A stretch of DNA of 64,000 bases from Stackebrandtia nassauensis DSM 44728 (GTDB lineage Bacteria; Actinomycetota; Actinomycetes; Mycobacteriales; Micromonosporaceae): NCBI RefSeq assembly GCF_000024545.1, contig NC_013947.1, forward strand, positions 4,960,001 to 5,024,000. The letters run 5' to 3'. The notes beneath the pieces were generated by a model. That model was given only the letters and a program-made list of their open reading frames with translations, was not told the DNA's origin and did not search any database. Of the stretch, positions 1-64,000 are shown in pieces. The translations under genes and the position numbers were made by a program. How positions within the stretch are numbered: the first letter of the stretch is position 1; each line of letters opens with the position of its first letter.

Positions 1-37
1 TCCACACCCAGGTGTTGACGCCCACGGGGTGGTTCAT
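1..37 (-). CDS. Start of a sugar phosphate isomerase/epimerase-like gene (partial, runs off left edge)
   Basis: An ATG at 35-37 on the minus strand opens a frame reading MNHPVGVNTWVW before the window ends. Short starts of this kind (GVNTWVW) are typical of xylose isomerase-like TIM barrel sugar phosphate isomerases/epimerases. It begins 4 bp after the stop of the binding-protein gene, as expected for the next gene of the sugar operon. Only 12 codons are visible, so the family call rests on resemblance and context. Confidence 0.45.
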   Translation of the reverse strand, partial: MNHPVGVNTWVW

Positions 38-40
38 GGA

Positions 41-1234
41 CTAGCGGTCTTTCCAGGCGTCGGGGAAGCCGGGCAGGTCCTCGCCGCCGAACTTGGCGTA
101 GTGCAGGTTCGGCATGTCCTTGTTGCGTTTGAGGTACTCGTCCAGGTTGTCTTCGGTGATGGGCTCCTGCGGCAGCACCCACTCCTTCGGGACCTTCTCG
201 CCGTTGAGGATCTTCACCGCGGCCAGCACCGGGGTGCGCCACTGGAAGTTGGAGTACACCGGCGCGATCGCGGTGATCTTGGTTTCCTTCCACTTGCGCA
301 GGAAGCCGATCTCGTCCTCGCCGACCATGACCGGGTAGTCCTTGTCGGCGTCCTCGAAGGCCTCCAGCGCGGCCACCGCGCCGTCCCCGGCGTCCATCCA
401 GATGCCGTCGACGTCGCCGCGTTCCAGGTACTGGGTGACGATGTCCTTGATCTTGGCGCCGTCGCCCTTGGTGAACTCGTCGCCGACGACCTCGATCTCG
501 CTGTCCTTGAAGATCTGTTTGGCGGCGGCCCAACGGTTCTCCAGCACGTCGACGCCGGGCAGGATCCGCAGTGCCAGCACCTTGGAGCCGGGCTTCAGCT
601 TGTCCACCAGGAACTCGGCGCCGTCGGCACCGTAGGCGTAGCCGCCGATCGGGTGGATGAACGACACGGCGCAGTCGGTCTCGACGCCCCGGTCGAACAC
701 CACCACCGGGACCCCGGACTTGCAGGCGGTCTTGACCGCGGGGGTGAGGGTGGCGGTGGTGGACGGCGAGATGATGATGCTGTCGCAGTCGCCGGAGTCC
801 ACGAAGGCCTCGATGTCGGAGATCTGCTTGTTGTCCTTGTCCTCGGCGTCGGAGACCCGGAACTCCTTGATCTCACCGGACTTCTTCAGCTGCTTGACCT
901 GTTCCTGCATGGTGAGCCAGCCGGTCACCCGCCACGGGTTGGACACCGAGGCGTTGGAGAAGCAGATGGTGGCGTCGCCGCCCTTCTTCTTGTACTCGGT
1001 GGTCTCGACCCAGTCGGGGTCGATGGCCTGCAGGTAGGGCTTGTCGGCGTCGCCTTCGGGTTCGGCGTCGCGCTGTTTCAGCTGCCGTTCGTAGTCCTCC
1101 TTGACGAACCAGTCGCCCTCGGAGGACTTGTCGTCCTTGCCTTCGGCTTCGTCTGAGGGTTTGTCGGTGGTACAGCCGGTCAGCAGCATGGCGGTTATCG
1201 CCAGGCCCGCCACGGCGGTTCTCAACAAGCGCAT
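41..1234 (-). CDS. Sugar ABC transporter substrate-binding lipoprotein
   Basis: 397 residues. The N-terminus is a short hydrophobic signal ending in a lipobox (LLTGC), so the mature protein should be a lipid-anchored extracytoplasmic binding protein. The rest fits a periplasmic-binding-protein type 1 fold, with runs such as GVPVVVFDRGV and DGIWMDAGDGA typical of ribose/rhamnose-type sugar receptors. It follows two permeases and a double ATPase in one minus-strand operon, which implies a CUT2-type sugar importer. The ligand cannot be read from sequence; the nearby Gfo/Idh/MocA dehydrogenase and isomerase start suggest a polyol or unusual sugar. Confidence 0.85.
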   Translation of the reverse strand: MRLLRTAVAGLAITAMLLTGCTTDKPSDEAEGKDDKSSEGDWFVKEDYERQLKQRDAEPEGDADKPYLQAIDPDWVETTEYKKKGGDATICFSNASVSNPWRVTGWLTMQEQVKQLKKSGEIKEFRVSDAEDKDNKQISDIEAFVDSGDCDSIIISPSTTATLTPAVKTACKSGVPVVVFDRGVETDCAVSFIHPIGGYAYGADGAEFLVDKLKPGSKVLALRILPGVDVLENRWAAAKQIFKDSEIEVVGDEFTKGDGAKIKDIVTQYLERGDVDGIWMDAGDGAVAALEAFEDADKDYPVMVGEDEIGFLRKWKETKITAIAPVYSNFQWRTPVLAAVKILNGEKVPKEWVLPQEPITEDNLDEYLKRNKDMPNLHYAKFGGEDLPGFPDAWKDR

Positions 1235-1246
1235 GGTGTTTCTCTC

Positions 1247-2248
1247 CTAAGGGGATTTGAGGCGGGGGGTCGGTTGCCGCCGGATGCGTTCGCGGGCGGC
1301 GTAGCCGACCGCTGCGATGATGATCAGTCCCTGCGCGGTGGGACGGATGGTCGACGGCAGTTCCAGCTGGTTGAACAGGGTGAACAGGGCTTCGACGGTG
1401 ACGGCTCCGGCGATGGCGGCCAGTACGGTGCCGCGTCCGCCGCCCAGCACCACGCCGCCCAAGACGACGGCGGTGATGGCGACGAACTCCATGCCCTGAC
1501 CCACCTGCGCGGTGACTCCGGCGAAGCCGCCGACCAGGACGGCGGCGCCGGTGGCGAGGATTCCGGAGCCGACGAAGGCCAGGGTGCGCACCTGCCACAC
1601 CCGCACCCCCGACAGCGCCGAGGCGCGGGGGTTGTCGCCGACGGCCATCAGGGTGCGGCCGTAGGCCGAGCGCATCGTCCAGGCGGCGGCCACGCCGAGG
1701 GCCACCACGATCAGCACCGACCACGGCACCATCGCGAAACCGGGGATGTCGATGCCTCGGCGGCCCGCGACCCGAAAGCCCTCCGACAGTGAGCCGGTGG
1801 GGGCGCCGCCGGTGAGCAACCTGATGGCGCCGAACAGGACCAGCATCATGCCCAGGGTGGTGATGATGGACGGTACCTTCAGCAGTGTCGTGATGAGACC
1901 GTTGACGAGCCCGACCAGGGCGCCGATGCCGAACATGAGCAGCAGTACCGGGATCGTGCGGGATTCCTGGCCGTCGATGAGCAGCGCGGCCAACACCACC
2001 TGGAAACCGACCAGCGAGCCGACCGACAGGTCGAGTTCACCGGCGACGATGACCAGGTACTGCCCGATCGCCAGCACCACCAGCGGCGCGGTCTTGCGCG
2101 CGAACGACATCAGCGACGAGGGTTCGGCGAACGAGACGTCCCGGATCAGGATGATCGCGAACACCACGATGAGCAGGGCGAAGACGGTTCCGGTGCCGCC
2201 GGACAGGAAGTCGGCCGCGGCGCGCAGCCGCCGCTTGAGCGCGGTCAT
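1247..2248 (-). CDS. Sugar ABC transporter permease (second permease)
   Basis: 333 residues, multi-spanning, of the RbsC/BPD_transp_2 family. The start MTALKRRLRAAADF is chosen because its ATG overlaps the TGA of the upstream permease (ATGA). The family features ELDLSVGSLVGFQV and the glycine-rich VLGGVVLGGGRGT loop are present. It should pair with the preceding permease to form a heterodimeric membrane channel for the importer. Confidence 0.88.
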   Translation of the reverse strand: MTALKRRLRAAADFLSGGTGTVFALLIVVFAIILIRDVSFAEPSSLMSFARKTAPLVVLAIGQYLVIVAGELDLSVGSLVGFQVVLAALLIDGQESRTIPVLLLMFGIGALVGLVNGLITTLLKVPSIITTLGMMLVLFGAIRLLTGGAPTGSLSEGFRVAGRRGIDIPGFAMVPWSVLIVVALGVAAAWTMRSAYGRTLMAVGDNPRASALSGVRVWQVRTLAFVGSGILATGAAVLVGGFAGVTAQVGQGMEFVAITAVVLGGVVLGGGRGTVLAAIAGAVTVEALFTLFNQLELPSTIRPTAQGLIIIAAVGYAARERIRRQPTPRLKSP

Positions 2249-3258
2249 GCCTTCACCCCTTGGGTCGCTGGTTTCCTGGTGCCGCTGGGGAACCGGACCC
2301 GGGTGACGCCCAGGCGGCGTCCGGCGTAGATGGCCACGGCGACGATGATGATCACGCCGCGCAGCACGTCCTTGACGAACGGGTCGACCCGCAGCAGGTT
2401 GAACACGGTGTCGGCCACCGCCAGGATCAGGACCCCGGCGACGGTTCCGGCGATGCCGCCGCGTCCGCCCATCAGGGCGGTGCCGCCGAGCACGACCGCC
2501 GCGATCGACTCCAGGTCGAAGCCGTCGTCGTAGACCAGGGCCGAGCCGGTGCCGAAGCGCGAGGCGATGAGCAGTCCGGCGACCCCGGCGGCCATCGCGC
2601 ACAGGACGTGGGCGGTGATGACGGTGCGGTCGGTGCGCACGCCCGACAGTCGCGCGACCTCGCGGTCGCCGCCGACGGCGTAGATGTGGTGGCCGGTGCG
2701 GCTGCGGGCCAGGAACCACACTCCGGCGGCCGCGGTGACGAGCATCAGCAGTGTGGACAGTGGCAGCGGCCCGATCCTGGTGTAGCCGAACGATTCGAAG
2801 GAGTCGGATACCTTCCCGGCCGGTCCGGCGTAGACGGTGTCCAGGAATCCCTTGATGATGAGCCCGACGCCGAGGGTGGCGATGAACGCGTTGACCTTGA
2901 GTTTGGTGATGACCAGGCCGTTGGCGGCGCCGATGAGGCCCGCGAGCCCCAGCGTCGCGGCGACGGCCATGGGCATGTTGGCGGCGTCGCCGTCCATGAG
3001 TTCGGCGACGACCAGACTGGACAGTGCCATCACGTAGCCGACCGACAGGTCGAGCGAGCGGCACAGGATCACCAGGGTCTGTCCGATGGCGATGAAGCCC
3101 AGCAGGCTGGAGCGGCCGAAGGTGTCGACGATGTTGCCGGTGGAGAACAGGTTGTGGCCGTTGGCGGCGGTGATGACGCCGCCGAGCACGAGCACCCCGG
3201 CCAGCGCCAGGTACACCAGCGCGGTGGTGTTGAGCCGGGGCAGGGACAGTGTCTTCAC
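2245..3258 (-). CDS. Sugar ABC transporter permease (first permease)
   Basis: 337 residues, RbsC-like inner-membrane permease. The GTG start overlaps the stop of the ATPase gene (GTGA), giving VKTLSLPRLNTTALVYLALAG at the N-terminus. Conserved elements are RSLDLSVGYVMALSS and VLGGTALMGGRGG. It is translationally coupled on both sides, to the ATPase upstream and the second permease downstream. The ligand is unknown. Confidence 0.88.
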   Translation of the reverse strand: MKTLSLPRLNTTALVYLALAGVLVLGGVITAANGHNLFSTGNIVDTFGRSSLLGFIAIGQTLVILCRSLDLSVGYVMALSSLVVAELMDGDAANMPMAVAATLGLAGLIGAANGLVITKLKVNAFIATLGVGLIIKGFLDTVYAGPAGKVSDSFESFGYTRIGPLPLSTLLMLVTAAAGVWFLARSRTGHHIYAVGGDREVARLSGVRTDRTVITAHVLCAMAAGVAGLLIASRFGTGSALVYDDGFDLESIAAVVLGGTALMGGRGGIAGTVAGVLILAVADTVFNLLRVDPFVKDVLRGVIIIVAVAIYAGRRLGVTRVRFPSGTRKPATQGVKA

Positions 3259-4775
3259 GGGGTCTCCTCGGCGGCCCAGGTGTGTCCGGTGGCCAGTGCC
3301 ATGACGGCCTCTTCGGCGGTGTCGGCGGCGAGCTGGCCGGCACCCAGCTCGCCGCCGACGCGACCGTCGCGCATCACGAGGACGCGGTCGGCCATTCCGA
3401 TCACTTCGGACAGTTCCGAGGAGATCAGCAGGATCGCCACACCGTCGGCGGCCAGGTCGCGCATCAGCGTGTAGACCGCCTGTTTCGCGCCGACGTCGAT
3501 GCCTCGGGTGGGCTCGTCGAGGATCATGACCCGGGGTGAGGTGGCCAGCCACTTGGCCAGCACCACCTTCTGCTGGTTGCCGCCGGACAGGAACCGGACC
3601 TCCTGGTCGCTGGAACGCGAGACCAGTTCCAGTGAGGACAGGGTCTGCGGGATGCGGCGCACCCGGTCCCGGTTTCCGTTGATGCGCACGGCGTCCAGCA
3701 CCAGCCGGGCGTTGGCCGTGATGGACTGGTTCAGGGCCAGGCCCTCGGTCTTGCGGTCCTCGGTGACCAGGGCGATCCCGGCGCGCACGGCCGCACGTGG
3801 CGAGCGGATTCGCAGGGGCTCGCCGTCGACGGCCACGGTTCCCCGGGTGAAGGGCGCGACGCCGAACAGGGCGTGGGCGATCTCGGTGCGTCCGCTGCCC
3901 TGTAGTCCGGCCAGGCCGACGATCTCGCCGCCGCGCACGTCGAGGTCGATGCCGTCCAGTTGGGTGTTGCCGCCGTGCGATATCGACAGCCGCACCTTGG
4001 CGCTGTCGGGGTCGATCGGTTCGCCGGGCGGGAAGAAGGTCGTGATGGGGCGGCCGACCATCTTGCGCACCAGGTCGTCGGCGTTGGTGTCGGCCACCGG
4101 GAGGGTGTCGACGAGCGCGCCGTCCTTGAGGACGGTGACGGTGTCGCACAGGTCGAAGATCTCTTTGAGACGGTGCGATACGTACAGGACGGCGACGCCG
4201 CGTTCCTTCAGGCGTTTCACCAGCTGGTACAGCAGCTCGACCTCGCGGTCGGCCAGCGCCGCGCTGGGTTCGTCCATGGAGATCACCTTGGCGTCGTAGG
4301 ACAGTGCCTTGACGATCTCGACGACCTGCTGCCGGGCCACCGACAGTGAACCGACCCGGTCGGACGGGGACAGGCCGGTGACGCCCAGGTCCTCCAGCAG
4401 CGCGGCGGTGTCGCGGCGCATCCGGCGCCGGTCGACGAGTCCGGCGCGGCGCGGTTCCCGTCCCAGGTAGACGTTCTCGGCGACGGAGCGTTCGGGCAGC
4501 AGGTTGAACTCCTGGAACACGGTGGCCACCCCGGCGCGCTGCGCGTGCAGCGGGTGTTCGAAGCGCACCGGTTGTCCGTCCACTTCGAGCCCTCCGGCGT
4601 CGGGGCGGTAGACCCCGGCCAGGATCTTCATCAGGGTGGACTTCCCGGCGCCGTTCTCCCCCACCAGGGCGTGGACCTCACCGGGGGCGACGTCGAGGTC
4701 GACTCCGTGCAGCACTTCGTTGCCCAGGAAGGATTTGCGGATCCCGGTCAGCCGGACCAGGGGCGAGGTCGGCAT
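3255..4775 (-). CDS. Sugar ABC transporter ATP-binding protein, two ATPase domains
   Basis: 506 residues, the usual size for RbsA/XylG/MglA-type double ATPases. The first domain has Walker A GENGAGKST and Walker B ISMDEPSAAL. The second has GLQGSGRTE in place of Walker A, signature LSGGNQQK and Walker B MILDEPTRG. A degenerate second P-loop is normal in this family. It powers import of the sugar bound by the lipoprotein. It starts right after the oxidoreductase stop and its own stop overlaps the first permease start. Confidence 0.92.
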   Translation of the reverse strand: MPTSPLVRLTGIRKSFLGNEVLHGVDLDVAPGEVHALVGENGAGKSTLMKILAGVYRPDAGGLEVDGQPVRFEHPLHAQRAGVATVFQEFNLLPERSVAENVYLGREPRRAGLVDRRRMRRDTAALLEDLGVTGLSPSDRVGSLSVARQQVVEIVKALSYDAKVISMDEPSAALADREVELLYQLVKRLKERGVAVLYVSHRLKEIFDLCDTVTVLKDGALVDTLPVADTNADDLVRKMVGRPITTFFPPGEPIDPDSAKVRLSISHGGNTQLDGIDLDVRGGEIVGLAGLQGSGRTEIAHALFGVAPFTRGTVAVDGEPLRIRSPRAAVRAGIALVTEDRKTEGLALNQSITANARLVLDAVRINGNRDRVRRIPQTLSSLELVSRSSDQEVRFLSGGNQQKVVLAKWLATSPRVMILDEPTRGIDVGAKQAVYTLMRDLAADGVAILLISSELSEVIGMADRVLVMRDGRVGGELGAGQLAADTAEEAVMALATGHTWAAEETP

Positions 4776-5876
4776 TCACTCCACCTCCACCCAGGCGTTG
4801 TCGCGCGCCGATTCCAGGACCGCCTCGGCCAGCCGGGCGGCCCGCAGGCCGTCGGCGAAGGTGGGCAGTCCGTCGGGGGTCTCGCCGTCGATGGCGGCCC
4901 GGGTGTCGGCGACGAAGGCGTTGAAGCAGTCCTGGTACCCCTGCGGGTGGCCACTGGGGACGACGGCGAGCCGGGCGGCGGGCGGGGTCAGGGTCTCGGG
5001 GTCGCGTACCAGGACGCTGGAACGTTGTCGTCCGCCCAGCCACAGCAGTTCCGGCTGCTCCTGGTCGAAGTGGAGGGTGGCGTCGGAGCCGGAGACCTCC
5101 AGGTGCAGCCGGTTCTTGCGCCCGGCCGAGACCTGCGAGATCACCGAGGTGCCGACGGCGCCCGCGTCGGTGTTGAACTGCAGGGTCGCGATGTCCTCGG
5201 TGGCCGACGCGGCGCCCCGCCGTGGGTTCACGGTGGACAGTTGCGCCGACAGCCGGGTGATGCGCTGGCCGGTGACGAACTCCAGCAGGTCGCACCAGTG
5301 CGAACCGATGTCGGCGAAGGCGCGGGTGCGGCCGCCGATGTCGGGGTCAACGCGCCAGTTGTCGTCCTCGGGCCGCAGCAGCCAGTCCTGGAGGTAGCCG
5401 CCGTGGGCGAGGGTGACGGTGCCGATGCTGCCGCGCCGCACCAGTTCCCGGGCCTCGCGCACCATCGGGTGGAACCGGTAGACGAAGGGGACGGTCGCGA
5501 CCCGTCCGCCCCGTTTCGCGGCGTCGGTGAGCGTCTGGGCGGAGCGGGCGTCGGTGGCCAGCGGCTTCTCGCACACCACGTGCTTTCCGGCCTCCAGCGC
5601 GGCCAGCGCCAGTTCCGAGTGCAGGTGGTTGGGGGTGCACACGTGCACGACGTCGACGTCGGGGCTGGCGATCGCCTCGGCGGCGTCGGCGAAGACTCCA
5701 TCGGCTCCCAGCGCGTCGACGGCCTCGGCGGCCTTGTCCACGGTGGAGCCGACCAGGCCGACGACCGAGCCGCCCGCGACCCGCACGGCGCCCGCGTGCA
5801 CCCGGCCCATGAAGCCGGTGCCGATGATCGCGGCCCGGTAGCCGCTGCGCGGCGCGATGTCCTCGGTGACTGGCAT
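4776..5876 (-). CDS. Gfo/Idh/MocA-family NAD(P)-dependent oxidoreductase
   Basis: 366 residues. The N-terminal Rossmann motif is AAIIGTGFMG, followed by the family signatures VHVCTPNHLH and CEKPLATD; this lysine is the conserved catalytic residue of the family. The C-terminal alpha/beta domain includes a GSHWCDLLEFV stretch. Members oxidise or reduce sugars and cyclitols such as myo-inositol and 1,5-anhydrofructose. It is the first gene of the operon with the importer, so it probably acts on the imported compound. The ATG lies where a predicted transcript would begin (see the promoter at 5884-5912). Confidence 0.88.
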   Translation of the reverse strand: MPVTEDIAPRSGYRAAIIGTGFMGRVHAGAVRVAGGSVVGLVGSTVDKAAEAVDALGADGVFADAAEAIASPDVDVVHVCTPNHLHSELALAALEAGKHVVCEKPLATDARSAQTLTDAAKRGGRVATVPFVYRFHPMVREARELVRRGSIGTVTLAHGGYLQDWLLRPEDDNWRVDPDIGGRTRAFADIGSHWCDLLEFVTGQRITRLSAQLSTVNPRRGAASATEDIATLQFNTDAGAVGTSVISQVSAGRKNRLHLEVSGSDATLHFDQEQPELLWLGGRQRSSVLVRDPETLTPPAARLAVVPSGHPQGYQDCFNAFVADTRAAIDGETPDGLPTFADGLRAARLAEAVLESARDNAWVEVE

Positions 5877-5883
5877 GTGAGGG

Positions 5884-5912
5884 ACGTTAAACGGACTTCT
5901 GACACGTGTCAA
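5884..5912 (-). promoter_or_regulatory. Promoter of the sugar operon with a 12-bp palindrome
   Basis: On the minus strand TTGACA (5907-5912) is followed after 17 bp by TAACGT (5884-5889). The predicted start of transcription falls at about 5876, the ATG of the oxidoreductase, so the mRNA is probably leaderless. A perfect palindrome TGACACGTGTCA (5900-5911) covers the -35 box and is a candidate operator. Confidence 0.5.
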
Positions 5913-5913
5913 G

Positions 5914-5941
5914 CAAAAGTTGCGCGTATTTAAAACTTTTG
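5914..5941. promoter_or_regulatory. Inverted repeat between the divergent sugar operon and ROK gene
   Basis: CAAAAGTT (5914-5921) and AACTTTTG (5934-5941) form 8-bp inverted arms with a 12-bp AT-rich spacer. It lies between the two divergent genes, just upstream of the minus-strand -35 box. It is a likely binding site for the ROK regulator encoded next door, by position only. Confidence 0.45.
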
Positions 5942-5984
5942 TTGCATGACCCGATCCGAAAGATGGCTGTGATTCACTAGTGAC

Positions 5985-7496
5985 GTGGCAAAAGAGACTC
6001 ACACCGTCGCGCCAGCGGCCGAAGCGGACGACCCAGCGGGGTCGCCCGCGACCGACCGACGGCAAGGCGCGGCCAAGCCCAAGCCGGGGGCGGCGACCGG
6101 ATCCGCGCCAGCCGCCGAGCGGAAGCCGCGCACCACGGCACCCGCGCCCGCCACGGACGAGCCGCCGCGCACGGCCGCGCCGAAGCCCGGCACCCTGGCC
6201 GACGAGCCGCCCGCCACCGCCAAACCCAAGCCGGGCACCCCGGCCGTCGGAACCGCAGCGGACGCGCCGCCACGCACGGCCGCGCCGAAGCCCGGCACCT
6301 CGGCCGACGAGCTCCCCGCCACCGCCAAGCCCAAGCCCGGCACCCCGGCCGTCGGAGCCGGTGCCCTGCTTCAGCTGTTGCGGGACGGCGCGCCGCGCAC
6401 CCGCTCCGAGCTGGCCGCCGTCACCGGCCTGGCTCGCTCCACCGTCACCCAACGCGTCGACGCCCTGCTGGCCTCGGGGCTGATCGGCCCCAGCGGCGAG
6501 GCCGCCTCCACCGGCGGCCGTCCACCCACGACCTTCGCCTTCAAGCCGCACGCCCGCGTCGTCCTGGCCGCCGACCTCGGCGCCACCCACGCCCGCCTCG
6601 CCGTCACCGACCTGGCCGGACAGGTCCTGGCCGAGACCCGCGCCGACCTCGACATCGCCGCCGGTCCCCAAACCGTGCTCGACTGGGTCATCGAGCACGG
6701 CCACGCCCTACTGTCCGAAATCGACCGTGACCCCTCCGGCCTGCTGGGCGTCGGCATCGGCCTGCCCGGCCCGGTCGAGCACTCCACCGGCCGCGCCGTC
6801 AACCCGCCGATCATGCCCGGCTGGGACGGCTTCGACGTCCCCCACTACGTCGGCGAACACTTCACCGCCCCGGTCCTCGTCGACAACGACGTCAACATCA
6901 TGGCGCTGGGCGAGCACTTCACCCACTGGCCCGACGCCGAGCATCTGCTGTTCGTCAAGGCCGCCACCGGAATCGGCTGCGGCATCATCTCCGACGGCCA
7001 GGTCTTCCGGGGAGCCCAGGGCGCGGCTGGCGACATGGGACACATCAAAGTGGCCGAACCCGGACCGGTGTGCCGCTGCGGCAACACCGGCTGCCTGGAG
7101 GCGGTCGCCAGCGGCGCCGCCATCGCTGCCGCCCTGGCCGAGCAGGACATCAAAGCCCACTCGGCGCTGGACGTCGTCGAACTCGCCCGCGCGGGCTCGG
7201 TCCCGGCGCTGCGCCTGCTGCGCCAGGCGGGTCGCGACATCGGCGAAGTCCTCGCCGCCGCCGTCAACCTGCTCAACCCCGCCGTGATCGTCATCGGCGG
7301 CTCGCTCGCCCTGGCGGGCGACCACCTGCTGGCCGGAGTCCGCGAGGTGATCTACCAGCGCTCACTGCCGCTGGCCACCCAGCACCTGCGCATCGTGCAG
7401 TCCCGCACCGGCGAACGCGCCGGAGCCGTCGGCGCGGGCGTCATGGCCATCAACCACGGCCTGAGCCCCAGCCGGGTCGACGCGCTGCTCGCCTGA
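5985..7496 (+). CDS. ROK-family transcriptional regulator with a repetitive Pro/Ala/Lys N-terminal tail
   Basis: 503 residues from GTG 5985. Residues 1-124 are low complexity, rich in Pro, Ala, Lys and Thr, including two near-identical 35-residue repeats. A winged helix-turn-helix follows (about 139-168, SELAAVTGLARSTVTQRV), then a ROK domain with ADLGATHARLAV and the zinc motif CRCGNTGCLEA. The family includes sugar-responsive repressors such as NagC and Mlc. It is divergent from the sugar ABC operon and probably controls it. The tail is not part of the family; an alternative start near 6360 (GTG, ALLQLL) would remove it, so the true N-terminus needs checking. Confidence 0.85.
   Translation: MAKETHTVAPAAEADDPAGSPATDRRQGAAKPKPGAATGSAPAAERKPRTTAPAPATDEPPRTAAPKPGTLADEPPATAKPKPGTPAVGTAADAPPRTAAPKPGTSADELPATAKPKPGTPAVGAGALLQLLRDGAPRTRSELAAVTGLARSTVTQRVDALLASGLIGPSGEAASTGGRPPTTFAFKPHARVVLAADLGATHARLAVTDLAGQVLAETRADLDIAAGPQTVLDWVIEHGHALLSEIDRDPSGLLGVGIGLPGPVEHSTGRAVNPPIMPGWDGFDVPHYVGEHFTAPVLVDNDVNIMALGEHFTHWPDAEHLLFVKAATGIGCGIISDGQVFRGAQGAAGDMGHIKVAEPGPVCRCGNTGCLEAVASGAAIAAALAEQDIKAHSALDVVELARAGSVPALRLLRQAGRDIGEVLAAAVNLLNPAVIVIGGSLALAGDHLLAGVREVIYQRSLPLATQHLRIVQSRTGERAGAVGAGVMAINHGLSPSRVDALLA
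6168..6357 (+). repeat. Two tandem 105-bp coding repeats in the ROK gene
   Basis: A unit starting CGCACGGCCGCGCCGAAGCC at 6168 recurs at 6273, a period of exactly 105 bp (35 codons). The second copy runs to about 6357. It encodes RTAAPKPGT ... PATAKPKPGTPAVG twice with few substitutions. The period keeps the frame, consistent with an in-frame duplication. Confidence 0.8.
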
Positions 7497-7502
7497 ACCG
7501 CG

Positions 7503-9050
7503 TCACACGACGTCGAAGTTGGCCATCATCGCCATGTCCTCGTGTTCGAGGTTGTGGCAGTGCAACATGTACCGTCCCTTGTAGCCCTCGAACTTGATCA
7601 GCACCTCGACGACCTCCAGCGGACGCATGTCGACAGTGTCCTTCCAGCCCGCGTCGGTGTCGCGCGGCGGTTTCCCGTCCCGCGACAGCACCTGGAAGTG
7701 CCCCAGGTGCGCGTGCACCGGATGGTGGACATCGGAGATGAGGGTCCACTTCTCGACGGTGCCCAGCTTGATCTTCGCCATCGAACCGCCGGGATCGTAT
7801 GCCTCCCCGTTGATGGTCCACATAGACCCATGACCGGAGACACTGGAGTACTCGAACTTGAACGTCCGCTCGGTGACGGCGTCGGAAGCCTTCAGCGCCT
7901 TGAACGGCACCAGTTCGTCGGGAATGGACGAGTCGTCGTCGACCTTGTCCCCGACCCGAAACCGCATCACCTCGGCCATGTCGTCGGCGCCGAGCTTGTT
8001 GACCAGCGTGATCTCGGTACCCGGCTTGTACTTCGAGAAGTCCACGATCACCTCGGCCCGTTCAGCCGAGGCCAGCACCAGCGACGACAACTCCCGCGGC
8101 TTGTCCAGCAGTCCCACGTCGCTGCCGATGTGCACCAACGGCGCGTCGTTGTCCAGGGCCAGCTCGTAGCGACGAGCGTTGGACGCGTTGAGGAACCGCA
8201 GCCGGTACCGCGCCGCGTCCACGTCCAGCACCGGCCAGGGCGCCCCGTTGACGAGCATCACGTCGCCGAGCACCCCCTCGTGGTATTCGTCCGAGACGCC
8301 GGGCTCACCCATCAGCGTGCCGTCCTTGGACGGGTACTTGAACGCCCCGTCAGCGTGGAACGCGCGGTCGCACAGCATCAGCGGGATGTCGCGCTCCCCC
8401 TTGGGAAGCGGCAGCGCGTCGTCCACGTCGTCGCGGACGATGCAGAACCCGGCCAGCCCCCGCCACACCTGCGGCGCGGTGAAGTCCATCCGGTGGTCGT
8501 GGTACCACAGTGTGGCGGCGGGCTGGTCCAGCGAGTACCCGTAGTCGCGTTGTCCGGTGTGGAGTTTCCACGCGGACGGGTCGTGCTTCATGTGCGAGTG
8601 CCGTCCGGGTTTGAAGTGCCCCCCGTGTCCCTTGGGCACCACCAGATCGGTGGGGAAGCCGTCGGAGTCGGCCGCGGTTACGCCGCCGTGCAGGTGGGTC
8701 GAGGTCGGCACGTCCAGCTTGTTGGCGACGGTCACCGTCACCGGTTCGCCCCGGCGGAGGTCCAGTGTGGGCCCGGGGAACTGCCCGTCGTAGCCCCAGA
8801 TCTCGGTCTTGGTGCCCGGGATGATCTCGACCTTGCGCGGGCGCTGCGTGAACGCGTAGTGCCCGTCCTTGACGGGTTTGGCGGTCTCGGGGATGGGCAG
8901 CCGGACCTTGAAGCGTTCGGGCATCGGGACGTCGCTGGTCAACAGCGCTCCGGTCTGCTGCGTGTCGGTGGCGAAGGCGTAGGTCACGCCTCCGGCGGCG
9001 GCGACTCCGGCGACGGTCAGCCCCAGCTGGAGCAGGCGGCGGCGCTTCAT
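7503..9050 (-). CDS. Multicopper oxidase (CotA/bilirubin oxidase type), Tat-exported
   Basis: 515 residues. The N-terminus MKRRRLLQLGLTV with a hydrophobic stretch resembles a twin-arginine signal, expected for a cofactor-loaded oxidase. Copper ligands are visible in order: HLHGG (about 119-123), WYHDH (about 182-186), HPVHAHLGH and HCHNLEHEDMAM near the C-terminus. This is the full set for a type 1 site and a trinuclear cluster. Substrate is unknown; phenols, bilirubin and metal ions are used in this family. Its ATG overlaps the stop of the small membrane protein upstream, so the two are co-translated. Confidence 0.9.
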   Translation of the reverse strand: MKRRRLLQLGLTVAGVAAAGGVTYAFATDTQQTGALLTSDVPMPERFKVRLPIPETAKPVKDGHYAFTQRPRKVEIIPGTKTEIWGYDGQFPGPTLDLRRGEPVTVTVANKLDVPTSTHLHGGVTAADSDGFPTDLVVPKGHGGHFKPGRHSHMKHDPSAWKLHTGQRDYGYSLDQPAATLWYHDHRMDFTAPQVWRGLAGFCIVRDDVDDALPLPKGERDIPLMLCDRAFHADGAFKYPSKDGTLMGEPGVSDEYHEGVLGDVMLVNGAPWPVLDVDAARYRLRFLNASNARRYELALDNDAPLVHIGSDVGLLDKPRELSSLVLASAERAEVIVDFSKYKPGTEITLVNKLGADDMAEVMRFRVGDKVDDDSSIPDELVPFKALKASDAVTERTFKFEYSSVSGHGSMWTINGEAYDPGGSMAKIKLGTVEKWTLISDVHHPVHAHLGHFQVLSRDGKPPRDTDAGWKDTVDMRPLEVVEVLIKFEGYKGRYMLHCHNLEHEDMAMMANFDVV

Positions 9051-9469
9051 GCCTTGGCCTCCGTTCCGGCGTCACGGACTTCCTTGTTGGTCGCCTGCAC
9101 GAGGTGCACCGATCCGATGGCCATCAGCACCCCGACCGGGAAGTGCAGCGGGTACAGCTGGAACACGCCCAGCAGCGACTGGGCGACGATCAGGCCGATG
9201 AAGGCGAGGTTGCCCCAGACCTCCGATTTGCCGCGACCGCGTGAGCGCACGATCGACAGCACCAGGTGGATCAGGCTCAACAGCACCAGTGCCCCCGCGC
9301 CGATGCCGTGGGCGACGGCGCCGAACACGCTTCCGGTGAACAGCAGGCCGATCCAGACCGGCTGGGCCAGCGTGACCACGGCGATCAGGATCGCGTTGAT
9401 CCGCGTGGTCCGCGCCAGTCCGGTGGCTTTGGCCCGCGTCGCCGGTTCGGCGATGGCGGTCTCGCTCAT
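9047..9469 (-). CDS. Small four-helix membrane protein cotranscribed with the multicopper oxidase
   Basis: 140 residues with a soluble N-terminus of about 20 residues and about four hydrophobic segments (for example AILIAVVTLAQPVWIGLLF). I do not recognise a named family with certainty. Its stop overlaps the oxidase start (ATGA), suggesting a linked role, perhaps as a membrane partner or electron donor site. That role is inference from position only. Confidence 0.7.
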   Translation of the reverse strand: MSETAIAEPATRAKATGLARTTRINAILIAVVTLAQPVWIGLLFTGSVFGAVAHGIGAGALVLLSLIHLVLSIVRSRGRGKSEVWGNLAFIGLIVAQSLLGVFQLYPLHFPVGVLMAIGSVHLVQATNKEVRDAGTEAKA

Positions 9470-9550
9470 CGTTTCACTCCTTAGGGCAGGGGTTCAGAGC
9501 TTTGATTCTGTTGCGGCGGGGTCGTTTCGGCATCGGGCATCGGAGGCGTT

Positions 9551-9567
9551 TTCTACGTACTGTAGAA
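9551..9567. promoter_or_regulatory. Inverted repeat upstream of the multicopper oxidase operon
   Basis: TTCTAC (9551-9556) and GTAGAA (9562-9567) are inverted around a 5-bp centre. The site lies in the divergent gap between the oxidase operon and the sensor kinase gene and resembles a short dimeric repressor operator. No specific regulator can be named. Confidence 0.35.
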
Positions 9568-9675
9568 GAAGTATGGCGGGCCGCTCCACCGGGGCCGCAT
9601 ACTCCCCCGGTATGAGGCCACGACCACTACTTCCGGACGGTGCGATTTGCCCTGAGCTGCCGTAACGTTGCCCCA

Positions 9676-10818
9676 ATGGGCGAAGGCGAACGGCACCAGC
9701 GGCGATGGGACGTCATCGCCGCCGGTGCGGCGACCGCGTTCGCGCTCGCCGCGGTGATCCACGAAATGGACAAGAAGGAGTTCTGGCTTCCGGTCGCGGC
9801 GGCCGTGCCGCTGGCGATACTGACCGGGCTGGCGCTGCTCGCCCGGCGTCGGTACCCGATCCCGGTGACGCTGTTCACCGGCTCGATGACGGTCCTGTTC
9901 ATCGCCTCGGACAGCCGCGCCGGGACCGTGGCCCTCCTCATCGCACTGTACTCATTGGCCAAGTACGAACGCCGCTGGATCGCGATCGTCGCGGGCAGTG
10001 TCGTCATCGTGGTGGGCACGGTGACCGCCGGACTGTCGGGCTCGTGGGAGATGGCCTCGCGGTCGGCGCCGTGGCTGGTCATCTTCCTGGAGGCGGGAAT
10101 CATCGCCGGGGACATCGCCGGACGGCAACAGCGGGCACTGGAGTCGGCCCGATCCCGCGCCGCCGAAGCCGAACGATCCAAAGAGGAACTGGCGCAGCGC
10201 CGGGCCGCCGAGGAACGCGTCCGCATCGCCCGCGAACTCCACGACTCGCTGACCCACGCGATCTCGGTCGTCAACGTGCAGTCCTCGGTGGCGCTGCACA
10301 TGCTCAACCGCCAGCCCGAACAGGCCGAGGCCTCGCTGCGCAACATCCGGGCGGCCAGCCAGGACGCGATGCGGGAACTGCGGGCCACGCTGCGAGCCCT
10401 GCGCATGACCGAAGGCGACTCCACCCCCGGCATCGACAGCCTCCCCGCGCTGGTGGAACGCTCCGCGCTCACCATCGCCATGGACATCAGCCCCGACCGG
10501 CAAGCGCTGCCCGAGACCGTCGACCGCACCGTCTACCGGATCGTGCAGGAGGCGCTGACCAACTCCACCCGGCACGCCCGGGCCAGTGCCGTCGACATCT
10601 CTATTGTGGTCGATGATGAGTCGGTGACGACGACCATCACCGACGACGGCATCGGCCCCGCCCCCGAAGGCGTCGCCGAAGGGCTGGGCCTCATGGGAAT
10701 GCGCGAACGCGTCGCGGCACTGGGCGGCGACCTGCGCCCCGGCCCCGGCCCCGACGGCGGCTTCCAGGTCCGCGCCGTCCTGCCCCTGACCGAGACCGAA
10801 GCCAAGGAGCTGACGTGA
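9676..10818 (+). CDS. Two-component sensor histidine kinase (NarL/DesK-type)
   Basis: 380 residues from the ATG at 9676; an upstream in-frame start at 9640 is possible but looks non-coding. About four or five hydrophobic helices occupy the first 120 residues, followed by a coiled stretch and a HisKA_3 phosphoacceptor region (IARELHDSLTHAI). The ATPase domain has TITDDGIGP and GLGLMGMRERV. The kinase autophosphorylates on His and passes phosphate to the response regulator encoded next, whose GTG overlaps this stop. No extracellular sensor domain is visible, so the signal is probably membrane-borne. Confidence 0.9.
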   Translation: MGEGERHQRRWDVIAAGAATAFALAAVIHEMDKKEFWLPVAAAVPLAILTGLALLARRRYPIPVTLFTGSMTVLFIASDSRAGTVALLIALYSLAKYERRWIAIVAGSVVIVVGTVTAGLSGSWEMASRSAPWLVIFLEAGIIAGDIAGRQQRALESARSRAAEAERSKEELAQRRAAEERVRIARELHDSLTHAISVVNVQSSVALHMLNRQPEQAEASLRNIRAASQDAMRELRATLRALRMTEGDSTPGIDSLPALVERSALTIAMDISPDRQALPETVDRTVYRIVQEALTNSTRHARASAVDISIVVDDESVTTTITDDGIGPAPEGVAEGLGLMGMRERVAALGGDLRPGPGPDGGFQVRAVLPLTETEAKELT

Positions 10819-11480
10819 CCCGGGTACTTCTCGCCGACGACCAGCCGCTGATCCGCGCCGGATTCCGGGTCCTGCTGGACGCCGAGGACGACATCGACGT
10901 GGTCGGTGAGGCCTCCACCGGCGCCGAGGCGGTGGACCTGGCCCGCGAAACCGTCCCCGACATCGCCCTCGTCGACGTCCAGATGCCCGAAATGGACGGC
11001 ATCGAGGCGACCCGCCGCATCGCCGCCGATCCCGCCCTGTCCTCGGTACGAGTGGTGATCCTGACCAACTACGCCCTCGACGAGTACATCTTCGACGCGC
11101 TGCGCGCCGGAGCCAGCGGCTTCCTCGTCAAGGACACCGAACCGGAGGAACTGATCCGCGCGGTCCGCACCGTCGCCGTCGGCGAGGCCCTGCTGGCCCC
11201 CAACGTGACCCGACGCCTGATCGCCGAGTTCGCGGCCACCCCACGCGTCGACGGCCCGGCCCCGCTGGTCTCAGCACTGACACCCCGCGAACGCGAAGTG
11301 GTGACCCTGGTGGGCCAGGGCAAATCCAACGAGGAGATCTCCCGGCTACTGCACATCAGCCACACCACCGCCAAAACCCACGTCAGCCGCGCCATGACCA
11401 AACTGGGTTCCCGCGACCGCGCCCAGCTGGTCGTCGCGGCCTACGAGTCAGGCCTGGTCGTACCCCGCGCCTCTGCCTAG
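10815..11480 (+). CDS. Response regulator, NarL/LuxR family
   Basis: 221 residues. An N-terminal receiver domain carries the acidic pair LLADDQP and phosphoacceptor Asp in LVDVQMPEMDG, plus the Lys of FLVKDTEP. A C-terminal LuxR-type helix-turn-helix follows (LTPREREVVTLVGQGKSNEE). The GTG start overlaps the kinase TGA, so the pair is translationally coupled. Targets are unknown; the neighbouring multicopper oxidase operon is a reasonable candidate by position. Confidence 0.93.
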   Translation: MTRVLLADDQPLIRAGFRVLLDAEDDIDVVGEASTGAEAVDLARETVPDIALVDVQMPEMDGIEATRRIAADPALSSVRVVILTNYALDEYIFDALRAGASGFLVKDTEPEELIRAVRTVAVGEALLAPNVTRRLIAEFAATPRVDGPAPLVSALTPREREVVTLVGQGKSNEEISRLLHISHTTAKTHVSRAMTKLGSRDRAQLVVAAYESGLVVPRASA

Positions 11481-11641
11481 TCCGAGGCTCGTACCGCCCG
11501 AAGTCGGCACCCAGTTAGGACTTCGGAACCCGGCCACGGCACCTCTTGGCGGCTCGTTCTTCTACCCGGTAACACTGCATGTGTGACTTCTAAGCATGCT
11601 GGGCAAGGCGTTCTCATTTGGCCAGCAACCCTGACGACACC

Positions 11642-11890
11642 GTCGCGGCCGCCCAAACTCACTTACCTACCGCACAGCATCGCAATTCAACTTAGCCATG
11701 GACTTCCAATGACAACTTCGGCATCGACGCCCTGAGTTTGGCAGTGCCCTATTGCGACGATGTCGTAACCGACAAGCAAAGGTGTCACGATCTCCGCACG
11801 ACAAAGATCCACTCGAAGATGGTCACCGTGGTCTTGCGAAACCTGCTGGAACTTTTGGCCAAGCTCCACCGACCACCTCCCCACTTTTGA
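11642..11890 (+). pseudogene. Decayed C-terminal remnant of a PIN-like hypothetical gene
   Basis: The plus-strand frame ending at TGA 11888-11890 reads AQHRNST, then an in-frame TAG (11693-11695), then NDNFGIDALSLAVPYCDDVV, TDKQRCHDLR and VTVVLRNLLELLAKL. From memory this matches the C-terminus of a common actinobacterial hypothetical family (IDALSLAVPYCDVVVTDK, nuclease-like PIN fold). The N-terminal half is missing and the region has lower GC than its neighbours. The rest of the 11481-11947 gap shows no intact gene. The family assignment is recollection, not a search. Confidence 0.5.
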
Positions 11891-11947
11891 CGGTAGTCCG
11901 GTTTGCCTGAGCGCAGCCCTAGCCGAGCTGAGCGTGCTTTAAGCGGC

Positions 11948-13135
11948 CTAGCGCTGCCGGGTCACCTCGCCGATCACCAGGACCGCCGGTGAGGTGACCT
12001 CCACGTCGCCCAGCTCCGCCAGCGTCGTGCGCACCTCGCGTTGCCGGGGCGTCGATGCGTCCATCACCACCGCCGCCGGGGTGCCCGCGTCGCGGCCACC
12101 CGCGATGAGGGCTGCCGCGATCGCTCCGCGATGCCGCACCCCCATCAGCACCACGACGGTGCCGCGTAGCCGGGCCAGCGCGTCCCAGTTGGTGAGGCTC
12201 GTCGGGTCGCCCGGCGCCACGTGTCCACTCACGATGGTGAACTCGTGCACCAGGCCGCGTTCGGTCACCGGGATCGACGCCAGCGCGGGTCCGGCGATCG
12301 CGCTGGTGACGCCCGGGATCACCCGCACCGGGATGCCCGCCGCCGCGCAGGCGTCCAGCTCCTCGCCGCCGCGTCCGAACACGAAGCCGTCGCCGCCCTT
12401 GAGCCGCACCACGAACTTGCCGTTCTTGGCGCGTTCGAGCATCAGCGCGATGATCTCGTCCTGTTCCCGTTGCCGCCCATAGGGAATCTTGGCCGCGTCG
12501 ATGAGCTCGGTCTCGTCACGCAGTTCCTCCAGCAGCCGCGCCGGAGCCAGCCGGTCGGCGATGACGACGTCGGCCTGCGCCAGCGCCGCCCGTCCGGCGA
12601 CCGTGATCAGGTCGGGGTCGCCGGGACCGGCCCCCACCAGCGCCACCCCGGGAATCGTTCCGCTGCCCCGGAACCGGGGCGGGCTGACCTCGCCGGTCGC
12701 GGCCAGTTCCAGCAGCCGGTCCCGCAGCGCCGCCGCCCGACGCGGGTCCCCGCCCGCGAAGGCCGCGAAGGTCAGCTCCTCGTGCTGCCCGACCGCTGGG
12801 GTCCACGCCGTGGCGGCCTCCCGGTCGTCGGCGCGGACGCAGAAGACCCGCGCTTCCTCGGCCAGCGCCGAGATCTCGGCGTTGACCGCCGGGTCGTCGG
12901 TGGCGGCCAGCACCAGCCAGGCCCCGTCCAGGTCGCTGGCCTGGAACCGTCGCTCCTCCCAGCGCAGTCGGTGCTCCGATGCCATGGCCCGCAGCGAATC
13001 GCGGGCGTGCGGCGACACGAGCAGCACGTCGGCTCCGGCGTCGAGGAGTCGGGGTACACGCCGGTGCGCGAGATTTCCGGCGCCGACGACGAGTACCCGC
13101 CGTCGGTCGAGGCGCAGGCCAAGTGGATACAACAC
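11948..13135 (-). CDS. cysG: Siroheme synthase fusion: precorrin-2 dehydrogenase plus uroporphyrinogen-III C-methyltransferase
   Basis: 395 residues from GTG 13135. The N-terminal part (about 1-150) has an NAD-binding motif VLVVGAGNLAHRR and the dehydrogenase/ferrochelatase layout. The rest (about 160-395) is the SAM-dependent methyltransferase, with VALVGAGPGDPDLIT, VRLKGGDGFVFGRGGEE and VIPGVTSAIAGPA. Together they convert uroporphyrinogen III to precorrin-2 and on to sirohydrochlorin or siroheme, the cofactor of sulfite and nitrite reductases. No assimilatory reductase gene is visible next to it. Confidence 0.92.
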   Translation of the reverse strand: MLYPLGLRLDRRRVLVVGAGNLAHRRVPRLLDAGADVLLVSPHARDSLRAMASEHRLRWEERRFQASDLDGAWLVLAATDDPAVNAEISALAEEARVFCVRADDREAATAWTPAVGQHEELTFAAFAGGDPRRAAALRDRLLELAATGEVSPPRFRGSGTIPGVALVGAGPGDPDLITVAGRAALAQADVVIADRLAPARLLEELRDETELIDAAKIPYGRQREQDEIIALMLERAKNGKFVVRLKGGDGFVFGRGGEELDACAAAGIPVRVIPGVTSAIAGPALASIPVTERGLVHEFTIVSGHVAPGDPTSLTNWDALARLRGTVVVLMGVRHRGAIAAALIAGGRDAGTPAAVVMDASTPRQREVRTTLAELGDVEVTSPAVLVIGEVTRQR

Positions 13136-13226
13136 ACCGCAGACGTTAACCCGTGCGTGGCCGATCCGGCTCGTATCGGCCCAGCCTCACGCGTCACACG
13201 CGTGAAATGCCCTACGGTCAGTGACC

Positions 13227-15392
13227 ATGGGGTTGACGCAGGCGTATCAAGGGCTGAGGCAGCGGCTCATCAATGCCGCCGAAGGCATCCGGTCGCTGTT
13301 GAAGGTGGGGGCGCTGGCCGGGCTGCTGGTGGCGGCGCTGGCGTTCCCGGTCGTGGGAACCGGCGGGCTGTCGGCCAAGGCCGGGGTGGACGCGCTGGAC
13401 AAGCTGTCGGTGAAGCTCGGCGAATCCACACCGCCGCAGACGACCTACGTGTACGCCTCCGACGGCACCACACTGCTGTCGACGTTCTACGACGAGTTCC
13501 GCCGCAACGTCCCGCTGGACGAGGTCGCGCCGATCATGCGGCAGGCCATCATCTCCGCCGAGGACTCCCGGTTCTACGAGCACCGCGGCGTCGACATCCG
13601 CGGCGTCGCGCGGGCCATGGCCGCCAACCAGAAGGGCGGTGAGGTCTCGCAGGGCGCGTCCACCCTGACGATGCAGTACGTGCGCGGTGCCTTGCAGCAC
13701 AACGCCTCCTCGGCCGACGAGATCCTGGCCGTCACCGAGCAGACGCCGTCGCGGAAACTGCGCGAGATGCGGTTGGCCACCACGATCGAGGAGCGGCTCA
13801 CCAAGGACGAGATCATGGAGAAGTACCTCAACCAGGTCTACTTCGGACATCGCGCCTACGGAATCTACGCCGCCTCCTACATCTACTTCTCCAAGGCGCC
13901 ACAGGATCTGACGCTCGCGCAGGCCGCGACGCTGGCGGGCCTGGTGCAGGCGCCCTCGGACTACGACCCGGCCGCCGAGGACGACAAGAAGGCCACCGAC
14001 CGCCGCAACTGGGTCATCGACCGGATGACGAAACTGGGCTACATATCGTCCAAAGAGGCCGCCGACACCAAGAAGGAGAAGATCAAGCTGAAGCTGTCCC
14101 GCCCGTCCAACGCGTGCATCGGGACCAGCAAGAAGGCGCAGCGCTTCGGCTTCTTCTGCGACTACGTCCGGCAGTGGTGGCGCTCCCAGCCGCAGTTCGG
14201 CGCCACGCCAAGGGATCGCGAGAACGACCTGCGCCGCGGCGGGTACACGATCATCACGTCCATGGACCCCAACACCCAAAAGGCCAGCCAGAAGAAGGTG
14301 GACTCGCTGTCCTCGCGCGACAGCAAGCACGCCCTGGGGGTGACGGCCGTCGAACCGGGAACCGGGCGCATCAAGGCGATGGCGGTGAACCGGACCTTCG
14401 AGATCGACCAGACCAACAACGGTCTGCACTCGGAACCGACCGCCGCGGCCAAGGGCATGCGCGGCAACTATCCCAACACCGTCAACTCGCTGCTGGGCGG
14501 CGGTGACGTCGCCGGGTACCAGGCGGGTTCGACGTTCAAGATGTTCACGATGCTGGCGGCGCTGGAGGAGGGCATGCCGCTCAACACGAACATCTACTCC
14601 CCCAACCAGGTGGCGACGAAGTACCCGGTCGCGGCCGGTCCGGCCTCCTGCGGCGGGGTGTGGTGTCCGTCCAACGCCAGCAAGGCCATGACCGGCAACC
14701 AGACGATGTGGTCGGGCTTCGGGAAGTCGGTGAACACGTACTTCGCGCAGCTGGTGCAGCGGGTCGGCGCCGAGAAGGCGGTGCGGATGGCCGAACGGCT
14801 CGGGCTGGACTGGCGCAGCGAGTCCGACGCGTTCTACGCCAGCGAGGACCACGCCGACGGCTGGGGCGCGTTCACGCTCGGCGTCGCCGACACGACGCCG
14901 CTGGAGATGGCCGGGGCGTACGCGACCATCGCCGCCGAGGGCATGTACTGCGAACCCACGCCGGTGCTCAAGGCCATCGACCAGACCGGACGCGAGATGG
15001 CCAAGACGGCGCCGGACTGTCACCGGGAACTGTCCAAGAAGGTCGCCCGGGCCGCGACCGACGCGGCCCGCTGCCCCACCGGCACCCAGGCGTCGCGCGG
15101 CAGCTGCGGCGGCTGGAGCACCGCCTCGAGCGTGCACACCCAGGTCGGACGGCAGGTGGCGGGCAAGACCGGTACCACCGACTCCGACCGGGCGGCCTGG
15201 TTCGTCGGCTACGCGCCGCAGCTGGCGGTCGCGGCCTTCATGTCCGATCCGGACAATCCCTTCAACCCGGTCGGGGAGGGCAACTCCAAGAAACCGATCG
15301 ACGTCGCCGCGACCACCCTCAAGGAGGGGTTGAAGGGCGAGAAGGAGATCAAGTTCAAACCGCCGCCACGGTCGATGGTCTCCGGGAAGTAG
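13227..15392 (+). CDS. Class A penicillin-binding protein (transglycosylase/transpeptidase)
   Basis: 721 residues from ATG 13227; a GTG two codons earlier (13221) is also possible. A membrane anchor lies around residues 24-46. The GT51 transglycosylase domain begins near 100, with catalytic Glu in AEDSRFYEH (E112) and GASTLTMQYVRGAL. The transpeptidase has SxxK at S435-K438 (STFK), SxN in KSVNTYF and KTG at 647-649. It polymerises and crosslinks peptidoglycan outside the membrane. No PASTA repeats follow; the tail is short and Lys/Pro-rich. The 3' end overlaps the convergent SURF1 gene by 38 bp. Confidence 0.92.
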   Translation: MGLTQAYQGLRQRLINAAEGIRSLLKVGALAGLLVAALAFPVVGTGGLSAKAGVDALDKLSVKLGESTPPQTTYVYASDGTTLLSTFYDEFRRNVPLDEVAPIMRQAIISAEDSRFYEHRGVDIRGVARAMAANQKGGEVSQGASTLTMQYVRGALQHNASSADEILAVTEQTPSRKLREMRLATTIEERLTKDEIMEKYLNQVYFGHRAYGIYAASYIYFSKAPQDLTLAQAATLAGLVQAPSDYDPAAEDDKKATDRRNWVIDRMTKLGYISSKEAADTKKEKIKLKLSRPSNACIGTSKKAQRFGFFCDYVRQWWRSQPQFGATPRDRENDLRRGGYTIITSMDPNTQKASQKKVDSLSSRDSKHALGVTAVEPGTGRIKAMAVNRTFEIDQTNNGLHSEPTAAAKGMRGNYPNTVNSLLGGGDVAGYQAGSTFKMFTMLAALEEGMPLNTNIYSPNQVATKYPVAAGPASCGGVWCPSNASKAMTGNQTMWSGFGKSVNTYFAQLVQRVGAEKAVRMAERLGLDWRSESDAFYASEDHADGWGAFTLGVADTTPLEMAGAYATIAAEGMYCEPTPVLKAIDQTGREMAKTAPDCHRELSKKVARAATDAARCPTGTQASRGSCGGWSTASSVHTQVGRQVAGKTGTTDSDRAAWFVGYAPQLAVAAFMSDPDNPFNPVGEGNSKKPIDVAATTLKEGLKGEKEIKFKPPPRSMVSGK

Positions 15393-16125
15393 GTTTCCCG
15401 CCTCCGGCCTCGCGGCGGGCGATCATGACCAGCCCGACCGGGATCATCCCGGCGAACAGCCACCACTGGTAGGCGTAGGCGAAGTTCTGCCAGGCGCGTT
15501 GGGTGGGCACCGGGATCGCGGTGAAGCCCTTGGCGGGATCGTCCTGTGTGATGTATCCACGCAGGACGGGTCCGTCGAGGTGCTTCGAGATCCGGTCGAC
15601 GTCGATGCTGCGGGCCTGGATGGTTCCGGAGACCTTCTCGACCGAGCCCAGCGGCGACTCCGAGGGCCGCACGCGGCCGGTGACGGTCACCGAGCCCTCC
15701 GGCGGGGCGGGCACCTTCGGCGCCTCGGTGGCACCGGAGTCGGCGGGCGGCACCCAGCCGCGGTCCACCAGCAGCGCGGTGCCGTCGGACAGCAGCAGCG
15801 GCGTGACGACCTCGTAGCCGTTCTGGCCGTCGACGCTGCGGTTGCGGATCAGGATCTGCGCGTCGGCGTCGAACTCACCGGTGGCCTCGACTTTCGTCCA
15901 CAGTGTGTCGTCACCGGGCTCGGCGTCCTCGGACAGCACCTCGCTGGCCTTGGCCGGGGTGTCGTCGGCCGCGGCGGTCTCGATGCGTTCGTTGGTGGCG
16001 GCGCGCTGCTCGTAGCGGTCGTGCTGCCAGATGCCCAGGCCGACGCAGGTGGCGACGAGGGCCAGCCCCAGCAGGGTCAGCCCCAGCCAGCGCCAGGAGA
16101 TCAGGAACCGGTAGTCGCGCGTCAC
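15355..16125 (-). CDS. SURF1 family protein (cytochrome c oxidase assembly)
   Basis: 256 residues from GTG 16125. It has the SURF1 layout: one transmembrane helix near the N-terminus (LGLTLLGLALVATCVGLGIW), an extracytoplasmic domain including LLVDRGWVPP, and a second helix near the C-terminus (YQWWLFAGMIPVGLVMI). SURF1 helps heme a insertion into cytochrome oxidase. The last codons overlap the penicillin-binding protein gene tail to tail. Confidence 0.88.
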   Translation of the reverse strand: MTRDYRFLISWRWLGLTLLGLALVATCVGLGIWQHDRYEQRAATNERIETAAADDTPAKASEVLSEDAEPGDDTLWTKVEATGEFDADAQILIRNRSVDGQNGYEVVTPLLLSDGTALLVDRGWVPPADSGATEAPKVPAPPEGSVTVTGRVRPSESPLGSVEKVSGTIQARSIDVDRISKHLDGPVLRGYITQDDPAKGFTAIPVPTQRAWQNFAYAYQWWLFAGMIPVGLVMIARREAGGGKPTSRRPSTVAAV

Positions 16126-16196
16126 GACCGCCAGTCTAGAAAGCGGCGGCGGACGGTTTCGCTTGGTGCGGTGTGCGGGCTGCTTAGTATGGCCGC

Positions 16197-17564
16197 ATGT
16201 CTCTATCTCGCTCTGATCTTCGCTCGGCCGTCGACGCGGGTATGCCCACCGTGATCGAGGACCTGAAACAGCTGGCCCGCATACCTTCGGTGGCTTTCGA
16301 GGGCTTCGACCACTCGCACGTGACGCGCAGCGCCGAGGCGGTGGCCGAGCTGCTGCGAGGCGCCGGCATGGACGATGTGCGCATTGTCACGGCCAAGGGC
16401 GCCTCCGGGCAGACCGGCCAGCCCGCCGTCATCGGACGCAAGGCCGCCCCGGCGGGCGCGCCGCACGTGCTGCTGTACGCGCACCACGACGTGCAGCCCG
16501 CCGGTGACTACGACGACTGGGAGCAGGACGACCCGTTCGAGCCGCAGCTGCGCGGCGAGCGGTTGTTCGGGCGCGGCTGCGCCGACGACAAGGCCGGGGT
16601 GATGGCGCACGTCGCCGCGCTGCGGGCCTTCGGCGACGACCTGCCGGTGGGTGTGACGGTGTTCGTCGAGGGCGAGGAGGAGTTCGGCTCCGACTCGCTG
16701 GAGAACCTGATCACCGAGAACCGGGACCTGCTGGCCGCCGACGTGATCGTCATCGCCGACTCGGCCAACTGGGACGTCGGGCACCCGGCGCTGACCACGT
16801 CGCTGCGCGGCGTCATCAACGCCTACGTGGAGGTGCGCACCCTCAACCAGGCGGTGCACTCGGGCATGTTCGGCGGCGCGGTTCCCGACGCGCTGACCGC
16901 CCTGTGCCGTCTGCTGGGCACGCTGCACGACGAGACCGGCGACGTCGCGGTCGAGGGCCTGAAGACGGGCACGGCGGCGCCGCTGGACCTGCCCGAGGAG
17001 CGGCTGCGCGCCGAGTCGGGGATGGTCGACGGGGTCGAGTTCATCGGCTCGGGTCGGCTGGTCGAGCGACTGTGGACGAAGCCGACGGCGACGGTGCTGG
17101 GGATCGACGCGCCCGGCGCCCGCGAGTCGGCCAACGCGCTGCAGCCGTCGGCGCGCGCCAAGATCAGCCTGCGGCTGGCTCCCGGCGACGAGTCGGTCTC
17201 CGCGTTCGAGGCCGTGAAGCGGCACCTGGAGGCGCGGGTACCGTGGGGTGCGCAGCTGACCGTCACCCTCGACCACGGCGGCAACCCGTGCCAGATCGAC
17301 GCGCGTGGCGAACGCTACGACGCCGCCCGGGCCGCGTTCGCCGAGGCGTGGGACGGGGTGGAGCCGGTCGACATGGGTGTCGGCGGCGCGATCCCGTTCA
17401 TCGCGACGTTCCAGGAGCTGTTCCCGGACGCGGCGATCCTGGTGACCGGCGTCGAGGACCCGGACTCGCGGGCCCACGGCCCCAACGAGAGCCTGCACCT
17501 GGCGGAGTTCACGCGCGCCTGCCGCGCCGAGGCGCTGCTGCTGCACAACCTCAGTGAGCTTTAA
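16197..17564 (+). CDS. M20-family metallopeptidase/dipeptidase
   Basis: 455 residues. The metal-site motifs are clear: YAHHDVQPAG (His and Asp ligands), GRGCADDKAG and VEGEEEFGSDS (catalytic Glu pair), then ADSANWDVG. A dimerisation insert with NQAVHSGMFGG follows. Members are zinc dipeptidases or deacylases acting in the cytoplasm; substrate is not evident. It overlaps the convergent kinase gene by 14 bp. Confidence 0.9.
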   Translation: MSLSRSDLRSAVDAGMPTVIEDLKQLARIPSVAFEGFDHSHVTRSAEAVAELLRGAGMDDVRIVTAKGASGQTGQPAVIGRKAAPAGAPHVLLYAHHDVQPAGDYDDWEQDDPFEPQLRGERLFGRGCADDKAGVMAHVAALRAFGDDLPVGVTVFVEGEEEFGSDSLENLITENRDLLAADVIVIADSANWDVGHPALTTSLRGVINAYVEVRTLNQAVHSGMFGGAVPDALTALCRLLGTLHDETGDVAVEGLKTGTAAPLDLPEERLRAESGMVDGVEFIGSGRLVERLWTKPTATVLGIDAPGARESANALQPSARAKISLRLAPGDESVSAFEAVKRHLEARVPWGAQLTVTLDHGGNPCQIDARGERYDAARAAFAEAWDGVEPVDMGVGGAIPFIATFQELFPDAAILVTGVEDPDSRAHGPNESLHLAEFTRACRAEALLLHNLSEL

Positions 17565-18165
17565 CCAGCACGAACTCGGTCTCCGGGTCGTGCGGTTCAC
17601 CCGGATTACCGTCCACAATGATGTCGACGTGTGAGTCGGTGCGGTCGGCGGGAAAGTGGGCGTCCTCGTGGGCGGTCCACTTGTCCCACTCCGGCCGCAT
17701 CGCCTCACCGTCGCGTTCCAGGCCCCGGCGTTTCGCCTCGCCGGGGTCGGTGTCCACCAGGACGCTGTAGCTCAGGGTGGGCCGCCACTGCTCGGCCGCG
17801 GTGGTGACGCCCTCCAGGATGAGCAGCTCCGGGTGCCCGATGTCGCGCCAGTCGGTGCCGAACCGCTTGGCGATCCAGTCGTAGGCCCGGTACTTCGCGC
17901 GGCCACCGGCCGTCAGCGGCCCCAGGATCCACTGTCGCAAGTAGGGCGTGAAGTTGGACGGATGCCCCCAGCCGTCCAGCAGATCGTCGGTGTGCACCAG
18001 CGCCACGTCGGCTCCGACCTGGGCTCGCTCGCGCGCCAGCCGTCCGGCGAAGGTGCTCTTGCCGCTCCCGGCGCGTCCGTCCACGGCCACCACTCGTACG
18101 TCACCGAGCCGCGGCGGCCGGTCCATGATCAGCCCACCGAGCTCCTTAAAGGACATAATCCGCAT
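17551..18165 (-). CDS. Uridine kinase-like P-loop nucleotide kinase
   Basis: 204 residues. Walker A is VVAVDGRAGSGKSTFAGRL, followed by VHTDDLLDGW, the DD(L/F) acceptor region of uridine kinase-like NTPases, and LLILEGVTTA. Size and motifs fit small (d)NMP or uridine kinase-like proteins; the substrate is unknown. Start choice is uncertain: an internal ATG at 18126, with an AAGGAG further upstream, would shorten it by 13 residues. Confidence 0.75.
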   Translation of the reverse strand: MRIMSFKELGGLIMDRPPRLGDVRVVAVDGRAGSGKSTFAGRLARERAQVGADVALVHTDDLLDGWGHPSNFTPYLRQWILGPLTAGGRAKYRAYDWIAKRFGTDWRDIGHPELLILEGVTTAAEQWRPTLSYSVLVDTDPGEAKRRGLERDGEAMRPEWDKWTAHEDAHFPADRTDSHVDIIVDGNPGEPHDPETEFVLVKAH

Positions 18166-18196
18166 AACATCCTCGTAACAACATCGGCGCTTCGGC

Positions 18197-18226
18197 TTGA
18201 CATTTGGTGGTGTGACCCACTAATCC
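18197..18226 (+). promoter_or_regulatory. Candidate promoter upstream of the ssb paralog
   Basis: TTGACA (18197-18202) is followed 18 bp later by TAATCC (18221-18226). It would give a leader of over 200 nt before the SSB start, which contains a hairpin and two DnaA boxes. Confidence 0.4.
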
Positions 18227-18250
18227 TGTATATCGGGTCAGCAAATGGTT

Positions 18251-18294
18251 CGGGGCGCCTGATTTTCCGAGTAATCGGTGGATTGGGCGCCCCG
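18251..18294 (+). other. Nested hairpin in the ssb leader
   Basis: CGGGGCGCC (18251-18259) pairs with GGCGCCCCG (18286-18294), and within the loop CCGA (18267-18270) pairs with TCGG (18275-18278). If the upstream promoter is used, this is a structured 5' leader. Its role is unknown. Confidence 0.5.
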
Positions 18295-18332
18295 ATCCAT
18301 GCCCGCCCCATTCTCGAACTCCTCCCAACGAG

Positions 18333-18359
18333 TTTTCCACAACCCCCGCGTTGTCCACA
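18333..18359 (+). promoter_or_regulatory. Two DnaA boxes in tandem
   Basis: TTTTCCACA (18333-18341) and TTGTCCACA (18351-18359) lie in the same orientation, 18 bp start to start. The second is the preferred actinobacterial DnaA box; the first differs at one base. They sit about 100 bp upstream of the SSB gene. Confidence 0.55.
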
Positions 18360-18460
18360 GGCCATTCACCCAACACTGGCCCACCCCCACCCTGCCCACG
18401 GAAGCTGGAGACGAACCGGCCGGTTCCCGCCATTCACATCTTCCGAACTGGAGCAACGCC

Positions 18461-18817
18461 ATGTACGACACCTGCATCACCGTCGTGGGAAACGTCTGCA
18501 CCAAGCCGATCCAGCGGCAGTTTCCCACCGGTTCCATGACCGATTTCAAGGTCGCCTCCACCTCCCGCCGCTTCGACAAGGAACTCGGCAAATGGGTCGA
18601 CGGCGACGAGCTGTTCATCCGGGTTGCCTGCTGGCGCGCCCTGGCGCAGCACGTCTACAAGTCGGTGCGGGTCGGCGACCCCGTCATCATCCGCGGCCGC
18701 CTCTACTCCCGCCGCTACACCGACAAGGACGAGGTCCCACGCACCGCCTTCGAGATCAGCGCCCAGGCCATCGGACACGACCTGTCCCGAGGCGTCGGGC
18801 AGTTCTCGAGGGTCTAG
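18461..18817 (+). CDS. ssb: Single-stranded DNA-binding protein paralog, apparently truncated by an amber codon
   Basis: 118 residues. The OB-fold SSB signature is present (TCITVVGNVCTKPI, FKVASTSRRFDKE, FIRVACWRALAQH, VGDPVIIRGRLYSRRY). A GGAG ribosome site precedes the ATG. The frame ends at TAG 18815-18817 after GQFSRV. In the same frame 40 more codons follow, beginning SSTNTPLGGGETGS and ending EREPALSA at TGA 18938-18940, with an acidic, SSB-tail-like composition. It therefore looks like a longer SSB cut by a nonsense change or sequencing error. SSB coats single-stranded DNA; paralogs often act in competence or sporulation. Confidence 0.85.
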   Translation: MYDTCITVVGNVCTKPIQRQFPTGSMTDFKVASTSRRFDKELGKWVDGDELFIRVACWRALAQHVYKSVRVGDPVIIRGRLYSRRYTDKDEVPRTAFEISAQAIGHDLSRGVGQFSRV

Positions 18818-18960
18818 TCCTCGACGAACACCCCGCTGGGCGGCGGCGAGACCGGTTCCACGGCCTTCGACGCCATCGTGGAGTCCATTGACCTGTCCGC
18901 CGAGTCCGACGCCGAACGCGAACCGGCCCTGTCGGCCTGACCGCCGTCCCACCACAAGCC

Positions 18961-19006
18961 GCCAGGGCCGCGAAACAGGGGTCTTGCAGGGGGACGCGGC
19001 CCTGGC
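18961..19006 (+). terminator. Hairpin after the extended ssb frame
   Basis: GCCAGGGCCGCG (18961-18972) pairs perfectly with CGCGGCCCTGGC (18995-19006) around a 22-nt loop. It starts 20 bp after the TGA that ends the extended SSB frame, not after the amber stop. There is no T-run. Confidence 0.45.
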
Positions 19007-19088
19007 TCCCCATCCCACCGGCGAACGGAGGAATCTGTCGCAGGCTCGAAGTACGGTTTCCGAACTACCTGATACGGAGAGGGAACCC

Positions 19089-19754
19089 ATGTCCACCTTT
19101 GTACTCATCCACGGCGCGAACAGCTCCAGCTGGGACTGGCATCTGGTCGCGCCGGAACTGCGCGCGCTCGGCCACGAGGTCATCGCCCCCGACCTCCCCA
19201 CCGGCAGCCCGACAGCGACCTTGACCGACTACACCGACGCGGTCGTCAAGGGCATCGAGGACCACGACCCCAAGGTCCCCGACGACCTGGTCGTCGTGGC
19301 CCACTCGCTGGGCGGCTTCACGGCCCCGCTGGTGTGCCACCGGGTCCCGGCCCGACTGCTGGTCCTGGTCAACGGCATGATCCCGCGCCCTGGCGAAACC
19401 GTCGCCGACTGGTGGTCCAACACCGGCCAGAGCGAGGCAACGGCGGGCACCGACTACGACGAGCACGAGACCTTCTTCCACGACGTCACCCCCGAGCTGG
19501 AGGCCAAAGCGCTGGCCCAGGTCACCGGCCAGGGCGAAGCCGCGATGCTCCAACCCTGGCCCGCCGAGTCCTGGCCCGAGGTCCCCACCAAGCACCTGGT
19601 GGGCCGCGACGACCGCCTCTTCCCCGCCGTCTGGGCCCGAGGCCTCGCCCGGCAACGCCTGGGCATCACCACCGACGAGATGGACGGCGGCCACTACCTA
19701 GCCCTGTCGCGCCCCGCCGAACTGGCCCTACGCCTGGACGCCTACACCCACTAG
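19089..19754 (+). CDS. Alpha/beta hydrolase
   Basis: 221 residues. The oxyanion region LIHGANSSSWDWH is at the N-terminus, the nucleophile Ser is in VVAHSLGGF, the acid is probably in VGRDDRLFP and the His is in GGHYLALS. Size and motifs fit the small esterase group related to salicylate-binding/hydroxynitrile-lyase proteins. It is probably a cytoplasmic esterase; its substrate is unknown. Confidence 0.85.
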   Translation: MSTFVLIHGANSSSWDWHLVAPELRALGHEVIAPDLPTGSPTATLTDYTDAVVKGIEDHDPKVPDDLVVVAHSLGGFTAPLVCHRVPARLLVLVNGMIPRPGETVADWWSNTGQSEATAGTDYDEHETFFHDVTPELEAKALAQVTGQGEAAMLQPWPAESWPEVPTKHLVGRDDRLFPAVWARGLARQRLGITTDEMDGGHYLALSRPAELALRLDAYTH

Positions 19755-19762
19755 CCCGCGGC

Positions 19763-19855
19763 GCTAGCCGACGACAGCCAAGCCTGTCACTGCCCAGCTA
19801 GCCGAAGGCAGCCAAGCCTGTGACCGCCCAGCTGACCGATGACAGCCGAGCCCGG
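19763..19855. repeat. Three imperfect 34-bp tandem repeats
   Basis: Units begin GCTAGCCGA at 19763, GCTAGCCGA at 19797 and GCTGACCGA at 19831, each 34 bp apart. All contain a CAGCC-AGCC-type core, and the third is cut short near 19855. They fill the gap between two convergent genes and encode nothing obvious. Confidence 0.65.
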
Positions 19856-19918
19856 GCCCGGCTACCCGTGCCACGGCGCTGGCCGTTACCGACGCCGAGC
19901 GGTCTTCCGGTCGCCAGT

Positions 19919-22618
19919 TCAGCCGCCGTAAGCCTCGAACTCGTAGATCCGAGCGGCGGGGTCGCCGTTGTTCGTCGGCGTCGTGATGCTCAGCCTCACA
20001 TATCGCGCCGAGGTGTCGCTGATGTCGTGATACGTACGGCTGGCACGCTTACCCGACGCCGAAGCCACGTCAGTCCAGCTCTGCCCATCCACACTCGTCT
20101 GCATCGTGTACTTGCCGGTGTTCCAGCCGGTGGTCTCGCCACCCAGGCCCGCATGCTTGACGACAAACGCCGAAACCGTCCGCCGTGACCCCAGGTCAAC
20201 CCGCAGCCACTTGGTCCCCGAGACCTTCGAACACCACTTACTGTTCCCCGACAAGCTGCCGTCCACGGCCTTGCCCGCCGACTCCGAGCTCGCACACGCC
20301 GCCGTCCCCGTAGCGGGCTTCCCCTCGGCCAGGTTCTCCCCCAACCGAGGCGCGGCGGGCGGCTGGTTACCCCCGTCGGTGAACGACGGCGGCACAGCGT
20401 CAGTGGCCGTCCCCCAATCGCTGGCCTTGTCGCCCATCACGTAGTCCAAAGTAGCCCCGTCCGCGATGTCGCGATAGGTCAGCCACGACTTCGCATGCGG
20501 CTTCCCATTGAGCGACAACGACTCCACATACCGATTCCCCGCCCCGGCACCTTCCCCGTTGATCTGGATGTCCCCACCCGGCCGCTCGATCCGAGCCGAA
20601 GCGAACGCCGGACCATGCAGGGCAAGCGTGTCAACCCCCGGCGTCGGCGGATACATCCCCAACGCCGACCACACATACCAAGCCGAGGTCGCACCCAGGT
20701 CATCGTTGCCCGGCAACCCACCGGGCCCGGTCGTGAACGACTCGTCCATGACCCGTCGCACGGCATCCATCGTCTCGCTCGGCTTCCCCGCGAAGTGGTA
20801 AGCCCACGGCACCCCGTGCTCCGGCTCGTTCCCGATGTAGAAGTACGGCCGCGACAACCCACCGTTCAGCTCGGTGAAGTGATGGTCCAACCGCTGCACC
20901 GCGGTCTGAGGTCCACCCATCGCGTCAATGAGTCCCTTGTAGTTGTACGGAACCATCCAGGTGTACTGCGAAGCGTTCCCCTCGGTATACCCGTCGGGGC
21001 TGGCCGGGTTCAACGGCCAAGGCCAGCTACCGTCCGCCTGCCGATCATGAACATAACCCGAGTCAGTGTTGAAGACGTTGTACCACCACTGAGCCCGCTC
21101 CATGTGCGTGTCATACGAACCGTCGTCCCCCAAGGCCTTCGCGAACGAAGCCACCGCGAAATCCGAAGTGGAGTACTCCAGCGAGTCCGACGGATCCTCA
21201 TGGATGAACTTCCGCTCCTCGTACCCGGCCTGCCGTCCCCGTATCGGCGACCCCTGCATGGTCCCGCCCTCCGAAGCCTTCTCCATCAACCGCAACGCCT
21301 CGGCCGTGTCGAAGTCCCGAGCGCCGAAAGCATGCGCGCTGGCCACCACGATCGGCCCCGGATCACCGGTCATGACGAAGTGCTCGTTGTTGTTGTGCGA
21401 CCACTTGGGCAGCAACCCCCCTTGCTGTCCATCCAGGATCATCGACTTCACAATGTCCCCGGTCTCGTCCGGAGCCACCAAAGCGATCAGCGAAGCCCAC
21501 GACCGATAGATGTCCCACCCCGAGTAGTTCTGATAGACCGGATGGCCCGCCCGGTGCACCTTCCCGTCGAACCCCCGATAGTCACCGTTCACATCGCTGG
21601 CGATATTCGGATTCTGCAACACGTGATACAGCGCGGTGTAGAACTTCTGCAACTGCTCCTCGCCACCACCGCCAACCTCGACGCGGCCCAACATCTCGTC
21701 CCACGACGCCTTCGCCTTGGCACGCACCGCGTCGAAGTCAAACCCGTCCTGCTCCGCCGCCAGATTGGCCCGAGCCCCCGCGGCACTGACGAACGACATC
21801 CCGATCTTCGCGTTGACCTGCGGCCCGCCGTCCCCGAACTCGACATAAGCCCCCGTCCGCGTCCCACTGACCTGCGACTGCCCGGGCGAAACCGTGCCAC
21901 CGCTCCACGTCCCGTGCCCGCTCGGATCCCGATCGAACTCGATCACATAGAAGATCTTGTAAGTCTTATTGGCCCCGCAGAACCCGCCCCCCGTGAACAC
22001 GCCCGAAACGCTGCGCCCGTCCACGGCAATGGACCCACTCCGCTCCCCGGTGGCACTGCGACTGGCGTTCACCAGCACCCGCGAACCCTCCCCGGCCGGG
22101 AAGCTCATCCGCATGGCCGAAGTCCTGGTGGTCGCCGACAACTCCACCTCGGTGCCACCGTAAGTGTCCAAAGTCGCCGAATAGTACCCCGGGCTCGCGG
22201 TCTCCGCGTCCTTGTCGTGTTTAGCCGCATAGCCGGTCCAGTTCGTCCCCGGCGACGCGCCGAGATCCCCGGTCATCGGCAGAATCCCGACGTCCTCATT
22301 GTTCGCACACCCCGCGCCGTTGAAGTGCGTGAGGCTGAACTCCTCAATAGAGTCATCGCTGTACCGGTACCCGGACGGCGATCCGGTCGGCGTGTCTGGA
22401 CTCAACTGCGTCATCCCAAACGGGACACTCGCCCCCGGATACGTACTCCCGCCAGCACCACCGGGCACCGGATTGGGCGAATTACTGTCATCGGTACCGA
22501 TGAACGGATTCACATGACCACTGGGCGCCTGGGCGGCCACGGCAGTAGCCGGGACGACAACGACGCCCGCGGCCAGCAAGATCGCTACGGTCACAACGGT
22601 ACGGGGCATCGTGGGCAT
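19919..22618 (-). CDS. Secreted GH92 alpha-mannosidase with C-terminal F5/8 type C domain
   Basis: 899 residues with a Sec signal peptide (cleavage after about ATAVAAQA). The GH92 hallmarks are VNPFIGTDDSN, PGASVPFGMTQLSPDTP, YSGWDIYRSWASL and PGNDDLGATSAWYVWSALG. After a linker, about 140 C-terminal residues form an F5/8 type C (discoidin, CBM32-like) domain with WLRVDLGSRR and YVRLSITTP. GH92 enzymes are calcium-dependent exo-alpha-mannosidases, mostly alpha-1,2, acting on N-glycans or yeast mannan. The lectin-like domain probably holds the enzyme on polymeric substrate. No transporter is adjacent. Confidence 0.93.
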   Translation of the reverse strand: MPTMPRTVVTVAILLAAGVVVVPATAVAAQAPSGHVNPFIGTDDSNSPNPVPGGAGGSTYPGASVPFGMTQLSPDTPTGSPSGYRYSDDSIEEFSLTHFNGAGCANNEDVGILPMTGDLGASPGTNWTGYAAKHDKDAETASPGYYSATLDTYGGTEVELSATTRTSAMRMSFPAGEGSRVLVNASRSATGERSGSIAVDGRSVSGVFTGGGFCGANKTYKIFYVIEFDRDPSGHGTWSGGTVSPGQSQVSGTRTGAYVEFGDGGPQVNAKIGMSFVSAAGARANLAAEQDGFDFDAVRAKAKASWDEMLGRVEVGGGGEEQLQKFYTALYHVLQNPNIASDVNGDYRGFDGKVHRAGHPVYQNYSGWDIYRSWASLIALVAPDETGDIVKSMILDGQQGGLLPKWSHNNNEHFVMTGDPGPIVVASAHAFGARDFDTAEALRLMEKASEGGTMQGSPIRGRQAGYEERKFIHEDPSDSLEYSTSDFAVASFAKALGDDGSYDTHMERAQWWYNVFNTDSGYVHDRQADGSWPWPLNPASPDGYTEGNASQYTWMVPYNYKGLIDAMGGPQTAVQRLDHHFTELNGGLSRPYFYIGNEPEHGVPWAYHFAGKPSETMDAVRRVMDESFTTGPGGLPGNDDLGATSAWYVWSALGMYPPTPGVDTLALHGPAFASARIERPGGDIQINGEGAGAGNRYVESLSLNGKPHAKSWLTYRDIADGATLDYVMGDKASDWGTATDAVPPSFTDGGNQPPAAPRLGENLAEGKPATGTAACASSESAGKAVDGSLSGNSKWCSKVSGTKWLRVDLGSRRTVSAFVVKHAGLGGETTGWNTGKYTMQTSVDGQSWTDVASASGKRASRTYHDISDTSARYVRLSITTPTNNGDPAARIYEFEAYGG

Positions 22619-22716
22619 GTCGTTCTCCGCAGGGGTGGGGTCACTCAGGGTGTACGCCGAACCTACTGACCCACCGCAACCACGTCAATACCCCAAGCCC
22701 CTCGTTCGCCACATGT

Positions 22717-23394
22717 TCACCGCCCCCGCAAAACATCCTCCACACTCGACTCTCGCGGCCCGGGATAGACCGGTTCTCGTCCCATCAAGACATCCCACCC
22801 CGCCTTCACGTTCGCGGCCCACTCCCGCACCGTCCCCACCTTCCAGGGCCGCGGATACCGCCGCACCGAATCGTCCCCCACCCCGTTGGCCTCAATCCCG
22901 GCCTGCCGACACAACGTCACCGCCCGCTCCACATGAAACCCCTGGGTAACCACGGTCAACGCCTCCACCCCGAAAACCTCCCGGGCCCGCACACAAGAGT
23001 CATAGGTGTCAAACCCCGCATAATCCCCCACCACCCTCTCCCCGGGCACCCCCCGCTCGATCAACCACTCCCGCATCGGATCCACCTCGTTGTACTCCTC
23101 CTGCCCGTTGTCCCCGCTGACCAACACCACCTCGGCTTTCCCCGCCTCATACAACCGCCGAGCCAACTCCAACCGCGCCTCCAAGAACGGCGACGGCCGC
23201 CCACCCTCGTAAACCCGCGCCCCGAGCACCATCACCACGGGAGCCTTCGGAACCTCCCCCACCCCATAGACATGCCCGTCCGCCCCCGCCGCAACCCACC
23301 ACCGAGCCACCCCCACCACCGCACTCAACCCCAAACTCGCCACCAAAGCGAGCACCACCAACCGCCGAAAACTCCACCACCGCAACACACGCAT
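22717..23394 (-). CDS. YdcF/SanA-type (DUF218) membrane protein
   Basis: 225 residues from ATG 23394; an ATG at 23445 would add 17 glycine-rich residues. One N-terminal transmembrane helix precedes a DUF218 domain with VVMVLGARVYEGGRPSP, VLVSGDNGQEEYNEV and ALTVVTQGFHVERA. E. coli SanA influences vancomycin exclusion and envelope integrity; the biochemical role of DUF218 proteins is unclear. Codons here favour G endings, unlike the 3' neighbours. Confidence 0.85.
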   Translation of the reverse strand: MRVLRWWSFRRLVVLALVASLGLSAVVGVARWWVAAGADGHVYGVGEVPKAPVVMVLGARVYEGGRPSPFLEARLELARRLYEAGKAEVVLVSGDNGQEEYNEVDPMREWLIERGVPGERVVGDYAGFDTYDSCVRAREVFGVEALTVVTQGFHVERAVTLCRQAGIEANGVGDDSVRRYPRPWKVGTVREWAANVKAGWDVLMGREPVYPGPRESSVEDVLRGR

Positions 23395-23503
23395 CACCCC
23401 ACCCAAGCTATCCCCACCCCCGCCACCCCCTATGACCCAAGCCACCCGTTTACCCGGATGCGAGCCCCTCCCACCGTCATGTAGTCTTACCGTCGTTCAA
23501 CGC

Positions 23504-23579
23504 GCTCCTGTCGTCTAGTGGCCTAGGACGCCGCCCTCTCAAGGCGGTAACGGCGGTTCGAATCCGCTCAGGAGTACCA
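23504..23579 (+). tRNA. tRNA-Glu (anticodon CTC)
   Basis: The acceptor stem GCTCCTG (23504-23510) pairs with CAGGAGT (23569-23575). The anticodon arm CCGCC-CTCTCAA-GGCGG gives anticodon CTC at 23538-23540, and the T arm has GGTTCGAATCC. The discriminator A (23576) is followed by an encoded CCA (23577-23579). Confidence 0.96.
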
Positions 23580-23582
23580 AGG

Positions 23583-23607
23583 ATGCCTGGCCAATGGCCA
23601 GGCATTT
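23583..23607 (+). terminator. Rho-independent terminator after tRNA-Glu
   Basis: ATGCCTGGCC (23583-23592) and GGCCAGGCAT (23596-23605) form a 10-bp stem with a 3-nt loop followed by TT. It begins 3 bp after the encoded CCA. Confidence 0.8.
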
Positions 23608-23710
23608 CGCGTATCCGGCCATCGACCCGAAGCCGGGCCACCGGGTGGTTGGGCGTCCCGCGATAATCTGGTCCGCCCCTCATCTCCCCGGACCAGAAGG
23701 TGATAACCCC

Positions 23711-24838
23711 TTGGGACTGTCGCATTGGGACCAAAAGGGATTCCGCAGGCATCGGCGGCGGCAGTGGATGTACATATCCGTGACCGTGGCGCTCGCCGCG
23801 TCCATGCTGGTCGTCGCCTGGAGGTACGGGGACGGATTCGCGCAGAACCTCCTGGTCGAGCTCGGTGGCGGGCTGCTGCTGCTGGTCGGGGCCGGAGTGC
23901 TGTTGGACAAGGCTCTGACCAGGTTCCAGGTCAGGGAGGTCGAAGCACTCCGCAATCTGGACCAGAACGCGGTCGCCGAGAACTTCGCCGCCTCACATCG
24001 TCAGATCGACATCCTCGGCGGCTGGTCCAGTCTGCTGACGGAGCGGCACGCCAAGTCGACGATCGATTCCCTGCGATCCGCCATCGGTAAGGGAGCCACC
24101 GTCCGCGTCTTGCTGCTGAACCCCTACGGGGACCCGGCGAGGATTCGGTCCGAGGAACTGGGACACAATCCCAACGTGCCGGAGGAGATCGTCCGGCAAC
24201 TGCGCAAGTTGCACGAGTTCTCCACCGAGCTCCCCAGGGACCAACGGCCCCGGATCGTCGTCCGCCTTTACTCGACGATGCCCGCGGTCCAGGCGAACCG
24301 TTGGGACGACAAGATGGTCATGGCCTTCTTGTCCCCCACGAGACCGACCAACGAGACCCAACAGCTGGAGACCTTCGTGTCCACGCCGTTGGCGGAGTTC
24401 GTCATCGACAAGTTCGAGACGATCTGGAACGGAGCCACCATCAGCTTCGGCGAGTACATGTCGACCACCGGAGTCCTGAAGGGCCGAAACGGATCGGAAC
24501 TGACCAGCGCGCTGGAGTACTTCCGGGTCGGCAACGTGACCTACGTCAGCGGGGAAGAGCTCAGCGAATGGCTGGACCACCACGCGCTGACCGAGGTGAG
24601 ACTGACGTGGGCACCCGCTCAGAACCTGGGCATCTCGCCGGGCACGTACTGGCTGGACCGGGTCACCGAGTCCGGCGGTGCCACGGATGAGTCAGCCAAG
24701 CCTCGTGCCCTGCAGGAAGCGAAGCGGGTGCGACGCCACTACGAGGCGAAGTACGGCAAGAGCTCACTCCCCATCTACCGACTCATCCGCGACGAACCCG
24801 GCCCGGCAGCCGCGACCGACGCCCCGACCCTGGACTGA
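23711..24838 (+). CDS. Two-helix membrane protein with a PLD-like cytoplasmic domain
   Basis: 375 residues from TTG 23711, chosen for the AGAAGG ribosome site 10 bp upstream; the frame is open upstream to 23594. Two transmembrane helices lie near residues 19-37 and 49-67, then a cytoplasmic region with IDILGGW, VRVLLLNPYGDP and RLYSTMPAV, strands reminiscent of phospholipase D-like/DUF5919 folds. There is no HxK catalytic pair; NRWDDKMVMAFL takes that place. Function is unknown. This architecture recurs in bacterial sensing and defence proteins, but that is only a resemblance. It is the first gene after tRNA-Glu. Confidence 0.7.
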   Translation: MGLSHWDQKGFRRHRRRQWMYISVTVALAASMLVVAWRYGDGFAQNLLVELGGGLLLLVGAGVLLDKALTRFQVREVEALRNLDQNAVAENFAASHRQIDILGGWSSLLTERHAKSTIDSLRSAIGKGATVRVLLLNPYGDPARIRSEELGHNPNVPEEIVRQLRKLHEFSTELPRDQRPRIVVRLYSTMPAVQANRWDDKMVMAFLSPTRPTNETQQLETFVSTPLAEFVIDKFETIWNGATISFGEYMSTTGVLKGRNGSELTSALEYFRVGNVTYVSGEELSEWLDHHALTEVRLTWAPAQNLGISPGTYWLDRVTESGGATDESAKPRALQEAKRVRRHYEAKYGKSSLPIYRLIRDEPGPAAATDAPTLD

Positions 24839-24852
24839 GGGTTGGGCGAGGG

Positions 24853-24884
24853 TTGCATCTGGTACCTGGGTCCGGGTTTACCGT
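24853..24884 (+). promoter_or_regulatory. MerR-type promoter/operator of the regulator gene
   Basis: TTGCAT (24853-24858) and TACCGT (24879-24884) are separated by 20 bp, the long spacer typical of MerR-activated promoters. Within the spacer, GGTA (24861-24864) and TACC (24879-24882) mark the ends of an imperfect dyad. The -10 match is weak. Confidence 0.35.
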
Positions 24885-24891
24885 CGATGTC

Positions 24892-25344
24892 ATGGATAGC
24901 GAATCGATGGCGGGGATGCGGGTTGGGCAGGTCGCGGAGGCCGCTGGGGTTAATCGGGAGACGCTGCGGTATTACGAGCGGCGGGGGATCATTGCTGAGC
25001 CTGGGCGGACCGTCGGTGGGCATCGGTTGTATCCGCCGGAGACGGTGACGGTGTTGCGGGTGATCAAGGCCGCGCAGCGGCTGGGGTTCACTTTGGCCGA
25101 GGTGGAGGATTTGTTGGCGGTCGGGGTGCGTCGGCATGGTCGGCGGCGGGATGTGGGGCTGCGGGAGCGGGCGACGGTGAAGTTGGGTGAGGTGGAGCGG
25201 AGGATCGCGGATTTGACGGTGATCGCTGGGACGCTGCGGCGGGCTATCGCGGCTGGGTGTGACGATCTTGTGGAGTGTGCGGGTAACGAGTGTTGCCCGA
25301 TTCCGTTTGCGGGTCTCGGTTCCGGCACGTCAGCTGCGGGGTAG
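24892..25344 (+). CDS. MerR-family regulator with a cysteine-rich C-terminus
   Basis: 150 residues. The winged HTH reads VGQVAEAAGVNRETLRYYERR, followed by the conserved GGHRLYPPE and the long dimerisation helix. The C-terminus ends CDDLVECAGNECCPIPF, with five cysteines (one CC pair), suggesting soft-metal or metalloid binding. MerR proteins twist promoters with long spacers to activate transcription. The next gene is a probable arsenite-type exporter, so this is likely its metal-responsive regulator; the actual inducer is not known. Confidence 0.85.
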   Translation: MDSESMAGMRVGQVAEAAGVNRETLRYYERRGIIAEPGRTVGGHRLYPPETVTVLRVIKAAQRLGFTLAEVEDLLAVGVRRHGRRRDVGLRERATVKLGEVERRIADLTVIAGTLRRAIAAGCDDLVECAGNECCPIPFAGLGSGTSAAG

Positions 25345-25381
25345 AGCCGTCTTGGATTTCGCGGGTGTGGTGGTGGGGTGG

Positions 25382-26371
25382 ATGGAGCGGCGCCAGGTTG
25401 GGGTTTACCTGGGGGCGTTGGTCGTGGGTGGGTTGATGGGGTGGATGCTGCCGTCGGTGGGGGCGGGGTTGGGGTTGGCGGTCAATCCGGTTTTGGGTGC
25501 GTTGTTGTTGGTGACGTTTCTTCAGGTTCCGGTGGGCAGGTTGGTGGGGTCGCTGCGGGATGGGCGGTTTGTGGCGGCCGTGTTGGTGGTCAATTTTGTT
25601 GCGGTGCCGTTGGTGGTGGCGGTGTTGTGGGTGTTGTTGCCAGCCGACGAGGCGGTGCGGGTTGGGGTGCTGTTGGTGTTGTTGACCCCGTGTGTGGATT
25701 ACGTGATCGTGTTCAGTGGGCTGGCCGGGGGGTCGAGTCGGCGGTTGTTGGCCGTGACGCCGTTGTTGTTGATCGTTCAGATGGTGTTGCTGCCGGTCTT
25801 CTTGTGGCTGTTCATGGGTGCGGGGTTTGCCGATGTTGTCGCGTTGGGGCCTTTTGTTGAGGCGTTTGTCGTGCTGATCGTTGTGCCCCTGGTTGTGGCG
25901 TGGGTTGGGCAGGGTTGGGCCGCGCGGTGGGCGACTGGTGCCAGGGTTTTGCGTGCGGCTGGCATGTCGATGGTGCCGCTCATGGCAGTCACCTTGGCCA
26001 TGGTGGTTGCTTCGCAGGTGCCTGAGCTTGACGGTGAGCTGGGGGCTGTCGGTGGTGTCGTTCCGTTTTACGTTGTGTTCTTTGTGGTCATGGTTTTCGT
26101 CGGGCGTGCTGTCGGGCGGGTGTTTGGGCTTGGGGTGGCCGCGGGGCGGGCGGTGGTGTTTTCGGGGGTTACCCGGAATTCGCTGGTGGTGCTGCCATTG
26201 GCGTTGGCGTTGCCCGGGGAGTTGGCCGCGGCCGCGGTTGTCGTTGTGGCGCAGACGATGGTTGAGGTTTGCGGGATGGTCGTTCTGGTTCGCTATTATC
26301 GGGCGCCAGTGGGACAGTTCGCTCTCGGACGAGGATCGGATGCGGGACAGCGGGACTCGGGACGCCAGTAG
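25382..26371 (+). CDS. ACR3-like arsenic resistance transporter (BASS superfamily)
   Basis: 329 residues with about ten hydrophobic helices. The start MERRQVGVYLGALVVGG is chosen from family similarity. LLVLLTPCVDYVIVFSGLAG is the key stretch: the cysteine of TPC corresponds to the arsenite-binding Cys region of ACR3-type exporters. Actinobacterial relatives are annotated as arsenic resistance or bile acid:sodium symporter-like proteins. It follows a MerR-type regulator and overlaps the patatin gene by 32 bp. Substrate is inferred. Confidence 0.75.
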   Translation: MERRQVGVYLGALVVGGLMGWMLPSVGAGLGLAVNPVLGALLLVTFLQVPVGRLVGSLRDGRFVAAVLVVNFVAVPLVVAVLWVLLPADEAVRVGVLLVLLTPCVDYVIVFSGLAGGSSRRLLAVTPLLLIVQMVLLPVFLWLFMGAGFADVVALGPFVEAFVVLIVVPLVVAWVGQGWAARWATGARVLRAAGMSMVPLMAVTLAMVVASQVPELDGELGAVGGVVPFYVVFFVVMVFVGRAVGRVFGLGVAAGRAVVFSGVTRNSLVVLPLALALPGELAAAAVVVVAQTMVEVCGMVVLVRYYRAPVGQFALGRGSDAGQRDSGRQ

Positions 26372-27446
26372 GGGTGGGTCGGCGCGTGGTGGTGCGCTGT
26401 GGGCGGATGACCATCCGGTGTTGGTGGCATTGCGGGGTAGGCGTGACAGCGGGGCGGTTCCCGGGGAGCGGTCGGACGGGTTGAAGATTGGGCTCGCTGT
26501 TGAGGGTGGGGGTATTCGGGGGGTTGTTTCGGCGGCCATGTTGAGCGCGTTGGAGGACTTGGGTTTGACCAATTCCTTTGACGCGGTGTATTCGGCGTCG
26601 TCGGGCGCCATCAATGCGGCCTATTTCATGATCGGGGGTAGTTGGTATCCGCTCTCGATTTACTACGACGACCTGACTACGCGGCGGTTCATGGACTTTC
26701 GGCGGTTCTTTCGCGGGAACATCCTGGATCTGGACTACGCGTTCGGGGTCGTGGTTGATCAGTTGAAGCCGCTCAGTTATGAGGCGGTGATCAGGTCGCC
26801 GATCCCGTTGCGTATCGCGGTGACGTTGGCCGATGAGATTCGGACCGAATTGGTGGGCGACTACACTTCCGCGGCGGATTTGCGGGAGGCGCTGGTGGCG
26901 AGTGCTTGGTTGCCGGTCGCTTTGCGGGGTACCACGGATTTTCGGGGTAGGCGGGCGGTGGACGGGGGTGTGCTGACGCCGCATCCGTATCGGTTGGCGT
27001 TGGATGACGGGTGTACGCATGTGTTGTCGTTGAGTACCCGGCCGATGGGGTCGCCGCGGGATCGGAACTCGCTGGCGCACCGGTATGGGGTGTGGCATTT
27101 GAATCGGATTCGGGACGGGTTGGGGTCGGCGTACTTGCGGGCGTTTCGGGGGTATCCGGCTGAGCGGGAGATGTTGCGGCAGCGGAGGGTGGAGGTGGGG
27201 GACGCTCCGTATGTGCTGGATCTGGCGCCGTTGCCGTGGATGCCGGAGGTCAAGCGGCATGAGATGGATCCCGGGCGGATCATCGCGGGGGCCCGGGGTG
27301 CCTATGAGGTCATGTACTGCGCTGTGGAGGGGCGGGATCCGGGGCTGATTCGGGCGGGGGGCGTGCGGGCGGTTCCGCGTCTGACCATTGTGGCTAAGGA
27401 CGATGGTGGGGCTGACGGCCGGGATGTGTTGCGGCCGAACGGTTGA
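26340..27446 (+). CDS. Patatin-like phospholipase
   Basis: 368 residues from ATG 26340. The patatin oxyanion motif is EGGGIRG, the nucleophile Ser lies in YSASSGAINA (GxSxG-like, with SSG) and the catalytic Asp in RRAVDGGV. This Ser-Asp dyad hydrolyses acyl chains of lipids. The C-terminal part with LSLSTRPMG and a helical tail fits the bacterial cytoplasmic DUF6363-type subgroup. It overlaps the transporter gene and ends 129 bp before the radical SAM gene; a link to that cluster is possible but unproven. Confidence 0.85.
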   Translation: MRDSGTRDASRGGSARGGALWADDHPVLVALRGRRDSGAVPGERSDGLKIGLAVEGGGIRGVVSAAMLSALEDLGLTNSFDAVYSASSGAINAAYFMIGGSWYPLSIYYDDLTTRRFMDFRRFFRGNILDLDYAFGVVVDQLKPLSYEAVIRSPIPLRIAVTLADEIRTELVGDYTSAADLREALVASAWLPVALRGTTDFRGRRAVDGGVLTPHPYRLALDDGCTHVLSLSTRPMGSPRDRNSLAHRYGVWHLNRIRDGLGSAYLRAFRGYPAEREMLRQRRVEVGDAPYVLDLAPLPWMPEVKRHEMDPGRIIAGARGAYEVMYCAVEGRDPGLIRAGGVRAVPRLTIVAKDDGGADGRDVLRPNG

Positions 27447-27455
27447 TAGCTGGGT

Positions 27456-27474
27456 AATCCCCTTTGGGGGGATT
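27456..27474 (+). terminator. Inverted repeat after the patatin gene
   Basis: AATCCCC (27456-27462) and GGGGATT (27468-27474) are inverted around a short TTTGG loop, 10 bp after the patatin stop. It could end that transcript or insulate the radical SAM gene. There is no T-run. Confidence 0.4.
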
Positions 27475-27495
27475 GTCCACATCCGGTCAGAATCG

Positions 27496-27524
27496 TTGCC
27501 GAGGCGATTACTGGTCGTTACCTT
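27496..27524 (+). promoter_or_regulatory. Candidate promoter of the RiPP operon
   Basis: TTGCCG (27496-27501), a 17-bp spacer and TACCTT (27519-27524) precede the radical SAM start at 27576 by about 50 bp. The match is modest. Confidence 0.3.
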
Positions 27525-27575
27525 CGAGTGGCGCGATTCGATCTCGTTCACCACACCATTCGAAGGGATCTCGAC

Positions 27576-28961
27576 ATGCCCACTAGCACAACGGAAACAG
27601 CGGAAGTCTACGTCGCGTCCAGATACATTAGTCTGTCGCATGAGGATGACGGTGCGATGACGCTGCACTCGGCGCGGACCGGGGCCATCGGTGTGGTTCC
27701 GCCGGACGATGTCGACGCGGCGCGGACGGCGTTGAAACCGCGCACCGAGACCCCAGGGCCGCTGAAGGGGATCCATGCCGATCTGCTGAAGGGCGGGTTT
27801 CTCGTTCCAAAGGGGACGAATGAGGCTTATCTCGTCAACGATTCGTATCAGACCAGGTATCTGGAACGTGGTCTGCATCTGATCGTGATGCCCACCGAGC
27901 AGTGCAACTTCCGGTGTGTGTACTGCTATGAGTCGTTCAAGCGTGGCGAGATGTCGCCGGAGGTCGAGGCGAGTGTCCGCAAGCTCGTGGACGGTCAGCC
28001 GGATCTGGATCACCTGACGCTGTCGTGGTTCGGCGGCGAGCCGCTCATGGCTCGTGAGGTGGTGTTCCGGCTCACCGATTACCTGCGGGCCAGTTGCGCC
28101 AGGCGGGGTGCGACGTTCCTGTGTCACGCCACCACCAACGGGTACTACCTGGATCCGGATTATGTCGATCGGGTGGTTCCGGCGGGCCTGCAGCACTTCC
28201 AGATCACTTTGGATGGTGTGCAGGAGGAGCACGACAAGCGGCGGATCTCCGCTGACGGTGAGCCCACGTTCGACAAGATCTGGGGGAACCTGCGGTATCT
28301 GCGCAAGAGTGACCACGAGTTCACCGCGTCGATCCGGCACAACTACGACCCGGACAACTTCGCCCGCTTCGACGAGTTCATCGAGATGCTGCGGGCCGAG
28401 TTCGCCGGGGACTCGCGGTTCGCCGTGGAGCTCAGCCCGATCGGCAAGTGGGGTGGCGCCAACGACGACAACCTCAACGTATGTGAGGGCCGCGATCTGG
28501 TCACCAGCCTGTTCGAGGCGAAGCGCAAGCTCAGCGCCATGGGGTTCCGTGACTCGCTGGCCATGTCGATGATGGAGCCCAACGGGTCGACGTGTTACGC
28601 GGCCAATCCGCGGTCGTTCGTGATCGGGCCGACGGCGGAGCTGTACAAGTGCACCGTCGAGTTGGACTATCACGATCGCAATGTGGTGGGGCGGCTGCTT
28701 CCGGACGGGACGTTGGATCTCGACTGGAAGAAGATGGCACTGTGGACCGAGACCGATGGTATGGACGAGGGCAAGAAGTGCACCACGTGTTATTTCCGGC
28801 CCAGCTGTCACGGGGCGGTGTGCCCCAAGGAGTGGATGGACGAACCCGAGTGCGGCTGTCCACCGGTGAAGCTCGGTATCGGCCAGCAGCTCAACCTGAT
28901 TCGCACCGAGAGCCTGTTCCAGAAGCCCGTCAACGCCGGACCAACCTGTCCGCGCGGGTGA
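27576..28961 (+). CDS. Radical SAM/SPASM peptide-modifying enzyme
   Basis: 461 residues from ATG 27576 (ribosome site GAAGGGA). Residues 1-100 form an N-terminal domain of the kind seen in SPASM peptide maturases (GFLVPKGTNEA). The radical SAM cluster ligands are C110, C114 and C117 (CNFRCVYC), followed by FGGEPL and HATTNGYYL. The C-terminal SPASM region holds many cysteines (TCYAANPRSF, LYKCTVEL, CTTCYFRPSCHG), enough for two auxiliary 4Fe-4S clusters. Such enzymes make thioethers, C-C links or epimerise residues in ribosomal peptides. It directly precedes two tiny Cys-ending peptides, its probable substrates. The exact reaction cannot be read from sequence. Confidence 0.92.
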   Translation: MPTSTTETAEVYVASRYISLSHEDDGAMTLHSARTGAIGVVPPDDVDAARTALKPRTETPGPLKGIHADLLKGGFLVPKGTNEAYLVNDSYQTRYLERGLHLIVMPTEQCNFRCVYCYESFKRGEMSPEVEASVRKLVDGQPDLDHLTLSWFGGEPLMAREVVFRLTDYLRASCARRGATFLCHATTNGYYLDPDYVDRVVPAGLQHFQITLDGVQEEHDKRRISADGEPTFDKIWGNLRYLRKSDHEFTASIRHNYDPDNFARFDEFIEMLRAEFAGDSRFAVELSPIGKWGGANDDNLNVCEGRDLVTSLFEAKRKLSAMGFRDSLAMSMMEPNGSTCYAANPRSFVIGPTAELYKCTVELDYHDRNVVGRLLPDGTLDLDWKKMALWTETDGMDEGKKCTTCYFRPSCHGAVCPKEWMDEPECGCPPVKLGIGQQLNLIRTESLFQKPVNAGPTCPRG

Positions 28962-29015
28962 TCGCCTCGGCGCCACCCGCGAAGTTCTGACCGACGTCGA
29001 AGGGAGGTGAAAACC

Positions 29016-29093
29016 ATGGTGTGGATTTCCGAAGGAAGCAGCGGTTCGATGGCTCAGGAGCAGACCGCCAACAACAACTGTGGCATCTGCTGA
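29016..29093 (+). CDS. RiPP precursor peptide 1 (25 residues)
   Basis: A strong ribosome site (AGGGAGGTGA, 29001-29010) precedes an ATG opening 25 codons. It begins MVWISEGS, has a Gln/Ala/Ser-rich middle and ends NNNCGIC then TGA. The second small gene shares the first eight residues and the end, so both are real. Cys22-Gly-Ile-Cys25 at the very C-terminus fits the substrate of the neighbouring EpiD/CypD-like decarboxylase, which acts on C-terminal Cys. With only about 25 residues it is one of the shorter precursors. Confidence 0.85.
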   Translation: MVWISEGSSGSMAQEQTANNNCGIC

Positions 29094-29148
29094 TTCGATG
29101 CGTCGCGCCTGTCAGGACGCGAACAACTGAGGATTGGAGGTGACAACC

Positions 29149-29226
29149 ATGGTGTGGATTTCGGAAGGCAGTGACGGCACGCTCGTCACCAAGTCGACCG
29201 GCAAGAACAACTGCGGCATTTGTTAG
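29149..29226 (+). CDS. RiPP precursor peptide 2 (25 residues)
   Basis: A second 25-codon gene with ribosome site GGAGGTGA. It starts MVWISEGS like its partner, then differs (DGTLVTKSTGK) before ending NNCGIC and TAG. DNA identity with gene 1 covers the ribosome site and leader codons and falls off in the middle, showing duplication with divergence between conserved ends. The conserved leader probably recruits the modifying enzymes and CGIC is the probable modification site. Confidence 0.85.
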   Translation: MVWISEGSDGTLVTKSTGKNNCGIC

Positions 29227-29313
29227 CCACCTCATCGTCCGTCGGACTCGGCGCCCTCGCATGGCCCGCCGGTCCGGCGGACCTCCATCATATCCACCCG
29301 AAAGGTTTCCACT

Positions 29314-30012
29314 GTGTATAGTTCGCTGCCCTGTAAGCGGCTGCTGGTCGGCATCGCCGGTTCCATCCACGCCGTTCACGTGCCCGAGTACCTGTTGCGT
29401 TTCAAGCGAGAGTTCGCCACCGAGATCCAGGTGATCATGACCCGTTCGGCGGGCAACATGGTCAACCCCCAGGTCCTGGAGGTGTACACCGACGGCGATG
29501 TCGTCGACGACATGTGGGGCAACGCCACCCTCAAGGCACCGCACATCCGGCTGACCCGGTGGGCAGAGCTGTTCCTGGTGCTTCCCGCTACCGCCAACAT
29601 CATCGGCAAGACCGCCAACGGGATCGCCGACGATCTGTTGTCGACGGCGATTCTGGCCAGCCCGCATCCGGTGGTGTTCGCCCCGGGCATGAACCCGGCG
29701 ATGTACGACACCCCGGCCGTGAAGCGGAATCTGGCTACATTGGAGGCCGACGGGCACTATGTCATCCACCCGGAGGAGCTCACCTCGGTGACCTCCGGGG
29801 AGTACGACACCGGCTACGGGCCTACCACGGACCTCGTACTGAAGCACCTGTGGCATGTCCATATGCGACGGGTCAAGGAAGGGTACTGGGACGAGGCCAC
29901 GGCCGCCGAGCCCGAGAGCCCCTCGATCACCGGAGCCGACACCGGCGTGGGCACCAACCTCAAGTCACTGCCGCTCACTCCCGTGAACGGCGCCGCGAAA
30001 CCGGCCGGATAG
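29314..30012 (+). CDS. EpiD/CypD-like flavoprotein, peptidyl-cysteine decarboxylase
   Basis: 232 residues from GTG 29314 (ribosome site AAAGG). It is a homo-oligomeric flavin-containing cysteine decarboxylase (HFCD) protein: LLVGIAGSIHA near the N-terminus, active-site His in APHIRLTRWAE (H77), PATAN (91-95, the PASANT motif) and PGMNPAM (124-130, the PxMNxxMW-type clamp). EpiD, MrsD and CypD oxidatively decarboxylate a C-terminal Cys to an enethiol that forms aminovinyl-cysteine. Coenzyme A Dfp/CoaC is the alternative, but the 25-residue Cys-ending peptides just upstream make the RiPP role far more likely. The C-terminal 40 residues are Ala/Ser/Pro-rich and dispensable-looking. Confidence 0.88.
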   Translation: MYSSLPCKRLLVGIAGSIHAVHVPEYLLRFKREFATEIQVIMTRSAGNMVNPQVLEVYTDGDVVDDMWGNATLKAPHIRLTRWAELFLVLPATANIIGKTANGIADDLLSTAILASPHPVVFAPGMNPAMYDTPAVKRNLATLEADGHYVIHPEELTSVTSGEYDTGYGPTTDLVLKHLWHVHMRRVKEGYWDEATAAEPESPSITGADTGVGTNLKSLPLTPVNGAAKPAG

Positions 30013-30015
30013 CGG

Positions 30016-31245
30016 ATGTCGCGGCCATCGTCGCGACTGCGCGACCTTCCCGCGACGTACTGGCGGCTGTGTGTCTCGCACGGCATCTCGTCATTCGGCG
30101 ACTTCCTGCGGATGACGACGATCGCGTTCTGGGCCTACGAGGCTTCGGACGGGTCGGCCGCCGCGGTGGGAGCGTTCGCGACCACAGAACTGTTGGTCGC
30201 CATGGTGAGTGGCTCGGTAGCGGGGGTCATCGCCGACCGCTGGAACCGGGTCACGGTGATGATCGCCTCGGACTTCGGGCGGGTGGCCACCGGGGTGGTG
30301 CTGGTGGCCGCGGTGGTGTGGAACCACATTCCGGCCGCGGTGGTCGCGGTGGCGGCGTCCGGGTTCCTCACGGCGCTGTTCACGACCTGCCGGGGAGCGT
30401 TGCTGCCGGGGGTCGTGCCGCGTGAACTGTTGGCGCGCGGGAACAGTCTGATGATCACCGTGGAGCAGGTCGCGGTGGTCGCGAGCCCGGGGATCGCCGC
30501 CGTCCTGTTCGGAACCCTGGGTGCCGCGCCCGCGCTCGTCATCGACGCGTTGTCGTTCCTGGTGTCCGGGGTGCTGATCCTGGGCTTGCGGTATCGCGAG
30601 CCCGCACCAAGCGGGGAGGACGAGGACGGCGAGGCGGAATCGTCGCGCAACGGCGCGGCGGTCAACTGGCTCGTGCCGGTGGGGTTCGCGGTGGCCGCGC
30701 TGGCGGCGATGATGTATCAGTTCGGTGCCAACAGTTCCACGCTGGTGGCGTTCCTGCCCGAGGACCTCGACCGTCCCGTCACCGACGCGTTCTGGTTCGC
30801 GATGGTCTCCGGCGCGATCCAGTTGTTCGCCGGGACGCTGTTGTCGGCGTTGGCACATCGGCTGCGCCTGCGGGCCACGATGGTGCTGTCGGCGGCGTGC
30901 GTGATGGTGGGCGGTTGGACACTCGCGTACGCGCCCAACCTGTTCACGGCCGTTGCCGGGGTCGGGATCATCGCGTGCGCGAACATCCCGTTCCGGGTCG
31001 CGTTCGAGACCCTGCCGCAGCTGCTGGTGCCCTCGCGGGTGCTCGGCCGGGTGATCGGGGTCGTCAAGAGTGTCAGCGCCTCGGCGTTCATCGCGGGAAC
31101 CCTTGGCGGCGGCCTGATCGCCGACCAGGCGGCGCCGCGCACCAGTCTGGTGGTCTCGGCGCTGATCCTCAGTCTGGGTGCGCTGTTGAGCCTGGGCCTG
31201 TTGACCAGGACGGTCACCAGGGCACCGAAGACACCGGTCGGATAA
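30016..31245 (+). CDS. MFS transporter, probable peptide exporter
   Basis: 409 residues with about twelve hydrophobic segments in two halves and an acidic central loop (SGEDEDGEAESS). The MFS loop motif is GVIADRWNRVTV. It resembles the MFS_3/enterobactin exporter-like group. It starts 3 bp after the decarboxylase stop, so it belongs to the operon and probably exports or gives self-resistance to the mature peptide. No dedicated leader protease is visible in the locus. Confidence 0.85.
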   Translation: MSRPSSRLRDLPATYWRLCVSHGISSFGDFLRMTTIAFWAYEASDGSAAAVGAFATTELLVAMVSGSVAGVIADRWNRVTVMIASDFGRVATGVVLVAAVVWNHIPAAVVAVAASGFLTALFTTCRGALLPGVVPRELLARGNSLMITVEQVAVVASPGIAAVLFGTLGAAPALVIDALSFLVSGVLILGLRYREPAPSGEDEDGEAESSRNGAAVNWLVPVGFAVAALAAMMYQFGANSSTLVAFLPEDLDRPVTDAFWFAMVSGAIQLFAGTLLSALAHRLRLRATMVLSAACVMVGGWTLAYAPNLFTAVAGVGIIACANIPFRVAFETLPQLLVPSRVLGRVIGVVKSVSASAFIAGTLGGGLIADQAAPRTSLVVSALILSLGALLSLGLLTRTVTRAPKTPVG

Positions 31246-31334
31246 ATCTGTCCTTATCCGGACATGGGTGTATCTGGATCGCTACTGTTGCCTCTATCTA
31301 GTTAGTTGAGTGAGATCGGGCTATGTCGCCAGGC

Positions 31335-31347
31335 ACTCCTTAGGAGT
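31335..31347. promoter_or_regulatory. Palindrome covering the ribosome site of the LuxR-type gene
   Basis: ACTCCT-T-AGGAGT (31335-31347) is a perfect 6-bp inverted repeat whose right arm contains the AGGAG ribosome site, 9 bp before the ATG at 31356. In DNA it could be an operator; its 1-nt centre makes a simple RNA hairpin over the ribosome site less likely without opening of inner pairs. Confidence 0.4.
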
Positions 31348-31355
31348 TACCAACG

Positions 31356-31679
31356 ATGGCAGACAAGCCTTCCAAGGGTCTCGACATCGGGCCCTTGCAT
31401 GAAGTGCGACGACAGCAGACCTGCGGAGCGTGTCCATACAACACGGTCAACCCCCACGCTCCCCGACCGGCGCTAACGTCACGACAGCTTTGCGTGCTTT
31501 CGGCTATCGCGAACGACTGGACGGACAAACGTATCGCCAAACTTCTGCAGCTGAGCGATCGTCAGGTCCGACGCGAGATCTCGCGCATGTGCGAGATCCT
31601 TGGGGTTTCCAGCCGGATCCAGTTGGTCGCCATCGCACTGCGCCTCGGCATCCTGCCGTGGTCCGCCTTGGGGTGCTGA
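31356..31679 (+). CDS. Short LuxR-type helix-turn-helix regulator
   Basis: 107 residues. The C-terminal half is a GerE/LuxR-type HTH (LTSRQLCVLSAIANDWTDKR, then IAKLLQLSDRQVRREISRMC). The N-terminus has a CxxC pair (TCGACPYN, C23 and C26) instead of a receiver or ligand domain, so it may sense redox state or bind metal. It follows the RiPP exporter gene by 110 bp and is the last plus-strand gene before a strong terminator. It is a plausible cluster regulator, by position only. Confidence 0.8.
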   Translation: MADKPSKGLDIGPLHEVRRQQTCGACPYNTVNPHAPRPALTSRQLCVLSAIANDWTDKRIAKLLQLSDRQVRREISRMCEILGVSSRIQLVAIALRLGILPWSALGC

Positions 31680-31708
31680 CGGCTTCGCCGTCCGCTCCCC
31701 CAATGTCC

Positions 31709-31746
31709 GCCGGTTCGTCCCCGCGTCGGCGCGGGGACGAACCGGC
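31709..31746. terminator. Strong bidirectional terminator
   Basis: Two perfect 17-bp arms (31709-31725 and 31730-31746, GCCGGTTCGTCCCCGCG and its complement) enclose a TCGG loop, followed by CTTT. It separates the LuxR-type gene from the convergent ABC permease and would end transcription from both sides. Confidence 0.85.
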
Positions 31747-31755
31747 CTTTCGTCG

Positions 31756-32481
31756 TCAGCGCCGGGAAAGCCTGCGCAGCAACAGGATCACCAGGACGGC
31801 GCCGTACGCGGCCCCGGTAAGCGTGTAGGGCCAGTGATTGCCACCGTCCATCATCACCCAGAACGCCTTCGCGGCCCAGAACGGCGGCAGCACCCCGAAC
31901 AGCAGTCCCAGCGGCGAGTCGATGAACCACGGCACCAGGGGGACCATGAACACCAGCATCCCGGCGGCCCGGAACAGTGCCAGGCCCTCGACCTTGTTCT
32001 TCGCCAGCAGCGCGATGGTCGTCGCCAGGATCGCGGTGGTGGCTCCGGCCACGACGGTGATCGGTATCGCCGCCACGATGGACTCGGAGTCCATGCGCCG
32101 CGACAGTGCCAGCGCCGCGATCTCGAACACCGGGGTGATCGCGATCAACAGCAGCACCCGGTACAGCGGATACGCCAGCGGCGGAGCCGGGGTGACCCGC
32201 AGCGCGCTGAGCGTGCGCTGGTCCTTGTCCTCCAGCAACAGCATCCCGCCGATGCAGCCCAGCACCGCCGCCGGGCCCAGGATCTGGAAACCGCTGATCG
32301 CCAGCGGGTAGTAGGGCACCAGGTCGAAGCCGTAGAGCCGGTCCAGCAGTCGGGTGATCGGCGGCAGCAGCCACATCATGACCGAGTACAGGAACGGCCC
32401 GAACACGATGCCCGCGAGCATGGTGTCGCGGCGGATGTTGCGGATGTCGTTGCGGCCGAACGCGGCCACGGTCGTCCACAT
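31756..32481 (-). CDS. ABC-2 type transporter permease (second)
   Basis: 241 residues with about six transmembrane helices. MLLLEDKDQRTLSALRVTP is the amphipathic loop conserved in ABC-2 permeases. It is the last gene of the operon, starting 1 bp before the stop of the other permease. With that permease and the ATPase it should form an exporter for a drug, lipid or peptide; the cargo is unknown. Confidence 0.82.
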   Translation of the reverse strand: MWTTVAAFGRNDIRNIRRDTMLAGIVFGPFLYSVMMWLLPPITRLLDRLYGFDLVPYYPLAISGFQILGPAAVLGCIGGMLLLEDKDQRTLSALRVTPAPPLAYPLYRVLLLIAITPVFEIAALALSRRMDSESIVAAIPITVVAGATTAILATTIALLAKNKVEGLALFRAAGMLVFMVPLVPWFIDSPLGLLFGVLPPFWAAKAFWVMMDGGNHWPYTLTGAAYGAVLVILLLRRLSRR

Positions 32482-32482
32482 G

Positions 32483-33205
32483 TCAGCGACCCCCTTCCCG
32501 CTTCACGACGTGGCGGTAGAACGCCCGCCGCGCCCACAGTGTCAGCAGCACGATCCACAGTAGTGAGGACCCGATCGCGTAGACGTAGTCCCACACCTCG
32601 AACCGCGACTGTCCGAAGGACTCTCCGAGCAACAGCAGACTGCCCTGGGTCGGCGCCAGGTACAGCGCCGGACTTTCCCACAGTCCGGAGTAGAACGCCA
32701 TCGGCAGGCTCAGCACCGCGATCACGGCGGTGGACGGGATGATCCAGTCGCTGATCGACGTGAACGGAGTCGCGGAGATGAAACTGGCCAGCAGGCACAC
32801 CAGTGAGCACAGGACCGTCCCCAGCAAGAGAGTCACCGGGTCGAAGTCGAGACCGACTCCGGAGACCGTGATGAGGAGGGTCAGCACCAGGCTCAGCAGG
32901 CTCAATGTCGTCAGTTTGGATGCCAGGTAGTCACCGAACCGCATCGGTGTGGTCACCACCGCGTCCAGGGTGCGTTCCCCGCGTTCGAAGAACACCGCCC
33001 CGGCCAGGAAGAAGAAACCGACGATGCCCAGGTCGCCGAAGATCAGGTACGGCATCGCCGGTCCCTGGAGTGGCTCGGGCAGGATGATCACGATGGCGTC
33101 CCACAGCACCGCCGAGAACGCCGCCGCGTAGACGAAGCCGTAGCGCCACTGCAGTCGCAGGTCGAGCCGGAAGGCGGCCCGCGCGGTGATCGGGATGAGG
33201 CTCAT
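32483..33205 (-). CDS. ABC-2 type transporter permease (first)
   Basis: 240 residues, about six helices. The start MSLIPITARAAFRLDLRLQW is set by the ATGA overlap with the ATPase stop. The conserved segment FFERGERTLDAVVTTPMR is the ABC-2 family loop. It is the membrane partner of the ATPase encoded just upstream. Confidence 0.85.
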   Translation of the reverse strand: MSLIPITARAAFRLDLRLQWRYGFVYAAAFSAVLWDAIVIILPEPLQGPAMPYLIFGDLGIVGFFFLAGAVFFERGERTLDAVVTTPMRFGDYLASKLTTLSLLSLVLTLLITVSGVGLDFDPVTLLLGTVLCSLVCLLASFISATPFTSISDWIIPSTAVIAVLSLPMAFYSGLWESPALYLAPTQGSLLLLGESFGQSRFEVWDYVYAIGSSLLWIVLLTLWARRAFYRHVVKREGGR

Positions 33206-34065
33206 GTCAGGGCCCTTCCGGTGACGTCGATGAACACGTCGTCCAGGTCGGCTTCCTGACTGTGGACGGCTTCGACGGCGCGCGAGTTCATCAGCTCCCG
33301 GAACTCGGCGTCCGCACCGAGCCCGTCCATCGGGAAGTCCTTGACGGCCAAGGATTCCCCGCTTCGGTAGGTCACGGTGACGACGCGTTTGCTGCGCGAC
33401 AGCTTGTGCTCGGCCGGGGTGTCGAGGGCGGCGATGCGGCCGTCCACGACGAACGCGACCCGGTCGCACAGTTCGTCGGCGGTGCGCATGTCGTGTGTGG
33501 TCAGGAAGATCGTGCGTCCCTCGGAGCGCAGCTCGGTGATGATGTCCTTGATGACGCGGGCGTTGTTGGGGTCCATTCCGGAGGTCGGCTCGTCCAGGAA
33601 CAGCAGTTCCGGTCGGTGCAGCAGCGCCCGGACGAACACCAACCGCATCTGCATTCCCTTGGAGTACTTGGCCACCCGAGTGTGGGCGGCGTCGGCCAGT
33701 CCGACGCGGTCCAGCAGCGTCATCGGGTCCTCGGTCTTGCCGGGGTACAGGGACGCGAAGAACTCCAGGTTCTCCCGTCCGGTGAGTTTCAGGTAGTGGT
33801 TGGGAAGCTCGAAGGACACTCCGATGTGGCGGTAGTAGTCGGACTTCCACGCCGCGGGGTCCTTGTCCCACACCGATACCGTGCCGCCGTGTCCGCGCAG
33901 CAGTCCGGTGAGGATCTTCTGGGTGGTGGACTTCCCGGCGCCCGAGGGGCCGAGGAATCCGAATATCTCGCCGGAGGCGACGCCGAAGCTCATGTCGCGT
34001 ACGGCGGGGGTCTTCGACTTGGGGTAGGTGAAGCTGAGACCGTCAATCGAGATGACGTGACTCAT
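33202..34065 (-). CDS. ABC exporter ATP-binding protein
   Basis: 287 residues. Walker A is LGPSGAGKSTT, signature YSKGMQMRL, Walker B LLFLDEPTSGMD and the switch His is in LTTHDM. The C-terminal extension of about 80 residues is typical of DrrA/CcmA-type exporter ATPases. It is in one operon with the GbsR/MarR regulator (6 bp upstream) and two permeases. Confidence 0.92.
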   Translation of the reverse strand: MSHVISIDGLSFTYPKSKTPAVRDMSFGVASGEIFGFLGPSGAGKSTTQKILTGLLRGHGGTVSVWDKDPAAWKSDYYRHIGVSFELPNHYLKLTGRENLEFFASLYPGKTEDPMTLLDRVGLADAAHTRVAKYSKGMQMRLVFVRALLHRPELLFLDEPTSGMDPNNARVIKDIITELRSEGRTIFLTTHDMRTADELCDRVAFVVDGRIAALDTPAEHKLSRSKRVVTVTYRSGESLAVKDFPMDGLGADAEFRELMNSRAVEAVHSQEADLDDVFIDVTGRALT

Positions 34066-34071
34066 GGGGAA

Positions 34072-34545
34072 TCACTCTTTCTGCATCTGCCGCCACTTGT
34101 TCTCTATTCGGGCGTACTCGGTGGCGAGAAACGAGTACATGTCGCGCATGTCGCGAAGTCGTGCTCTGCTGTCCTCGGAGGAATCGGCCATGGTGGACAA
34201 TCCACGTTCGGCGAGCTTGACCGCCTCCTCGGCGACCTTGGCCTTCTCGGAGGCCTCGTTGAGCCAGAAACCGGGCCGGATCCGGTAGTAGATCCGCCGC
34301 GACCCCGGCACCGGATACCGCTCGACCACCCCGGCGCGTTGCAGGTACTGCGTGGCCATGCTGATCGAGCCCCGGCTGGTCGTGAGGGCTTCGGCCAGTT
34401 CCTCGGCGGACTGGTGTTCGGGTTCGCACACCAACAGCCATCCCAGGACGCGCCCCGGGATGCGGGGCAGCCCTTTGGATTCCATGTACAGGCCGAGCTC
34501 TTCGGCGAAGGCGTGCCGTTCGGTCCGGTCCTCATCAGTGCTCAT
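34072..34545 (-). CDS. GbsR/MarR-family transcriptional regulator
   Basis: 157 residues. The winged HTH region reads SAEELAEALTTSRGSISMAT with the wing VERYPVPGSRRIYYRIRP, and ends in a coiled C-terminal helix pair. This layout is shared by GbsR/OpcR-like repressors. It leads the ABC exporter operon and is probably autoregulatory; an inverted repeat upstream is its likely site. Confidence 0.85.
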   Translation of the reverse strand: MSTDEDRTERHAFAEELGLYMESKGLPRIPGRVLGWLLVCEPEHQSAEELAEALTTSRGSISMATQYLQRAGVVERYPVPGSRRIYYRIRPGFWLNEASEKAKVAEEAVKLAERGLSTMADSSEDSRARLRDMRDMYSFLATEYARIENKWRQMQKE

Positions 34546-34594
34546 CGCTGAATCTCCCTTCGGTTCGGTGCCGTCACGCTAGCACGAATTGGCA

Positions 34595-34620
34595 GAAGTT
34601 TCAAAATCTTCTGAAACTTC
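34595..34620. promoter_or_regulatory. Operator-like inverted repeat upstream of the GbsR-type gene
   Basis: GAAGTTTCA (34595-34603) and TGAAACTTC (34612-34620) are perfect 9-bp inverted arms with an 8-bp AT-rich centre. The site lies 50 bp upstream of the GbsR/MarR gene, within the divergent gap. It is the likely target of that regulator. Confidence 0.55.
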
Positions 34621-34647
34621 GAAATCAAGCCCACCAGGAAACCCGAG

Positions 34648-34679
34648 TTGACAAACTCCAGTTAGGCAACTACGGTTGC
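34648..34679 (+). promoter_or_regulatory. Leaderless promoter of the HTH/Clp-N genes
   Basis: TTGACA (34648-34653), a 17-bp spacer and TACGGT (34671-34676) predict transcription from about 34683, exactly the GTG start, so the mRNA should lack a leader. An inverted repeat GCAAC-TACG-GTTGC overlaps the -10 box and could be an operator. Confidence 0.6.
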
Positions 34680-34682
34680 TTA

Positions 34683-34919
34683 GTGTCTGACACTGAGATT
34701 CCGGTTCCCACCGACCCGAGCGACGCCCTGGCCGCCGTAGCCGCACTGCGCAAACTGGCCGACGGCCTGGAGGACGCGGCGGTCGAACAAGCCATGCGTT
34801 CGGGCTGGAGTTGGCCCCAGGTCGCCGAAGCCCTGGGCGTCACCCGCCAGGCGGTCTACAAGAAACACTCCCGGCGGCTCATCGATGCCGGGGTCAAGCT
34901 GAGGAGACGTGAGAGTTGA
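34683..34919 (+). CDS. Small helix-turn-helix protein
   Basis: 78 residues from GTG 34683. An alpha-helical N-terminus is followed by an HTH, SWPQVAEALGVTRQAVYKKH, and a basic tail. It overlaps the next gene, a stand-alone Clp N-domain protein, by the TTGA sequence, so the two are co-translated. A small DNA-binding regulator is likely; the inverted repeat over its own -10 box hints at autoregulation. Confidence 0.8.
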   Translation: MSDTEIPVPTDPSDALAAVAALRKLADGLEDAAVEQAMRSGWSWPQVAEALGVTRQAVYKKHSRRLIDAGVKLRRRES

Positions 34920-35377
34920 ACGCGTTCGACAAGTACCTGCACGCGGTCATCATGCGGGCCCAGATCGAGGCCAGCGACGAGGGTTCACCGTCCATTGAGG
35001 CGAGCCACCTGCTGCTGGCCATCGCGGCCGAACCCGACGCGTCGGCCCAACGGCTGCTGGCGTCGCTCGGGCTCGACCGGGACGCGATCCGTCGGGCTCT
35101 CGACCGGGAGTTCGAGCACAGCCTGAGCGTGGTGGGGGTGTCGCGGGCGTCGTACGACCTGCCCCGCGCCACCAGGATGCCCAGCCGCCCCTCGATGGGG
35201 ACCTCGGCGAAGCTCGCCCTGGAGCGCCTGGTCAAGGGCTACCGCAAGAAGGACCTGCGGTCGGGACACGTGCTGCTGGGCGTCCTCATGGCCGAGGTGG
35301 GCACGGTGCCGCGCGCCCTGCGACTGGCGGGCATCGACCCGGACGAGGCACGGACGCAAGTCAAAGAAGCGCTATAA
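34916..35377 (+). CDS. Stand-alone Clp N-terminal domain protein
   Basis: 153 residues from TTG 34916, overlapping the HTH gene stop. It carries two Clp_N (ClpA/ClpC N-domain) repeats: EASHLLLAIAAEPDASAQRL and RSGHVLLGVLMAEVGTVPRA. No AAA+ ATPase modules follow. Clp N-domains bind adaptors and substrates, so an isolated one may act as an adaptor or decoy for ClpC. The pairing with an HTH protein suggests regulated proteolysis of, or by, that partner; this is inference. Confidence 0.82.
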   Translation: MNAFDKYLHAVIMRAQIEASDEGSPSIEASHLLLAIAAEPDASAQRLLASLGLDRDAIRRALDREFEHSLSVVGVSRASYDLPRATRMPSRPSMGTSAKLALERLVKGYRKKDLRSGHVLLGVLMAEVGTVPRALRLAGIDPDEARTQVKEAL

Positions 35378-35380
35378 CCG

Positions 35381-35650
35381 ATGGGAGACAACAAGATGCA
35401 CGTAATGGCAGTTTCCAGCGTCACCGGCGAGAAGGGATTCTGGGGCGCCTTGAAGAAGGCACACGGCCGGCTCCCGAAGCAGGCGCGGTGGGCGTTCGCG
35501 GTGGCCAGCACCGACGGCAACCGGGCGGTCAACATCATCGTCCACGACAGCGTCGAGGGCGTGCGCGACTGGTTCGAGGAGTGCGCCGGTTCCTTCGCCA
35601 CCACCGAGTTCACCGAGGCCGACGCCGCCAACGCCGTCGGCCTGAAGTAG
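35381..35650 (+). CDS. Conserved hypothetical protein
   Basis: 89 residues, soluble, no clear family. It starts 3 bp after the Clp-N gene stop, so it belongs to the same transcript. Visible features are an amphipathic alpha/beta pattern and a motif NIIVHDSVEGVRDWFEE. ATG 35381 is used; ATG 35396 is an alternative. Function unknown. Confidence 0.65.
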   Translation: MGDNKMHVMAVSSVTGEKGFWGALKKAHGRLPKQARWAFAVASTDGNRAVNIIVHDSVEGVRDWFEECAGSFATTEFTEADAANAVGLK

Positions 35651-35656
35651 CCAGTG

Positions 35657-37045
35657 ATGACACAAGGGATCGACGTCGCCCGACTGCGGTCGACGATGGC
35701 CGCGCTGCTGGCGGAGTACCAGATTCCCAGCGCGGCACTGGGAGTCGTGGCCGACGGTGAGGTCACCACGGTGGCCGTCGGCGACGCGCGACTGTCGCCG
35801 CCCAGGCCCGCGACCACCGAGACGGTGTACCAGTGCGGGTCGCTGACCAAGACGTTCACCGCGTTGGCGTTCATGCGACTCGTGGACGAGGGCAAGGTGG
35901 ACCTCGACCGTCCGGTGCGGACCTACCTGCCGGACTTCGCCGTCGCCGACGCCGACACCACGGCCCGGCTCACGCCGCGTCAGCTGCTCAACCACACCAA
36001 CGGCATCGAGGAGGCCTTCGGCGACCCGGGCGAGGACACCGACGTGTACCGGCGCATGGTCGACAACATCGCCGACGCCCCGCAGGTGCAGCCGCTGGGC
36101 CACACCCACGGGTACAGCGCCGCGCTGGGCTACGCGATCCTGGCCCGCGTCATGGAGGTCGTCGAGGACAAGCCCTGGGACGCGATCATGGCCGAGCGGC
36201 TGTTCGCCCCCATGGGTTTGACCAGCACCAACACCTGGCGCGAACAGGTGGACCCCGAGCGGGCCGCGACCGGGTACATCCTGCGGTCCATCGAGGAGGG
36301 ACCGATCGAGACCCCGATCGACCACCTTCCCCGCTCCTACGGGCCCGGCGGCAACATCACCTCCACCATCGGCGAGGTACTCACGCTGGCGCGGGTGATT
36401 CTCGACGGCGGTACGGCGCCCAACGGCAACCGGATCGTCTCCGCCACGGCCGTGAAGGAGATGATGGAGTCGCGGGTCCCGATACCGGATCCGTACATGT
36501 TCGGGCCGTACTGGGGCCTGGGACTGATCACCTGCGACTGGGACGGCCACACCGTCTACGCGCACGACGGCAGCACCATCGGGCAGAACGCGCGGCTGCG
36601 CATCCTGCCGGAACAGCGGCTGGCGATCGCGCTGTTGACCAACGGCGGACCGCGAGAGAGCTTCTACAAGCGACTGTTCAATGAGATCCTTCCGGAGTTT
36701 GGCGCCCCCACGGTCCCCGAGCTGCCACAGCCCGATCCCGACCTGGTCCTCGACCCGTCGCGCTACGAGGGCGTCTACGAACGCCCCGGCGCCCGCTTCG
36801 AGGTGCGGGCCCGGGACGGCGGACTGGGGCTGACCGTGTTCGTCGACCCCGAACAGGCGGCGTTCCTGGGCCAGCCGGAGCGCATCACCTATCCGCTGCT
36901 TCCGGTGAGCCCCACCCATTTCCTGATGCCCTCGGACAATCCGCTCGAGGACACCCAGACCGTGGCGATCCACGACTTCGCCGACGGCCGGGCACGGTAC
37001 CTCCACACCAACTGCCGCCTCACTCCCCGAACCGGCGACCAGTAG
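35657..37045 (+). CDS. Serine hydrolase, class C beta-lactamase family (cytoplasmic)
   Basis: 462 residues. The SxxK motif is in CGSLTKTFTALA and the Tyr motif is in HGYSAALGYA. A C-terminal lipocalin-like beta domain follows (from about 345, RYEGVYERPG). No signal peptide is seen, unlike the two paralogs downstream, so this one should stay inside. The family includes esterases, D-aminopeptidases and PBP4-like enzymes; activity is not predictable. It starts 7 bp after the preceding small gene. Confidence 0.85.
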   Translation: MTQGIDVARLRSTMAALLAEYQIPSAALGVVADGEVTTVAVGDARLSPPRPATTETVYQCGSLTKTFTALAFMRLVDEGKVDLDRPVRTYLPDFAVADADTTARLTPRQLLNHTNGIEEAFGDPGEDTDVYRRMVDNIADAPQVQPLGHTHGYSAALGYAILARVMEVVEDKPWDAIMAERLFAPMGLTSTNTWREQVDPERAATGYILRSIEEGPIETPIDHLPRSYGPGGNITSTIGEVLTLARVILDGGTAPNGNRIVSATAVKEMMESRVPIPDPYMFGPYWGLGLITCDWDGHTVYAHDGSTIGQNARLRILPEQRLAIALLTNGGPRESFYKRLFNEILPEFGAPTVPELPQPDPDLVLDPSRYEGVYERPGARFEVRARDGGLGLTVFVDPEQAAFLGQPERITYPLLPVSPTHFLMPSDNPLEDTQTVAIHDFADGRARYLHTNCRLTPRTGDQ

Positions 37046-37073
37046 GGCCCAACGACTGAAGCACGGCTGAGAA

Positions 37074-37091
37074 ATATGCCGATCGGCATAT
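37074..37091. promoter_or_regulatory. Perfect 18-bp palindrome
   Basis: ATATGCCGATCGGCATAT (37074-37091) is a perfect palindrome between two serine hydrolase genes. Its size fits a dimeric repressor operator, for example of the TetR type, for the downstream gene. Confidence 0.55.
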
Positions 37092-37097
37092 CGACGA

Positions 37098-37138
37098 CGT
37101 CGCCGTGCCGGACGAACATGCCGTTCGGCACGGCGACG
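37098..37138 (+). terminator. Hairpin between serine hydrolase genes
   Basis: CGTCGCCGTGCCG (37098-37110) pairs perfectly over 13 bp with CGGCACGGCGACG (37126-37138). It follows the 35657-37045 gene and could end its transcript or act in the leader of the next gene. No T-run follows. Confidence 0.5.
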
Positions 37139-37213
37139 ACACGGTGACCGTCCACCAAGACTGGAACCGGACGCGGCGATCGCGTCCCCAGTTCCGACAA
37201 GGAAAGGACGGTC

Positions 37214-38338
37214 ATGAGAACTCGAACCACAGTGGCCGGATTGGTCACCGGTGCCGCGCTGGTCGCCGCGACGGTGTTCACCGTCGGCGGCGCGCACGCC
37301 GACACCGTCGACACCGATCCGATTCAGGCGGCGATGGAGAAACTCCACGACGCCGGGGTCCACGGCGTGATAGCCAGAGTGGACGACAACGATCAGACCT
37401 GGGCGAGCGCCGTGGGGGTCGCCGACGTCGACTCCGGACGGCCGATGTCGCCGGACTTCGAGCACCGCATCGGCAGCATCACCAAGACCGTCACCGCCGT
37501 GGCGATCCTGCGGCAGGTGGAGGCGGGCAACCTCGACCTCGACGACCCGGTCGGCGACTACCTGCCACGGCTGCTGCCCGGCGAGCGCGGCGACAAGATC
37601 ACGGTTCGGATGCTGCTCGACCACACCAGCGGCATCAACAACCACGTCGACGCGATGTTCCCCGACCTCGAGACCTCACTGGACACCGTCGAGAAATACC
37701 GGTACCGCACCTGGAAACCCGAGAAACTGGCCCGGATCGGGCTGAAGATGGAACCCACCGGTGAACCCGGCGAGAAGAAGTCCTATTCGAACACGAACTA
37801 CGTGATCGCGGGGCTGGTGCTGGAACAGGTGACCGGCGAGGACGCCGAGGAACACATCACCCGCGAGGTCATCGACCGGGCCGGAATGCGGGACACGTAC
37901 TTCCCGGGCCGGGATCCGAGCATCGACGGCCCGCACTCCAAGGCGTACCTGACGATCCGCAACGGCGAGCACGGCGAGTTCAGTGTCTACAACATGACCT
38001 GGGCGGCCACGGCGGGCGCACTGGTGTCGACCGCCGACGACCAGGCCGCCTTCGCCAAGGCCCTGATGGGCGGACGGCTGCTGGGTGACGAGCAGCTCGC
38101 CGCGATGAAGGACGGGCTGGGGCTCGTGTCCACCGAACTGGGCGGCTGCGAAATCCTGGGCACCAACGGCGCGGTACCCGGCATGGACTCGTTCCTGGCC
38201 TTCGACGAGACCGGCGAACGGTCCATCGTGATCGAGGGCAACACCACCGACCAACGGCCCGAGGTCGCCGACAAGATCGGCAAGGCGTACATGGGCCTCA
38301 TCAACACCGCTGCCGAGGAGACGCTGTGCGACAAGTGA
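37214..38338 (+). CDS. Secreted serine hydrolase, class C beta-lactamase family
   Basis: 374 residues with a Sec signal peptide (VAGLVTGAALVAATVFTV, cleavage near AHA). SxxK is in GSITKTVTAVA, YxN in KSYSNTNYVIAG, and the third motif region around LGTNGAVPGMD. It is close to Streptomyces D,D-peptidase-type proteins (R61-like), so it may act on peptidoglycan or small esters. It is followed by a paralog whose GTG overlaps its 3' end. Confidence 0.87.
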   Translation: MRTRTTVAGLVTGAALVAATVFTVGGAHADTVDTDPIQAAMEKLHDAGVHGVIARVDDNDQTWASAVGVADVDSGRPMSPDFEHRIGSITKTVTAVAILRQVEAGNLDLDDPVGDYLPRLLPGERGDKITVRMLLDHTSGINNHVDAMFPDLETSLDTVEKYRYRTWKPEKLARIGLKMEPTGEPGEKKSYSNTNYVIAGLVLEQVTGEDAEEHITREVIDRAGMRDTYFPGRDPSIDGPHSKAYLTIRNGEHGEFSVYNMTWAATAGALVSTADDQAAFAKALMGGRLLGDEQLAAMKDGLGLVSTELGGCEILGTNGAVPGMDSFLAFDETGERSIVIEGNTTDQRPEVADKIGKAYMGLINTAAEETLCDK

Positions 38339-39465
38339 TCCCGCGACGACGACTGCTGGGCGCCGGGCTGGCCGCGGCGGTGGCCGTGCCGGTCCTCGGC
38401 TGGGCGGGCACCGCGACCGCGCGCGAGGACGCCGCCGCGAAGATTCGGTCCGGTGCCGAGAAGCTGTGCCGCGACGGGGTTCCCGGCCTGGTGTACGCGG
38501 CGCGCAGTACCGACTGGCGGGCGGTCGAGGCCGTCGGTGTGGCCGATATGGACTCAGGACGACCGATGCGGGAGCACTACCGCTCCCGGATGGCCAGCAT
38601 CTCCAAGACCTTCACCGCCGTGGGCGTGCTGCGGTTGGTCGCCGACGGACTCGTCGATGTGGACGCGCTGGCCGATGACTACCTGCCGGGCGTCATCGAC
38701 GGCGACCGCGCGAAGCGGATCACGGTGCGGATGCTGCTCAACCACACCACCGGCATCGGCGACTACGGCGGTGTCTACTTCGAGGGCGATTCCCGCGAAG
38801 CCGTGGAGCGGCTGCGCTGGTCGAGGGCCGAACCGCAGGACTCGGCGCGGGTCGGGCTGGAACAGCCCGCCACCAACGAACCCGGCGAGAAGTTCGACTA
38901 CAGCAACACCAACTACGTCCTCTTGGGGATGATCATCACGAAAGTGACCGGTGTGGACGCCGAGGAATGGCTCAACCGGGAGGTGATCCGGGCCGCCGGG
39001 CTGCGCGACACCTACTTCCCCGGCACCGCGATGCGCATCAAGGGGCCGCATTCCAAGGCGTACCACCGTTTCCCGGACGGCGACCTCGGCGAGTACAGCG
39101 TCTTCAGGATGCGCTGGGACTCCACCGCCGGTTCGCTCATCGCCACGCCCGCCGACGTCGGCGCGTTCTATCGGGCGCTGCTGCGCGGCGAACTGCTGCC
39201 GTCGGCGCAACTGAAGCAGCTCAAGACCCTCGTCCCGGCACCGGACGAGGATCACGGCTACGGCATGGGGCTGGGCGCGCTGAAGCTGCCCGGGAAGGGC
39301 CTGGCCTGGTTCCACGGCGGCGGCAATCCGGGCGTCCACACCGGAGCCTGGGTCAGCGACGACGGGAAGCGCAGCTTCGTGTACTCGTTCAACATGACCG
39401 GGGTCGCCTACGAGGCGATCGAAGCCTGGCAGCAGGACGCGATGCGTCGGGTGCTGTTCCCGTAG
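38326..39465 (+). CDS. Secreted serine hydrolase paralog with Tat-type signal
   Basis: 379 residues from GTG 38326, overlapping the previous gene by 13 bp. The N-terminus IPRRRLLGAGLAAAVAVPV is a likely twin-arginine signal. SxxK is in ASISKTFTAVG and YxN in FDYSNTNYVLLG; the third-motif region is WFHGGGNPGVHTG. It shares the architecture of the previous protein over its whole length, so the two arose by tandem duplication but now use different export routes. Confidence 0.87.
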   Translation: MRQVIPRRRLLGAGLAAAVAVPVLGWAGTATAREDAAAKIRSGAEKLCRDGVPGLVYAARSTDWRAVEAVGVADMDSGRPMREHYRSRMASISKTFTAVGVLRLVADGLVDVDALADDYLPGVIDGDRAKRITVRMLLNHTTGIGDYGGVYFEGDSREAVERLRWSRAEPQDSARVGLEQPATNEPGEKFDYSNTNYVLLGMIITKVTGVDAEEWLNREVIRAAGLRDTYFPGTAMRIKGPHSKAYHRFPDGDLGEYSVFRMRWDSTAGSLIATPADVGAFYRALLRGELLPSAQLKQLKTLVPAPDEDHGYGMGLGALKLPGKGLAWFHGGGNPGVHTGAWVSDDGKRSFVYSFNMTGVAYEAIEAWQQDAMRRVLFP

Positions 39466-39474
39466 GAGTCGAGG

Positions 39475-39507
39475 CGGTGGCGGCGGGGTTCGAGCCCGTC
39501 ACCACCG
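39475..39507. terminator. Imperfect terminator hairpin between convergent genes
   Basis: CGGTGGCGGCGGGG (from 39475) and CCCGTCACCACCG (to 39507) form an imperfect stem around GTTCGAG, followed by TTT. It lies between the serine hydrolase and the convergent LacI gene. Confidence 0.45.
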
Positions 39508-39509
39508 TT

Positions 39510-40532
39510 TCAGCGCGGCGGGGCGGTGGAGTCGCGGCGCACCAGGTGGACGTCCAGGGTCACCGGCTGATCCGCGTGCTCCTCGGATTCGATCGAGCGC
39601 AGCAGCAGTTCGACGGCGGTGTCGGCCTTGGCGGTGATGTCCTGGGCGATCGTGGTCAGCTTCGGGGTGACATAGCGGCACAGGTCCAGGTCGTCGAAGC
39701 CGACCACGGACACGTCGGTGGGCACCGCCGCCCCGGACTCGGCCAGGCCCTCCATGATCCCGATGGCGAGGATGTCGGCGGTGGCGAAGACCGCGGTGAC
39801 CTCGGGGTGGTCGGCGCGCAGCCGCAGGCCGAGCCTGCGGCCGTGCTCGTGGGTGTTGGTGTCGACGGGTTCCAGCAGTGTTTCGTCCCAGGTGGACCCG
39901 TGGTCGGCGAAGGCCTGCCGGAAGCCGTCCAGTCGCTGCCGGACCACGCCGCTGGGGGCGGGCGGCGGTCCGGTGAAGACGATGGCGCGGTGGCCCAGTT
40001 CCAGTAGGTGGTCGGCGGCCAGCCGGGCACCGGCGAAGTCGTCGGAGCGGACCCCGGATATCAACGGGCCCTGGGTGTAGCCGTCGATGGCCAGCACCCG
40101 GGCGGCGTCGACGGCCGGGCCGCTGATGCGCGCCAGTTCGGCCTCGTGGAAGCCCAGCAGGATCGCGCCGTCCAGGTCCCAGGACTTCAGGGCGGCGGTG
40201 ACCTCCTCGGGATCGGCGATGCCGCGCAGCAGCAGGTGGTAGTCGCGTTTGCGCAGCGCGCGTTCGATCTGGCCCAGGATCGCCATGTTGTGCGGGCTGA
40301 TGGTGAGGCTGTCGGAGTCGGCGGCCGGGATCAGCAGCCCGATCATCCGGGAGCTGCGGGCGGCGAGGCTGCGGGCCGAGGCGTTGGGGATGTACCCCAG
40401 TTCGGCGGCGATGCGCCGCACCCGGCCGATGGTCTCCTGGGAGACGCGCGCGTGATTGCCGTTGACCACATTGGAGACGGTCATCATGCTGACGCCCGCC
40501 TGCTCGGCCACGTCCCTGAGGGTTACCCGCAC
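39510..40532 (-). CDS. LacI-family transcriptional repressor
   Basis: 340 residues from GTG 40532. The HTH TLRDVAEQAGVSMMTVSNVV and hinge helix NASARSLAARSSRMIG are followed by a periplasmic-binding-like sensor domain (SVVGFDDLDLCRYVTP). It is divergent from an alpha-glucosidase and an ABC sugar importer and probably represses them until a maltooligosaccharide or other glucoside appears. Two identical palindromes in front of the glucosidase are its likely operators. Confidence 0.9.
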   Translation of the reverse strand: MRVTLRDVAEQAGVSMMTVSNVVNGNHARVSQETIGRVRRIAAELGYIPNASARSLAARSSRMIGLLIPAADSDSLTISPHNMAILGQIERALRKRDYHLLLRGIADPEEVTAALKSWDLDGAILLGFHEAELARISGPAVDAARVLAIDGYTQGPLISGVRSDDFAGARLAADHLLELGHRAIVFTGPPPAPSGVVRQRLDGFRQAFADHGSTWDETLLEPVDTNTHEHGRRLGLRLRADHPEVTAVFATADILAIGIMEGLAESGAAVPTDVSVVGFDDLDLCRYVTPKLTTIAQDITAKADTAVELLLRSIESEEHADQPVTLDVHLVRRDSTAPPR

Positions 40533-40622
40533 CTGCGGCCCAACCTTTCCCGCCGTCCGGTCGATCCGGCGACGAACATCAGACAGTTGACTTTGTCGAT
40601 ATCTGATATTAACATTCGCGGA

Positions 40623-40663
40623 GGTATAGCGCTAAATCTTTTAAATCGGTATAGCGCTAAATC
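40623..40663. promoter_or_regulatory. Twin LacI-type operators
   Basis: GGTATAGCGCTAAATC occurs twice, at 40623-40638 and 40648-40663, exactly 25 bp apart. Each contains the palindrome TAGCGCTA. The second copy ends just upstream of the ribosome site TAGGAGG of the alpha-glucosidase, so bound repressor would block transcription. Confidence 0.7.
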
Positions 40664-40675
40664 ATAGGAGGCCCC

Positions 40676-42418
40676 GTGTCAGAGACAGCGTCCACCAGCC
40701 CCGACACCGCTGCGCGATGGTGGCGAAACGCGGTGATCTACCAGATCTATCCGCGCAGCTTCGCCGACGGCGACGGCGACGGAACCGGTGACCTGGCGGG
40801 AATCCGGTCCCGGCTTCCCTACCTTGTGGACCTGGGTGTCGACGCGATCTGGTTCACCCCCTGGTACGTCTCGCCGCTGGCCGACGGGGGTTACGACGTC
40901 GCCGACTACCGGCGGATCGACCCGGCCTTCGGCAGTCTCGCCGACGCCGAGGCGCTGATCGCCGAGGCGGCCGCGCTGGGCCTGCGCACCATCGTCGACG
41001 TCGTCCCCAACCACGGCTCCGACCAGCACCCGTGGTTTCGCGAGGCGCTGCTGTCACCGCCGGGTTCGCCGCAGCGGCAACGGTTCTGGTTCGCCGACGG
41101 CAAGGGCGACAACGGTGAGCTGCCGCCGACGAACTGGGTGTCCAGTTTCGACGGCGGCACCTGGACCCGGGTGAAGAACCCGGACGGCGAGCTGGGGCAG
41201 TGGTACCTGCACCTGTTCGCCCCCGAGCAGCCCGACTGGAACTGGAACCACCCCGACGTCGTCGCCGAACACGAGGACGTGCTGCGGTTCTGGTTCGAGC
41301 GCGGTGTCGCCGGGATCCGCATCGACTCGGCGGCGCTGCCGGTCAAGGATCCGGACCTGCCGGAGGTGACCAGCCAGGTCGGCGGCGAGCACCCGTATCT
41401 GGACCGCGACGAGCTGCACGACATCTACCGGGGCTGGCGCCGGGTCGCCGACTCCTTCGGCGCCGACCGGATGCTGGTGGGCGAGGTGTGGCTGGCCGAC
41501 CCGAAGCGGTTCGCGCTGTACCTGCGTCCCGACGAGATGCACACGGCGTTCAACTTCGACTTCATGGCGCGGCCGTGGCGGGCGGGCGAGCTGCGCGAGT
41601 CCATCCAGTCCACCCTGGATTCGCATCGGGAGGTCAAGGCACCGCCGACCTGGGTGCTGTCCAACCACGACGTCACCCGCCCGGTGACCCGGTTCGGGCG
41701 CGCGGACTCCGGCTTCAGTTTCGCGGCCAAGACCTTCGGGGTGGCCACCGACCTGGAACTGGGGCGCCGACGCGCCCGGGCGGCGGCGCTGTTGAGCGCG
41801 GCACTGCCGGGTTCGCTGTACATCTACCAGGGCGACGAGCTGGGGCTGCCCGAAGTGGAGGACCTGCCCGCCGAGGCCATCAGCGACCCGATGCACTTTC
41901 GTTCCGGCGGCCGCGATCCCGGCCGCGACGGCTGCCGGGTTCCGTTGCCATGGACCCGCACGGGGCCGTCGCTGGGGTTCGGCGACGGCGAGGACCCGGC
42001 CGCCCCGTGGCTGCCGCAACCCTCCGATTGGGGGGAGCTGTCGGTGGCGGCCCAGCGCGAGGATCCCGACTCGATGCTGCGGCTGTACCGCGAGCTGTTG
42101 GCGATCCGGCGCCGGGAACCCGGCCTGCGCGGCGAGGACTTCGCCTGGCTGGACCTCGATGCCGAGATGGCCGGGCTCGGCGAGGGCCGGAACTCGTCCG
42201 CCCAGGTGGCCGGGCGCGACCGGGATCGCGCGCTCGGTGCCGAGGTGATCGCGTTTCGGCGCGGCATCGACCTCGCCTGCGTCGTCAACCTCGGCGACTC
42301 CCCCGTGAAGCTTCCCCCGCACACGTCAGTACTGCTTGCCAGCGACGACATCACCGGCGACCGGCTGCCCGCCGATACCGCCGCCTGGCTGCGTGTGCCC
42401 ACCCCCAAACAAATTTAG
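40676..42418 (+). CDS. Alpha-glucosidase, GH13 family
   Basis: 580 residues from GTG 40676. It opens with AVIYQIYPRSFADGDGDGTG, typical of oligo-1,6-/alpha-glucosidases. Catalytic residues are the Asp nucleophile in GIRIDSAALP, the Glu acid/base in LVGEVWLAD and the Asp of LSNHDVTRPV. No signal peptide, so it hydrolyses imported maltooligosaccharides or similar glucosides in the cytoplasm. It is the first gene of the operon, with the binding protein 12 bp downstream, and is preceded by twin LacI-type operators. Confidence 0.93.
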   Translation: MSETASTSPDTAARWWRNAVIYQIYPRSFADGDGDGTGDLAGIRSRLPYLVDLGVDAIWFTPWYVSPLADGGYDVADYRRIDPAFGSLADAEALIAEAAALGLRTIVDVVPNHGSDQHPWFREALLSPPGSPQRQRFWFADGKGDNGELPPTNWVSSFDGGTWTRVKNPDGELGQWYLHLFAPEQPDWNWNHPDVVAEHEDVLRFWFERGVAGIRIDSAALPVKDPDLPEVTSQVGGEHPYLDRDELHDIYRGWRRVADSFGADRMLVGEVWLADPKRFALYLRPDEMHTAFNFDFMARPWRAGELRESIQSTLDSHREVKAPPTWVLSNHDVTRPVTRFGRADSGFSFAAKTFGVATDLELGRRRARAAALLSAALPGSLYIYQGDELGLPEVEDLPAEAISDPMHFRSGGRDPGRDGCRVPLPWTRTGPSLGFGDGEDPAAPWLPQPSDWGELSVAAQREDPDSMLRLYRELLAIRRREPGLRGEDFAWLDLDAEMAGLGEGRNSSAQVAGRDRDRALGAEVIAFRRGIDLACVVNLGDSPVKLPPHTSVLLASDDITGDRLPADTAAWLRVPTPKQI

Positions 42419-42430
42419 CTAGGAGTAAAG

Positions 42431-43804
42431 ATGCTTTCAGCAAAGCCACTTGGACCCGTGTTGGTCCTGTTGACCGCGACGGTCCTCGTCTCCGGTTGTT
42501 CCGGCAGCGACGACTACGGCGAGGACGGACGGCTTCAGGTCGAGGTCGCCATGGACGCGGGCCTGGAGAAGAGCGCCAAGAAGGTGCTCGACGAACGGGT
42601 CAAGCACTTCGAGAAGGCCAATGAGGACATCGACATCATCCCCCAGGAGTACACCTGGGAAGCGACCACGTTCACCGCGCAGCTCGCCGGTGACACGCTT
42701 CCCGATGTCTTCACCGCGCCGTTCACCGACGGCCGCGGCCTGATCGAACGCAAGCAGATCGCCGACATCAGCGCGCTGGTCGCCGACCTGCCCTACGCCG
42801 ACAAGTTCAACCCGGGGATCGCCAAGGCCGGTTCGGATGCCAAGGACCGGATCTGGGCGGTACCGGTCTCGGCCTACGGCCAGGCGCTGCACTACAACCG
42901 CGCCCTGTTCGACGAGGCCGGGCTCGATCCGGACAAGCCGCCCACGACCTGGAAGGAGGTCCGCGAGGCAGCCAAGAAGATCGCCGACGAGACCGGCGAG
43001 GCCGGGTACGTCCAGATGACCAAGGACAACACCGGCGGCTGGATCCTGACCACACTGGACAACGCCCTCGGCGGCCGGGTCGAGGAGCTCGACGGCGACA
43101 AGGCCACGTCCACCATCAACACACCACAGATGGTGGAGGCGCTGGAGTTGTTGCGGGACATGCGCTGGAAGGACGACAGCATGGGCGACAACTTCCTGCA
43201 CGACTGGGCCGGGTCCAACCAGGACTTCGCGGCCGGGCGGATCGGCATGTACATCACCGGCGGCGGCAACTACGGGCAGCTGATGGCGCAGAACGACATC
43301 AAGCCGGACGACTACGGCGTGACGGTGGTGCCGCTGTCGGACTCCCCCGACGCCGGGGTACTGGGCGGCGGGACGCTGGCGGCGGTGAACGCCTCCGCCA
43401 GCGAGGAGGTCAAGGCGGCGGCGGTGAAGTGGATCGACTTCTACTACATGGAGAAGCTCACCGACGCCAAGGCCGCCAAGCTGGACGCCAAGACCACCGC
43501 CGAGTCCGGGCAGGCCGTGGGGGCGCCGCTGCTGCCGGTCTTCGACAAGAAGACCTACGACAAGCAGCAGGAGTGGATCGCCGACTACATCAACGTGCCG
43601 GTGGACCAGATGAAGCCCTACACCGACAACATGTTCGACCAGCCGTTGGCGACCGAACCGACGAAGTCCACCCAGGAGGTCTACGGCGTCATGGACACGG
43701 TGGTGCAGTCGGTGCTGACCGAAGAGGACGCCGACATCGACAAGCTGCTGGACACCGCCGAGAAAGAGGCGCAGGCACTGCTCGACAAGGCCGCGAAGAA
43801 GTGA
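42431..43804 (+). CDS. Maltose-type ABC transporter substrate-binding lipoprotein
   Basis: 457 residues. A lipobox VLVSGC ends a short signal, so the mature protein is a lipoprotein. The rest is a type 1 extracellular solute-binding protein of the CUT1/MalE-like class (LPDVFTAPFTDG, GQALHYNRALFDEAG). It delivers an oligosaccharide to the two permeases encoded next. The ribosome site AGGAG follows the glucosidase stop. Confidence 0.9.
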   Translation: MLSAKPLGPVLVLLTATVLVSGCSGSDDYGEDGRLQVEVAMDAGLEKSAKKVLDERVKHFEKANEDIDIIPQEYTWEATTFTAQLAGDTLPDVFTAPFTDGRGLIERKQIADISALVADLPYADKFNPGIAKAGSDAKDRIWAVPVSAYGQALHYNRALFDEAGLDPDKPPTTWKEVREAAKKIADETGEAGYVQMTKDNTGGWILTTLDNALGGRVEELDGDKATSTINTPQMVEALELLRDMRWKDDSMGDNFLHDWAGSNQDFAAGRIGMYITGGGNYGQLMAQNDIKPDDYGVTVVPLSDSPDAGVLGGGTLAAVNASASEEVKAAAVKWIDFYYMEKLTDAKAAKLDAKTTAESGQAVGAPLLPVFDKKTYDKQQEWIADYINVPVDQMKPYTDNMFDQPLATEPTKSTQEVYGVMDTVVQSVLTEEDADIDKLLDTAEKEAQALLDKAAKK

Positions 43805-44727
43805 CCATGCCGTCTAGGGCCCCGTCCCGCCGCCGCTCCCCCGCCACCTGGGTGCGCGGCGGCGGGCTCACCAACCTGCTGTTCCTGGCCCCGCTGTTGC
43901 TGGTGTTCGGCGCCTTCGCCTGGGTGCCGATCGGGCAGGCGGTGGTGATGAGCTTCCAGCAGACGAACCTGGTGACTCCGGCGCAGTTCGTCGGGCTCGA
44001 CAACTTCGAGACCGTGCTGGCCGACCCGCTGCTGTGGACGGCGATCGGCAACACCGCCTGGTTCGCGTTGCTGGCGCTGCTGTTCGGCTACCCGATTCCG
44101 CTGGTCGCCGCGGTGCTGATGAGCGAGGTGCGCAAGTGGCGCGGCCTGTACAGCGCGATCGCGTACCTGCCGGTGGTGATCCCGCCGGTGGTGGCGGTGT
44201 TGCTGTGGAAGTTCTTCTTCGACGCCGGACCCAACGGCGTGTTCAACACGATCCTGGGTTTCGTCGGTCTGGACGCGGTGCCGTGGTTGCAGGACGCGAC
44301 GACGGCGATGCCGTCGCTGGTGCTGGAGGCCACCTGGGCGGCGGCCGGGGGCACCATGATCATCTATCTGGCGGCGCTGACCGGGGTGCCGCCGGAGCTG
44401 TACGAGGCCGCCGAGATCGACGGCGCGTCGGTGTGGGGCAAGGTCTGGCACGTGACGCTGCCGCAGCTGCGCGGCGTCCTGCTGATCACGTTCATCCTCC
44501 AGATCATCGGCACCGCGCAGGTGTTCCTGGAGCCGTTCCTGTTCACCGGCGGCGGTCCGGCCAACTCGACCACCACGCTGCTGTTGCTGATCTACCGGTA
44601 CGCCTTCGCCGACAGCCTCGGCGGCGACTACGGTGCCGCCACGGCGTTGAGCCTGATGCTCGCGGCGTTCCTGGCGCTGTTCTCGGCGGTGTACTTCCGA
44701 CTCACCAGGTCCTGGAGCACCACATGA
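43801..44727 (+). CDS. ABC transporter permease, MalF/UgpA type
   Basis: 308 residues from GTG 43801 (GTGA overlap with the binding protein stop; ATG 43807 is an alternative). Six transmembrane helices, with the EAA motif YEAAEIDGASVWGKVWHVTLP that contacts the ATPase. It pairs with the next permease. No ATPase gene is present; a shared MsiK-type ATPase encoded elsewhere, common in actinobacteria, probably energises it. Confidence 0.9.
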   Translation: MTMPSRAPSRRRSPATWVRGGGLTNLLFLAPLLLVFGAFAWVPIGQAVVMSFQQTNLVTPAQFVGLDNFETVLADPLLWTAIGNTAWFALLALLFGYPIPLVAAVLMSEVRKWRGLYSAIAYLPVVIPPVVAVLLWKFFFDAGPNGVFNTILGFVGLDAVPWLQDATTAMPSLVLEATWAAAGGTMIIYLAALTGVPPELYEAAEIDGASVWGKVWHVTLPQLRGVLLITFILQIIGTAQVFLEPFLFTGGGPANSTTTLLLLIYRYAFADSLGGDYGAATALSLMLAAFLALFSAVYFRLTRSWSTT

Positions 44728-45602
44728 AATCCACTTCAGACTCGAACGGCGGACTGCTGTCGGCCGCCGACTGGCGCCGTCCCGGCGTCCGCCGCACCGC
44801 CAGGACGGTGCACACGCTGCTGCTGGTGGTGCTGTTCGTGGTCGGCCTGGGGCCGATGCTGTGGCTGGCCAAGGCCGCCGTCACCCCGACCCGCGACACG
44901 TTGCGCGAGCCGCTGTCGTTGTGGCCCAACGGCTTCGACTTCGCCAACCTGTCCGAGGCGTGGACGCGGGTCGAGATCGACAAGCACTTCCTCAACACCG
45001 TGATCATCGCCGTGGGTGCCTGGTTCGTGCAGCTGCTGGTCGCGACCACCGCCGGTTTCGCGTTGTCGGTGCTGCGACCGCGCTACGGCAGGGTACTGAC
45101 GGGGCTGGTGCTGGCGACGCTGTTCCTGCCGCCGGTGGTGCTGCTGGTGCCGATGTACCTCAACGTCGTGGAAGTGTCCATGATCGACACGTTCTGGGCG
45201 GTGTGGCTGCCCGCCGGCGCCAACGCCTTCAACGTCCTGTTGGTGCAACGGTTCTTCGACAACCTGCCCCGGGAGGTCTTCGAGGCGGCCATCATGGACG
45301 GCGCCGGGGCGGGGCGGTTGTTCTGGTCGGTGGTGCTGCCGATGTCACGGCCGGTGCTGGGCGTGGTCTCGGTGTTCGCGGTCATCGCCACCTGGAAGGA
45401 CTTCCTGTGGCCGATGCTGGTGCTGCCCACCCCGGCCATGCAGCCGCTGTCGGTGCGGCTTCCGGTGTTGCAGCAGTACATCGAACTCGACGTCTTCCTC
45501 GCCGCGCTGGCGATATCGACCGTCCTGCCCGTCGCCGTGTTCCTGGTCTTCCAACGGCTGTTCCTGTCCGGCGGCGGGCTGAGCGGCGCGGTCAAGGGCT
45601 GA
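44724..45602 (+). CDS. ABC transporter permease, MalG/UgpE type
   Basis: 292 residues; the ATG overlaps the previous stop (ATGA). Six transmembrane helices and the EAA loop EAAIMDGAGAGRLFWSVVLP. It completes the importer channel with the preceding permease. It is the last gene of the operon and ends in a terminator hairpin. Confidence 0.9.
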   Translation: MKSTSDSNGGLLSAADWRRPGVRRTARTVHTLLLVVLFVVGLGPMLWLAKAAVTPTRDTLREPLSLWPNGFDFANLSEAWTRVEIDKHFLNTVIIAVGAWFVQLLVATTAGFALSVLRPRYGRVLTGLVLATLFLPPVVLLVPMYLNVVEVSMIDTFWAVWLPAGANAFNVLLVQRFFDNLPREVFEAAIMDGAGAGRLFWSVVLPMSRPVLGVVSVFAVIATWKDFLWPMLVLPTPAMQPLSVRLPVLQQYIELDVFLAALAISTVLPVAVFLVFQRLFLSGGGLSGAVKG

Positions 45603-45627
45603 CCGGTGGCCGTGTCGGGCCACCGGT
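45602..45627. terminator. Terminator between convergent permease and MFS genes
   Basis: ACCGGTGGCC (45602-45611) and GGCCACCGGT (45618-45627) form a perfect 10-bp stem with a 6-nt loop, beginning at the last base of the permease stop. It can serve both converging genes. Confidence 0.7.
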
Positions 45628-45632
45628 GGCGG

Positions 45633-47021
45633 TCACGGCTTTCGTGAGGCGGCACCGGCGCCGACGGGTTCGAAGGCGTGCCCGGACTCGATGTCCAGGG
45701 CCGTCGTGGACTTGTTCTTCAGCCAGAAGATGTAGACCACCAGCGAGACCGCGATGCAGATCGTCACGTACGCGATGAACTGCGGCACGTGGTTGTTGGT
45801 CTTCATCGTCTCGTAGATCACCGGCGCGGTGCCGCCGAAGGCGGAGTTGGCCAGCGCGTAGCCCAGGCCGACCCCCAGCGCCCGGATCGAGGCCGGGAAC
45901 TGTTCGGCCTTGACCAGCGCGTTGATGGAGGTGTAGCCGGTGAGGATGATGTAGCCGACCGCGACCAGCGCGAAGGACGCGACCGGGTTGGTGGTCTTGG
46001 GCAGGTAGGTGATCAGGACGTAGGTGTAGATGACGCCGCCGACGCCGAAGAACACCAGCAGCGGTTTGCGGCCGACCTTGTCGGAGATCCAGCCGCCGAC
46101 CGGTTGCAGGCACATCAGGAAGATCAGGCCGATCAGGTTGACCCAGGTGGCCACGATCGCCTGGTCGGTGTAGGTGGCCTTGATGATCGCCGGGGCGTTG
46201 ACGCTGTAGGTGTAGAAGGCGACGGTGCCGCCCAGCGTGATCAGGAAGACCAGAAGCAGCGGCTTGAAGTACGAGCCGAACAGTTCCCGCAGCGAACCCG
46301 AGCGGCGGTCGCGGCCCGAGCGGGTGGCGGCCAGGTGCTCGGCCGACAGCGACTCGTCCATGGATCGCCGCAGCCACAGCACCACCAGCGCCGCCAGACC
46401 TCCGATGGCGAACGGGATCCGCCAGGCCCAGGACTTGATCTCGGTGTCGTCGAGGAACACGAACATGATCAGCAGCGTCAGCTGCGCCAGCACGTGGCCG
46501 CCGACGAGGGTGACGTACTGGAACGAGGAGAAGAAGCCGCGCCGTTCGCGGGTGGCGGCCTCGGACATGTAGGTCGCCGAGGTGCCGTACTCACCGCCGG
46601 TGGCGAAGCCCTGCACCAGCCGGGCCAGGATCAGGATGACCGCCGCCCAGACCCCGATCGAGAACCGGGTGGGCATGATCGCGATGAGGAAGGAACAGCC
46701 CGCCATCAGGGACACGCTGAACAGCAGGGCGGCGCGGCGGCCGTGCCGGTCGGCGAAGCGTCCGAAGAACCAGGAGCCGACGGGGCGCATGAGGAACGTC
46801 ACCGCGAAGATCGCGTAGATGTAGATGGTGGAGTTCTCGTCCGACTCGGCGAAGAACTGGGCTTCGAAATAAGAAGCGAAGACGGTGTAGATGTAGACGT
46901 CGTACCACTCGACCAGGTTTCCGGAGGAGCCGCGCAGCGTGTTGAGGATGGCGCGACGGGTGCTGGTGGGGGCCGACAGCGGTGACGAACCCGCGGGCAC
47001 CTCGGCTTTGGCGTCTGACAT
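45633..47021 (-). CDS. MFS transporter, metabolite:H+ symporter (MHS) family
   Basis: 462 residues, twelve helices. The start MSDAKAEVPAG is preceded by a GGAGGAAAC ribosome site. Motifs GNLVEWYDVYIY and FGRFADRHGRRAALLF place it with alpha-ketoglutarate, proline/betaine and shikimate carriers of the MHS group. The substrate is probably a small carboxylate or zwitterion. It stands alone, convergent with the sugar importer operon. Confidence 0.88.
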   Translation of the reverse strand: MSDAKAEVPAGSSPLSAPTSTRRAILNTLRGSSGNLVEWYDVYIYTVFASYFEAQFFAESDENSTIYIYAIFAVTFLMRPVGSWFFGRFADRHGRRAALLFSVSLMAGCSFLIAIMPTRFSIGVWAAVILILARLVQGFATGGEYGTSATYMSEAATRERRGFFSSFQYVTLVGGHVLAQLTLLIMFVFLDDTEIKSWAWRIPFAIGGLAALVVLWLRRSMDESLSAEHLAATRSGRDRRSGSLRELFGSYFKPLLLVFLITLGGTVAFYTYSVNAPAIIKATYTDQAIVATWVNLIGLIFLMCLQPVGGWISDKVGRKPLLVFFGVGGVIYTYVLITYLPKTTNPVASFALVAVGYIILTGYTSINALVKAEQFPASIRALGVGLGYALANSAFGGTAPVIYETMKTNNHVPQFIAYVTICIAVSLVVYIFWLKNKSTTALDIESGHAFEPVGAGAASRKP

Positions 47022-47136
47022 CTGTTTCCTCCGGGCTAAGGGACAGGTCCGTATGTTACGCATTCTGGGACCGATGGCAAGTGGACTCGGCAAACGGCGG
47101 GCGCGGGGTGTCGGGGCAGGCGGATACCATCGCTGG

Positions 47137-47799
47137 GTGATTGATCCGGACAAGGCCATACGCGAGTTTATGAAGGACATCGGGAAAACCTTGCGCCCCA
47201 TGGGTTTTCGCGGCTCCAGGAACTTGTGGACCGCGGTCACCGACAACGGCAAGGTCCTGATCCAGCGTTCGACGCACAACAACTGGCGCGACGGGGCCTT
47301 CCACGAGGGTGCCCGCGGCTTCATGCTCAGCCAGCAGGCGATTCCCGAGGCGTGGTGGCGGTACCTCAACTGGCGGCGGCAGCGGGACGGGCTGGAGGCA
47401 CTGCCGCTCGAACACGCCGACATCGACGGGCCGCACCTGATGGACTTCCACGGGCTGCCGTCCGAGCCGGTCAGTCCCACCCGGCACTGGTCGATCCGCG
47501 CGGACTACTCCGGCGGGGAGTTGGCGGCCGATCCCGAGGATCTGGAGTTCGTCGGCGAGCACCTGGCCTGGGCGGTGGGGCGGCTGGCGCGGCGCGGGCT
47601 GGAGCTGATCGAGCCCGCCCGGTACCTCAAGGAGCTGCTCAACCAGCCGAAGAAGGAGATCGGCGACTGGGAGCCCATCGTGGTGCTGCTGTCGGAGTAC
47701 GGGCCGTCCTCGGCCCTGGACGAGGCGATCAAGAGCCTGTGCGACAGCCACCACGAAGACAGCGCCGCCCCGATCGTGGAGTACGCGCGGTCGCGTTAG
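47137..47799 (+). CDS. DUF4304-like hypothetical protein
   Basis: 220 residues from GTG 47137. The N-terminal half (IGKTLRPMGFRGSRNLWTAV, then WRDGAFHEGARGF) resembles DUF4304-type proteins, soluble alpha/beta proteins of unknown role. There is no signal or membrane helix. It is divergent from the MFS gene and overlaps the convergent DJ-1-like gene by 4 bp. Confidence 0.6.
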   Translation: MIDPDKAIREFMKDIGKTLRPMGFRGSRNLWTAVTDNGKVLIQRSTHNNWRDGAFHEGARGFMLSQQAIPEAWWRYLNWRRQRDGLEALPLEHADIDGPHLMDFHGLPSEPVSPTRHWSIRADYSGGELAADPEDLEFVGEHLAWAVGRLARRGLELIEPARYLKELLNQPKKEIGDWEPIVVLLSEYGPSSALDEAIKSLCDSHHEDSAAPIVEYARSR

Positions 47800-48347
47800 C
47801 TGCTCGCGTCGCTCACCGATCGCAGCATCGCGTCACAGAACGCGGGCAGGTCGGCGGGTTTGCGGCTGGTGATCAGGTTGCCGTCCACCACGACCTCCTC
47901 GTCGACCCATTCGGCGCCCGCGTTGCTCAGGTCGGTGCGCAGGCTCGGGTAGGACGTGAGCCTGCGGCCCCGCACCACGTCGGCCTCGATGAGGGTCCAC
48001 GGCGCGTGGCAGATGGCGGCCACGGGTTTGTCCTCGGCGAAGAAGGCGCTGACGAACAGCACCGCCAGCGGGTCGGTGCGCAGGAAGTCGGGGTTGGCGA
48101 CCCCGCCCGGCAGCACCAGCGCGTCGTAGTCGTCGGCGGAGGTCTCGCCCACCACCTCGTCGACGGGGAACGTGTCGGCCTTGTCGAGGTGCTTGAAGGC
48201 CTGGACGTTGTCGGAGACCGTCGAGACCAGTACCGGGCTGCCGCCCGCCTCGGCCACGGCCTGCCAGGGATCGGTCAGCTCGACCTGTTCGGCGCCCAGC
48301 GGCGCGACCAGGAAGGCCACCCTGCGTCCTTCGAGTGTCACGGTCAT
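47796..48347 (-). CDS. DJ-1/PfpI family protein
   Basis: 183 residues. The nucleophile elbow is AAICHAPWTL with the reactive Cys, and the acidic partner is in the ALVLPGGVANPD region. Size and motifs match PfpI/YhbO-type class I glutamine amidotransferase-like proteins, linked to stress and deglycase or chaperone activities. It lies next to the gas vesicle cluster but is separated by a gap of about 75 bp. Confidence 0.88.
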   Translation of the reverse strand: MTVTLEGRRVAFLVAPLGAEQVELTDPWQAVAEAGGSPVLVSTVSDNVQAFKHLDKADTFPVDEVVGETSADDYDALVLPGGVANPDFLRTDPLAVLFVSAFFAEDKPVAAICHAPWTLIEADVVRGRRLTSYPSLRTDLSNAGAEWVDEEVVVDGNLITSRKPADLPAFCDAMLRSVSDASS

Positions 48348-48421
48348 GGTGCTTCGTCCCCCTTCGAGGTCGCTTGCTCACCATCGCATACCCGCGCTGG
48401 CGGCGCGCCAAACTCGCGGTC

Positions 48422-48727
48422 TCAGGCGGTGTGGTCGGGGTCGAGGAGCTGGCCGAGCGGGCCGAGGTCCAGGTTCAGGTCCTCGGGGCGCAGGCCGAAG
48501 TGTTCGCGCAGTTCCACCATGCGCCGCTCCAGCATCATCAGGGTGCGGCCCAGTGTCTCGATCTCGGCCTCGCTGAGGTCGCCGTGGTCCATGCGCCGCA
48601 ACGCCTGCCGCTCCATGAGCTGCCGCAGCAGTTCGACGACGGTGAGGACGAGCGCGGCCAGGTCCCGTTCGACGGTGTCGGGGTCGGTGTCCAGCCGCCG
48701 GTACGCCGGTTGCCGGGGTTCGGTCAT
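48422..48727 (-). CDS. gvpK: Gas vesicle protein GvpK
   Basis: 101 residues, mostly helical. DLAALVLTVVELLRQLMERQ and RRMDHGDLSEAEIETLG are typical of GvpK. It is needed for vesicle assembly in tested systems. It is the last gene of the minus-strand gvp operon and overlaps the upstream gvpS stop region by ATGA. Confidence 0.88.
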   Translation of the reverse strand: MTEPRQPAYRRLDTDPDTVERDLAALVLTVVELLRQLMERQALRRMDHGDLSEAEIETLGRTLMMLERRMVELREHFGLRPEDLNLDLGPLGQLLDPDHTA

Positions 48728-48921
48728 CGCGGCACCGTCAGCTCGGGGTCGCCCAGCGAGGTGATCAGGGCCCGCAGCGACACCTGCACCAGGTCGATGC
48801 CGGCGATCGACAGCCGGATGTCACCGGCGATGACCACTCCCCCGGCCAGCACCCGGTCGAGCAGGTCGACCAGCGCGACGGTCTGTTCGGAGTCCCAGCG
48901 GGGTTCCACGGCGGTGGTCAT
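48724..48921 (-). CDS. gvpS: Gas vesicle GvpA-family protein (GvpS/GvpJ type)
   Basis: 65 residues with the GvpA fold core TVALVDLLDRVLAGGVVIAG and SIAGIDLVQVSLRALI. It lacks any tail. Its place between gvpL and gvpK matches gvpS of Streptomyces clusters. Such minor GvpA-like proteins are thought to help start or cap vesicles. Confidence 0.82.
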   Translation of the reverse strand: MTTAVEPRWDSEQTVALVDLLDRVLAGGVVIAGDIRLSIAGIDLVQVSLRALITSLGDPELTVPR

Positions 48922-49682
48922 GCTTCCACCGCCAGCCCGGCGAAGGAGTACGGCGGCCACGGGCCGGACAACTGGATCTCCAGTTCGGGATGATCGGCTG
49001 TCAGTGTGGACACCGCCTTGGTGAAGGCGTCCTGTTCGGTGTCCTCGACGAGGAAGCTTCCGTTGAGCAGCATGGGTTCGGGCTTGCCGGTGAGTTTGGC
49101 GTCCTGGGGCCGGTGGCGGCGTTGCGCCACCGCCAGCAGGCCGAGTTCGTGGAAGGCGTGTTGCGCGGCGTCCCAGACCTCCTGCCGGACGGCGTCGGCG
49201 TTGGCCAGTTCGGCGCGTCGTCGGCGCAGGTAGGCGGCACCGGATTCCTCGCCGCCGGCGGCGGGCGGGGCTTGCGGCCGGTTGACGGCGAACGCCTTGA
49301 CGCCCCACTCGGTGTGCCCGGCCACCGAGTCCAGGGCGCGGCGCAGCAGGTCGTGCTGTTCGGCCAGCAGCGTGGACACGCGTCGCGGTTCGGTGTACAC
49401 CGTGGCCAGTCGCATGGGGACGGTGGTGCTGAGGTGGTGCACCGCCTCGATGACGGCGTGGTGGCGGTTGGCGGTGGCGGCCAGCCAGTCGAAGTCCTCC
49501 AGCCGTCGCGCCAGTGCCTCCTCGCCGTAGTGGTGGAGGTCGACGGGGGAGACGACGGCGGCGAGTCCGTCATGGGCGATCGCCTCGACCGGGGCTTCGT
49601 CGATGCCGGCCGGGCAGGGCAGCCGCCCGTCGGGGAGCTGGTCGGCGACCGCGTACAGCCACAGTCCGGTGTGCTCAGTCAT
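48918..49682 (-). CDS. gvpL: Gas vesicle protein GvpL/GvpF family (second copy)
   Basis: 254 residues. The family start GLWLYAVADQLP and LDHH-like STTVPMRLATVY region are conserved. GvpF/L proteins bind GvpA and probably nucleate assembly. It overlaps both neighbours by start-stop sharing. A second member of the family lies at 50615-51394. Confidence 0.86.
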   Translation of the reverse strand: MTEHTGLWLYAVADQLPDGRLPCPAGIDEAPVEAIAHDGLAAVVSPVDLHHYGEEALARRLEDFDWLAATANRHHAVIEAVHHLSTTVPMRLATVYTEPRRVSTLLAEQHDLLRRALDSVAGHTEWGVKAFAVNRPQAPPAAGGEESGAAYLRRRRAELANADAVRQEVWDAAQHAFHELGLLAVAQRRHRPQDAKLTGKPEPMLLNGSFLVEDTEQDAFTKAVSTLTADHPELEIQLSGPWPPYSFAGLAVEA

Positions 49683-50019
49683 GGCTCTCCTTGCCCTCGA
49701 TGCGTTTGCGGCCGTTGGTGTCGGCCTGCGCCAGCTGTTCGCGCAGTCGGCGGTTCTCCTCCAGCAGTTCGGATTCCGAGGCCTTCAGCCAGGGATCGCG
49801 GGTCCACCAGTCGATTCCGGCCTGCTGCGCGGTCTCCATGGAGGCGATCACCAGCCGCAGTTTGATGGTGAGCAGTTCGATGTCCAGCAGGTTGACCCGG
49901 ATGTCACCGGCGATCACCAGTCCCTTGTCCAGCACCCGTTCCAGCAGGTCGGCCAGTCCGGTGGGCTGGGGTCCGGCGGCGACGGGTCCGGCGCCCCGGC
50001 TCAGGTCGGGGTAGGTCAT
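49675..50019 (-). CDS. gvpJ: Gas vesicle GvpA-family protein GvpJ
   Basis: 114 residues from ATG 50019. The GvpA-like core is GLADLLERVLDKGLVIAGDI, then LLDIELLTIKLRLVIAS. A charged coiled-coil tail follows (SELLEENRRLREQLAQA). Position between gvpO and gvpL fits GvpJ, a minor structural protein. Confidence 0.83.
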   Translation of the reverse strand: MTYPDLSRGAGPVAAGPQPTGLADLLERVLDKGLVIAGDIRVNLLDIELLTIKLRLVIASMETAQQAGIDWWTRDPWLKASESELLEENRRLREQLAQADTNGRKRIEGKESHD

Positions 50020-50360
50020 GAGCCGTCTCCGTTGGAGTAGTTGGATCCGCGCAGGTATCGGGAGGCGCGGCGGCACGACAGCAGCGCGCCGTCGGCGTCC
50101 AGGTCGGCGGAGTAGGTCGCCAGCATGTCGGTCGAGGACGGGATCCGGGCCGCCTCGATCACCTCGATGTCGACGCGCCAGCCACCGTCGCGGGCCTCGA
50201 CGCCGACGATGCCGATGGGTTCACGCGAGGTGAGTTCGGCGACCTGTTCGGCCGCGAGCCGGGCGGCCTTGGCGGCGCCCAGCGACGGTGACGAGGTGGA
50301 CTTGCCGTCCGCCTTGGCGTCGTCGGGTTCGTTGTCCTTGGTTCGGGACGTCCTGGCCAC
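50016..50360 (-). CDS. gvpO: Gas vesicle protein GvpO
   Basis: 114 residues. A charged N-terminus leads to the conserved GvpO domain (GIVGVEARDGGWRVDIEVIE, then RRASRYLRG). GvpO is needed for vesicle formation in haloarchaea. Here it lies between gvpG and gvpJ rather than ahead of gvpA as in some Streptomyces clusters. Confidence 0.86.
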   Translation of the reverse strand: MARTSRTKDNEPDDAKADGKSTSSPSLGAAKAARLAAEQVAELTSREPIGIVGVEARDGGWRVDIEVIEAARIPSSTDMLATYSADLDADGALLSCRRASRYLRGSNYSNGDGS

Positions 50361-50366
50361 AGGGAA

Positions 50367-50612
50367 TCACCTCTCATGGCTCGGGGGGAGCAGGGAACCC
50401 GCCGGACGCGGCGGGTACAGCCGCGCCAGCAGTTCCCGCTCGGCTTGTTCGGCTTCGGTCTCGGACAGTTCGCCGTTCCGGCGGGCCGCGTCGACGGCCT
50501 CCAGGGCGCCCATCACGGCCGCCGGGTCCCGGTACTGCCGCTCGGCCTCACGGTGGATCAGCTCGGCGAGCCGGACGACTCCCAGTACCGGGGCCAGCAG
50601 CAGGCCGAACAT
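50367..50612 (-). CDS. gvpG: Gas vesicle protein GvpG
   Basis: 81 residues from ATG 50612. It begins MFGLLLAPVLGVVRLAELI, the standard GvpG opening, followed by a helical, charged region. It starts 2 bp after the gvpF stop. GvpG interacts with GvpA/F/L in assembly. Confidence 0.85.
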   Translation of the reverse strand: MFGLLLAPVLGVVRLAELIHREAERQYRDPAAVMGALEAVDAARRNGELSETEAEQAERELLARLYPPRPAGSLLPPSHER

Positions 50613-50614
50613 GC

Positions 50615-51394
50615 TCAGTTGCCGTTCGTCGGCGTCGGGACGAAGTCGTAGGGAGCCATCGGGCCGACCAACCGCAGGTTGAGCCGTCCCTCCCACTCGC
50701 TCGACAGGTCGTCCAGGATGTCGCCGAGTTCGCCGGTGCGTTCCTGGTGCAGCAGCACCGCGACCCGGAACGCGACGTACTCGCCGTTGGGTTCCCGGAC
50801 GTTGAACTCGGCGCCCAGCGGCGCCAGCCGGGCCAGCAGCACCTCGGTGTCGGCGCTGCGGCGCTGTGCCAGCGCGCTGGCGATGGCCTTGCCCAGTTCA
50901 ATCTGCTCCGGCTGGGTCAGCTCCGGCGGTTTGTCGCGGATCGCCTCGCGCAGCGAGGAGGTGGCCGGGTCCTCGGTGACCACTTCGGTCAGTACGGCGG
51001 TGGATTCGTAGCTGCCCTTGACGAGGAACTGGGTCAGGCCGCGCAGGTTCTCCAGCGAGCGGTGGAAATCGTCGTGCGAGTTGGCCAGCAGTTCCCCGGC
51101 GACGGCGTCCTCATCGGCCATCGCGGCGCCGAACCGCATCGGCAGCACCGGTCCGTCCTCGGCGAGCCGGTCGAGTACCTGGGCGTGTGCCTGGAGGTCG
51201 CGGTAGCTGCCCAGCGGTTCGTCGGCGGGGATCTGGCTGACCGCCGCGGCGATGTCCCCGGACCGCACCAGGCTCACCTGGCTGGCCGGGTCCCCCACGC
51301 CGAGCAGTTCGGGATCAAGTTCGGTCTCCGCCGGGACGATGCCGTAGACGAAACAGACCGTTGTCAGAGCGGGTGACGCGGTCACCGGGCTCAC
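50615..51394 (-). CDS. gvpF: Gas vesicle protein GvpF (first GvpF/L member)
   Basis: 259 residues from GTG 51394, overlapping the gvpA stop (GTGA). It has the GvpF/L features [23 protein letters not shown] and [13 protein letters not shown] at the end. GvpF binds the major shell protein and is thought to start assembly. It directly follows gvpA, as in Streptomyces clusters. Confidence 0.87.
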
Positions 51395-51807
51395 CCCTTC
51401 TTCGTCTTGGTCTTGGACCGGGACTTGTTGTCGGACTCCTGCTCGGTGTCCTCGTCATCGCTGGAGAACACGTCCCGGACCTTCTCGCCGGCGGCTTCCA
51501 GGGCGCCCTTGGTCTTGGACTTGGCGCCGCTCTGCTGGGTGCTCTCCAACAGTTCCGGCAGGCCCTTGTCGTTGTTCTGGGTGATGTCCAGACGTCCGAC
51601 GGCCTCGGCGAACCGCAGGTAGGTGTCCACACTGGCTATGACGACCCGCAGGTCGATGGTCAGCAGTTCGATGCCGACCAGCGACACCCGCACGTAGGCG
51701 TCGATCACCAGGCCCTTGTCGAGGATCGTCTCGATCACGTCGGCCAGGCCGCTCGGTGACGGCCGCTCGAATCCGGTTCTGGTCGCCGGTTGCGTCATGG
51801 TGGTCAT
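51391..51807 (-). CDS. gvpA: Major gas vesicle protein GvpA with a long charged tail
   Basis: 138 residues from ATG 51807 (ribosome site AAAGGGGG). The shell core reads [39 protein letters not shown] and [11 protein letters not shown]. About 60 further residues follow, rich in Lys, Glu, Asp and Ser ([14 protein letters not shown]). Classical GvpA is about 70-75 residues, so the tail is an extension, also known from actinobacterial homologs. It heads the gvpA-F-G-O-J-L-S-K operon with a stress-sigma-like promoter upstream. Confidence 0.88.
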
Positions 51808-51830
51808 TACTTGCCCCCTTTGTCGGGTCA

Positions 51831-51849
51831 CTCCGCGTCAGGCGCGGAG
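51831..51849 (-). other. Hairpin in the gvpA leader
   Basis: CTCCGCG (51831-51837) and CGCGGAG (51843-51849) form a 7-bp stem with a 5-nt loop between the predicted gvp transcription start and the gvpA ribosome site. It may stabilise or control the abundant gvpA mRNA. Confidence 0.4.
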
Positions 51850-51864
51850 GCTTCACGACGGCGG

Positions 51865-51890
51865 TTACCCGGCGGCTGGAGATCCCAAAC
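51865..51890 (-). promoter_or_regulatory. SigB/SigF-type promoter of the gas vesicle operon
   Basis: On the minus strand GTTT (51887-51890), 16 bp and GGGTAA (51865-51870) match the actinobacterial general-stress sigma consensus (GTTT, 14-17 bp, GGGTA). Transcription would start near 51858, about 50 nt before gvpA. Confidence 0.55.
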
Positions 51891-51975
51891 GGCGCAAGGC
51901 ATTGTGGGGACGTTATATGCAGAAATGTTCATATGTTTATTGCCCATTCTTGCCCATTGGAAAGGCCCGATTCCC

Positions 51976-52860
51976 ATGTGGAAAAAACGAATAGCGCTGG
52001 CCGCGGCGGCCATGCTCACCGCCGCGATCGCCTCGGTCCTGGCGGCGCCCTCCGCCCAGGCCGACCCGTCGGTGAACGCCATGCCCAACTTCCAGCTCCC
52101 GTTCCCCTGTGGTCAGACCTGGAACGGCGACAACGACAACTCCAGCGCCCACCGGGCCTGGGAGATCGACTTCAACCGGGGCAGCAGCGCCTCGGCCGAC
52201 CTGAAGGACACGGTGGTGGCCGCCGCGGCCGGAACCATCGAGACCGCCGCCCATCAGGGTTCCGCCAACGGTTACGGGAATCTGGTCAAGATCCGCCACG
52301 ACTCCACCGGCTACTACACCTACTACGCGCACCTGAACAACCTGGCGGTCAAGGCCGGTGAGTACGTCTCGCAGGGACAGGTCATCGGGACACTGGGCAA
52401 CACGTCCAAGCCCGGCAACGCCATCTCGCCGCACCTGCACTACGAGGTGCGGGTCGACGGTTCCTATCCGGGCAACATCCGCAAGGCGGTCTTCAACGGA
52501 GCGACCTTCGGCTACCCCAACGCCAACGTGACCTCCCGCAACTGCGCCAACACCTACGACCCGGCCGACCTGTGCGGTTCGGGGTACTACCAGATCGACT
52601 CGGCCCGGCTGGGCGGCAAAGGCACTGTGGACCTCGCCTGGAACGGCAGCGCGAACTGTGTGGTGACGCGCAAGTTCACCTCGCTGGGAACGGCCACCGC
52701 CACCTCGGCGTACCTGGAACCGCAGGGCGCCACCAGAGCCACCGACTCGGGCAACTTCACCCATTACGCCGGTCCGGTGCGCGCCACCTCGCCCTCGTGC
52801 GTGCGCTGGGGCGGCGCGGTGGAGGGCACCGCGTACAACAGTCCCTCCGAGCACTGCTGA
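51976..52860 (+). CDS. Secreted M23-family metallopeptidase
   Basis: 294 residues with a Sec signal peptide ending near SAQADP. The M23 (LytM/lysostaphin-type) zinc ligands are HRAWEID (HxxxxxD) and SPHLHYEV (HLH). A C-terminal region of about 100 residues with paired cysteines (NCANTYDPADLC, NCVV, SCVRW) follows, similar to LasA-like extracellular peptidases. It probably cuts peptidoglycan crossbridges or glycine-rich proteins outside the cell. It is divergent from the gas vesicle operon. Confidence 0.87.
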   Translation: MWKKRIALAAAAMLTAAIASVLAAPSAQADPSVNAMPNFQLPFPCGQTWNGDNDNSSAHRAWEIDFNRGSSASADLKDTVVAAAAGTIETAAHQGSANGYGNLVKIRHDSTGYYTYYAHLNNLAVKAGEYVSQGQVIGTLGNTSKPGNAISPHLHYEVRVDGSYPGNIRKAVFNGATFGYPNANVTSRNCANTYDPADLCGSGYYQIDSARLGGKGTVDLAWNGSANCVVTRKFTSLGTATATSAYLEPQGATRATDSGNFTHYAGPVRATSPSCVRWGGAVEGTAYNSPSEHC

Positions 52861-52900
52861 ACCCGTCTGACGTGTCGGTCGGCGCACCTATGGTGTGCCG

Positions 52901-53740
52901 ATGGACATGGGACTCAGCGGTAGACCGGCACTGATCACCGGCAGCAGCGGCGGCATCGGCGCGGAGATCGCGCGAAGCCTTGCGACCGAAGGCTGTCCGG
53001 TGCTGGTGCACGGCCGTGGCGCCGAGTCGGCGCGCCGGGTCGCCGAGCGGCTGCGCGCGTCCGGGGCCACGGCCGAGGTGGTGCTGGGCGATGTGACCGA
53101 CGCGGCCGACGCCGAGCGCGTCGCCGAGGCGGCGCGGGGGTTCGGCGTCCGGATCCTGGTCAACAACACCGGCCCGTTCAGCGAGCACTCCTGGGAGACC
53201 TCGACGCCGGACGACTGGCGCGACGCGCTGGACAGCAACGTCGTGGCCACCGTCCGGCTGACCCAGGCGCTGCTGCCGGTGCTGCGATCGGACGGCTGGG
53301 GCCGGGTGATCACGATCGGCAGCCGCGCCAACACGACGCCGCTGCCCAACATGGTGGAGTACTCGGCGGCCAAGGCGGCGGTGGTCAACCTGACCACGAG
53401 CCTGGCCCAGCACCTGGCCGGGTCGGGGGTGACCGCCAACTGCGTCAGCCCCGGGGTGATCCTCACCGACTCGGCGCGCCGCATGTTCGAAACCCGCGCC
53501 GCGTCCGAGTCGTGGCCGCAACGGGACTGGCCGGACATCGAGGCCCGGGTGGCGTCGGAGTACGCGCCCAACCCCTCCGGGCGGCTGGGCCGGGCCGAGG
53601 ACATCGCGGCGGCGGTGACGTATCTGGCCAGCCCGCTGGCCGACTACGTCAACGGCGTCGAGTTGCGGGTGGACGGCGGGATCACCGGCACGCCGTTAGT
53701 TACAGCAGGGTCTGCCAGTAGCTCCAGAACCGGATCATGA
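52901..53740 (+). CDS. Short-chain dehydrogenase/reductase
   Basis: 279 residues from ATG 52901; GTG 52895 is an alternative. The NAD(P) motif is ALITGSSGGIGAE, then LVNNTGPF, catalytic Ser in ITIGSRAN and YxxxK in VEYSAAKAA. The C-terminus overlaps the convergent VKOR-like gene by 41 bp, adding a short Ser-rich tail after GGITGTP that family members lack. Substrate unknown. Confidence 0.88.
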   Translation: MDMGLSGRPALITGSSGGIGAEIARSLATEGCPVLVHGRGAESARRVAERLRASGATAEVVLGDVTDAADAERVAEAARGFGVRILVNNTGPFSEHSWETSTPDDWRDALDSNVVATVRLTQALLPVLRSDGWGRVITIGSRANTTPLPNMVEYSAAKAAVVNLTTSLAQHLAGSGVTANCVSPGVILTDSARRMFETRAASESWPQRDWPDIEARVASEYAPNPSGRLGRAEDIAAAVTYLASPLADYVNGVELRVDGGITGTPLVTAGSASSSRTGS

Positions 53741-54326
53741 TCAGGATCAGCAGGACGAAGACCCACAGCACCAGGCCCGCCCAGTGCAGGTACAGCCAGT
53801 CGCCGACCTCGCCGTCGGTCTTGCTGAAGTTGCGGCGCGAGATGTTGTAGACGGTCGTGTACCAGAAGATCGGCATGACCATGGCCCACACGACCATGCA
53901 GTAGGGGCACAGCGCGCCGATCGAGTACAGGCTCTGGATGAACAGCCAGGTGATGAACACGGCGCCCAGCAGCGTCCCCAGCTGCATGCCCCACCAGATC
54001 CAGCGCGGCAGCCGTACCCGCGACAGCACCAGCACGCCGACGGTGATCACGACCGGGAACGACATCAGGCCGATGAACGGGTTGGGGAACCCGAACAGTT
54101 CGGCCTGCGCGGTCTCCATGACCGAACCGCACGACAGCACCGGGTTGATGCTGCAACTGGGCGTGTAGTCGGGGTCGCGGAGCATCGCGATCTTCTCGAC
54201 CGCCAGCGCCCACGAGGCGATCAGGCCGATGACCCCGCCGATGGTGAGGATCAACCCGAGCGTGCGCTCGGCTACCGGCCTGGTGGTGTCCTCGCCGATG
54301 CGGTCCTCGGAGTCAGTCTTGGACAT
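53700..54326 (-). CDS. Vitamin K epoxide reductase (VKOR) family protein
   Basis: 208 residues, four to five transmembrane helices. Loop cysteines are in PSCSINPVLSCGSV and the active-site pair in LCPYCMVVWAM. Bacterial VKOR homologs reoxidise DsbA-like proteins by passing electrons to quinones, supporting disulfide formation outside the membrane. No DsbA partner is adjacent. Its 3' end overlaps the SDR gene. Confidence 0.9.
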   Translation of the reverse strand: MSKTDSEDRIGEDTTRPVAERTLGLILTIGGVIGLIASWALAVEKIAMLRDPDYTPSCSINPVLSCGSVMETAQAELFGFPNPFIGLMSFPVVITVGVLVLSRVRLPRWIWWGMQLGTLLGAVFITWLFIQSLYSIGALCPYCMVVWAMVMPIFWYTTVYNISRRNFSKTDGEVGDWLYLHWAGLVLWVFVLLILIMIRFWSYWQTLL

Positions 54327-54462
54327 CGTGCGCCTCCGCGTTCATGTGGTCGTGGCCGTTGGTCAGCCTAGATAAGTGGAGCGGGACGGCTGAACCGACC
54401 CTCGGGCATGACTCGGGCACGCACGGACACCACGGCGGCGGCGAATGGATCACAATGGGAGC

Positions 54463-55260
54463 ATGAGCCAGTCGATTCCGGACCCGCAACAGCTCCGTTC
54501 CTATATGTACGGTGAAGGTGATCTCGGGGGCCTGACGCTGTTCTCGGGCGGCTTCATCAACTACGGCTACTGGCCGGACACAATCGACACGTCCGGTGAA
54601 CTGACCCAGGCCGAACGCACCCGCAGTCAGGCGGAGCTGTACCGCCAGGTCGTCGCCCGGCTGGACGGGGCCCGGGACGGCCGGTTGCTGGAGATCGGTT
54701 GCGGCAAGGGGGCCGGTGCCTCACTGGTGGCGAGCGAGTACTTCCCGGCTTTCGTTGTCGGCCTTGACCTGTCGGCGCAGCAGCTGGCGCGCGCGGCCGC
54801 CGCGAAACCACCGCCGCCGCTGAAGCTGGTGCGGGCCTCGGCACTGAGCCTGCCGGTCGGGACTTCCACTCTGGATGGCGTCTACTGTGTCGAGGCGGCG
54901 CAGCACGTCGACGACCACCGGCGGCTGGCCGTCGAGGCGCACCGGGTGCTGCGCGCCGGCGGGCGGTTCGTCCTGGCCGGTTTCTTCGCCCCCGGCGGCG
55001 AACCCGAGCCGCGGCTGGCCGAGCTGCTGGAGACGGTCGGCAACGGCATCGACGTGGTGGCGCCGGTGAGCGGCTTCGCCGAACACCTCGCCGAGGCCGG
55101 GTTCGGCGACATCGTCACCGAGTCGATCGGCGAACGGGTCTGGGAGGGAATGGACGCCTGGATCGCCCAGACCGAGTACCACGACTCGTGGGGCCGCAAC
55201 TGGCTGCCCGCCTACCGCGACGGCTGGGTCGACTATTACCTGATCCACGCCACCGCCTGA
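54463..55260 (+). CDS. Class I SAM-dependent methyltransferase
   Basis: 265 residues from ATG 54463. Motif I is LLEIGCGKGAGAS, motif II VVGLDLSAQQLARA and the post-motif GVYCVEAAQHVDDH. The N-terminal segment YGEGDLGGLTLFSGGFINYG matches small-molecule (sterol/polyketide-like) methyltransferases. Substrate unknown. A second methyltransferase follows about 65 bp downstream. Confidence 0.85.
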   Translation: MSQSIPDPQQLRSYMYGEGDLGGLTLFSGGFINYGYWPDTIDTSGELTQAERTRSQAELYRQVVARLDGARDGRLLEIGCGKGAGASLVASEYFPAFVVGLDLSAQQLARAAAAKPPPPLKLVRASALSLPVGTSTLDGVYCVEAAQHVDDHRRLAVEAHRVLRAGGRFVLAGFFAPGGEPEPRLAELLETVGNGIDVVAPVSGFAEHLAEAGFGDIVTESIGERVWEGMDAWIAQTEYHDSWGRNWLPAYRDGWVDYYLIHATA

Positions 55261-55326
55261 CCGGGATCGGTGTCGCAGTTGCGCCGTACGCTCGGACCGC
55301 AGGACCAAGAACCGGAGTCGCGAACC

Positions 55327-55857
55327 ATGACCAGTCAGGCATCCACCCGTTTGCGCTGGGCGGTCGACACCCTGTCACCCGCCCCCGACGACCGGCTGCT
55401 GGAGGTCGGCTGCGGCCACGGCGTGGCCGTCACCCTCGTCAGCCAGCGCCTCGACACCGGCACCGTCATCGGCATCGACCGCTCCGAGAAGATGATCGCC
55501 GCCGCCACCCGCCGCAACCGTTCCCATGTGGACAACGACACGGCGTTCCTGTTGCGCACCGAGTTTCCCGACACCGGACTGGAACCGGAGTTCGACACGA
55601 TCTTCGCCGCCCACGTCAACGTGTTCTGGAAACGGCCGGTCACGGCACTGGCGGAGGTGCGGCGGCTGTTGCGGCCCGGCGGACGGCTGTACCTGTTCTG
55701 GCAGGCCCCGTCCTGGGAACCCGGCTTCGACAAACGCGGCTTCGCCGAACCGATCGCGGCCACACTGCGCGAGCACGGCCTGATCGACGACGAGATCATC
55801 ATCGGGCCGCCGGGCGACAGCGACGACTCCTTCTGCATCACCGCCGCGGCGAAGTGA
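55327..55857 (+). CDS. Class I SAM-dependent methyltransferase (small)
   Basis: 176 residues from ATG 55327 (GGAG ribosome site at about 55313). Motif I is LLEVGCGHGVAVTL, with VIGIDRSEKMI and VRRLLRPGGRLYLFW. It is a minimal Rossmann methyltransferase with no extra domain. Its last 20 bp overlap the convergent peroxiredoxin gene. Substrate unknown. Confidence 0.82.
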   Translation: MTSQASTRLRWAVDTLSPAPDDRLLEVGCGHGVAVTLVSQRLDTGTVIGIDRSEKMIAAATRRNRSHVDNDTAFLLRTEFPDTGLEPEFDTIFAAHVNVFWKRPVTALAEVRRLLRPGGRLYLFWQAPSWEPGFDKRGFAEPIAATLREHGLIDDEIIIGPPGDSDDSFCITAAAK

Positions 55858-56413
55858 CCTCGGCGGCCAGCCGCAGCAGTTCGTCCACCGACCACTGGTC
55901 GTCCATGTGCTCGCCGTAGTGGGCTGCCAGGACCCGGCCGTCGGGCGCGATGAGGAGGTCGGCGGGCAGTCCCAGCCGTCCACCCTCCGGTTTGGACGAC
56001 GGCGGACGCTGCCGCCCGGTCAGGATCCGCACCGTCGTGGGAATCGCGGTGCGCAGCACCGCCCACAGTCCACCGAGGCTGAGGATCGCCCGCCGCGCCG
56101 ACTCGACCCCGAACTCGCGGTATACCCGTTTGTCGGGGTCGGCCACGACGTCGAAGGGCAGCATGTCGGTGTACTCGTACAGTTCGTCGATTCCGGTGTG
56201 GAAGAACACGACCTCGCGGATCCCGGCGGAGCGGATCTCGTCGTGCCGCTTGGCGATGGAGCGCAGGTGGGTGTGGCAGATCGGGCAACCGGCGAAGCGC
56301 CGGAACTGAAGGTGCACCACCCGCTTAGGGTCGGGCACCGAAACGGTGCCGCCCGCGACGGTGTCGAAGCTGCGAACCCGGATCGTGGAGTCGGGCGCCA
56401 GTGGGATTGACAT
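55838..56413 (-). CDS. Peroxiredoxin-like/AhpC-TSA family protein
   Basis: 191 residues from ATG 56413. The redox motif is FAGCPICHTHL, a CxxC in a thioredoxin fold, followed by VVFFHTGIDEL and LPADLLIAPDGRVL. It matches the AhpC/TSA-like group seen in actinobacteria and probably acts as a thiol peroxidase or reductant. It is soluble with no signal. Confidence 0.82.
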   Translation of the reverse strand: MSIPLAPDSTIRVRSFDTVAGGTVSVPDPKRVVHLQFRRFAGCPICHTHLRSIAKRHDEIRSAGIREVVFFHTGIDELYEYTDMLPFDVVADPDKRVYREFGVESARRAILSLGGLWAVLRTAIPTTVRILTGRQRPPSSKPEGGRLGLPADLLIAPDGRVLAAHYGEHMDDQWSVDELLRLAAEVTSPRR

Positions 56414-56521
56414 GGGCTTGTCTTCCTCTCGTCGGGGTCTCCAGCCTGGCTCGCGGATCCCGGCGCGGCATCGGTCCGGCGATGACAATCGCGGGTACTG
56501 CCACGGATGTAGCGTCGGGGC

Positions 56522-57031
56522 ATGGACGAATGCCCGGGCTGCGGTTTCGTGGGCGCGGCGGACGATCCGGCGCCGACCCCACCGGCCGACCGGCACTCCT
56601 CCGGTGCCTGCTGGGGCCGCTACGAGGAGCTGCTGGCGCGCTCGTACGGGATCGCGGCCTATCGCGGGGTGCACCAGCTGGTGGTGGACGTCTATGTGGC
56701 CCAGCACCCCGGCGGCGACTCCCGTACCGAGATCCAGCGGCTGGCGCTGTGCCTGATGACACTGTGCCTGTTCGTCGAGGACGATGTGGACGTGCGACGG
56801 GGTGCCGAACTCCACAAGCGCATGATGGCCGACCGGCCGGACTACTTCCACGCGCTGGAACCCCCACCGCTGCGGGGAATGCTCACGGCCGCCGACGTTC
56901 TGACGGCTCCCGACGCGGCCGAGCACGAGCGGCTGGTGCGGGCCTGGGGCGAACAGGTGTGGCGGGCGTGGCGCCCGCACCACGCGCTGATCCGCGACTG
57001 GAACGCGCGGGCGCTGGGTCCGATGACCTGA
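56522..57031 (+). CDS. DUF5946-like hypothetical protein
   Basis: 169 residues. The N-terminus has a CPGCG zinc-like pair, followed by YEELLARSYGIAAYRGVHQL and VAQHPGGDSRTEIQ, features I recall from DUF5946 proteins. The remainder is helical. Function is unknown. It is divergent from the peroxiredoxin and precedes a GNAT acetyltransferase by 43 bp. Confidence 0.6.
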   Translation: MDECPGCGFVGAADDPAPTPPADRHSSGACWGRYEELLARSYGIAAYRGVHQLVVDVYVAQHPGGDSRTEIQRLALCLMTLCLFVEDDVDVRRGAELHKRMMADRPDYFHALEPPPLRGMLTAADVLTAPDAAEHERLVRAWGEQVWRAWRPHHALIRDWNARALGPMT

Positions 57032-57074
57032 AAAGCGGAAGCCGTCGGTGGCGGGTTGCTCTAGGTTGGGCCGC

Positions 57075-57824
57075 ATGTCACTGACGATCACGACCCTTGC
57101 CGAGCGCCCGGAGTTGACCGGCGCGTTTTGGGAGCTGCGGGACAACTGGCCCCGGTACATCACCGAGGACCGGGTCAGCTGGTTCCACTATGGGGCGATC
57201 CTGACGACGTTTCCCGAGTACGTGCTGGTGGCCACCGACGCCGACGGGCAGCTGGTGGCGCGCGCGTTGAGTGTGCCGTTCAAGCTGGACCTGGAGGGGC
57301 GGCGCGAGCTGCCGTCCGGGGGCTGGGACCAGGCACTGTTGTGGGCGTTCTCCGACCACCGCGCGAGCCGGGAACCGGATGTGGTGAGCGCGATCGAGAT
57401 CTCCGTGGACAACCGTCACCTGGGTCGCGGCCTGTCGCGGGAGGTGCTGGCGAGTATGCGCGACAACGCGCGTGCGCGCGGTTTCGCCGAGTTGGTGGCG
57501 CCGTTGCGGCCGACCGGCAAGCACCTGGAGCCGGACGCGCCGATGAGTGAGTACGCGTGGCGCACCCGCGAGGACGGGCTCCCGCACGATCCGTGGATCC
57601 GCACCCACGTGCGCGCGGGAGCCGTCATCGACTCGGTGGCCTCGACGTCCATGGTGGTCACCGGATCGCTGGCCGACTGGCGGACCTGGACGGGGTTGCC
57701 GTTCGACACGAGCGGTCCCGTCGTGGTGCCGTCGGGGTTGAATCCGGCGCAGTGCTATGTGGAGGCCGATTACGCGGTCTACGTCGAGCCGAACGTGTGG
57801 GTGCGTCACGCGTTGACCGGCTGA
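57075..57824 (+). CDS. GNAT-family N-acetyltransferase
   Basis: 249 residues from ATG 57075. The acetyl-CoA binding stretch is SVDNRHLGRGLSREVLASMR (Q/RxxGxG/A-like), with beta-strand EYVLVATDADGQLVARA before it. The protein is larger than a single GNAT domain; the second half with EYAWRTREDGLPHDPW resembles acetyltransferases of unknown substrate. It overlaps the convergent MFS gene by 19 bp. Confidence 0.7.
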   Translation: MSLTITTLAERPELTGAFWELRDNWPRYITEDRVSWFHYGAILTTFPEYVLVATDADGQLVARALSVPFKLDLEGRRELPSGGWDQALLWAFSDHRASREPDVVSAIEISVDNRHLGRGLSREVLASMRDNARARGFAELVAPLRPTGKHLEPDAPMSEYAWRTREDGLPHDPWIRTHVRAGAVIDSVASTSMVVTGSLADWRTWTGLPFDTSGPVVVPSGLNPAQCYVEADYAVYVEPNVWVRHALTG

Positions 57825-59047
57825 GCGACGCTGGTCGCGCCCCGGATGGCGATGGCGCGCAGGCCGAGGGCGCAACCGAAACCGGCCAGCGCCAGACCCG
57901 CCCACGGCAGTGTCGACCATGGACCGACACCGGTGGCGTCTAGTCCGGCCCCGACGGCGAGATTGCCCGCCGCCACGGCGATTCCGGCGACGGTCTGGAA
58001 GACGCCGTAGTGGCTGGCGACGTGTTGTTCGCGCGCCAGGGTGACGATCGTGTCCATCTCAAACGGGTAGGTGATCATCGTTCCGGTCGCCAGGATGGTT
58101 CCGCAGACCACGACGGCGGCGATGACCACGCCCGCGTCCGGCCGCCACGCCAACACGGCGGCGACCGGCAGGAACGCGGCACCCATGACGATGACGCCGA
58201 GGCATAGCGAACCGCTTGGCCCCCAACGGTTCTTGCACCACGCGGTGACGCGCACCTGGGCGGTGATCGTGAGGATCCCCGCGATCGCGAACACGACCGT
58301 CGTGGTCAGGCTGGCCGCGGCGGGGGTCGTGTGCTGGTTCAGCAGCAGCGGCAGCGCCAGGTAGGTCTGGAAGTTGAGGACGTACGTCGCGGCCATGACG
58401 ACGGAGAACAGCAGGAACCCGCGATTGCGGGCCACGGTTCGCCACGAGTCCACCATCGAGGGACGGTCGCTGTTCTCGCCGTGCCGCTTGGGGAGCAGTC
58501 GCGCCTGCGCGAGCGTCAGTGCCGCGAAGATGGCGGCGGCGGTGAAGCACGTCACGGAGAAGTCCACACCGGACAGCGCCAGTCCGATGAGCGGGCCCGC
58601 CAGGATCCCGGCCTGGTAGAACACGTTGAACACGGCGAAGGCCTCGACGCGCTTGTCACCGGCCTGGGCGGCGATGTAGGCCCGTACGGCGGGGTTGAAC
58701 AGGGCCCCGGCGGCTCCGGTGGCGACCATGCCGAGCACCAGGCCCGGCAGCGAGTCGGTGAAGCCGAGCACCCCGAAACCGACCGTCCGCAGCGCGCAAC
58801 CGGCCAGGATCATCGGCTTGTACCCGAACCGATCGGCCAGCGCTCCCCCGGCGAAGAACAGTCCCTGCTGGCTGAAGTTGCGCACGCCCAGCAGCAGTCC
58901 GACCAGCCCGGCCACCAGCCCGATGCCGCCGGACAGGTACGCGGCCAGGAACGGCATGAGCATGAAGAACCCGGCGTTGATGCCGAACTGGTTGAGGCAC
59001 AACAGCCTTACGGTGGCGTCGAGCTCTCGGAACTTCGAGACGGTCAC
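57806..59047 (-). CDS. MFS transporter
   Basis: 413 residues, twelve helices, GTG start overlapping the stop of the cysteine synthase-like gene (GTGA). The loop motif is [14 protein letters not shown]. It resembles multidrug and amino-acid-derivative exporters of the MdtH-like set. Coupling to the PLP enzyme suggests that it exports that enzyme's product. Confidence 0.85.
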
Positions 59048-60210
59048 GCCCGCACCTCCCCGTCGGCCAGCGATGGGGCTGCGGCGCCGTCAGCCACCAG
59101 CCCGGCCACCCTCGCGCCGTCGCCCCGCGCTTGGCTAGCGAGCGGATCTTGGACGTTGGTGGTTCGGGTCCAGGCCACGGACAGGTGCCCCAGCGGGTTG
59201 TCGACGGTTTCGGGATCGGTGGGTAGCGGCTGGTCCAGCAGCTGATGCTGGCGACAGTACTCGTCGTTGAAGACGGTGTCGGCGTAGCGATGCGGCCCGT
59301 CGGGGAAGATCGCGACCACGCGAGCGGAGGCGGGTTCGCGGCGGGCCAGCCAGTCCGCCACCAGGGCGACCGCGCCGACGCTCCAGCCGCCGGTGGCGTA
59401 GCTGTGGCGGGCCAGACGGCGGCAGCTGTGGATCGCGGCGGCCGGGGGTACCCAGTGGACCTCGCTGAACTGGTCGTAGGCGACGTTGCGCGGATAGATG
59501 CTCGAGCCCAGCCCGCGCATGAGCCGGGGCCGGGCGGGCTGACCGAAGATGGTGGACCCGGGCGAGTCGACGCCGACCAGCCGCGCGTGCGGGTACAGCC
59601 GCCGCAGCACCCCGAAGACCCCGGCGGAGTGGCCGCCGGTGCCGACCGCGCACACCAGGATGTCGATGTGCCGCAACTGGAACGCCAACTCCAGTCCGAG
59701 CGCCTCGTAGGCGTCCACATTGTCGGGATTGTGGTACTGGTCCGGGTTCCAGGCCCCGGGTGAACCGGCGATCAGCTCGGCGACCCGGGCGCGGCGGGCC
59801 TCCTGCCAGCCGCCGACCGGATCGGGTTCGGCCACGATGTCGACGTGGGCCCCGTAGGCGGCCAGCAGTCGCCGCAGCGACGGCTCCAGGCCGGGGTCGG
59901 CCACCACGGTCACCGGGTGCCCCGATGCCATGCCCGCCAGGGCGAGTCCGAGGCCCAGCGTGCCGCTGGAGGACTCCACGATGGGCGCGCCGGGCGCCAG
60001 GTCGCCGCGTTCCCGGGCGCGCCGCACCAGGTGCAGGGCCGCGCGGTCCTTGATGCCGCCGGGGTTGGCGCCTTCGAGTTTGGCCCAGTAGCCGTGGCCG
60101 GTCTCGGCGGTCGCGAGCCGCAGCAATGGGGTGTTGCCGACCAGTGCGGTCATGTCGCCGGGTGTGGCCGTGCGCAGTCCACCGGGCACGGCGAATTCGG
60201 TAATGCTCAA
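59044..60210 (-). CDS. PLP-dependent cysteine synthase-like enzyme
   Basis: 388 residues. The PLP lysine is in [14 protein letters not shown], the substrate loop is [13 protein letters not shown] and the phosphate-binding loop [14 protein letters not shown]. This is fold type II, as in O-acetylserine sulfhydrylase, cystathionine beta-synthase and SbnA-like diaminopropionate enzymes. The C-terminus runs about 60 residues past the catalytic core. It is followed by a coupled MFS exporter, so it may make a secreted amino acid or a siderophore precursor rather than housekeeping cysteine. Confidence 0.85.
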
Positions 60211-60264
60211 GAAAGTTTCTCCCTCTTAAATGGATTAACGGTCCCCTGTCATGTCAGAGGCCCG

Positions 60265-60597
60265 TCACGTCCGGGAGATACACAGTCCGATCAGTCGCGT
60301 CGCTCCCGATTGGGAGCGGAAATGCTTGTGCCCCAGGCTGTCCGCATGATCGCGCTCTATGGGCGCGTCAATGATCACAGCGGGAACTTCCGGGGCCTGG
60401 CAAGCGACCCCGGACGCCACACCGGGCTGGCGGGCGCTTTGTTCGGCTTCGTGATGGGTTCCGGGGGCCGGGCAGTCGGCCACCGACGCCGCGGCGACCT
60501 CGGGGTGCTGGTGCGCCAGGCACCACTCGACGCCGGTCAGCACGATCGCGAGCACGACGAGGAGCGCGCCGATCCGCCGCATCCCCACGCCTGCCAC
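60265..60597 (-). CDS. Small exported His/Cys-containing hypothetical protein
   Basis: 110 residues from GTG 60597; ATG 60582 is an alternative. A hydrophobic N-terminus (IGALLVVLAIVLTGVEWC) suggests a signal or anchor. The rest has scattered His and Cys (CLAHQHPE, GTHHEAEQ, DSLGHKHF) that could bind metal. It lies 54 bp upstream of the cysteine synthase-like gene on the same strand. No family recognised. Confidence 0.5.
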   Translation of the reverse strand: MAGVGMRRIGALLVVLAIVLTGVEWCLAHQHPEVAAASVADCPAPGTHHEAEQSARQPGVASGVACQAPEVPAVIIDAPIERDHADSLGHKHFRSQSGATRLIGLCISRT

Positions 60598-60647
60598 GGC
60601 GTCAAGCTACCGCATCGGCTACCGACAGTCGCGACTCCCCCACGGAC

Positions 60648-61598
60648 TCACCGGACGTCGAGCAGGTACCCGGGCGCCCACCAGTAGTCGTGCAGCAGTT
60701 CCGGTTCCCGCTGGTCGGTGAACCCGGCGGCGGTCAGGTCGGCGCGCCAGTCCGCGAGGGACTGTTCGTGGTGCACGGTCGCCGGGTCGAAGTACCCGAA
60801 CATGACCGGCATCAGGAATCCTTGCGCGACAAGGCCACCGTCGCCGTCGTACTCGGCCAGCCCGGCCTCGTAGCGGGTGGCGACGTAGTCGAACCACTCC
60901 GGCTCGCACGAGGAGCCGGGCCGCAGGTCGAACTCGGCGATCAGCAGCCGGTCGGTGTGATCGCGCAGCCATCCCAGCAGCTCAAGGCGCTGCGGCCGGG
61001 CGATGTTGTGCAGCGCGAACGTCGACTGGGTCAGTTCCCAGCGGGTGTCGGCGGGCCAGGCGTCCACGCCGGTGGCCAGCTGTTGCAGGGTCGCGTTGGC
61101 GGCGCGGTGCGCGACGCCGCGTTCGGTCAGGGCCGCGGCCGTGGCGTCCAACAGCGCCGCCGAGGGTTCCAGCAGATCGACCCGGGCGACGTCACCGGTC
61201 AGCGCTGGCAGCAGCGCCAGACCGTCACCGACACCGATGTCCAACAGGGACGCGGGCTTGGCCGAGCGGTACCGTTCGGCCAGCGCGGCGCTCAGCGCCC
61301 GGTACAGCGACACGTTGCCGCCGCCCCGGATGAACGCGGCGAAACCCTCCGGCTCGGTGTAGACCTGTTGCCGCCCTTGCTTTCCCACCTTGGTGAGGTA
61401 CTCGGCCGCCGCGGCGTGCACCCGGGAGGCGGTTTCGTGCCGGGCGGCGCGGGTGGCGTAGTCGGCGGCCGCGGCGTCGTGGCCGTCGGCGAAGGCGAGC
61501 ACCGCCAGGTAGAACCAGTCCCGTCCGGTGTGGCAGTGGCCTTCCAGTTTCGCCAGGTCGTGGTGTTCGCGGTACGCGTCCCAAAGCTGCTCGATCAT
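60648..61598 (-). CDS. SAM-dependent methyltransferase with helical N-terminal extension
   Basis: 316 residues. The first 110 residues are Ala-rich helices, then comes a Rossmann methyltransferase core, SLLDIGVGDGLALLPAL (motif I) and RVDLLEPSAALLDA (motif II), ending with YWWAPGYLLDVR. Motif I has GVGDG in place of GCGxG. The substrate is unknown. It is divergent from lysE across a 200-bp gap. Confidence 0.75.
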   Translation of the reverse strand: MIEQLWDAYREHHDLAKLEGHCHTGRDWFYLAVLAFADGHDAAAADYATRAARHETASRVHAAAAEYLTKVGKQGRQQVYTEPEGFAAFIRGGGNVSLYRALSAALAERYRSAKPASLLDIGVGDGLALLPALTGDVARVDLLEPSAALLDATAAALTERGVAHRAANATLQQLATGVDAWPADTRWELTQSTFALHNIARPQRLELLGWLRDHTDRLLIAEFDLRPGSSCEPEWFDYVATRYEAGLAEYDGDGGLVAQGFLMPVMFGYFDPATVHHEQSLADWRADLTAAGFTDQREPELLHDYWWAPGYLLDVR

Positions 61599-61660
61599 CT
61601 GGCGAGCCTACGTGGCCGGGATCCTGTGGAGCTACCGGTGATGCACTCGATCGAGGTATG

Positions 61661-63142
61661 TCACTTATGGTGTGTTCTGTTAGGATCAATCGATGGCAGG
61701 TGCCGCGGGGTCGCGGCCGGTGGATTCCCGCGATGTGGCCCCGCGGCCGCCGTCGGTTGTAGGTTGGGTAGTCCGCCGCCCCACGGGAGGATTCCGCCGT
61801 GACCACCTGGACCGTCATCCCCGCCTTCGCCGCCGTGATCCTGCTGGGCGCCATGTCGCCCGGCCCGGACTTCGCGATCGTGGTGCGTCGTTCGGCCATC
61901 TCGGGCCGCCGTTCCGGTCTCATGGCCGCCGTCGGGATCGCCGCGGGCATCACGGTGTGGGTCGTCGCCGCGACCACCGGGGTGGCGGCCCTGCTGACCG
62001 CCTCGGCGGGCCTGTACACGGCGGTGAAGCTGGCCGGTGCCGCCTACCTGGTGTACCTCGGCGCCCGGACCCTGTACGCCGCCCTCAAGGACAAGGGCGC
62101 CTCGCCGCTTGCCGAGTCGGCCCCGCCCGCGACGGTGTCCGACTGGCTGGCGTTTCGGCAGGGCTTCTGGTGCAACGTCTTCAACCCCAAGGTCGGGGTG
62201 TTCTTCGTGGCGCTGATCCCGCAGTTCCTGCCCTCCCACGCGACGGTGCTGGACACCGTGCAGCTGTCGGCGGTCGCGGTGGCCATCACGCTGGCGTGGT
62301 TCGGTTCGGTGGCGCTGCTGGTGGGGACGCTGCGCCGCGTGTTCCAGCGCCCCGCGATCCGTCGGGCCCTGGACACGGCCACCGGCGCGATCCTGGTGGC
62401 GCTGGGCGTTCGGGTCGCCGCCACCAGCGGCAGCTGAGTGCGCTAAGTAGACGAACGGGATGAGCCGGGACGTGCGTGACGCGTAGCGGTCGAAGTCGTC
62501 GCCGTACCGCTCGGCGAGGTACCTGTCGAGCATCGGGATGTTGATGGACACGAACATGACGGTCATGATGAGCGGGATCGCGAAGGCCGACACGGTCCCG
62601 GTCACCAGCGCGAAGCCGGTGAACAGCGTGACGTCGCCGAGGTAGTTGGGGTGCCGGGTGTAGCGGAACATGCCGCCGGTGTACAGCCGACCACTGTGCT
62701 CCGGAAGCCGTTTCCACAGTAGCCGCTGGATCTCGGAGCCGGTGTTCAGAATGGACCCCAGTAGATACAGCGCCACCCCCACCCACAGCCAGCGGCCGAC
62801 GTCGGCGGGGTTGGTGCCGCCGGTGAACGCCATCGTGGCGTGGATGACGATGACCCACACCCCGATCGTGACGGCCTCGGGCACGGCCATGGTCCGTTTG
62901 AGGGTGACGAACGTCGTCACCAGGAAGCGTCCGAAGTAGAACACCGACAGCGCGATCAGCAGCGCCCGGCGGGTGCCGTCGGCCAGCGGGAAGTCGACCC
63001 CGAGCCAGTCGCCGAAGCGCCGCGACCCGCCCGCCAGGAACCACACCGCGGCGGTGACACCACCGGCGTGCAGCACCGTCACCACCGTTTTCGCCACCCG
63101 CGAGGAGTCGTATCCGCCATACACACCGTGATCCTGCCGCAT
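61661..63142 (-). CDS. Isoprenylcysteine methyltransferase-like (DUF1295) membrane protein, run-on open frame
   Basis: From ATG 63142 about 235 residues form a DUF1295/ICMT-like protein: several membrane helices, then the SAM-linked tail GGMFRYTRHPNYLGDVTLFT and YLAERYGDDFDRYASRTSRL. Family members end here, near 62440. In this sequence the frame continues without a stop to 61661, adding about 258 Arg/Gly/His-rich residues that read antisense through the whole lysE gene. A TAG exists one base out of frame just after the natural end, so a small indel or sequencing error has probably removed the stop. The family part is real; the extension is almost certainly not. Confidence 0.55.
   Translation of the reverse strand: MRQDHGVYGGYDSSRVAKTVVTVLHAGGVTAAVWFLAGGSRRFGDWLGVDFPLADGTRRALLIALSVFYFGRFLVTTFVTLKRTMAVPEAVTIGVWVIVIHATMAFTGGTNPADVGRWLWVGVALYLLGSILNTGSEIQRLLWKRLPEHSGRLYTGGMFRYTRHPNYLGDVTLFTGFALVTGTVSAFAIPLIMTVMFVSINIPMLDRYLAERYGDDFDRYASRTSRLIPFVYLAHSAAAGGGDPNAQRHQDRAGGRVQGPTDRGALEHAAQRPHQQRHRTEPRQRDGHRDRRQLHGVQHRRVGGQELRDQRHEEHPDLGVEDVAPEALPKRQPVGHRRGRGRLGKRRGALVLEGGVQGPGAEVHQVGGTGQLHRRVQARRGGQQGRHPGGRGDDPHRDARGDPDGGHETGTAARDGRTTHHDREVRAGRHGAQQDHGGEGGDDGPGGHGGILPWGGGLPNLQPTAAAGPHRGNPPAATPRHLPSIDPNRTHHK
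61799..62437 (+). CDS. LysE-family amino acid exporter
   Basis: 212 residues from GTG 61799. Six hydrophobic helices and the LysE/RhtB start AVILLGAMSPGPDFAIVVRR. NVFNPKVGVFFVALIPQFLP is a second family mark. It exports amino acids or related metabolites. The gap before it (61599-61798) holds a possible -10 TAGGAT near 61681 but no other gene. Confidence 0.9.
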   Translation: MTTWTVIPAFAAVILLGAMSPGPDFAIVVRRSAISGRRSGLMAAVGIAAGITVWVVAATTGVAALLTASAGLYTAVKLAGAAYLVYLGARTLYAALKDKGASPLAESAPPATVSDWLAFRQGFWCNVFNPKVGVFFVALIPQFLPSHATVLDTVQLSAVAVAITLAWFGSVALLVGTLRRVFQRPAIRRALDTATGAILVALGVRVAATSGS

Positions 63143-63183
63143 CGCGGCCGGTTTCACCGCGACGACACCGCCGCGCGCTCGGG

Positions 63184-64000
63184 CTATTCCAACAGCGCGT
63201 CGAGGGTGTGGCGGGCGGTGTCGGCCATGACGGGGTTGGTGTCCACGTAGTACGGCAGCGCGATGATGGCCTGCGCGAGCGCCCAGCCGCGCCCGCGTTC
63301 CCAGGTCGCGTCGTCGACGCCGAGTTCGCGCCGGTAGGTGTCGCGGGCGGCGGCGTCGAACAGGTTCCAGGCGGGCATGAGGTCGACCGCGGGGTCGGCG
63401 ACCCGCAGCATCTCCAGGTCGATGACGGCGGCGAGCCGTCCCTCGCGCAGCAGCAGGTTGCCGGGCATGAGGTCGGCGTGGATCCAGTGCCGCGTCTCGG
63501 GTTCCGGCGCGAGCAGGCAGCGCCGCCACAGCGCGTCGATCGCGGTGGTGTCGGTGAGTTCCACGCTGCGCGACAGCGCGTCGGCGACGCCATCGGCGAA
63601 CTCGCTCAGCCGTCCGCCCCTGGCGGTCTCGTCCCAGGCGCGACCGTCGGTGTCGACGCGCCACAGTGCCCGGACGAATCCGGCGAGGTCGCGGGCGAGG
63701 CCGCGCTGGTCGGCGATGTCGGCGCCGTAGGCGGTCTCGCCATCGATCCAGCGATACGCGCTCCACCAGCCGTCGTAACCGGGGCCGGGCCGTCCCAGGC
63801 CCAGCGGTTCGGGCACCGGCACCGGGAGCCGGTCGGCGACGAGTCGGCAGCGGTCCTGCTCGTCGGCGAGTTCGGCGCGCAGCGTCTCGTCGCGGTTGGG
63901 CCGCAACGGGAACCGCAGCACCACGTCCTCGCCGAGCCGGAACAGCGCGTTGACGGTGCCGGGCGAGGCTATCGGCCGCACCGGCAGCGGGGCCCAGTCC
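63184..64000 (-). CDS. Aminoglycoside phosphotransferase-family protein (N-terminus beyond right edge)
   Basis: At least 272 residues visible; the frame continues past 64000 (DWAPLPVRPIAS upstream of the first in-window GTG), so the start is missing. Kinase features are NALFRLGEDVVLRFPL, the catalytic WIHADLMPGNLLL and the metal-binding AVIDLEMLRVADPAVD. APH/choline kinase-like proteins phosphorylate aminoglycosides, homoserine or other alcohols; a resistance role is not implied. It lies 41 bp upstream of the ICMT-like gene on the same strand. Confidence 0.85.
   Translation of the reverse strand, partial: DWAPLPVRPIASPGTVNALFRLGEDVVLRFPLRPNRDETLRAELADEQDRCRLVADRLPVPVPEPLGLGRPGPGYDGWWSAYRWIDGETAYGADIADQRGLARDLAGFVRALWRVDTDGRAWDETARGGRLSEFADGVADALSRSVELTDTTAIDALWRRCLLAPEPETRHWIHADLMPGNLLLREGRLAAVIDLEMLRVADPAVDLMPAWNLFDAAARDTYRRELGVDDATWERGRGWALAQAIIALPYYVDTNPVMADTARHTLDALLE

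Follow-up and report, generated by a model that had tools for sequence, protein, structure and literature searches.

A candidate RiPP cassette pairing a radical SAM/SPASM enzyme with an HFCD flavoprotein on cysteine-ending precursors, present twice in the genome of Stackebrandtia nassauensis

The window (the whole stretch of DNA analysed, 64,000 nucleotides, positions 4,960,001 to 5,024,000 of NC_013947.1 from Stackebrandtia nassauensis DSM 44728) contains one RiPP cassette, whose HFCD flavoprotein and radical SAM enzyme would, as we judge with somewhat better than even confidence, jointly form a C-terminal AviCamCys-type ring on two precursor peptides. Gene content, the reality of the precursors, the recurrence of the cassette as a unit in the genome, and the enzyme families were established directly. 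All RiPP-locus elements named in the initial annotation (a SPASM gene, two tiny genes, an HFCD gene, an MFS gene, and a LuxR-type gene) were found in the window:

27576..28961, + strand: radical SAM/SPASM peptide maturase P0001, 461 aa, with CNFRCVYC and a Pfam Radical_SAM match (9.9e-18)
29016..29093, + strand: precursor peptide 1, 25 residues, MVWISEGSSGSMAQEQTANNNCGIC, with ribosome site GGAGGTGA and a C-terminal Cys
29149..29226, + strand: precursor peptide 2, 25 residues, MVWISEGSDGTLVTKSTGKNNCGIC, with ribosome site GGAGGTGA and a C-terminal Cys
29314..30012, + strand: HFCD flavoprotein P0004, 232 aa, GTG start, with a Pfam Flavoprotein match (1.1e-26)
30016..31245, + strand: MFS transporter P0005, 409 aa, with a Pfam MFS_1 match (3.6e-23)
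31356..31679, + strand: short LuxR/GerE-type HTH protein P0006, 107 aa, with a Pfam GerE match (6.4e-08)

The MFS gene starts 3 bp past the HFCD stop, and P0005 is probably an exporter or a self-protection protein. The LuxR/GerE gene is present as annotated and adjacent to the cassette, but probably does not belong to its core, since no LuxR-type gene was found at the second cassette described below. A minus-strand ORF at 26169-28976 (935 aa), spanning the patatin-like and radical SAM genes, was rejected as an apparent by-product of high G+C.

Both window precursors start with MVWISEGS, end with NNCGIC, and are preceded by GGAGGTGA five bases before the ATG. Outside residues 9-19, all 7 codon differences between them (stop included) are silent, and within residues 9-19 the amino acid differs at 9 of 11 codons. 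Because the ribosome sites are strong, and leader, core, and stop carry silent changes only, the two precursors are real genes. Among 3745 short ORFs (ATG start, 18-60 aa, one per stop codon; 853 kb in 97 sequences, overlapping loci included), the only distinct ORFs with NC-X(1-2)-C ends were these two and one that adjoins this genome's second copy of the radical SAM gene, so the precursor ends are not due to chance. Columns common to all three precursors are M1, W3, I4, E6, S8, N21, C22, and C25, with Cys at the C-terminus in each.

The second cassette (G000:C1, about 6.010-6.014 Mb) lies ~1 Mb from the window, and holds a precursor, a radical SAM gene, an HFCD gene, and an MFS gene in a different gene order, with the MFS gene again following the HFCD gene. 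Its proteins are 53% (radical SAM), about 43-44% (HFCD), and 30% (MFS) identical to those of the window, and its precursor has 23 residues and ends in NCVC. The finding of two cassettes in one genome is new here. This recurrence supports the earlier suggestion of one RiPP unit in which the SPASM enzyme and the cysteine-decarboxylase-type flavoprotein share their precursors.

HFCD proteins carry a conserved active-site His, a PA(T/S)ANT-like motif, and a PxMNxxM motif. P0004 was assigned to the HFCD / LanD flavoproteins (PF02441) on its family match, and on H77, PATAN (91-95), and PGMNPAM (124-130), which align with MrsD and in a five-row alignment; its top solved relatives are MrsD (3e-35) and flavoprotein 7cfu (6.6e-31). 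It is a probable peptidyl-cysteine decarboxylase, and the C-terminal Cys of all three precursors suggests that this residue would be decarboxylated. That P0004 is instead a coenzyme-A-pathway paralogue or another small-molecule thiol enzyme, sitting in the operon by accident, is extremely improbable: CoaBC is its top-scoring NCBIfam model among the matches listed (138.7 bits, under the 219.7 cut-off; the CypD model gave 31.4 bits, cut-off 215), 1qzu (1.3e-20), which we take to be human phosphopantothenoylcysteine decarboxylase, ranks ahead of EpiD (2.8e-18) among solved structures, and some HFCDs adjoin non-RiPP pathways, but an HFCD occurs with a radical SAM gene and Cys-ending precursors twice in this genome, MrsD is the top solved match, and P0004 is closer to the second-cassette HFCD than to the genome's own CoaBC (30% identity). 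The presence of this separate CoaBC elsewhere in the genome led us to reject the HFCD gene as a CoA-pathway gene. Some CoaC enzymes carry an extra Cys, which is missing from P0004 but also from the genome's own CoaBC, so this comparison cannot separate CoaBC from peptide decarboxylases.

P0001 was identified as a radical SAM/SPASM maturase by its CX3CX2C motif at residues 110-117 (C110/C114/C117) and a SPASM cysteine pattern (region cysteines C340, C359, C402, C405, C411, C416, and C428); the three motif cysteines and seven further cysteines are invariant across 8 aligned sequences. The SPASM spacing, CX2CX5CX4C, is one off from the canonical CX2CX5CX3C, and the SPASM Pfam model gave no match to P0001 in a Pfam scan. 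P0001 scored below every curated cut-off among the best 25 of 70 NCBIfam models, with TIGR04463 at the top (189.7 bits, 525-bit cut-off), and the corresponding score of the second-cassette enzyme was 160.7 bits, likewise below cut-off (best 25 of 57 models). The top solved relative is 5wgg/5why (1e-15); an AlphaFold model of P0001 by itself had low confidence (mean pLDDT 45.2) and was set aside. The nearest families are peptide maturases, including those for ranthipeptides (PapB) and the thioether-forming SCIFF maturases, with which P0001 shares radical SAM and SPASM-type cysteines, short Cys-containing precursors, and similarity at family level; unlike them, it has an HFCD partner and scores under the NCBIfam cut-offs listed.

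The earlier statement that the locus lacks a lanthipeptide dehydratase or cyclase was upheld: a genome search returned 7 LANC_like and 3 Lant_dehydr_N matches, all outside the window, with none within 250 kb of either cassette (nearest >600 kb from the window and >250 kb from the second cassette). The dehydratase and LanC-type cyclase of a lanthipeptide cluster (classes I-IV) were thus not found at the locus by this search, and a Pfam scan of 8 neighbouring proteins showed none resembling a lanthipeptide dehydratase or cyclase or a linaridin enzyme. RiPPs with AviCys or AviMeCys, given in PMC11162475 as lanthipeptides with LanD, linaridins, thioamitides, lipolanthines, and lanthidins, differ from the window, where a radical SAM enzyme stands in place of nearby LANC_like and Lant_dehydr_N genes and the conserved precursor core is without Ser/Thr. 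An ordinary AviCys ring, in which a remote dehydratase acts in trans on Ser/Thr, the enethiol adds, and the radical SAM enzyme has an unrelated role, is very unlikely. Such genes do exist elsewhere in the genome, HFCDs serve lanthipeptide-type pathways in some other bacteria, and the two window precursors share Thr17, but the distances are those given above, and Thr17, the last Ser/Thr, lies eight residues ahead of the Cys within an otherwise variable segment. In each of the three precursors, seven residues lie between the last Thr and the C-terminal Cys, so the mining rule of PMC11162475 (2 to 6 residues between Ser/Thr and final Cys) would miss these loci.

A precedent for the enzyme pairing is the AviCamCys-forming radical SAM and LanD system reportedly described by Cheng, Huang, Duan, and Liu (Angew. 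Chem. 2023, 62, e202308733). As worded in a citing sentence of PMC11162475, Cheng et al. 2023 (Angew. Chem.) obtained S-[2-aminovinyl]-3-carbamoylcysteine (AviCamCys) with a radical SAM enzyme and a LanD flavoprotein. The window likewise pairs a LanD/HFCD-type flavoprotein with a radical SAM enzyme on a ribosomal peptide with a C-terminal Cys, and conserved Asn residues of its precursors could supply the carbamoylcysteine half; the gene set drawn from that sentence (radical SAM gene, LanD-type gene, and a Cys-ending precursor with an Asn further upstream, the Asn being deduced from the residue name) is present in full. Likened through the citing sentence only, the published AviCamCys locus may be the window locus or one near it. 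The suggestion in the initial annotation that the class may be undescribed is not supported in view of this 2023 report (PMC11162475), because of which the locus is a good further example of a reported pairing and not a new class, as far as the citing description allows comparison.

For the product, what follows is inference, covering the two reactions and which of them comes first, the choice of Asn, and how the peptide loses its leader and leaves the cell. The target of both enzymes would be the C-terminal N-N-C-G-I-C core of the two precursors, with the HFCD converting the C-terminal Cys to an enethiol by oxidative decarboxylation (-46 Da). The radical SAM/SPASM enzyme would target a conserved Asn, most probably Asn21, the residue just ahead of the inner Cys. 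It would remove a hydrogen at the beta-carbon of this Asn and bond that carbon to the enethiol sulfur, giving a C-terminal ring with S-(2-aminovinyl)-3-carbamoylcysteine and another -2 Da, so that the overall change is -48 Da. The leader MVWISEGS would steer the enzymes and be cleaved by a protease encoded outside the cassette, and the finished product would be exported by the MFS protein. Speaking against this reading, the window Asn is four residues ahead of the last Cys (N-C-G-I-C) versus three for the Asn of the second cassette (N-C-V-C) and the Asn/Asp of the distant relatives; either the window ring would be larger, or another Asn used.

Relatives were sought in 61, 397, 394, 346, 200, and 200 genomes (overlapping samples) using the radical SAM enzyme, with varying sensitivity (G017 was unmatched at 1e-40 in the 61-genome search, yet gave 1.5e-46 with a two-row profile). 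The refuting condition named at the outset, lack of co-occurrence of HFCD and SPASM genes elsewhere, applies in part: the pair was seen twice, both times in this genome, and next to none of the 9 relatives of the radical SAM enzyme that were looked at from other genomes. That no other sampled genome showed the pair counts against the joint ring. An HFCD search of 394 genomes gave 92 matches outside this genome, of which 10 were examined in context, with two weak CX3CX2C matches nearby (L066, L071), and the other 82 were taken as CoaBC from extent and frame length. Scanning genome contigs with P0004 gave 7 loci (38-41% identity, unrelated phyla), also taken as CoaBC, and an HFCD alignment query against viral contigs gave 2 distant HFCDs, in whose fetched flanks P0001-like genes were not found. 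Among plasmid records, 140 had HFCD-like matches (134 with the second copy as query; 9 opened) and 13 had radical SAM matches (8 opened), and a tblastn comparison showed the partner gene in neither set.

In other actinomycetes, loci L016-L019, L083, and L084 encode radical SAM enzymes 37-40% identical to P0001 and short, acidic precursors ending in IDFGC, IDFNC, INIIC, or IDIFC; the 13.3-14.5 kb of sequence retrieved per locus gave no HFCD match. All 7 distant-relative precursors found have a single Cys, at the C-terminus, with Asp/Asn exactly three residues earlier; these were chosen for a Cys end beside a radical SAM gene, and being homologous they are not seven independent events. They differ from the window in having mostly Asp in place of Asn, and one Cys in place of two. 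These distant radical SAM relatives with HFCD-free precursors ending in (D/N)xxC are new here. A more remote locus, L088 (radical SAM 27% identical, no HFCD), has a precursor that carries NCGC and NCSC motifs and ends in a residue other than Cys. This counts against an AviCamCys-type ring, in that the inner Cys could itself be the substrate.

Two separate modifications, in which the radical SAM enzyme makes a sactipeptide- or ranthipeptide-like thioether at Cys22 and the HFCD only turns Cys25 into an enethiol (free, oxidised, or attacking another site), would fit the Asn-Cys kept in all three precursors, the position of the L088 motifs away from the C-terminus, and the ranthipeptide maturases among the families nearest P0001. 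We nevertheless consider this explanation unlikely, since the sole Cys of the IDFGC-type precursors is C-terminal, so the enzyme family is evidently able to use a C-terminal Cys, a C-terminal enethiol is described as unstable in a passage of PMC12291118, and the published enzyme pair, as cited in PMC11162475, yields one joint residue.

On a possible though doubtful reading, an older radical SAM RiPP family that crosslinked a C-terminal Cys to Asp/Asn at (D/N)xxC would have acquired the HFCD. In this genome, that recruitment would have given Asn-specific cassettes with an inner Cys, the window ring would be one residue larger, and the product, possibly bicyclic (combining an enethiol crosslink with modification of the inner Cys), would be distinct from the published AviCamCys peptide. 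The two cassettes form a compact and tractable pair (precursors of 25 and 23 residues, a pair of enzymes, and a single transporter) in which flavin decarboxylation and radical chemistry would meet in one ring, and the HFCD-free (D/N)xxC relatives provide a testable evolutionary proposal, that radical SAM joining of Cys to Asp/Asn came first and the decarboxylase later.

The motifs and coordinates reported for the window locus in the initial annotation proved correct, with the cassette and its surroundings arranged as follows (window coordinates).

26385-27446, patatin-like phospholipase gene, the immediate upstream neighbour of the cassette's radical SAM gene
27576-28961, + strand, radical SAM/SPASM gene (product P0001, 461 aa), first in the cassette
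29016-29093, + strand, 25-codon precursor gene 1
29149-29226, + strand, 25-codon precursor gene 2
29314-30012, + strand, HFCD (EpiD/MrsD-type cysteine decarboxylase) flavoprotein gene
30016-31245, + strand, MFS transporter gene, beginning 3 bp past the HFCD gene
31356-31679, + strand, short LuxR-type HTH gene, after the MFS gene
31756-34545, - strand, ABC transporter ATPase, probable permeases and a MarR-type gene, converging on the cassette

The source genome (6,841,557 bases, one contig) contains one other close radical SAM relative of P0001, within a second precursor/radical SAM/HFCD/MFS cassette (L010, G000:C1:6003001-6021000; span 7652-11106 within L010).

7652-7723, single precursor of 23 residues, MEWIVEISSEPAHRTYDNGNCVC, ending NGNCVC
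7835-9184, radical SAM gene, 53% identical to P0001
9181-9900, HFCD gene, about 43-44% identical to the window HFCD
from 9943, MFS ORF, 30% identical to the window MFS

Since the cassettes have diverged and their gene order differs, with the precursor first in L010, their sequences argue against a recent duplication. No significant match to the LuxR gene or the upstream patatin-like gene was found at the second cassette, which suggests that the patatin-like gene is probably unrelated.

Solved relatives of the window HFCD were led by MrsD (3e-35), followed by the flavoproteins 7cfu (6.6e-31) and 6jls (1.9e-24), 1qzu (1.3e-20; presumably human phosphopantothenoylcysteine decarboxylase), EpiD (2.8e-18) and CoaBC 6tgv (1.2e-17). 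Because the top NCBIfam model was CoaBC, under its cut-off, with CypD far behind, assignment as a putative peptide decarboxylase rests on MrsD similarity and gene context. The genome's own CoaBC is a separate gene, 30% identical to the window HFCD versus 44% for the second-cassette HFCD, and scored 85.7 bits against a profile of the two cassette HFCDs, which, having built the profile, matched it by construction (473 and 469 bits). P0001 fell near several peptide maturase families in NCBIfam (TIGR04463, Clo7bot, CefB, geopeptide, PapB, CcpM), reaching no cut-off among the best 25 models listed, and its best solved relative was 5wgg, which we take to be CteB.

The two tiny window genes are real genes, and GGAGGTGA sits five bases ahead of the ATG in both. 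Codon-by-codon comparison gave seven differing codons in residues 1-8, 20-25 and the stop, all silent, and a different amino acid at 9 of the 11 codons for residues 9-19, a pattern indicating purifying selection on the leader MVWISEGS and core NNCGIC, with a freer linker. In a survey of 3745 short ATG ORFs (97 sequences totalling 853 kb, some from overlapping loci), an NC-X(1-2)-C ending occurred, counting each ORF once, in just the two window precursors and the one beside the genome's second radical SAM gene; M1, W3, I4, E6, S8, N21, C22 and C25 are invariant across the three. Precursor 2 as query against the genome returned only the two window copies, leaving the 23-residue precursor undetected.

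Radical SAM searches (cut-offs 1e-40 to 1e-60, overlapping genome samples, source genome counted where included) gave matches in 1 of 61 relatives, 1 of 397 genomes of the order, 6 of 394 of the class, 1 of 346 of the phylum, 6 of 200 of family f31 and 3 of 200 of the own family, and all nine other genomes with a match were inspected. No HFCD match was found in the 12.9-14.5 kb around L016-L020, L083 and L084, where the radical SAM proteins are 37-40% identical to P0001. Seven short precursors, selected as adjoining the radical SAM gene and having a C-terminal Cys, were found at six of these seven loci (L016-L019, L083, L084), and no Cys-ending precursor was found beside the gene in L020. Outside those selection criteria, 7/7 carry Asp or Asn three residues ahead of the C-terminal Cys (ends IDFGC, IDFNC, INIIC, IDIFC). 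At these six actinomycete radical SAM RiPP loci, where no HFCD accompanies the enzyme, the precursors are short and acidic and terminate in (D/N)xxC; judged by its translation, the next gene after the radical SAM gene is beta-propeller-like in L016 and L019 at least. Neither HFCD nor precursor was identified in G1320 (L087). G017 (L088), another genus of the same family, has a 27% identical, TIGR04463-like radical SAM gene (6392-7699, - strand) and no HFCD; upstream lies a Cys-rich precursor of 32 aa (8087-8185, - strand) in which the NCxC motif occurs twice, as NCGC and NCSC, and an MFS gene adjoins downstream.

From the HFCD side, no P0001-like gene was found near the 10 examined in context of 92 matches outside the source genome, nor at any of nine plasmid HFCD loci inspected; an HFCD was absent from all eight of the plasmid radical SAM loci inspected. 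One of the nine, L024 on Sinorhizobium meliloti pAK76, carries another type of radical SAM gene, a separate HFCD and radical SAM association, apparently for a different RiPP: at 4947-9355 the HFCD adjoins a B12-type radical SAM protein (nearest models PhpK and rSAM_ocin_1, below cut-off), and the region also encodes a 2OG-Fe(II) oxygenase and has a 72-aa ORF whose last residues are GGQNC. This exact combination therefore turned up twice within the source genome and at none of the other-genome or plasmid loci examined.

In AviCys peptides, the enethiol adds to a dehydrated Ser or Thr, whereas here the conserved core contains neither, and all LANC_like and Lant_dehydr_N matches in the genome lie >250 kb from either cassette, in keeping with the reported lack of lanthipeptide genes beside it; this would leave Asn as the conserved residue for ring closure. 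Thr17, common to both window precursors, is eight residues ahead of the C-terminal Cys. Oxidative decarboxylation of the C-terminal Cys by the HFCD is expected to give an enethiol, whose sulfur would be bonded to the Asn beta-carbon in the radical SAM step, closing a C-terminal ring. This model also draws on a precedent in a passage of PMC11162475, citing Cheng et al. 2023, by which a flavoprotein and a radical SAM enzyme can together produce S-[2-aminovinyl]-3-carbamoylcysteine, by its name an Asn carrying the decarboxylated-Cys sulfur on its beta-carbon. The suggestion that the class may be undescribed thus falls, and there is a real chance that the window locus is a variant of the published pairing, and also a real chance of its being the very locus published. 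Those papers searched that name both Stackebrandtia nassauensis and RiPPs deal either with a PEARL from an NRPS-PKS cluster or with formate dehydrogenase chaperones. Against the model, Asn is four, not three, residues ahead of the last Cys in the window precursors, and the inner Cys may also be used. An enzyme family that joins Cys to Asp or Asn would fit the (D/N)xxC termini seen in the HFCD-free relatives.
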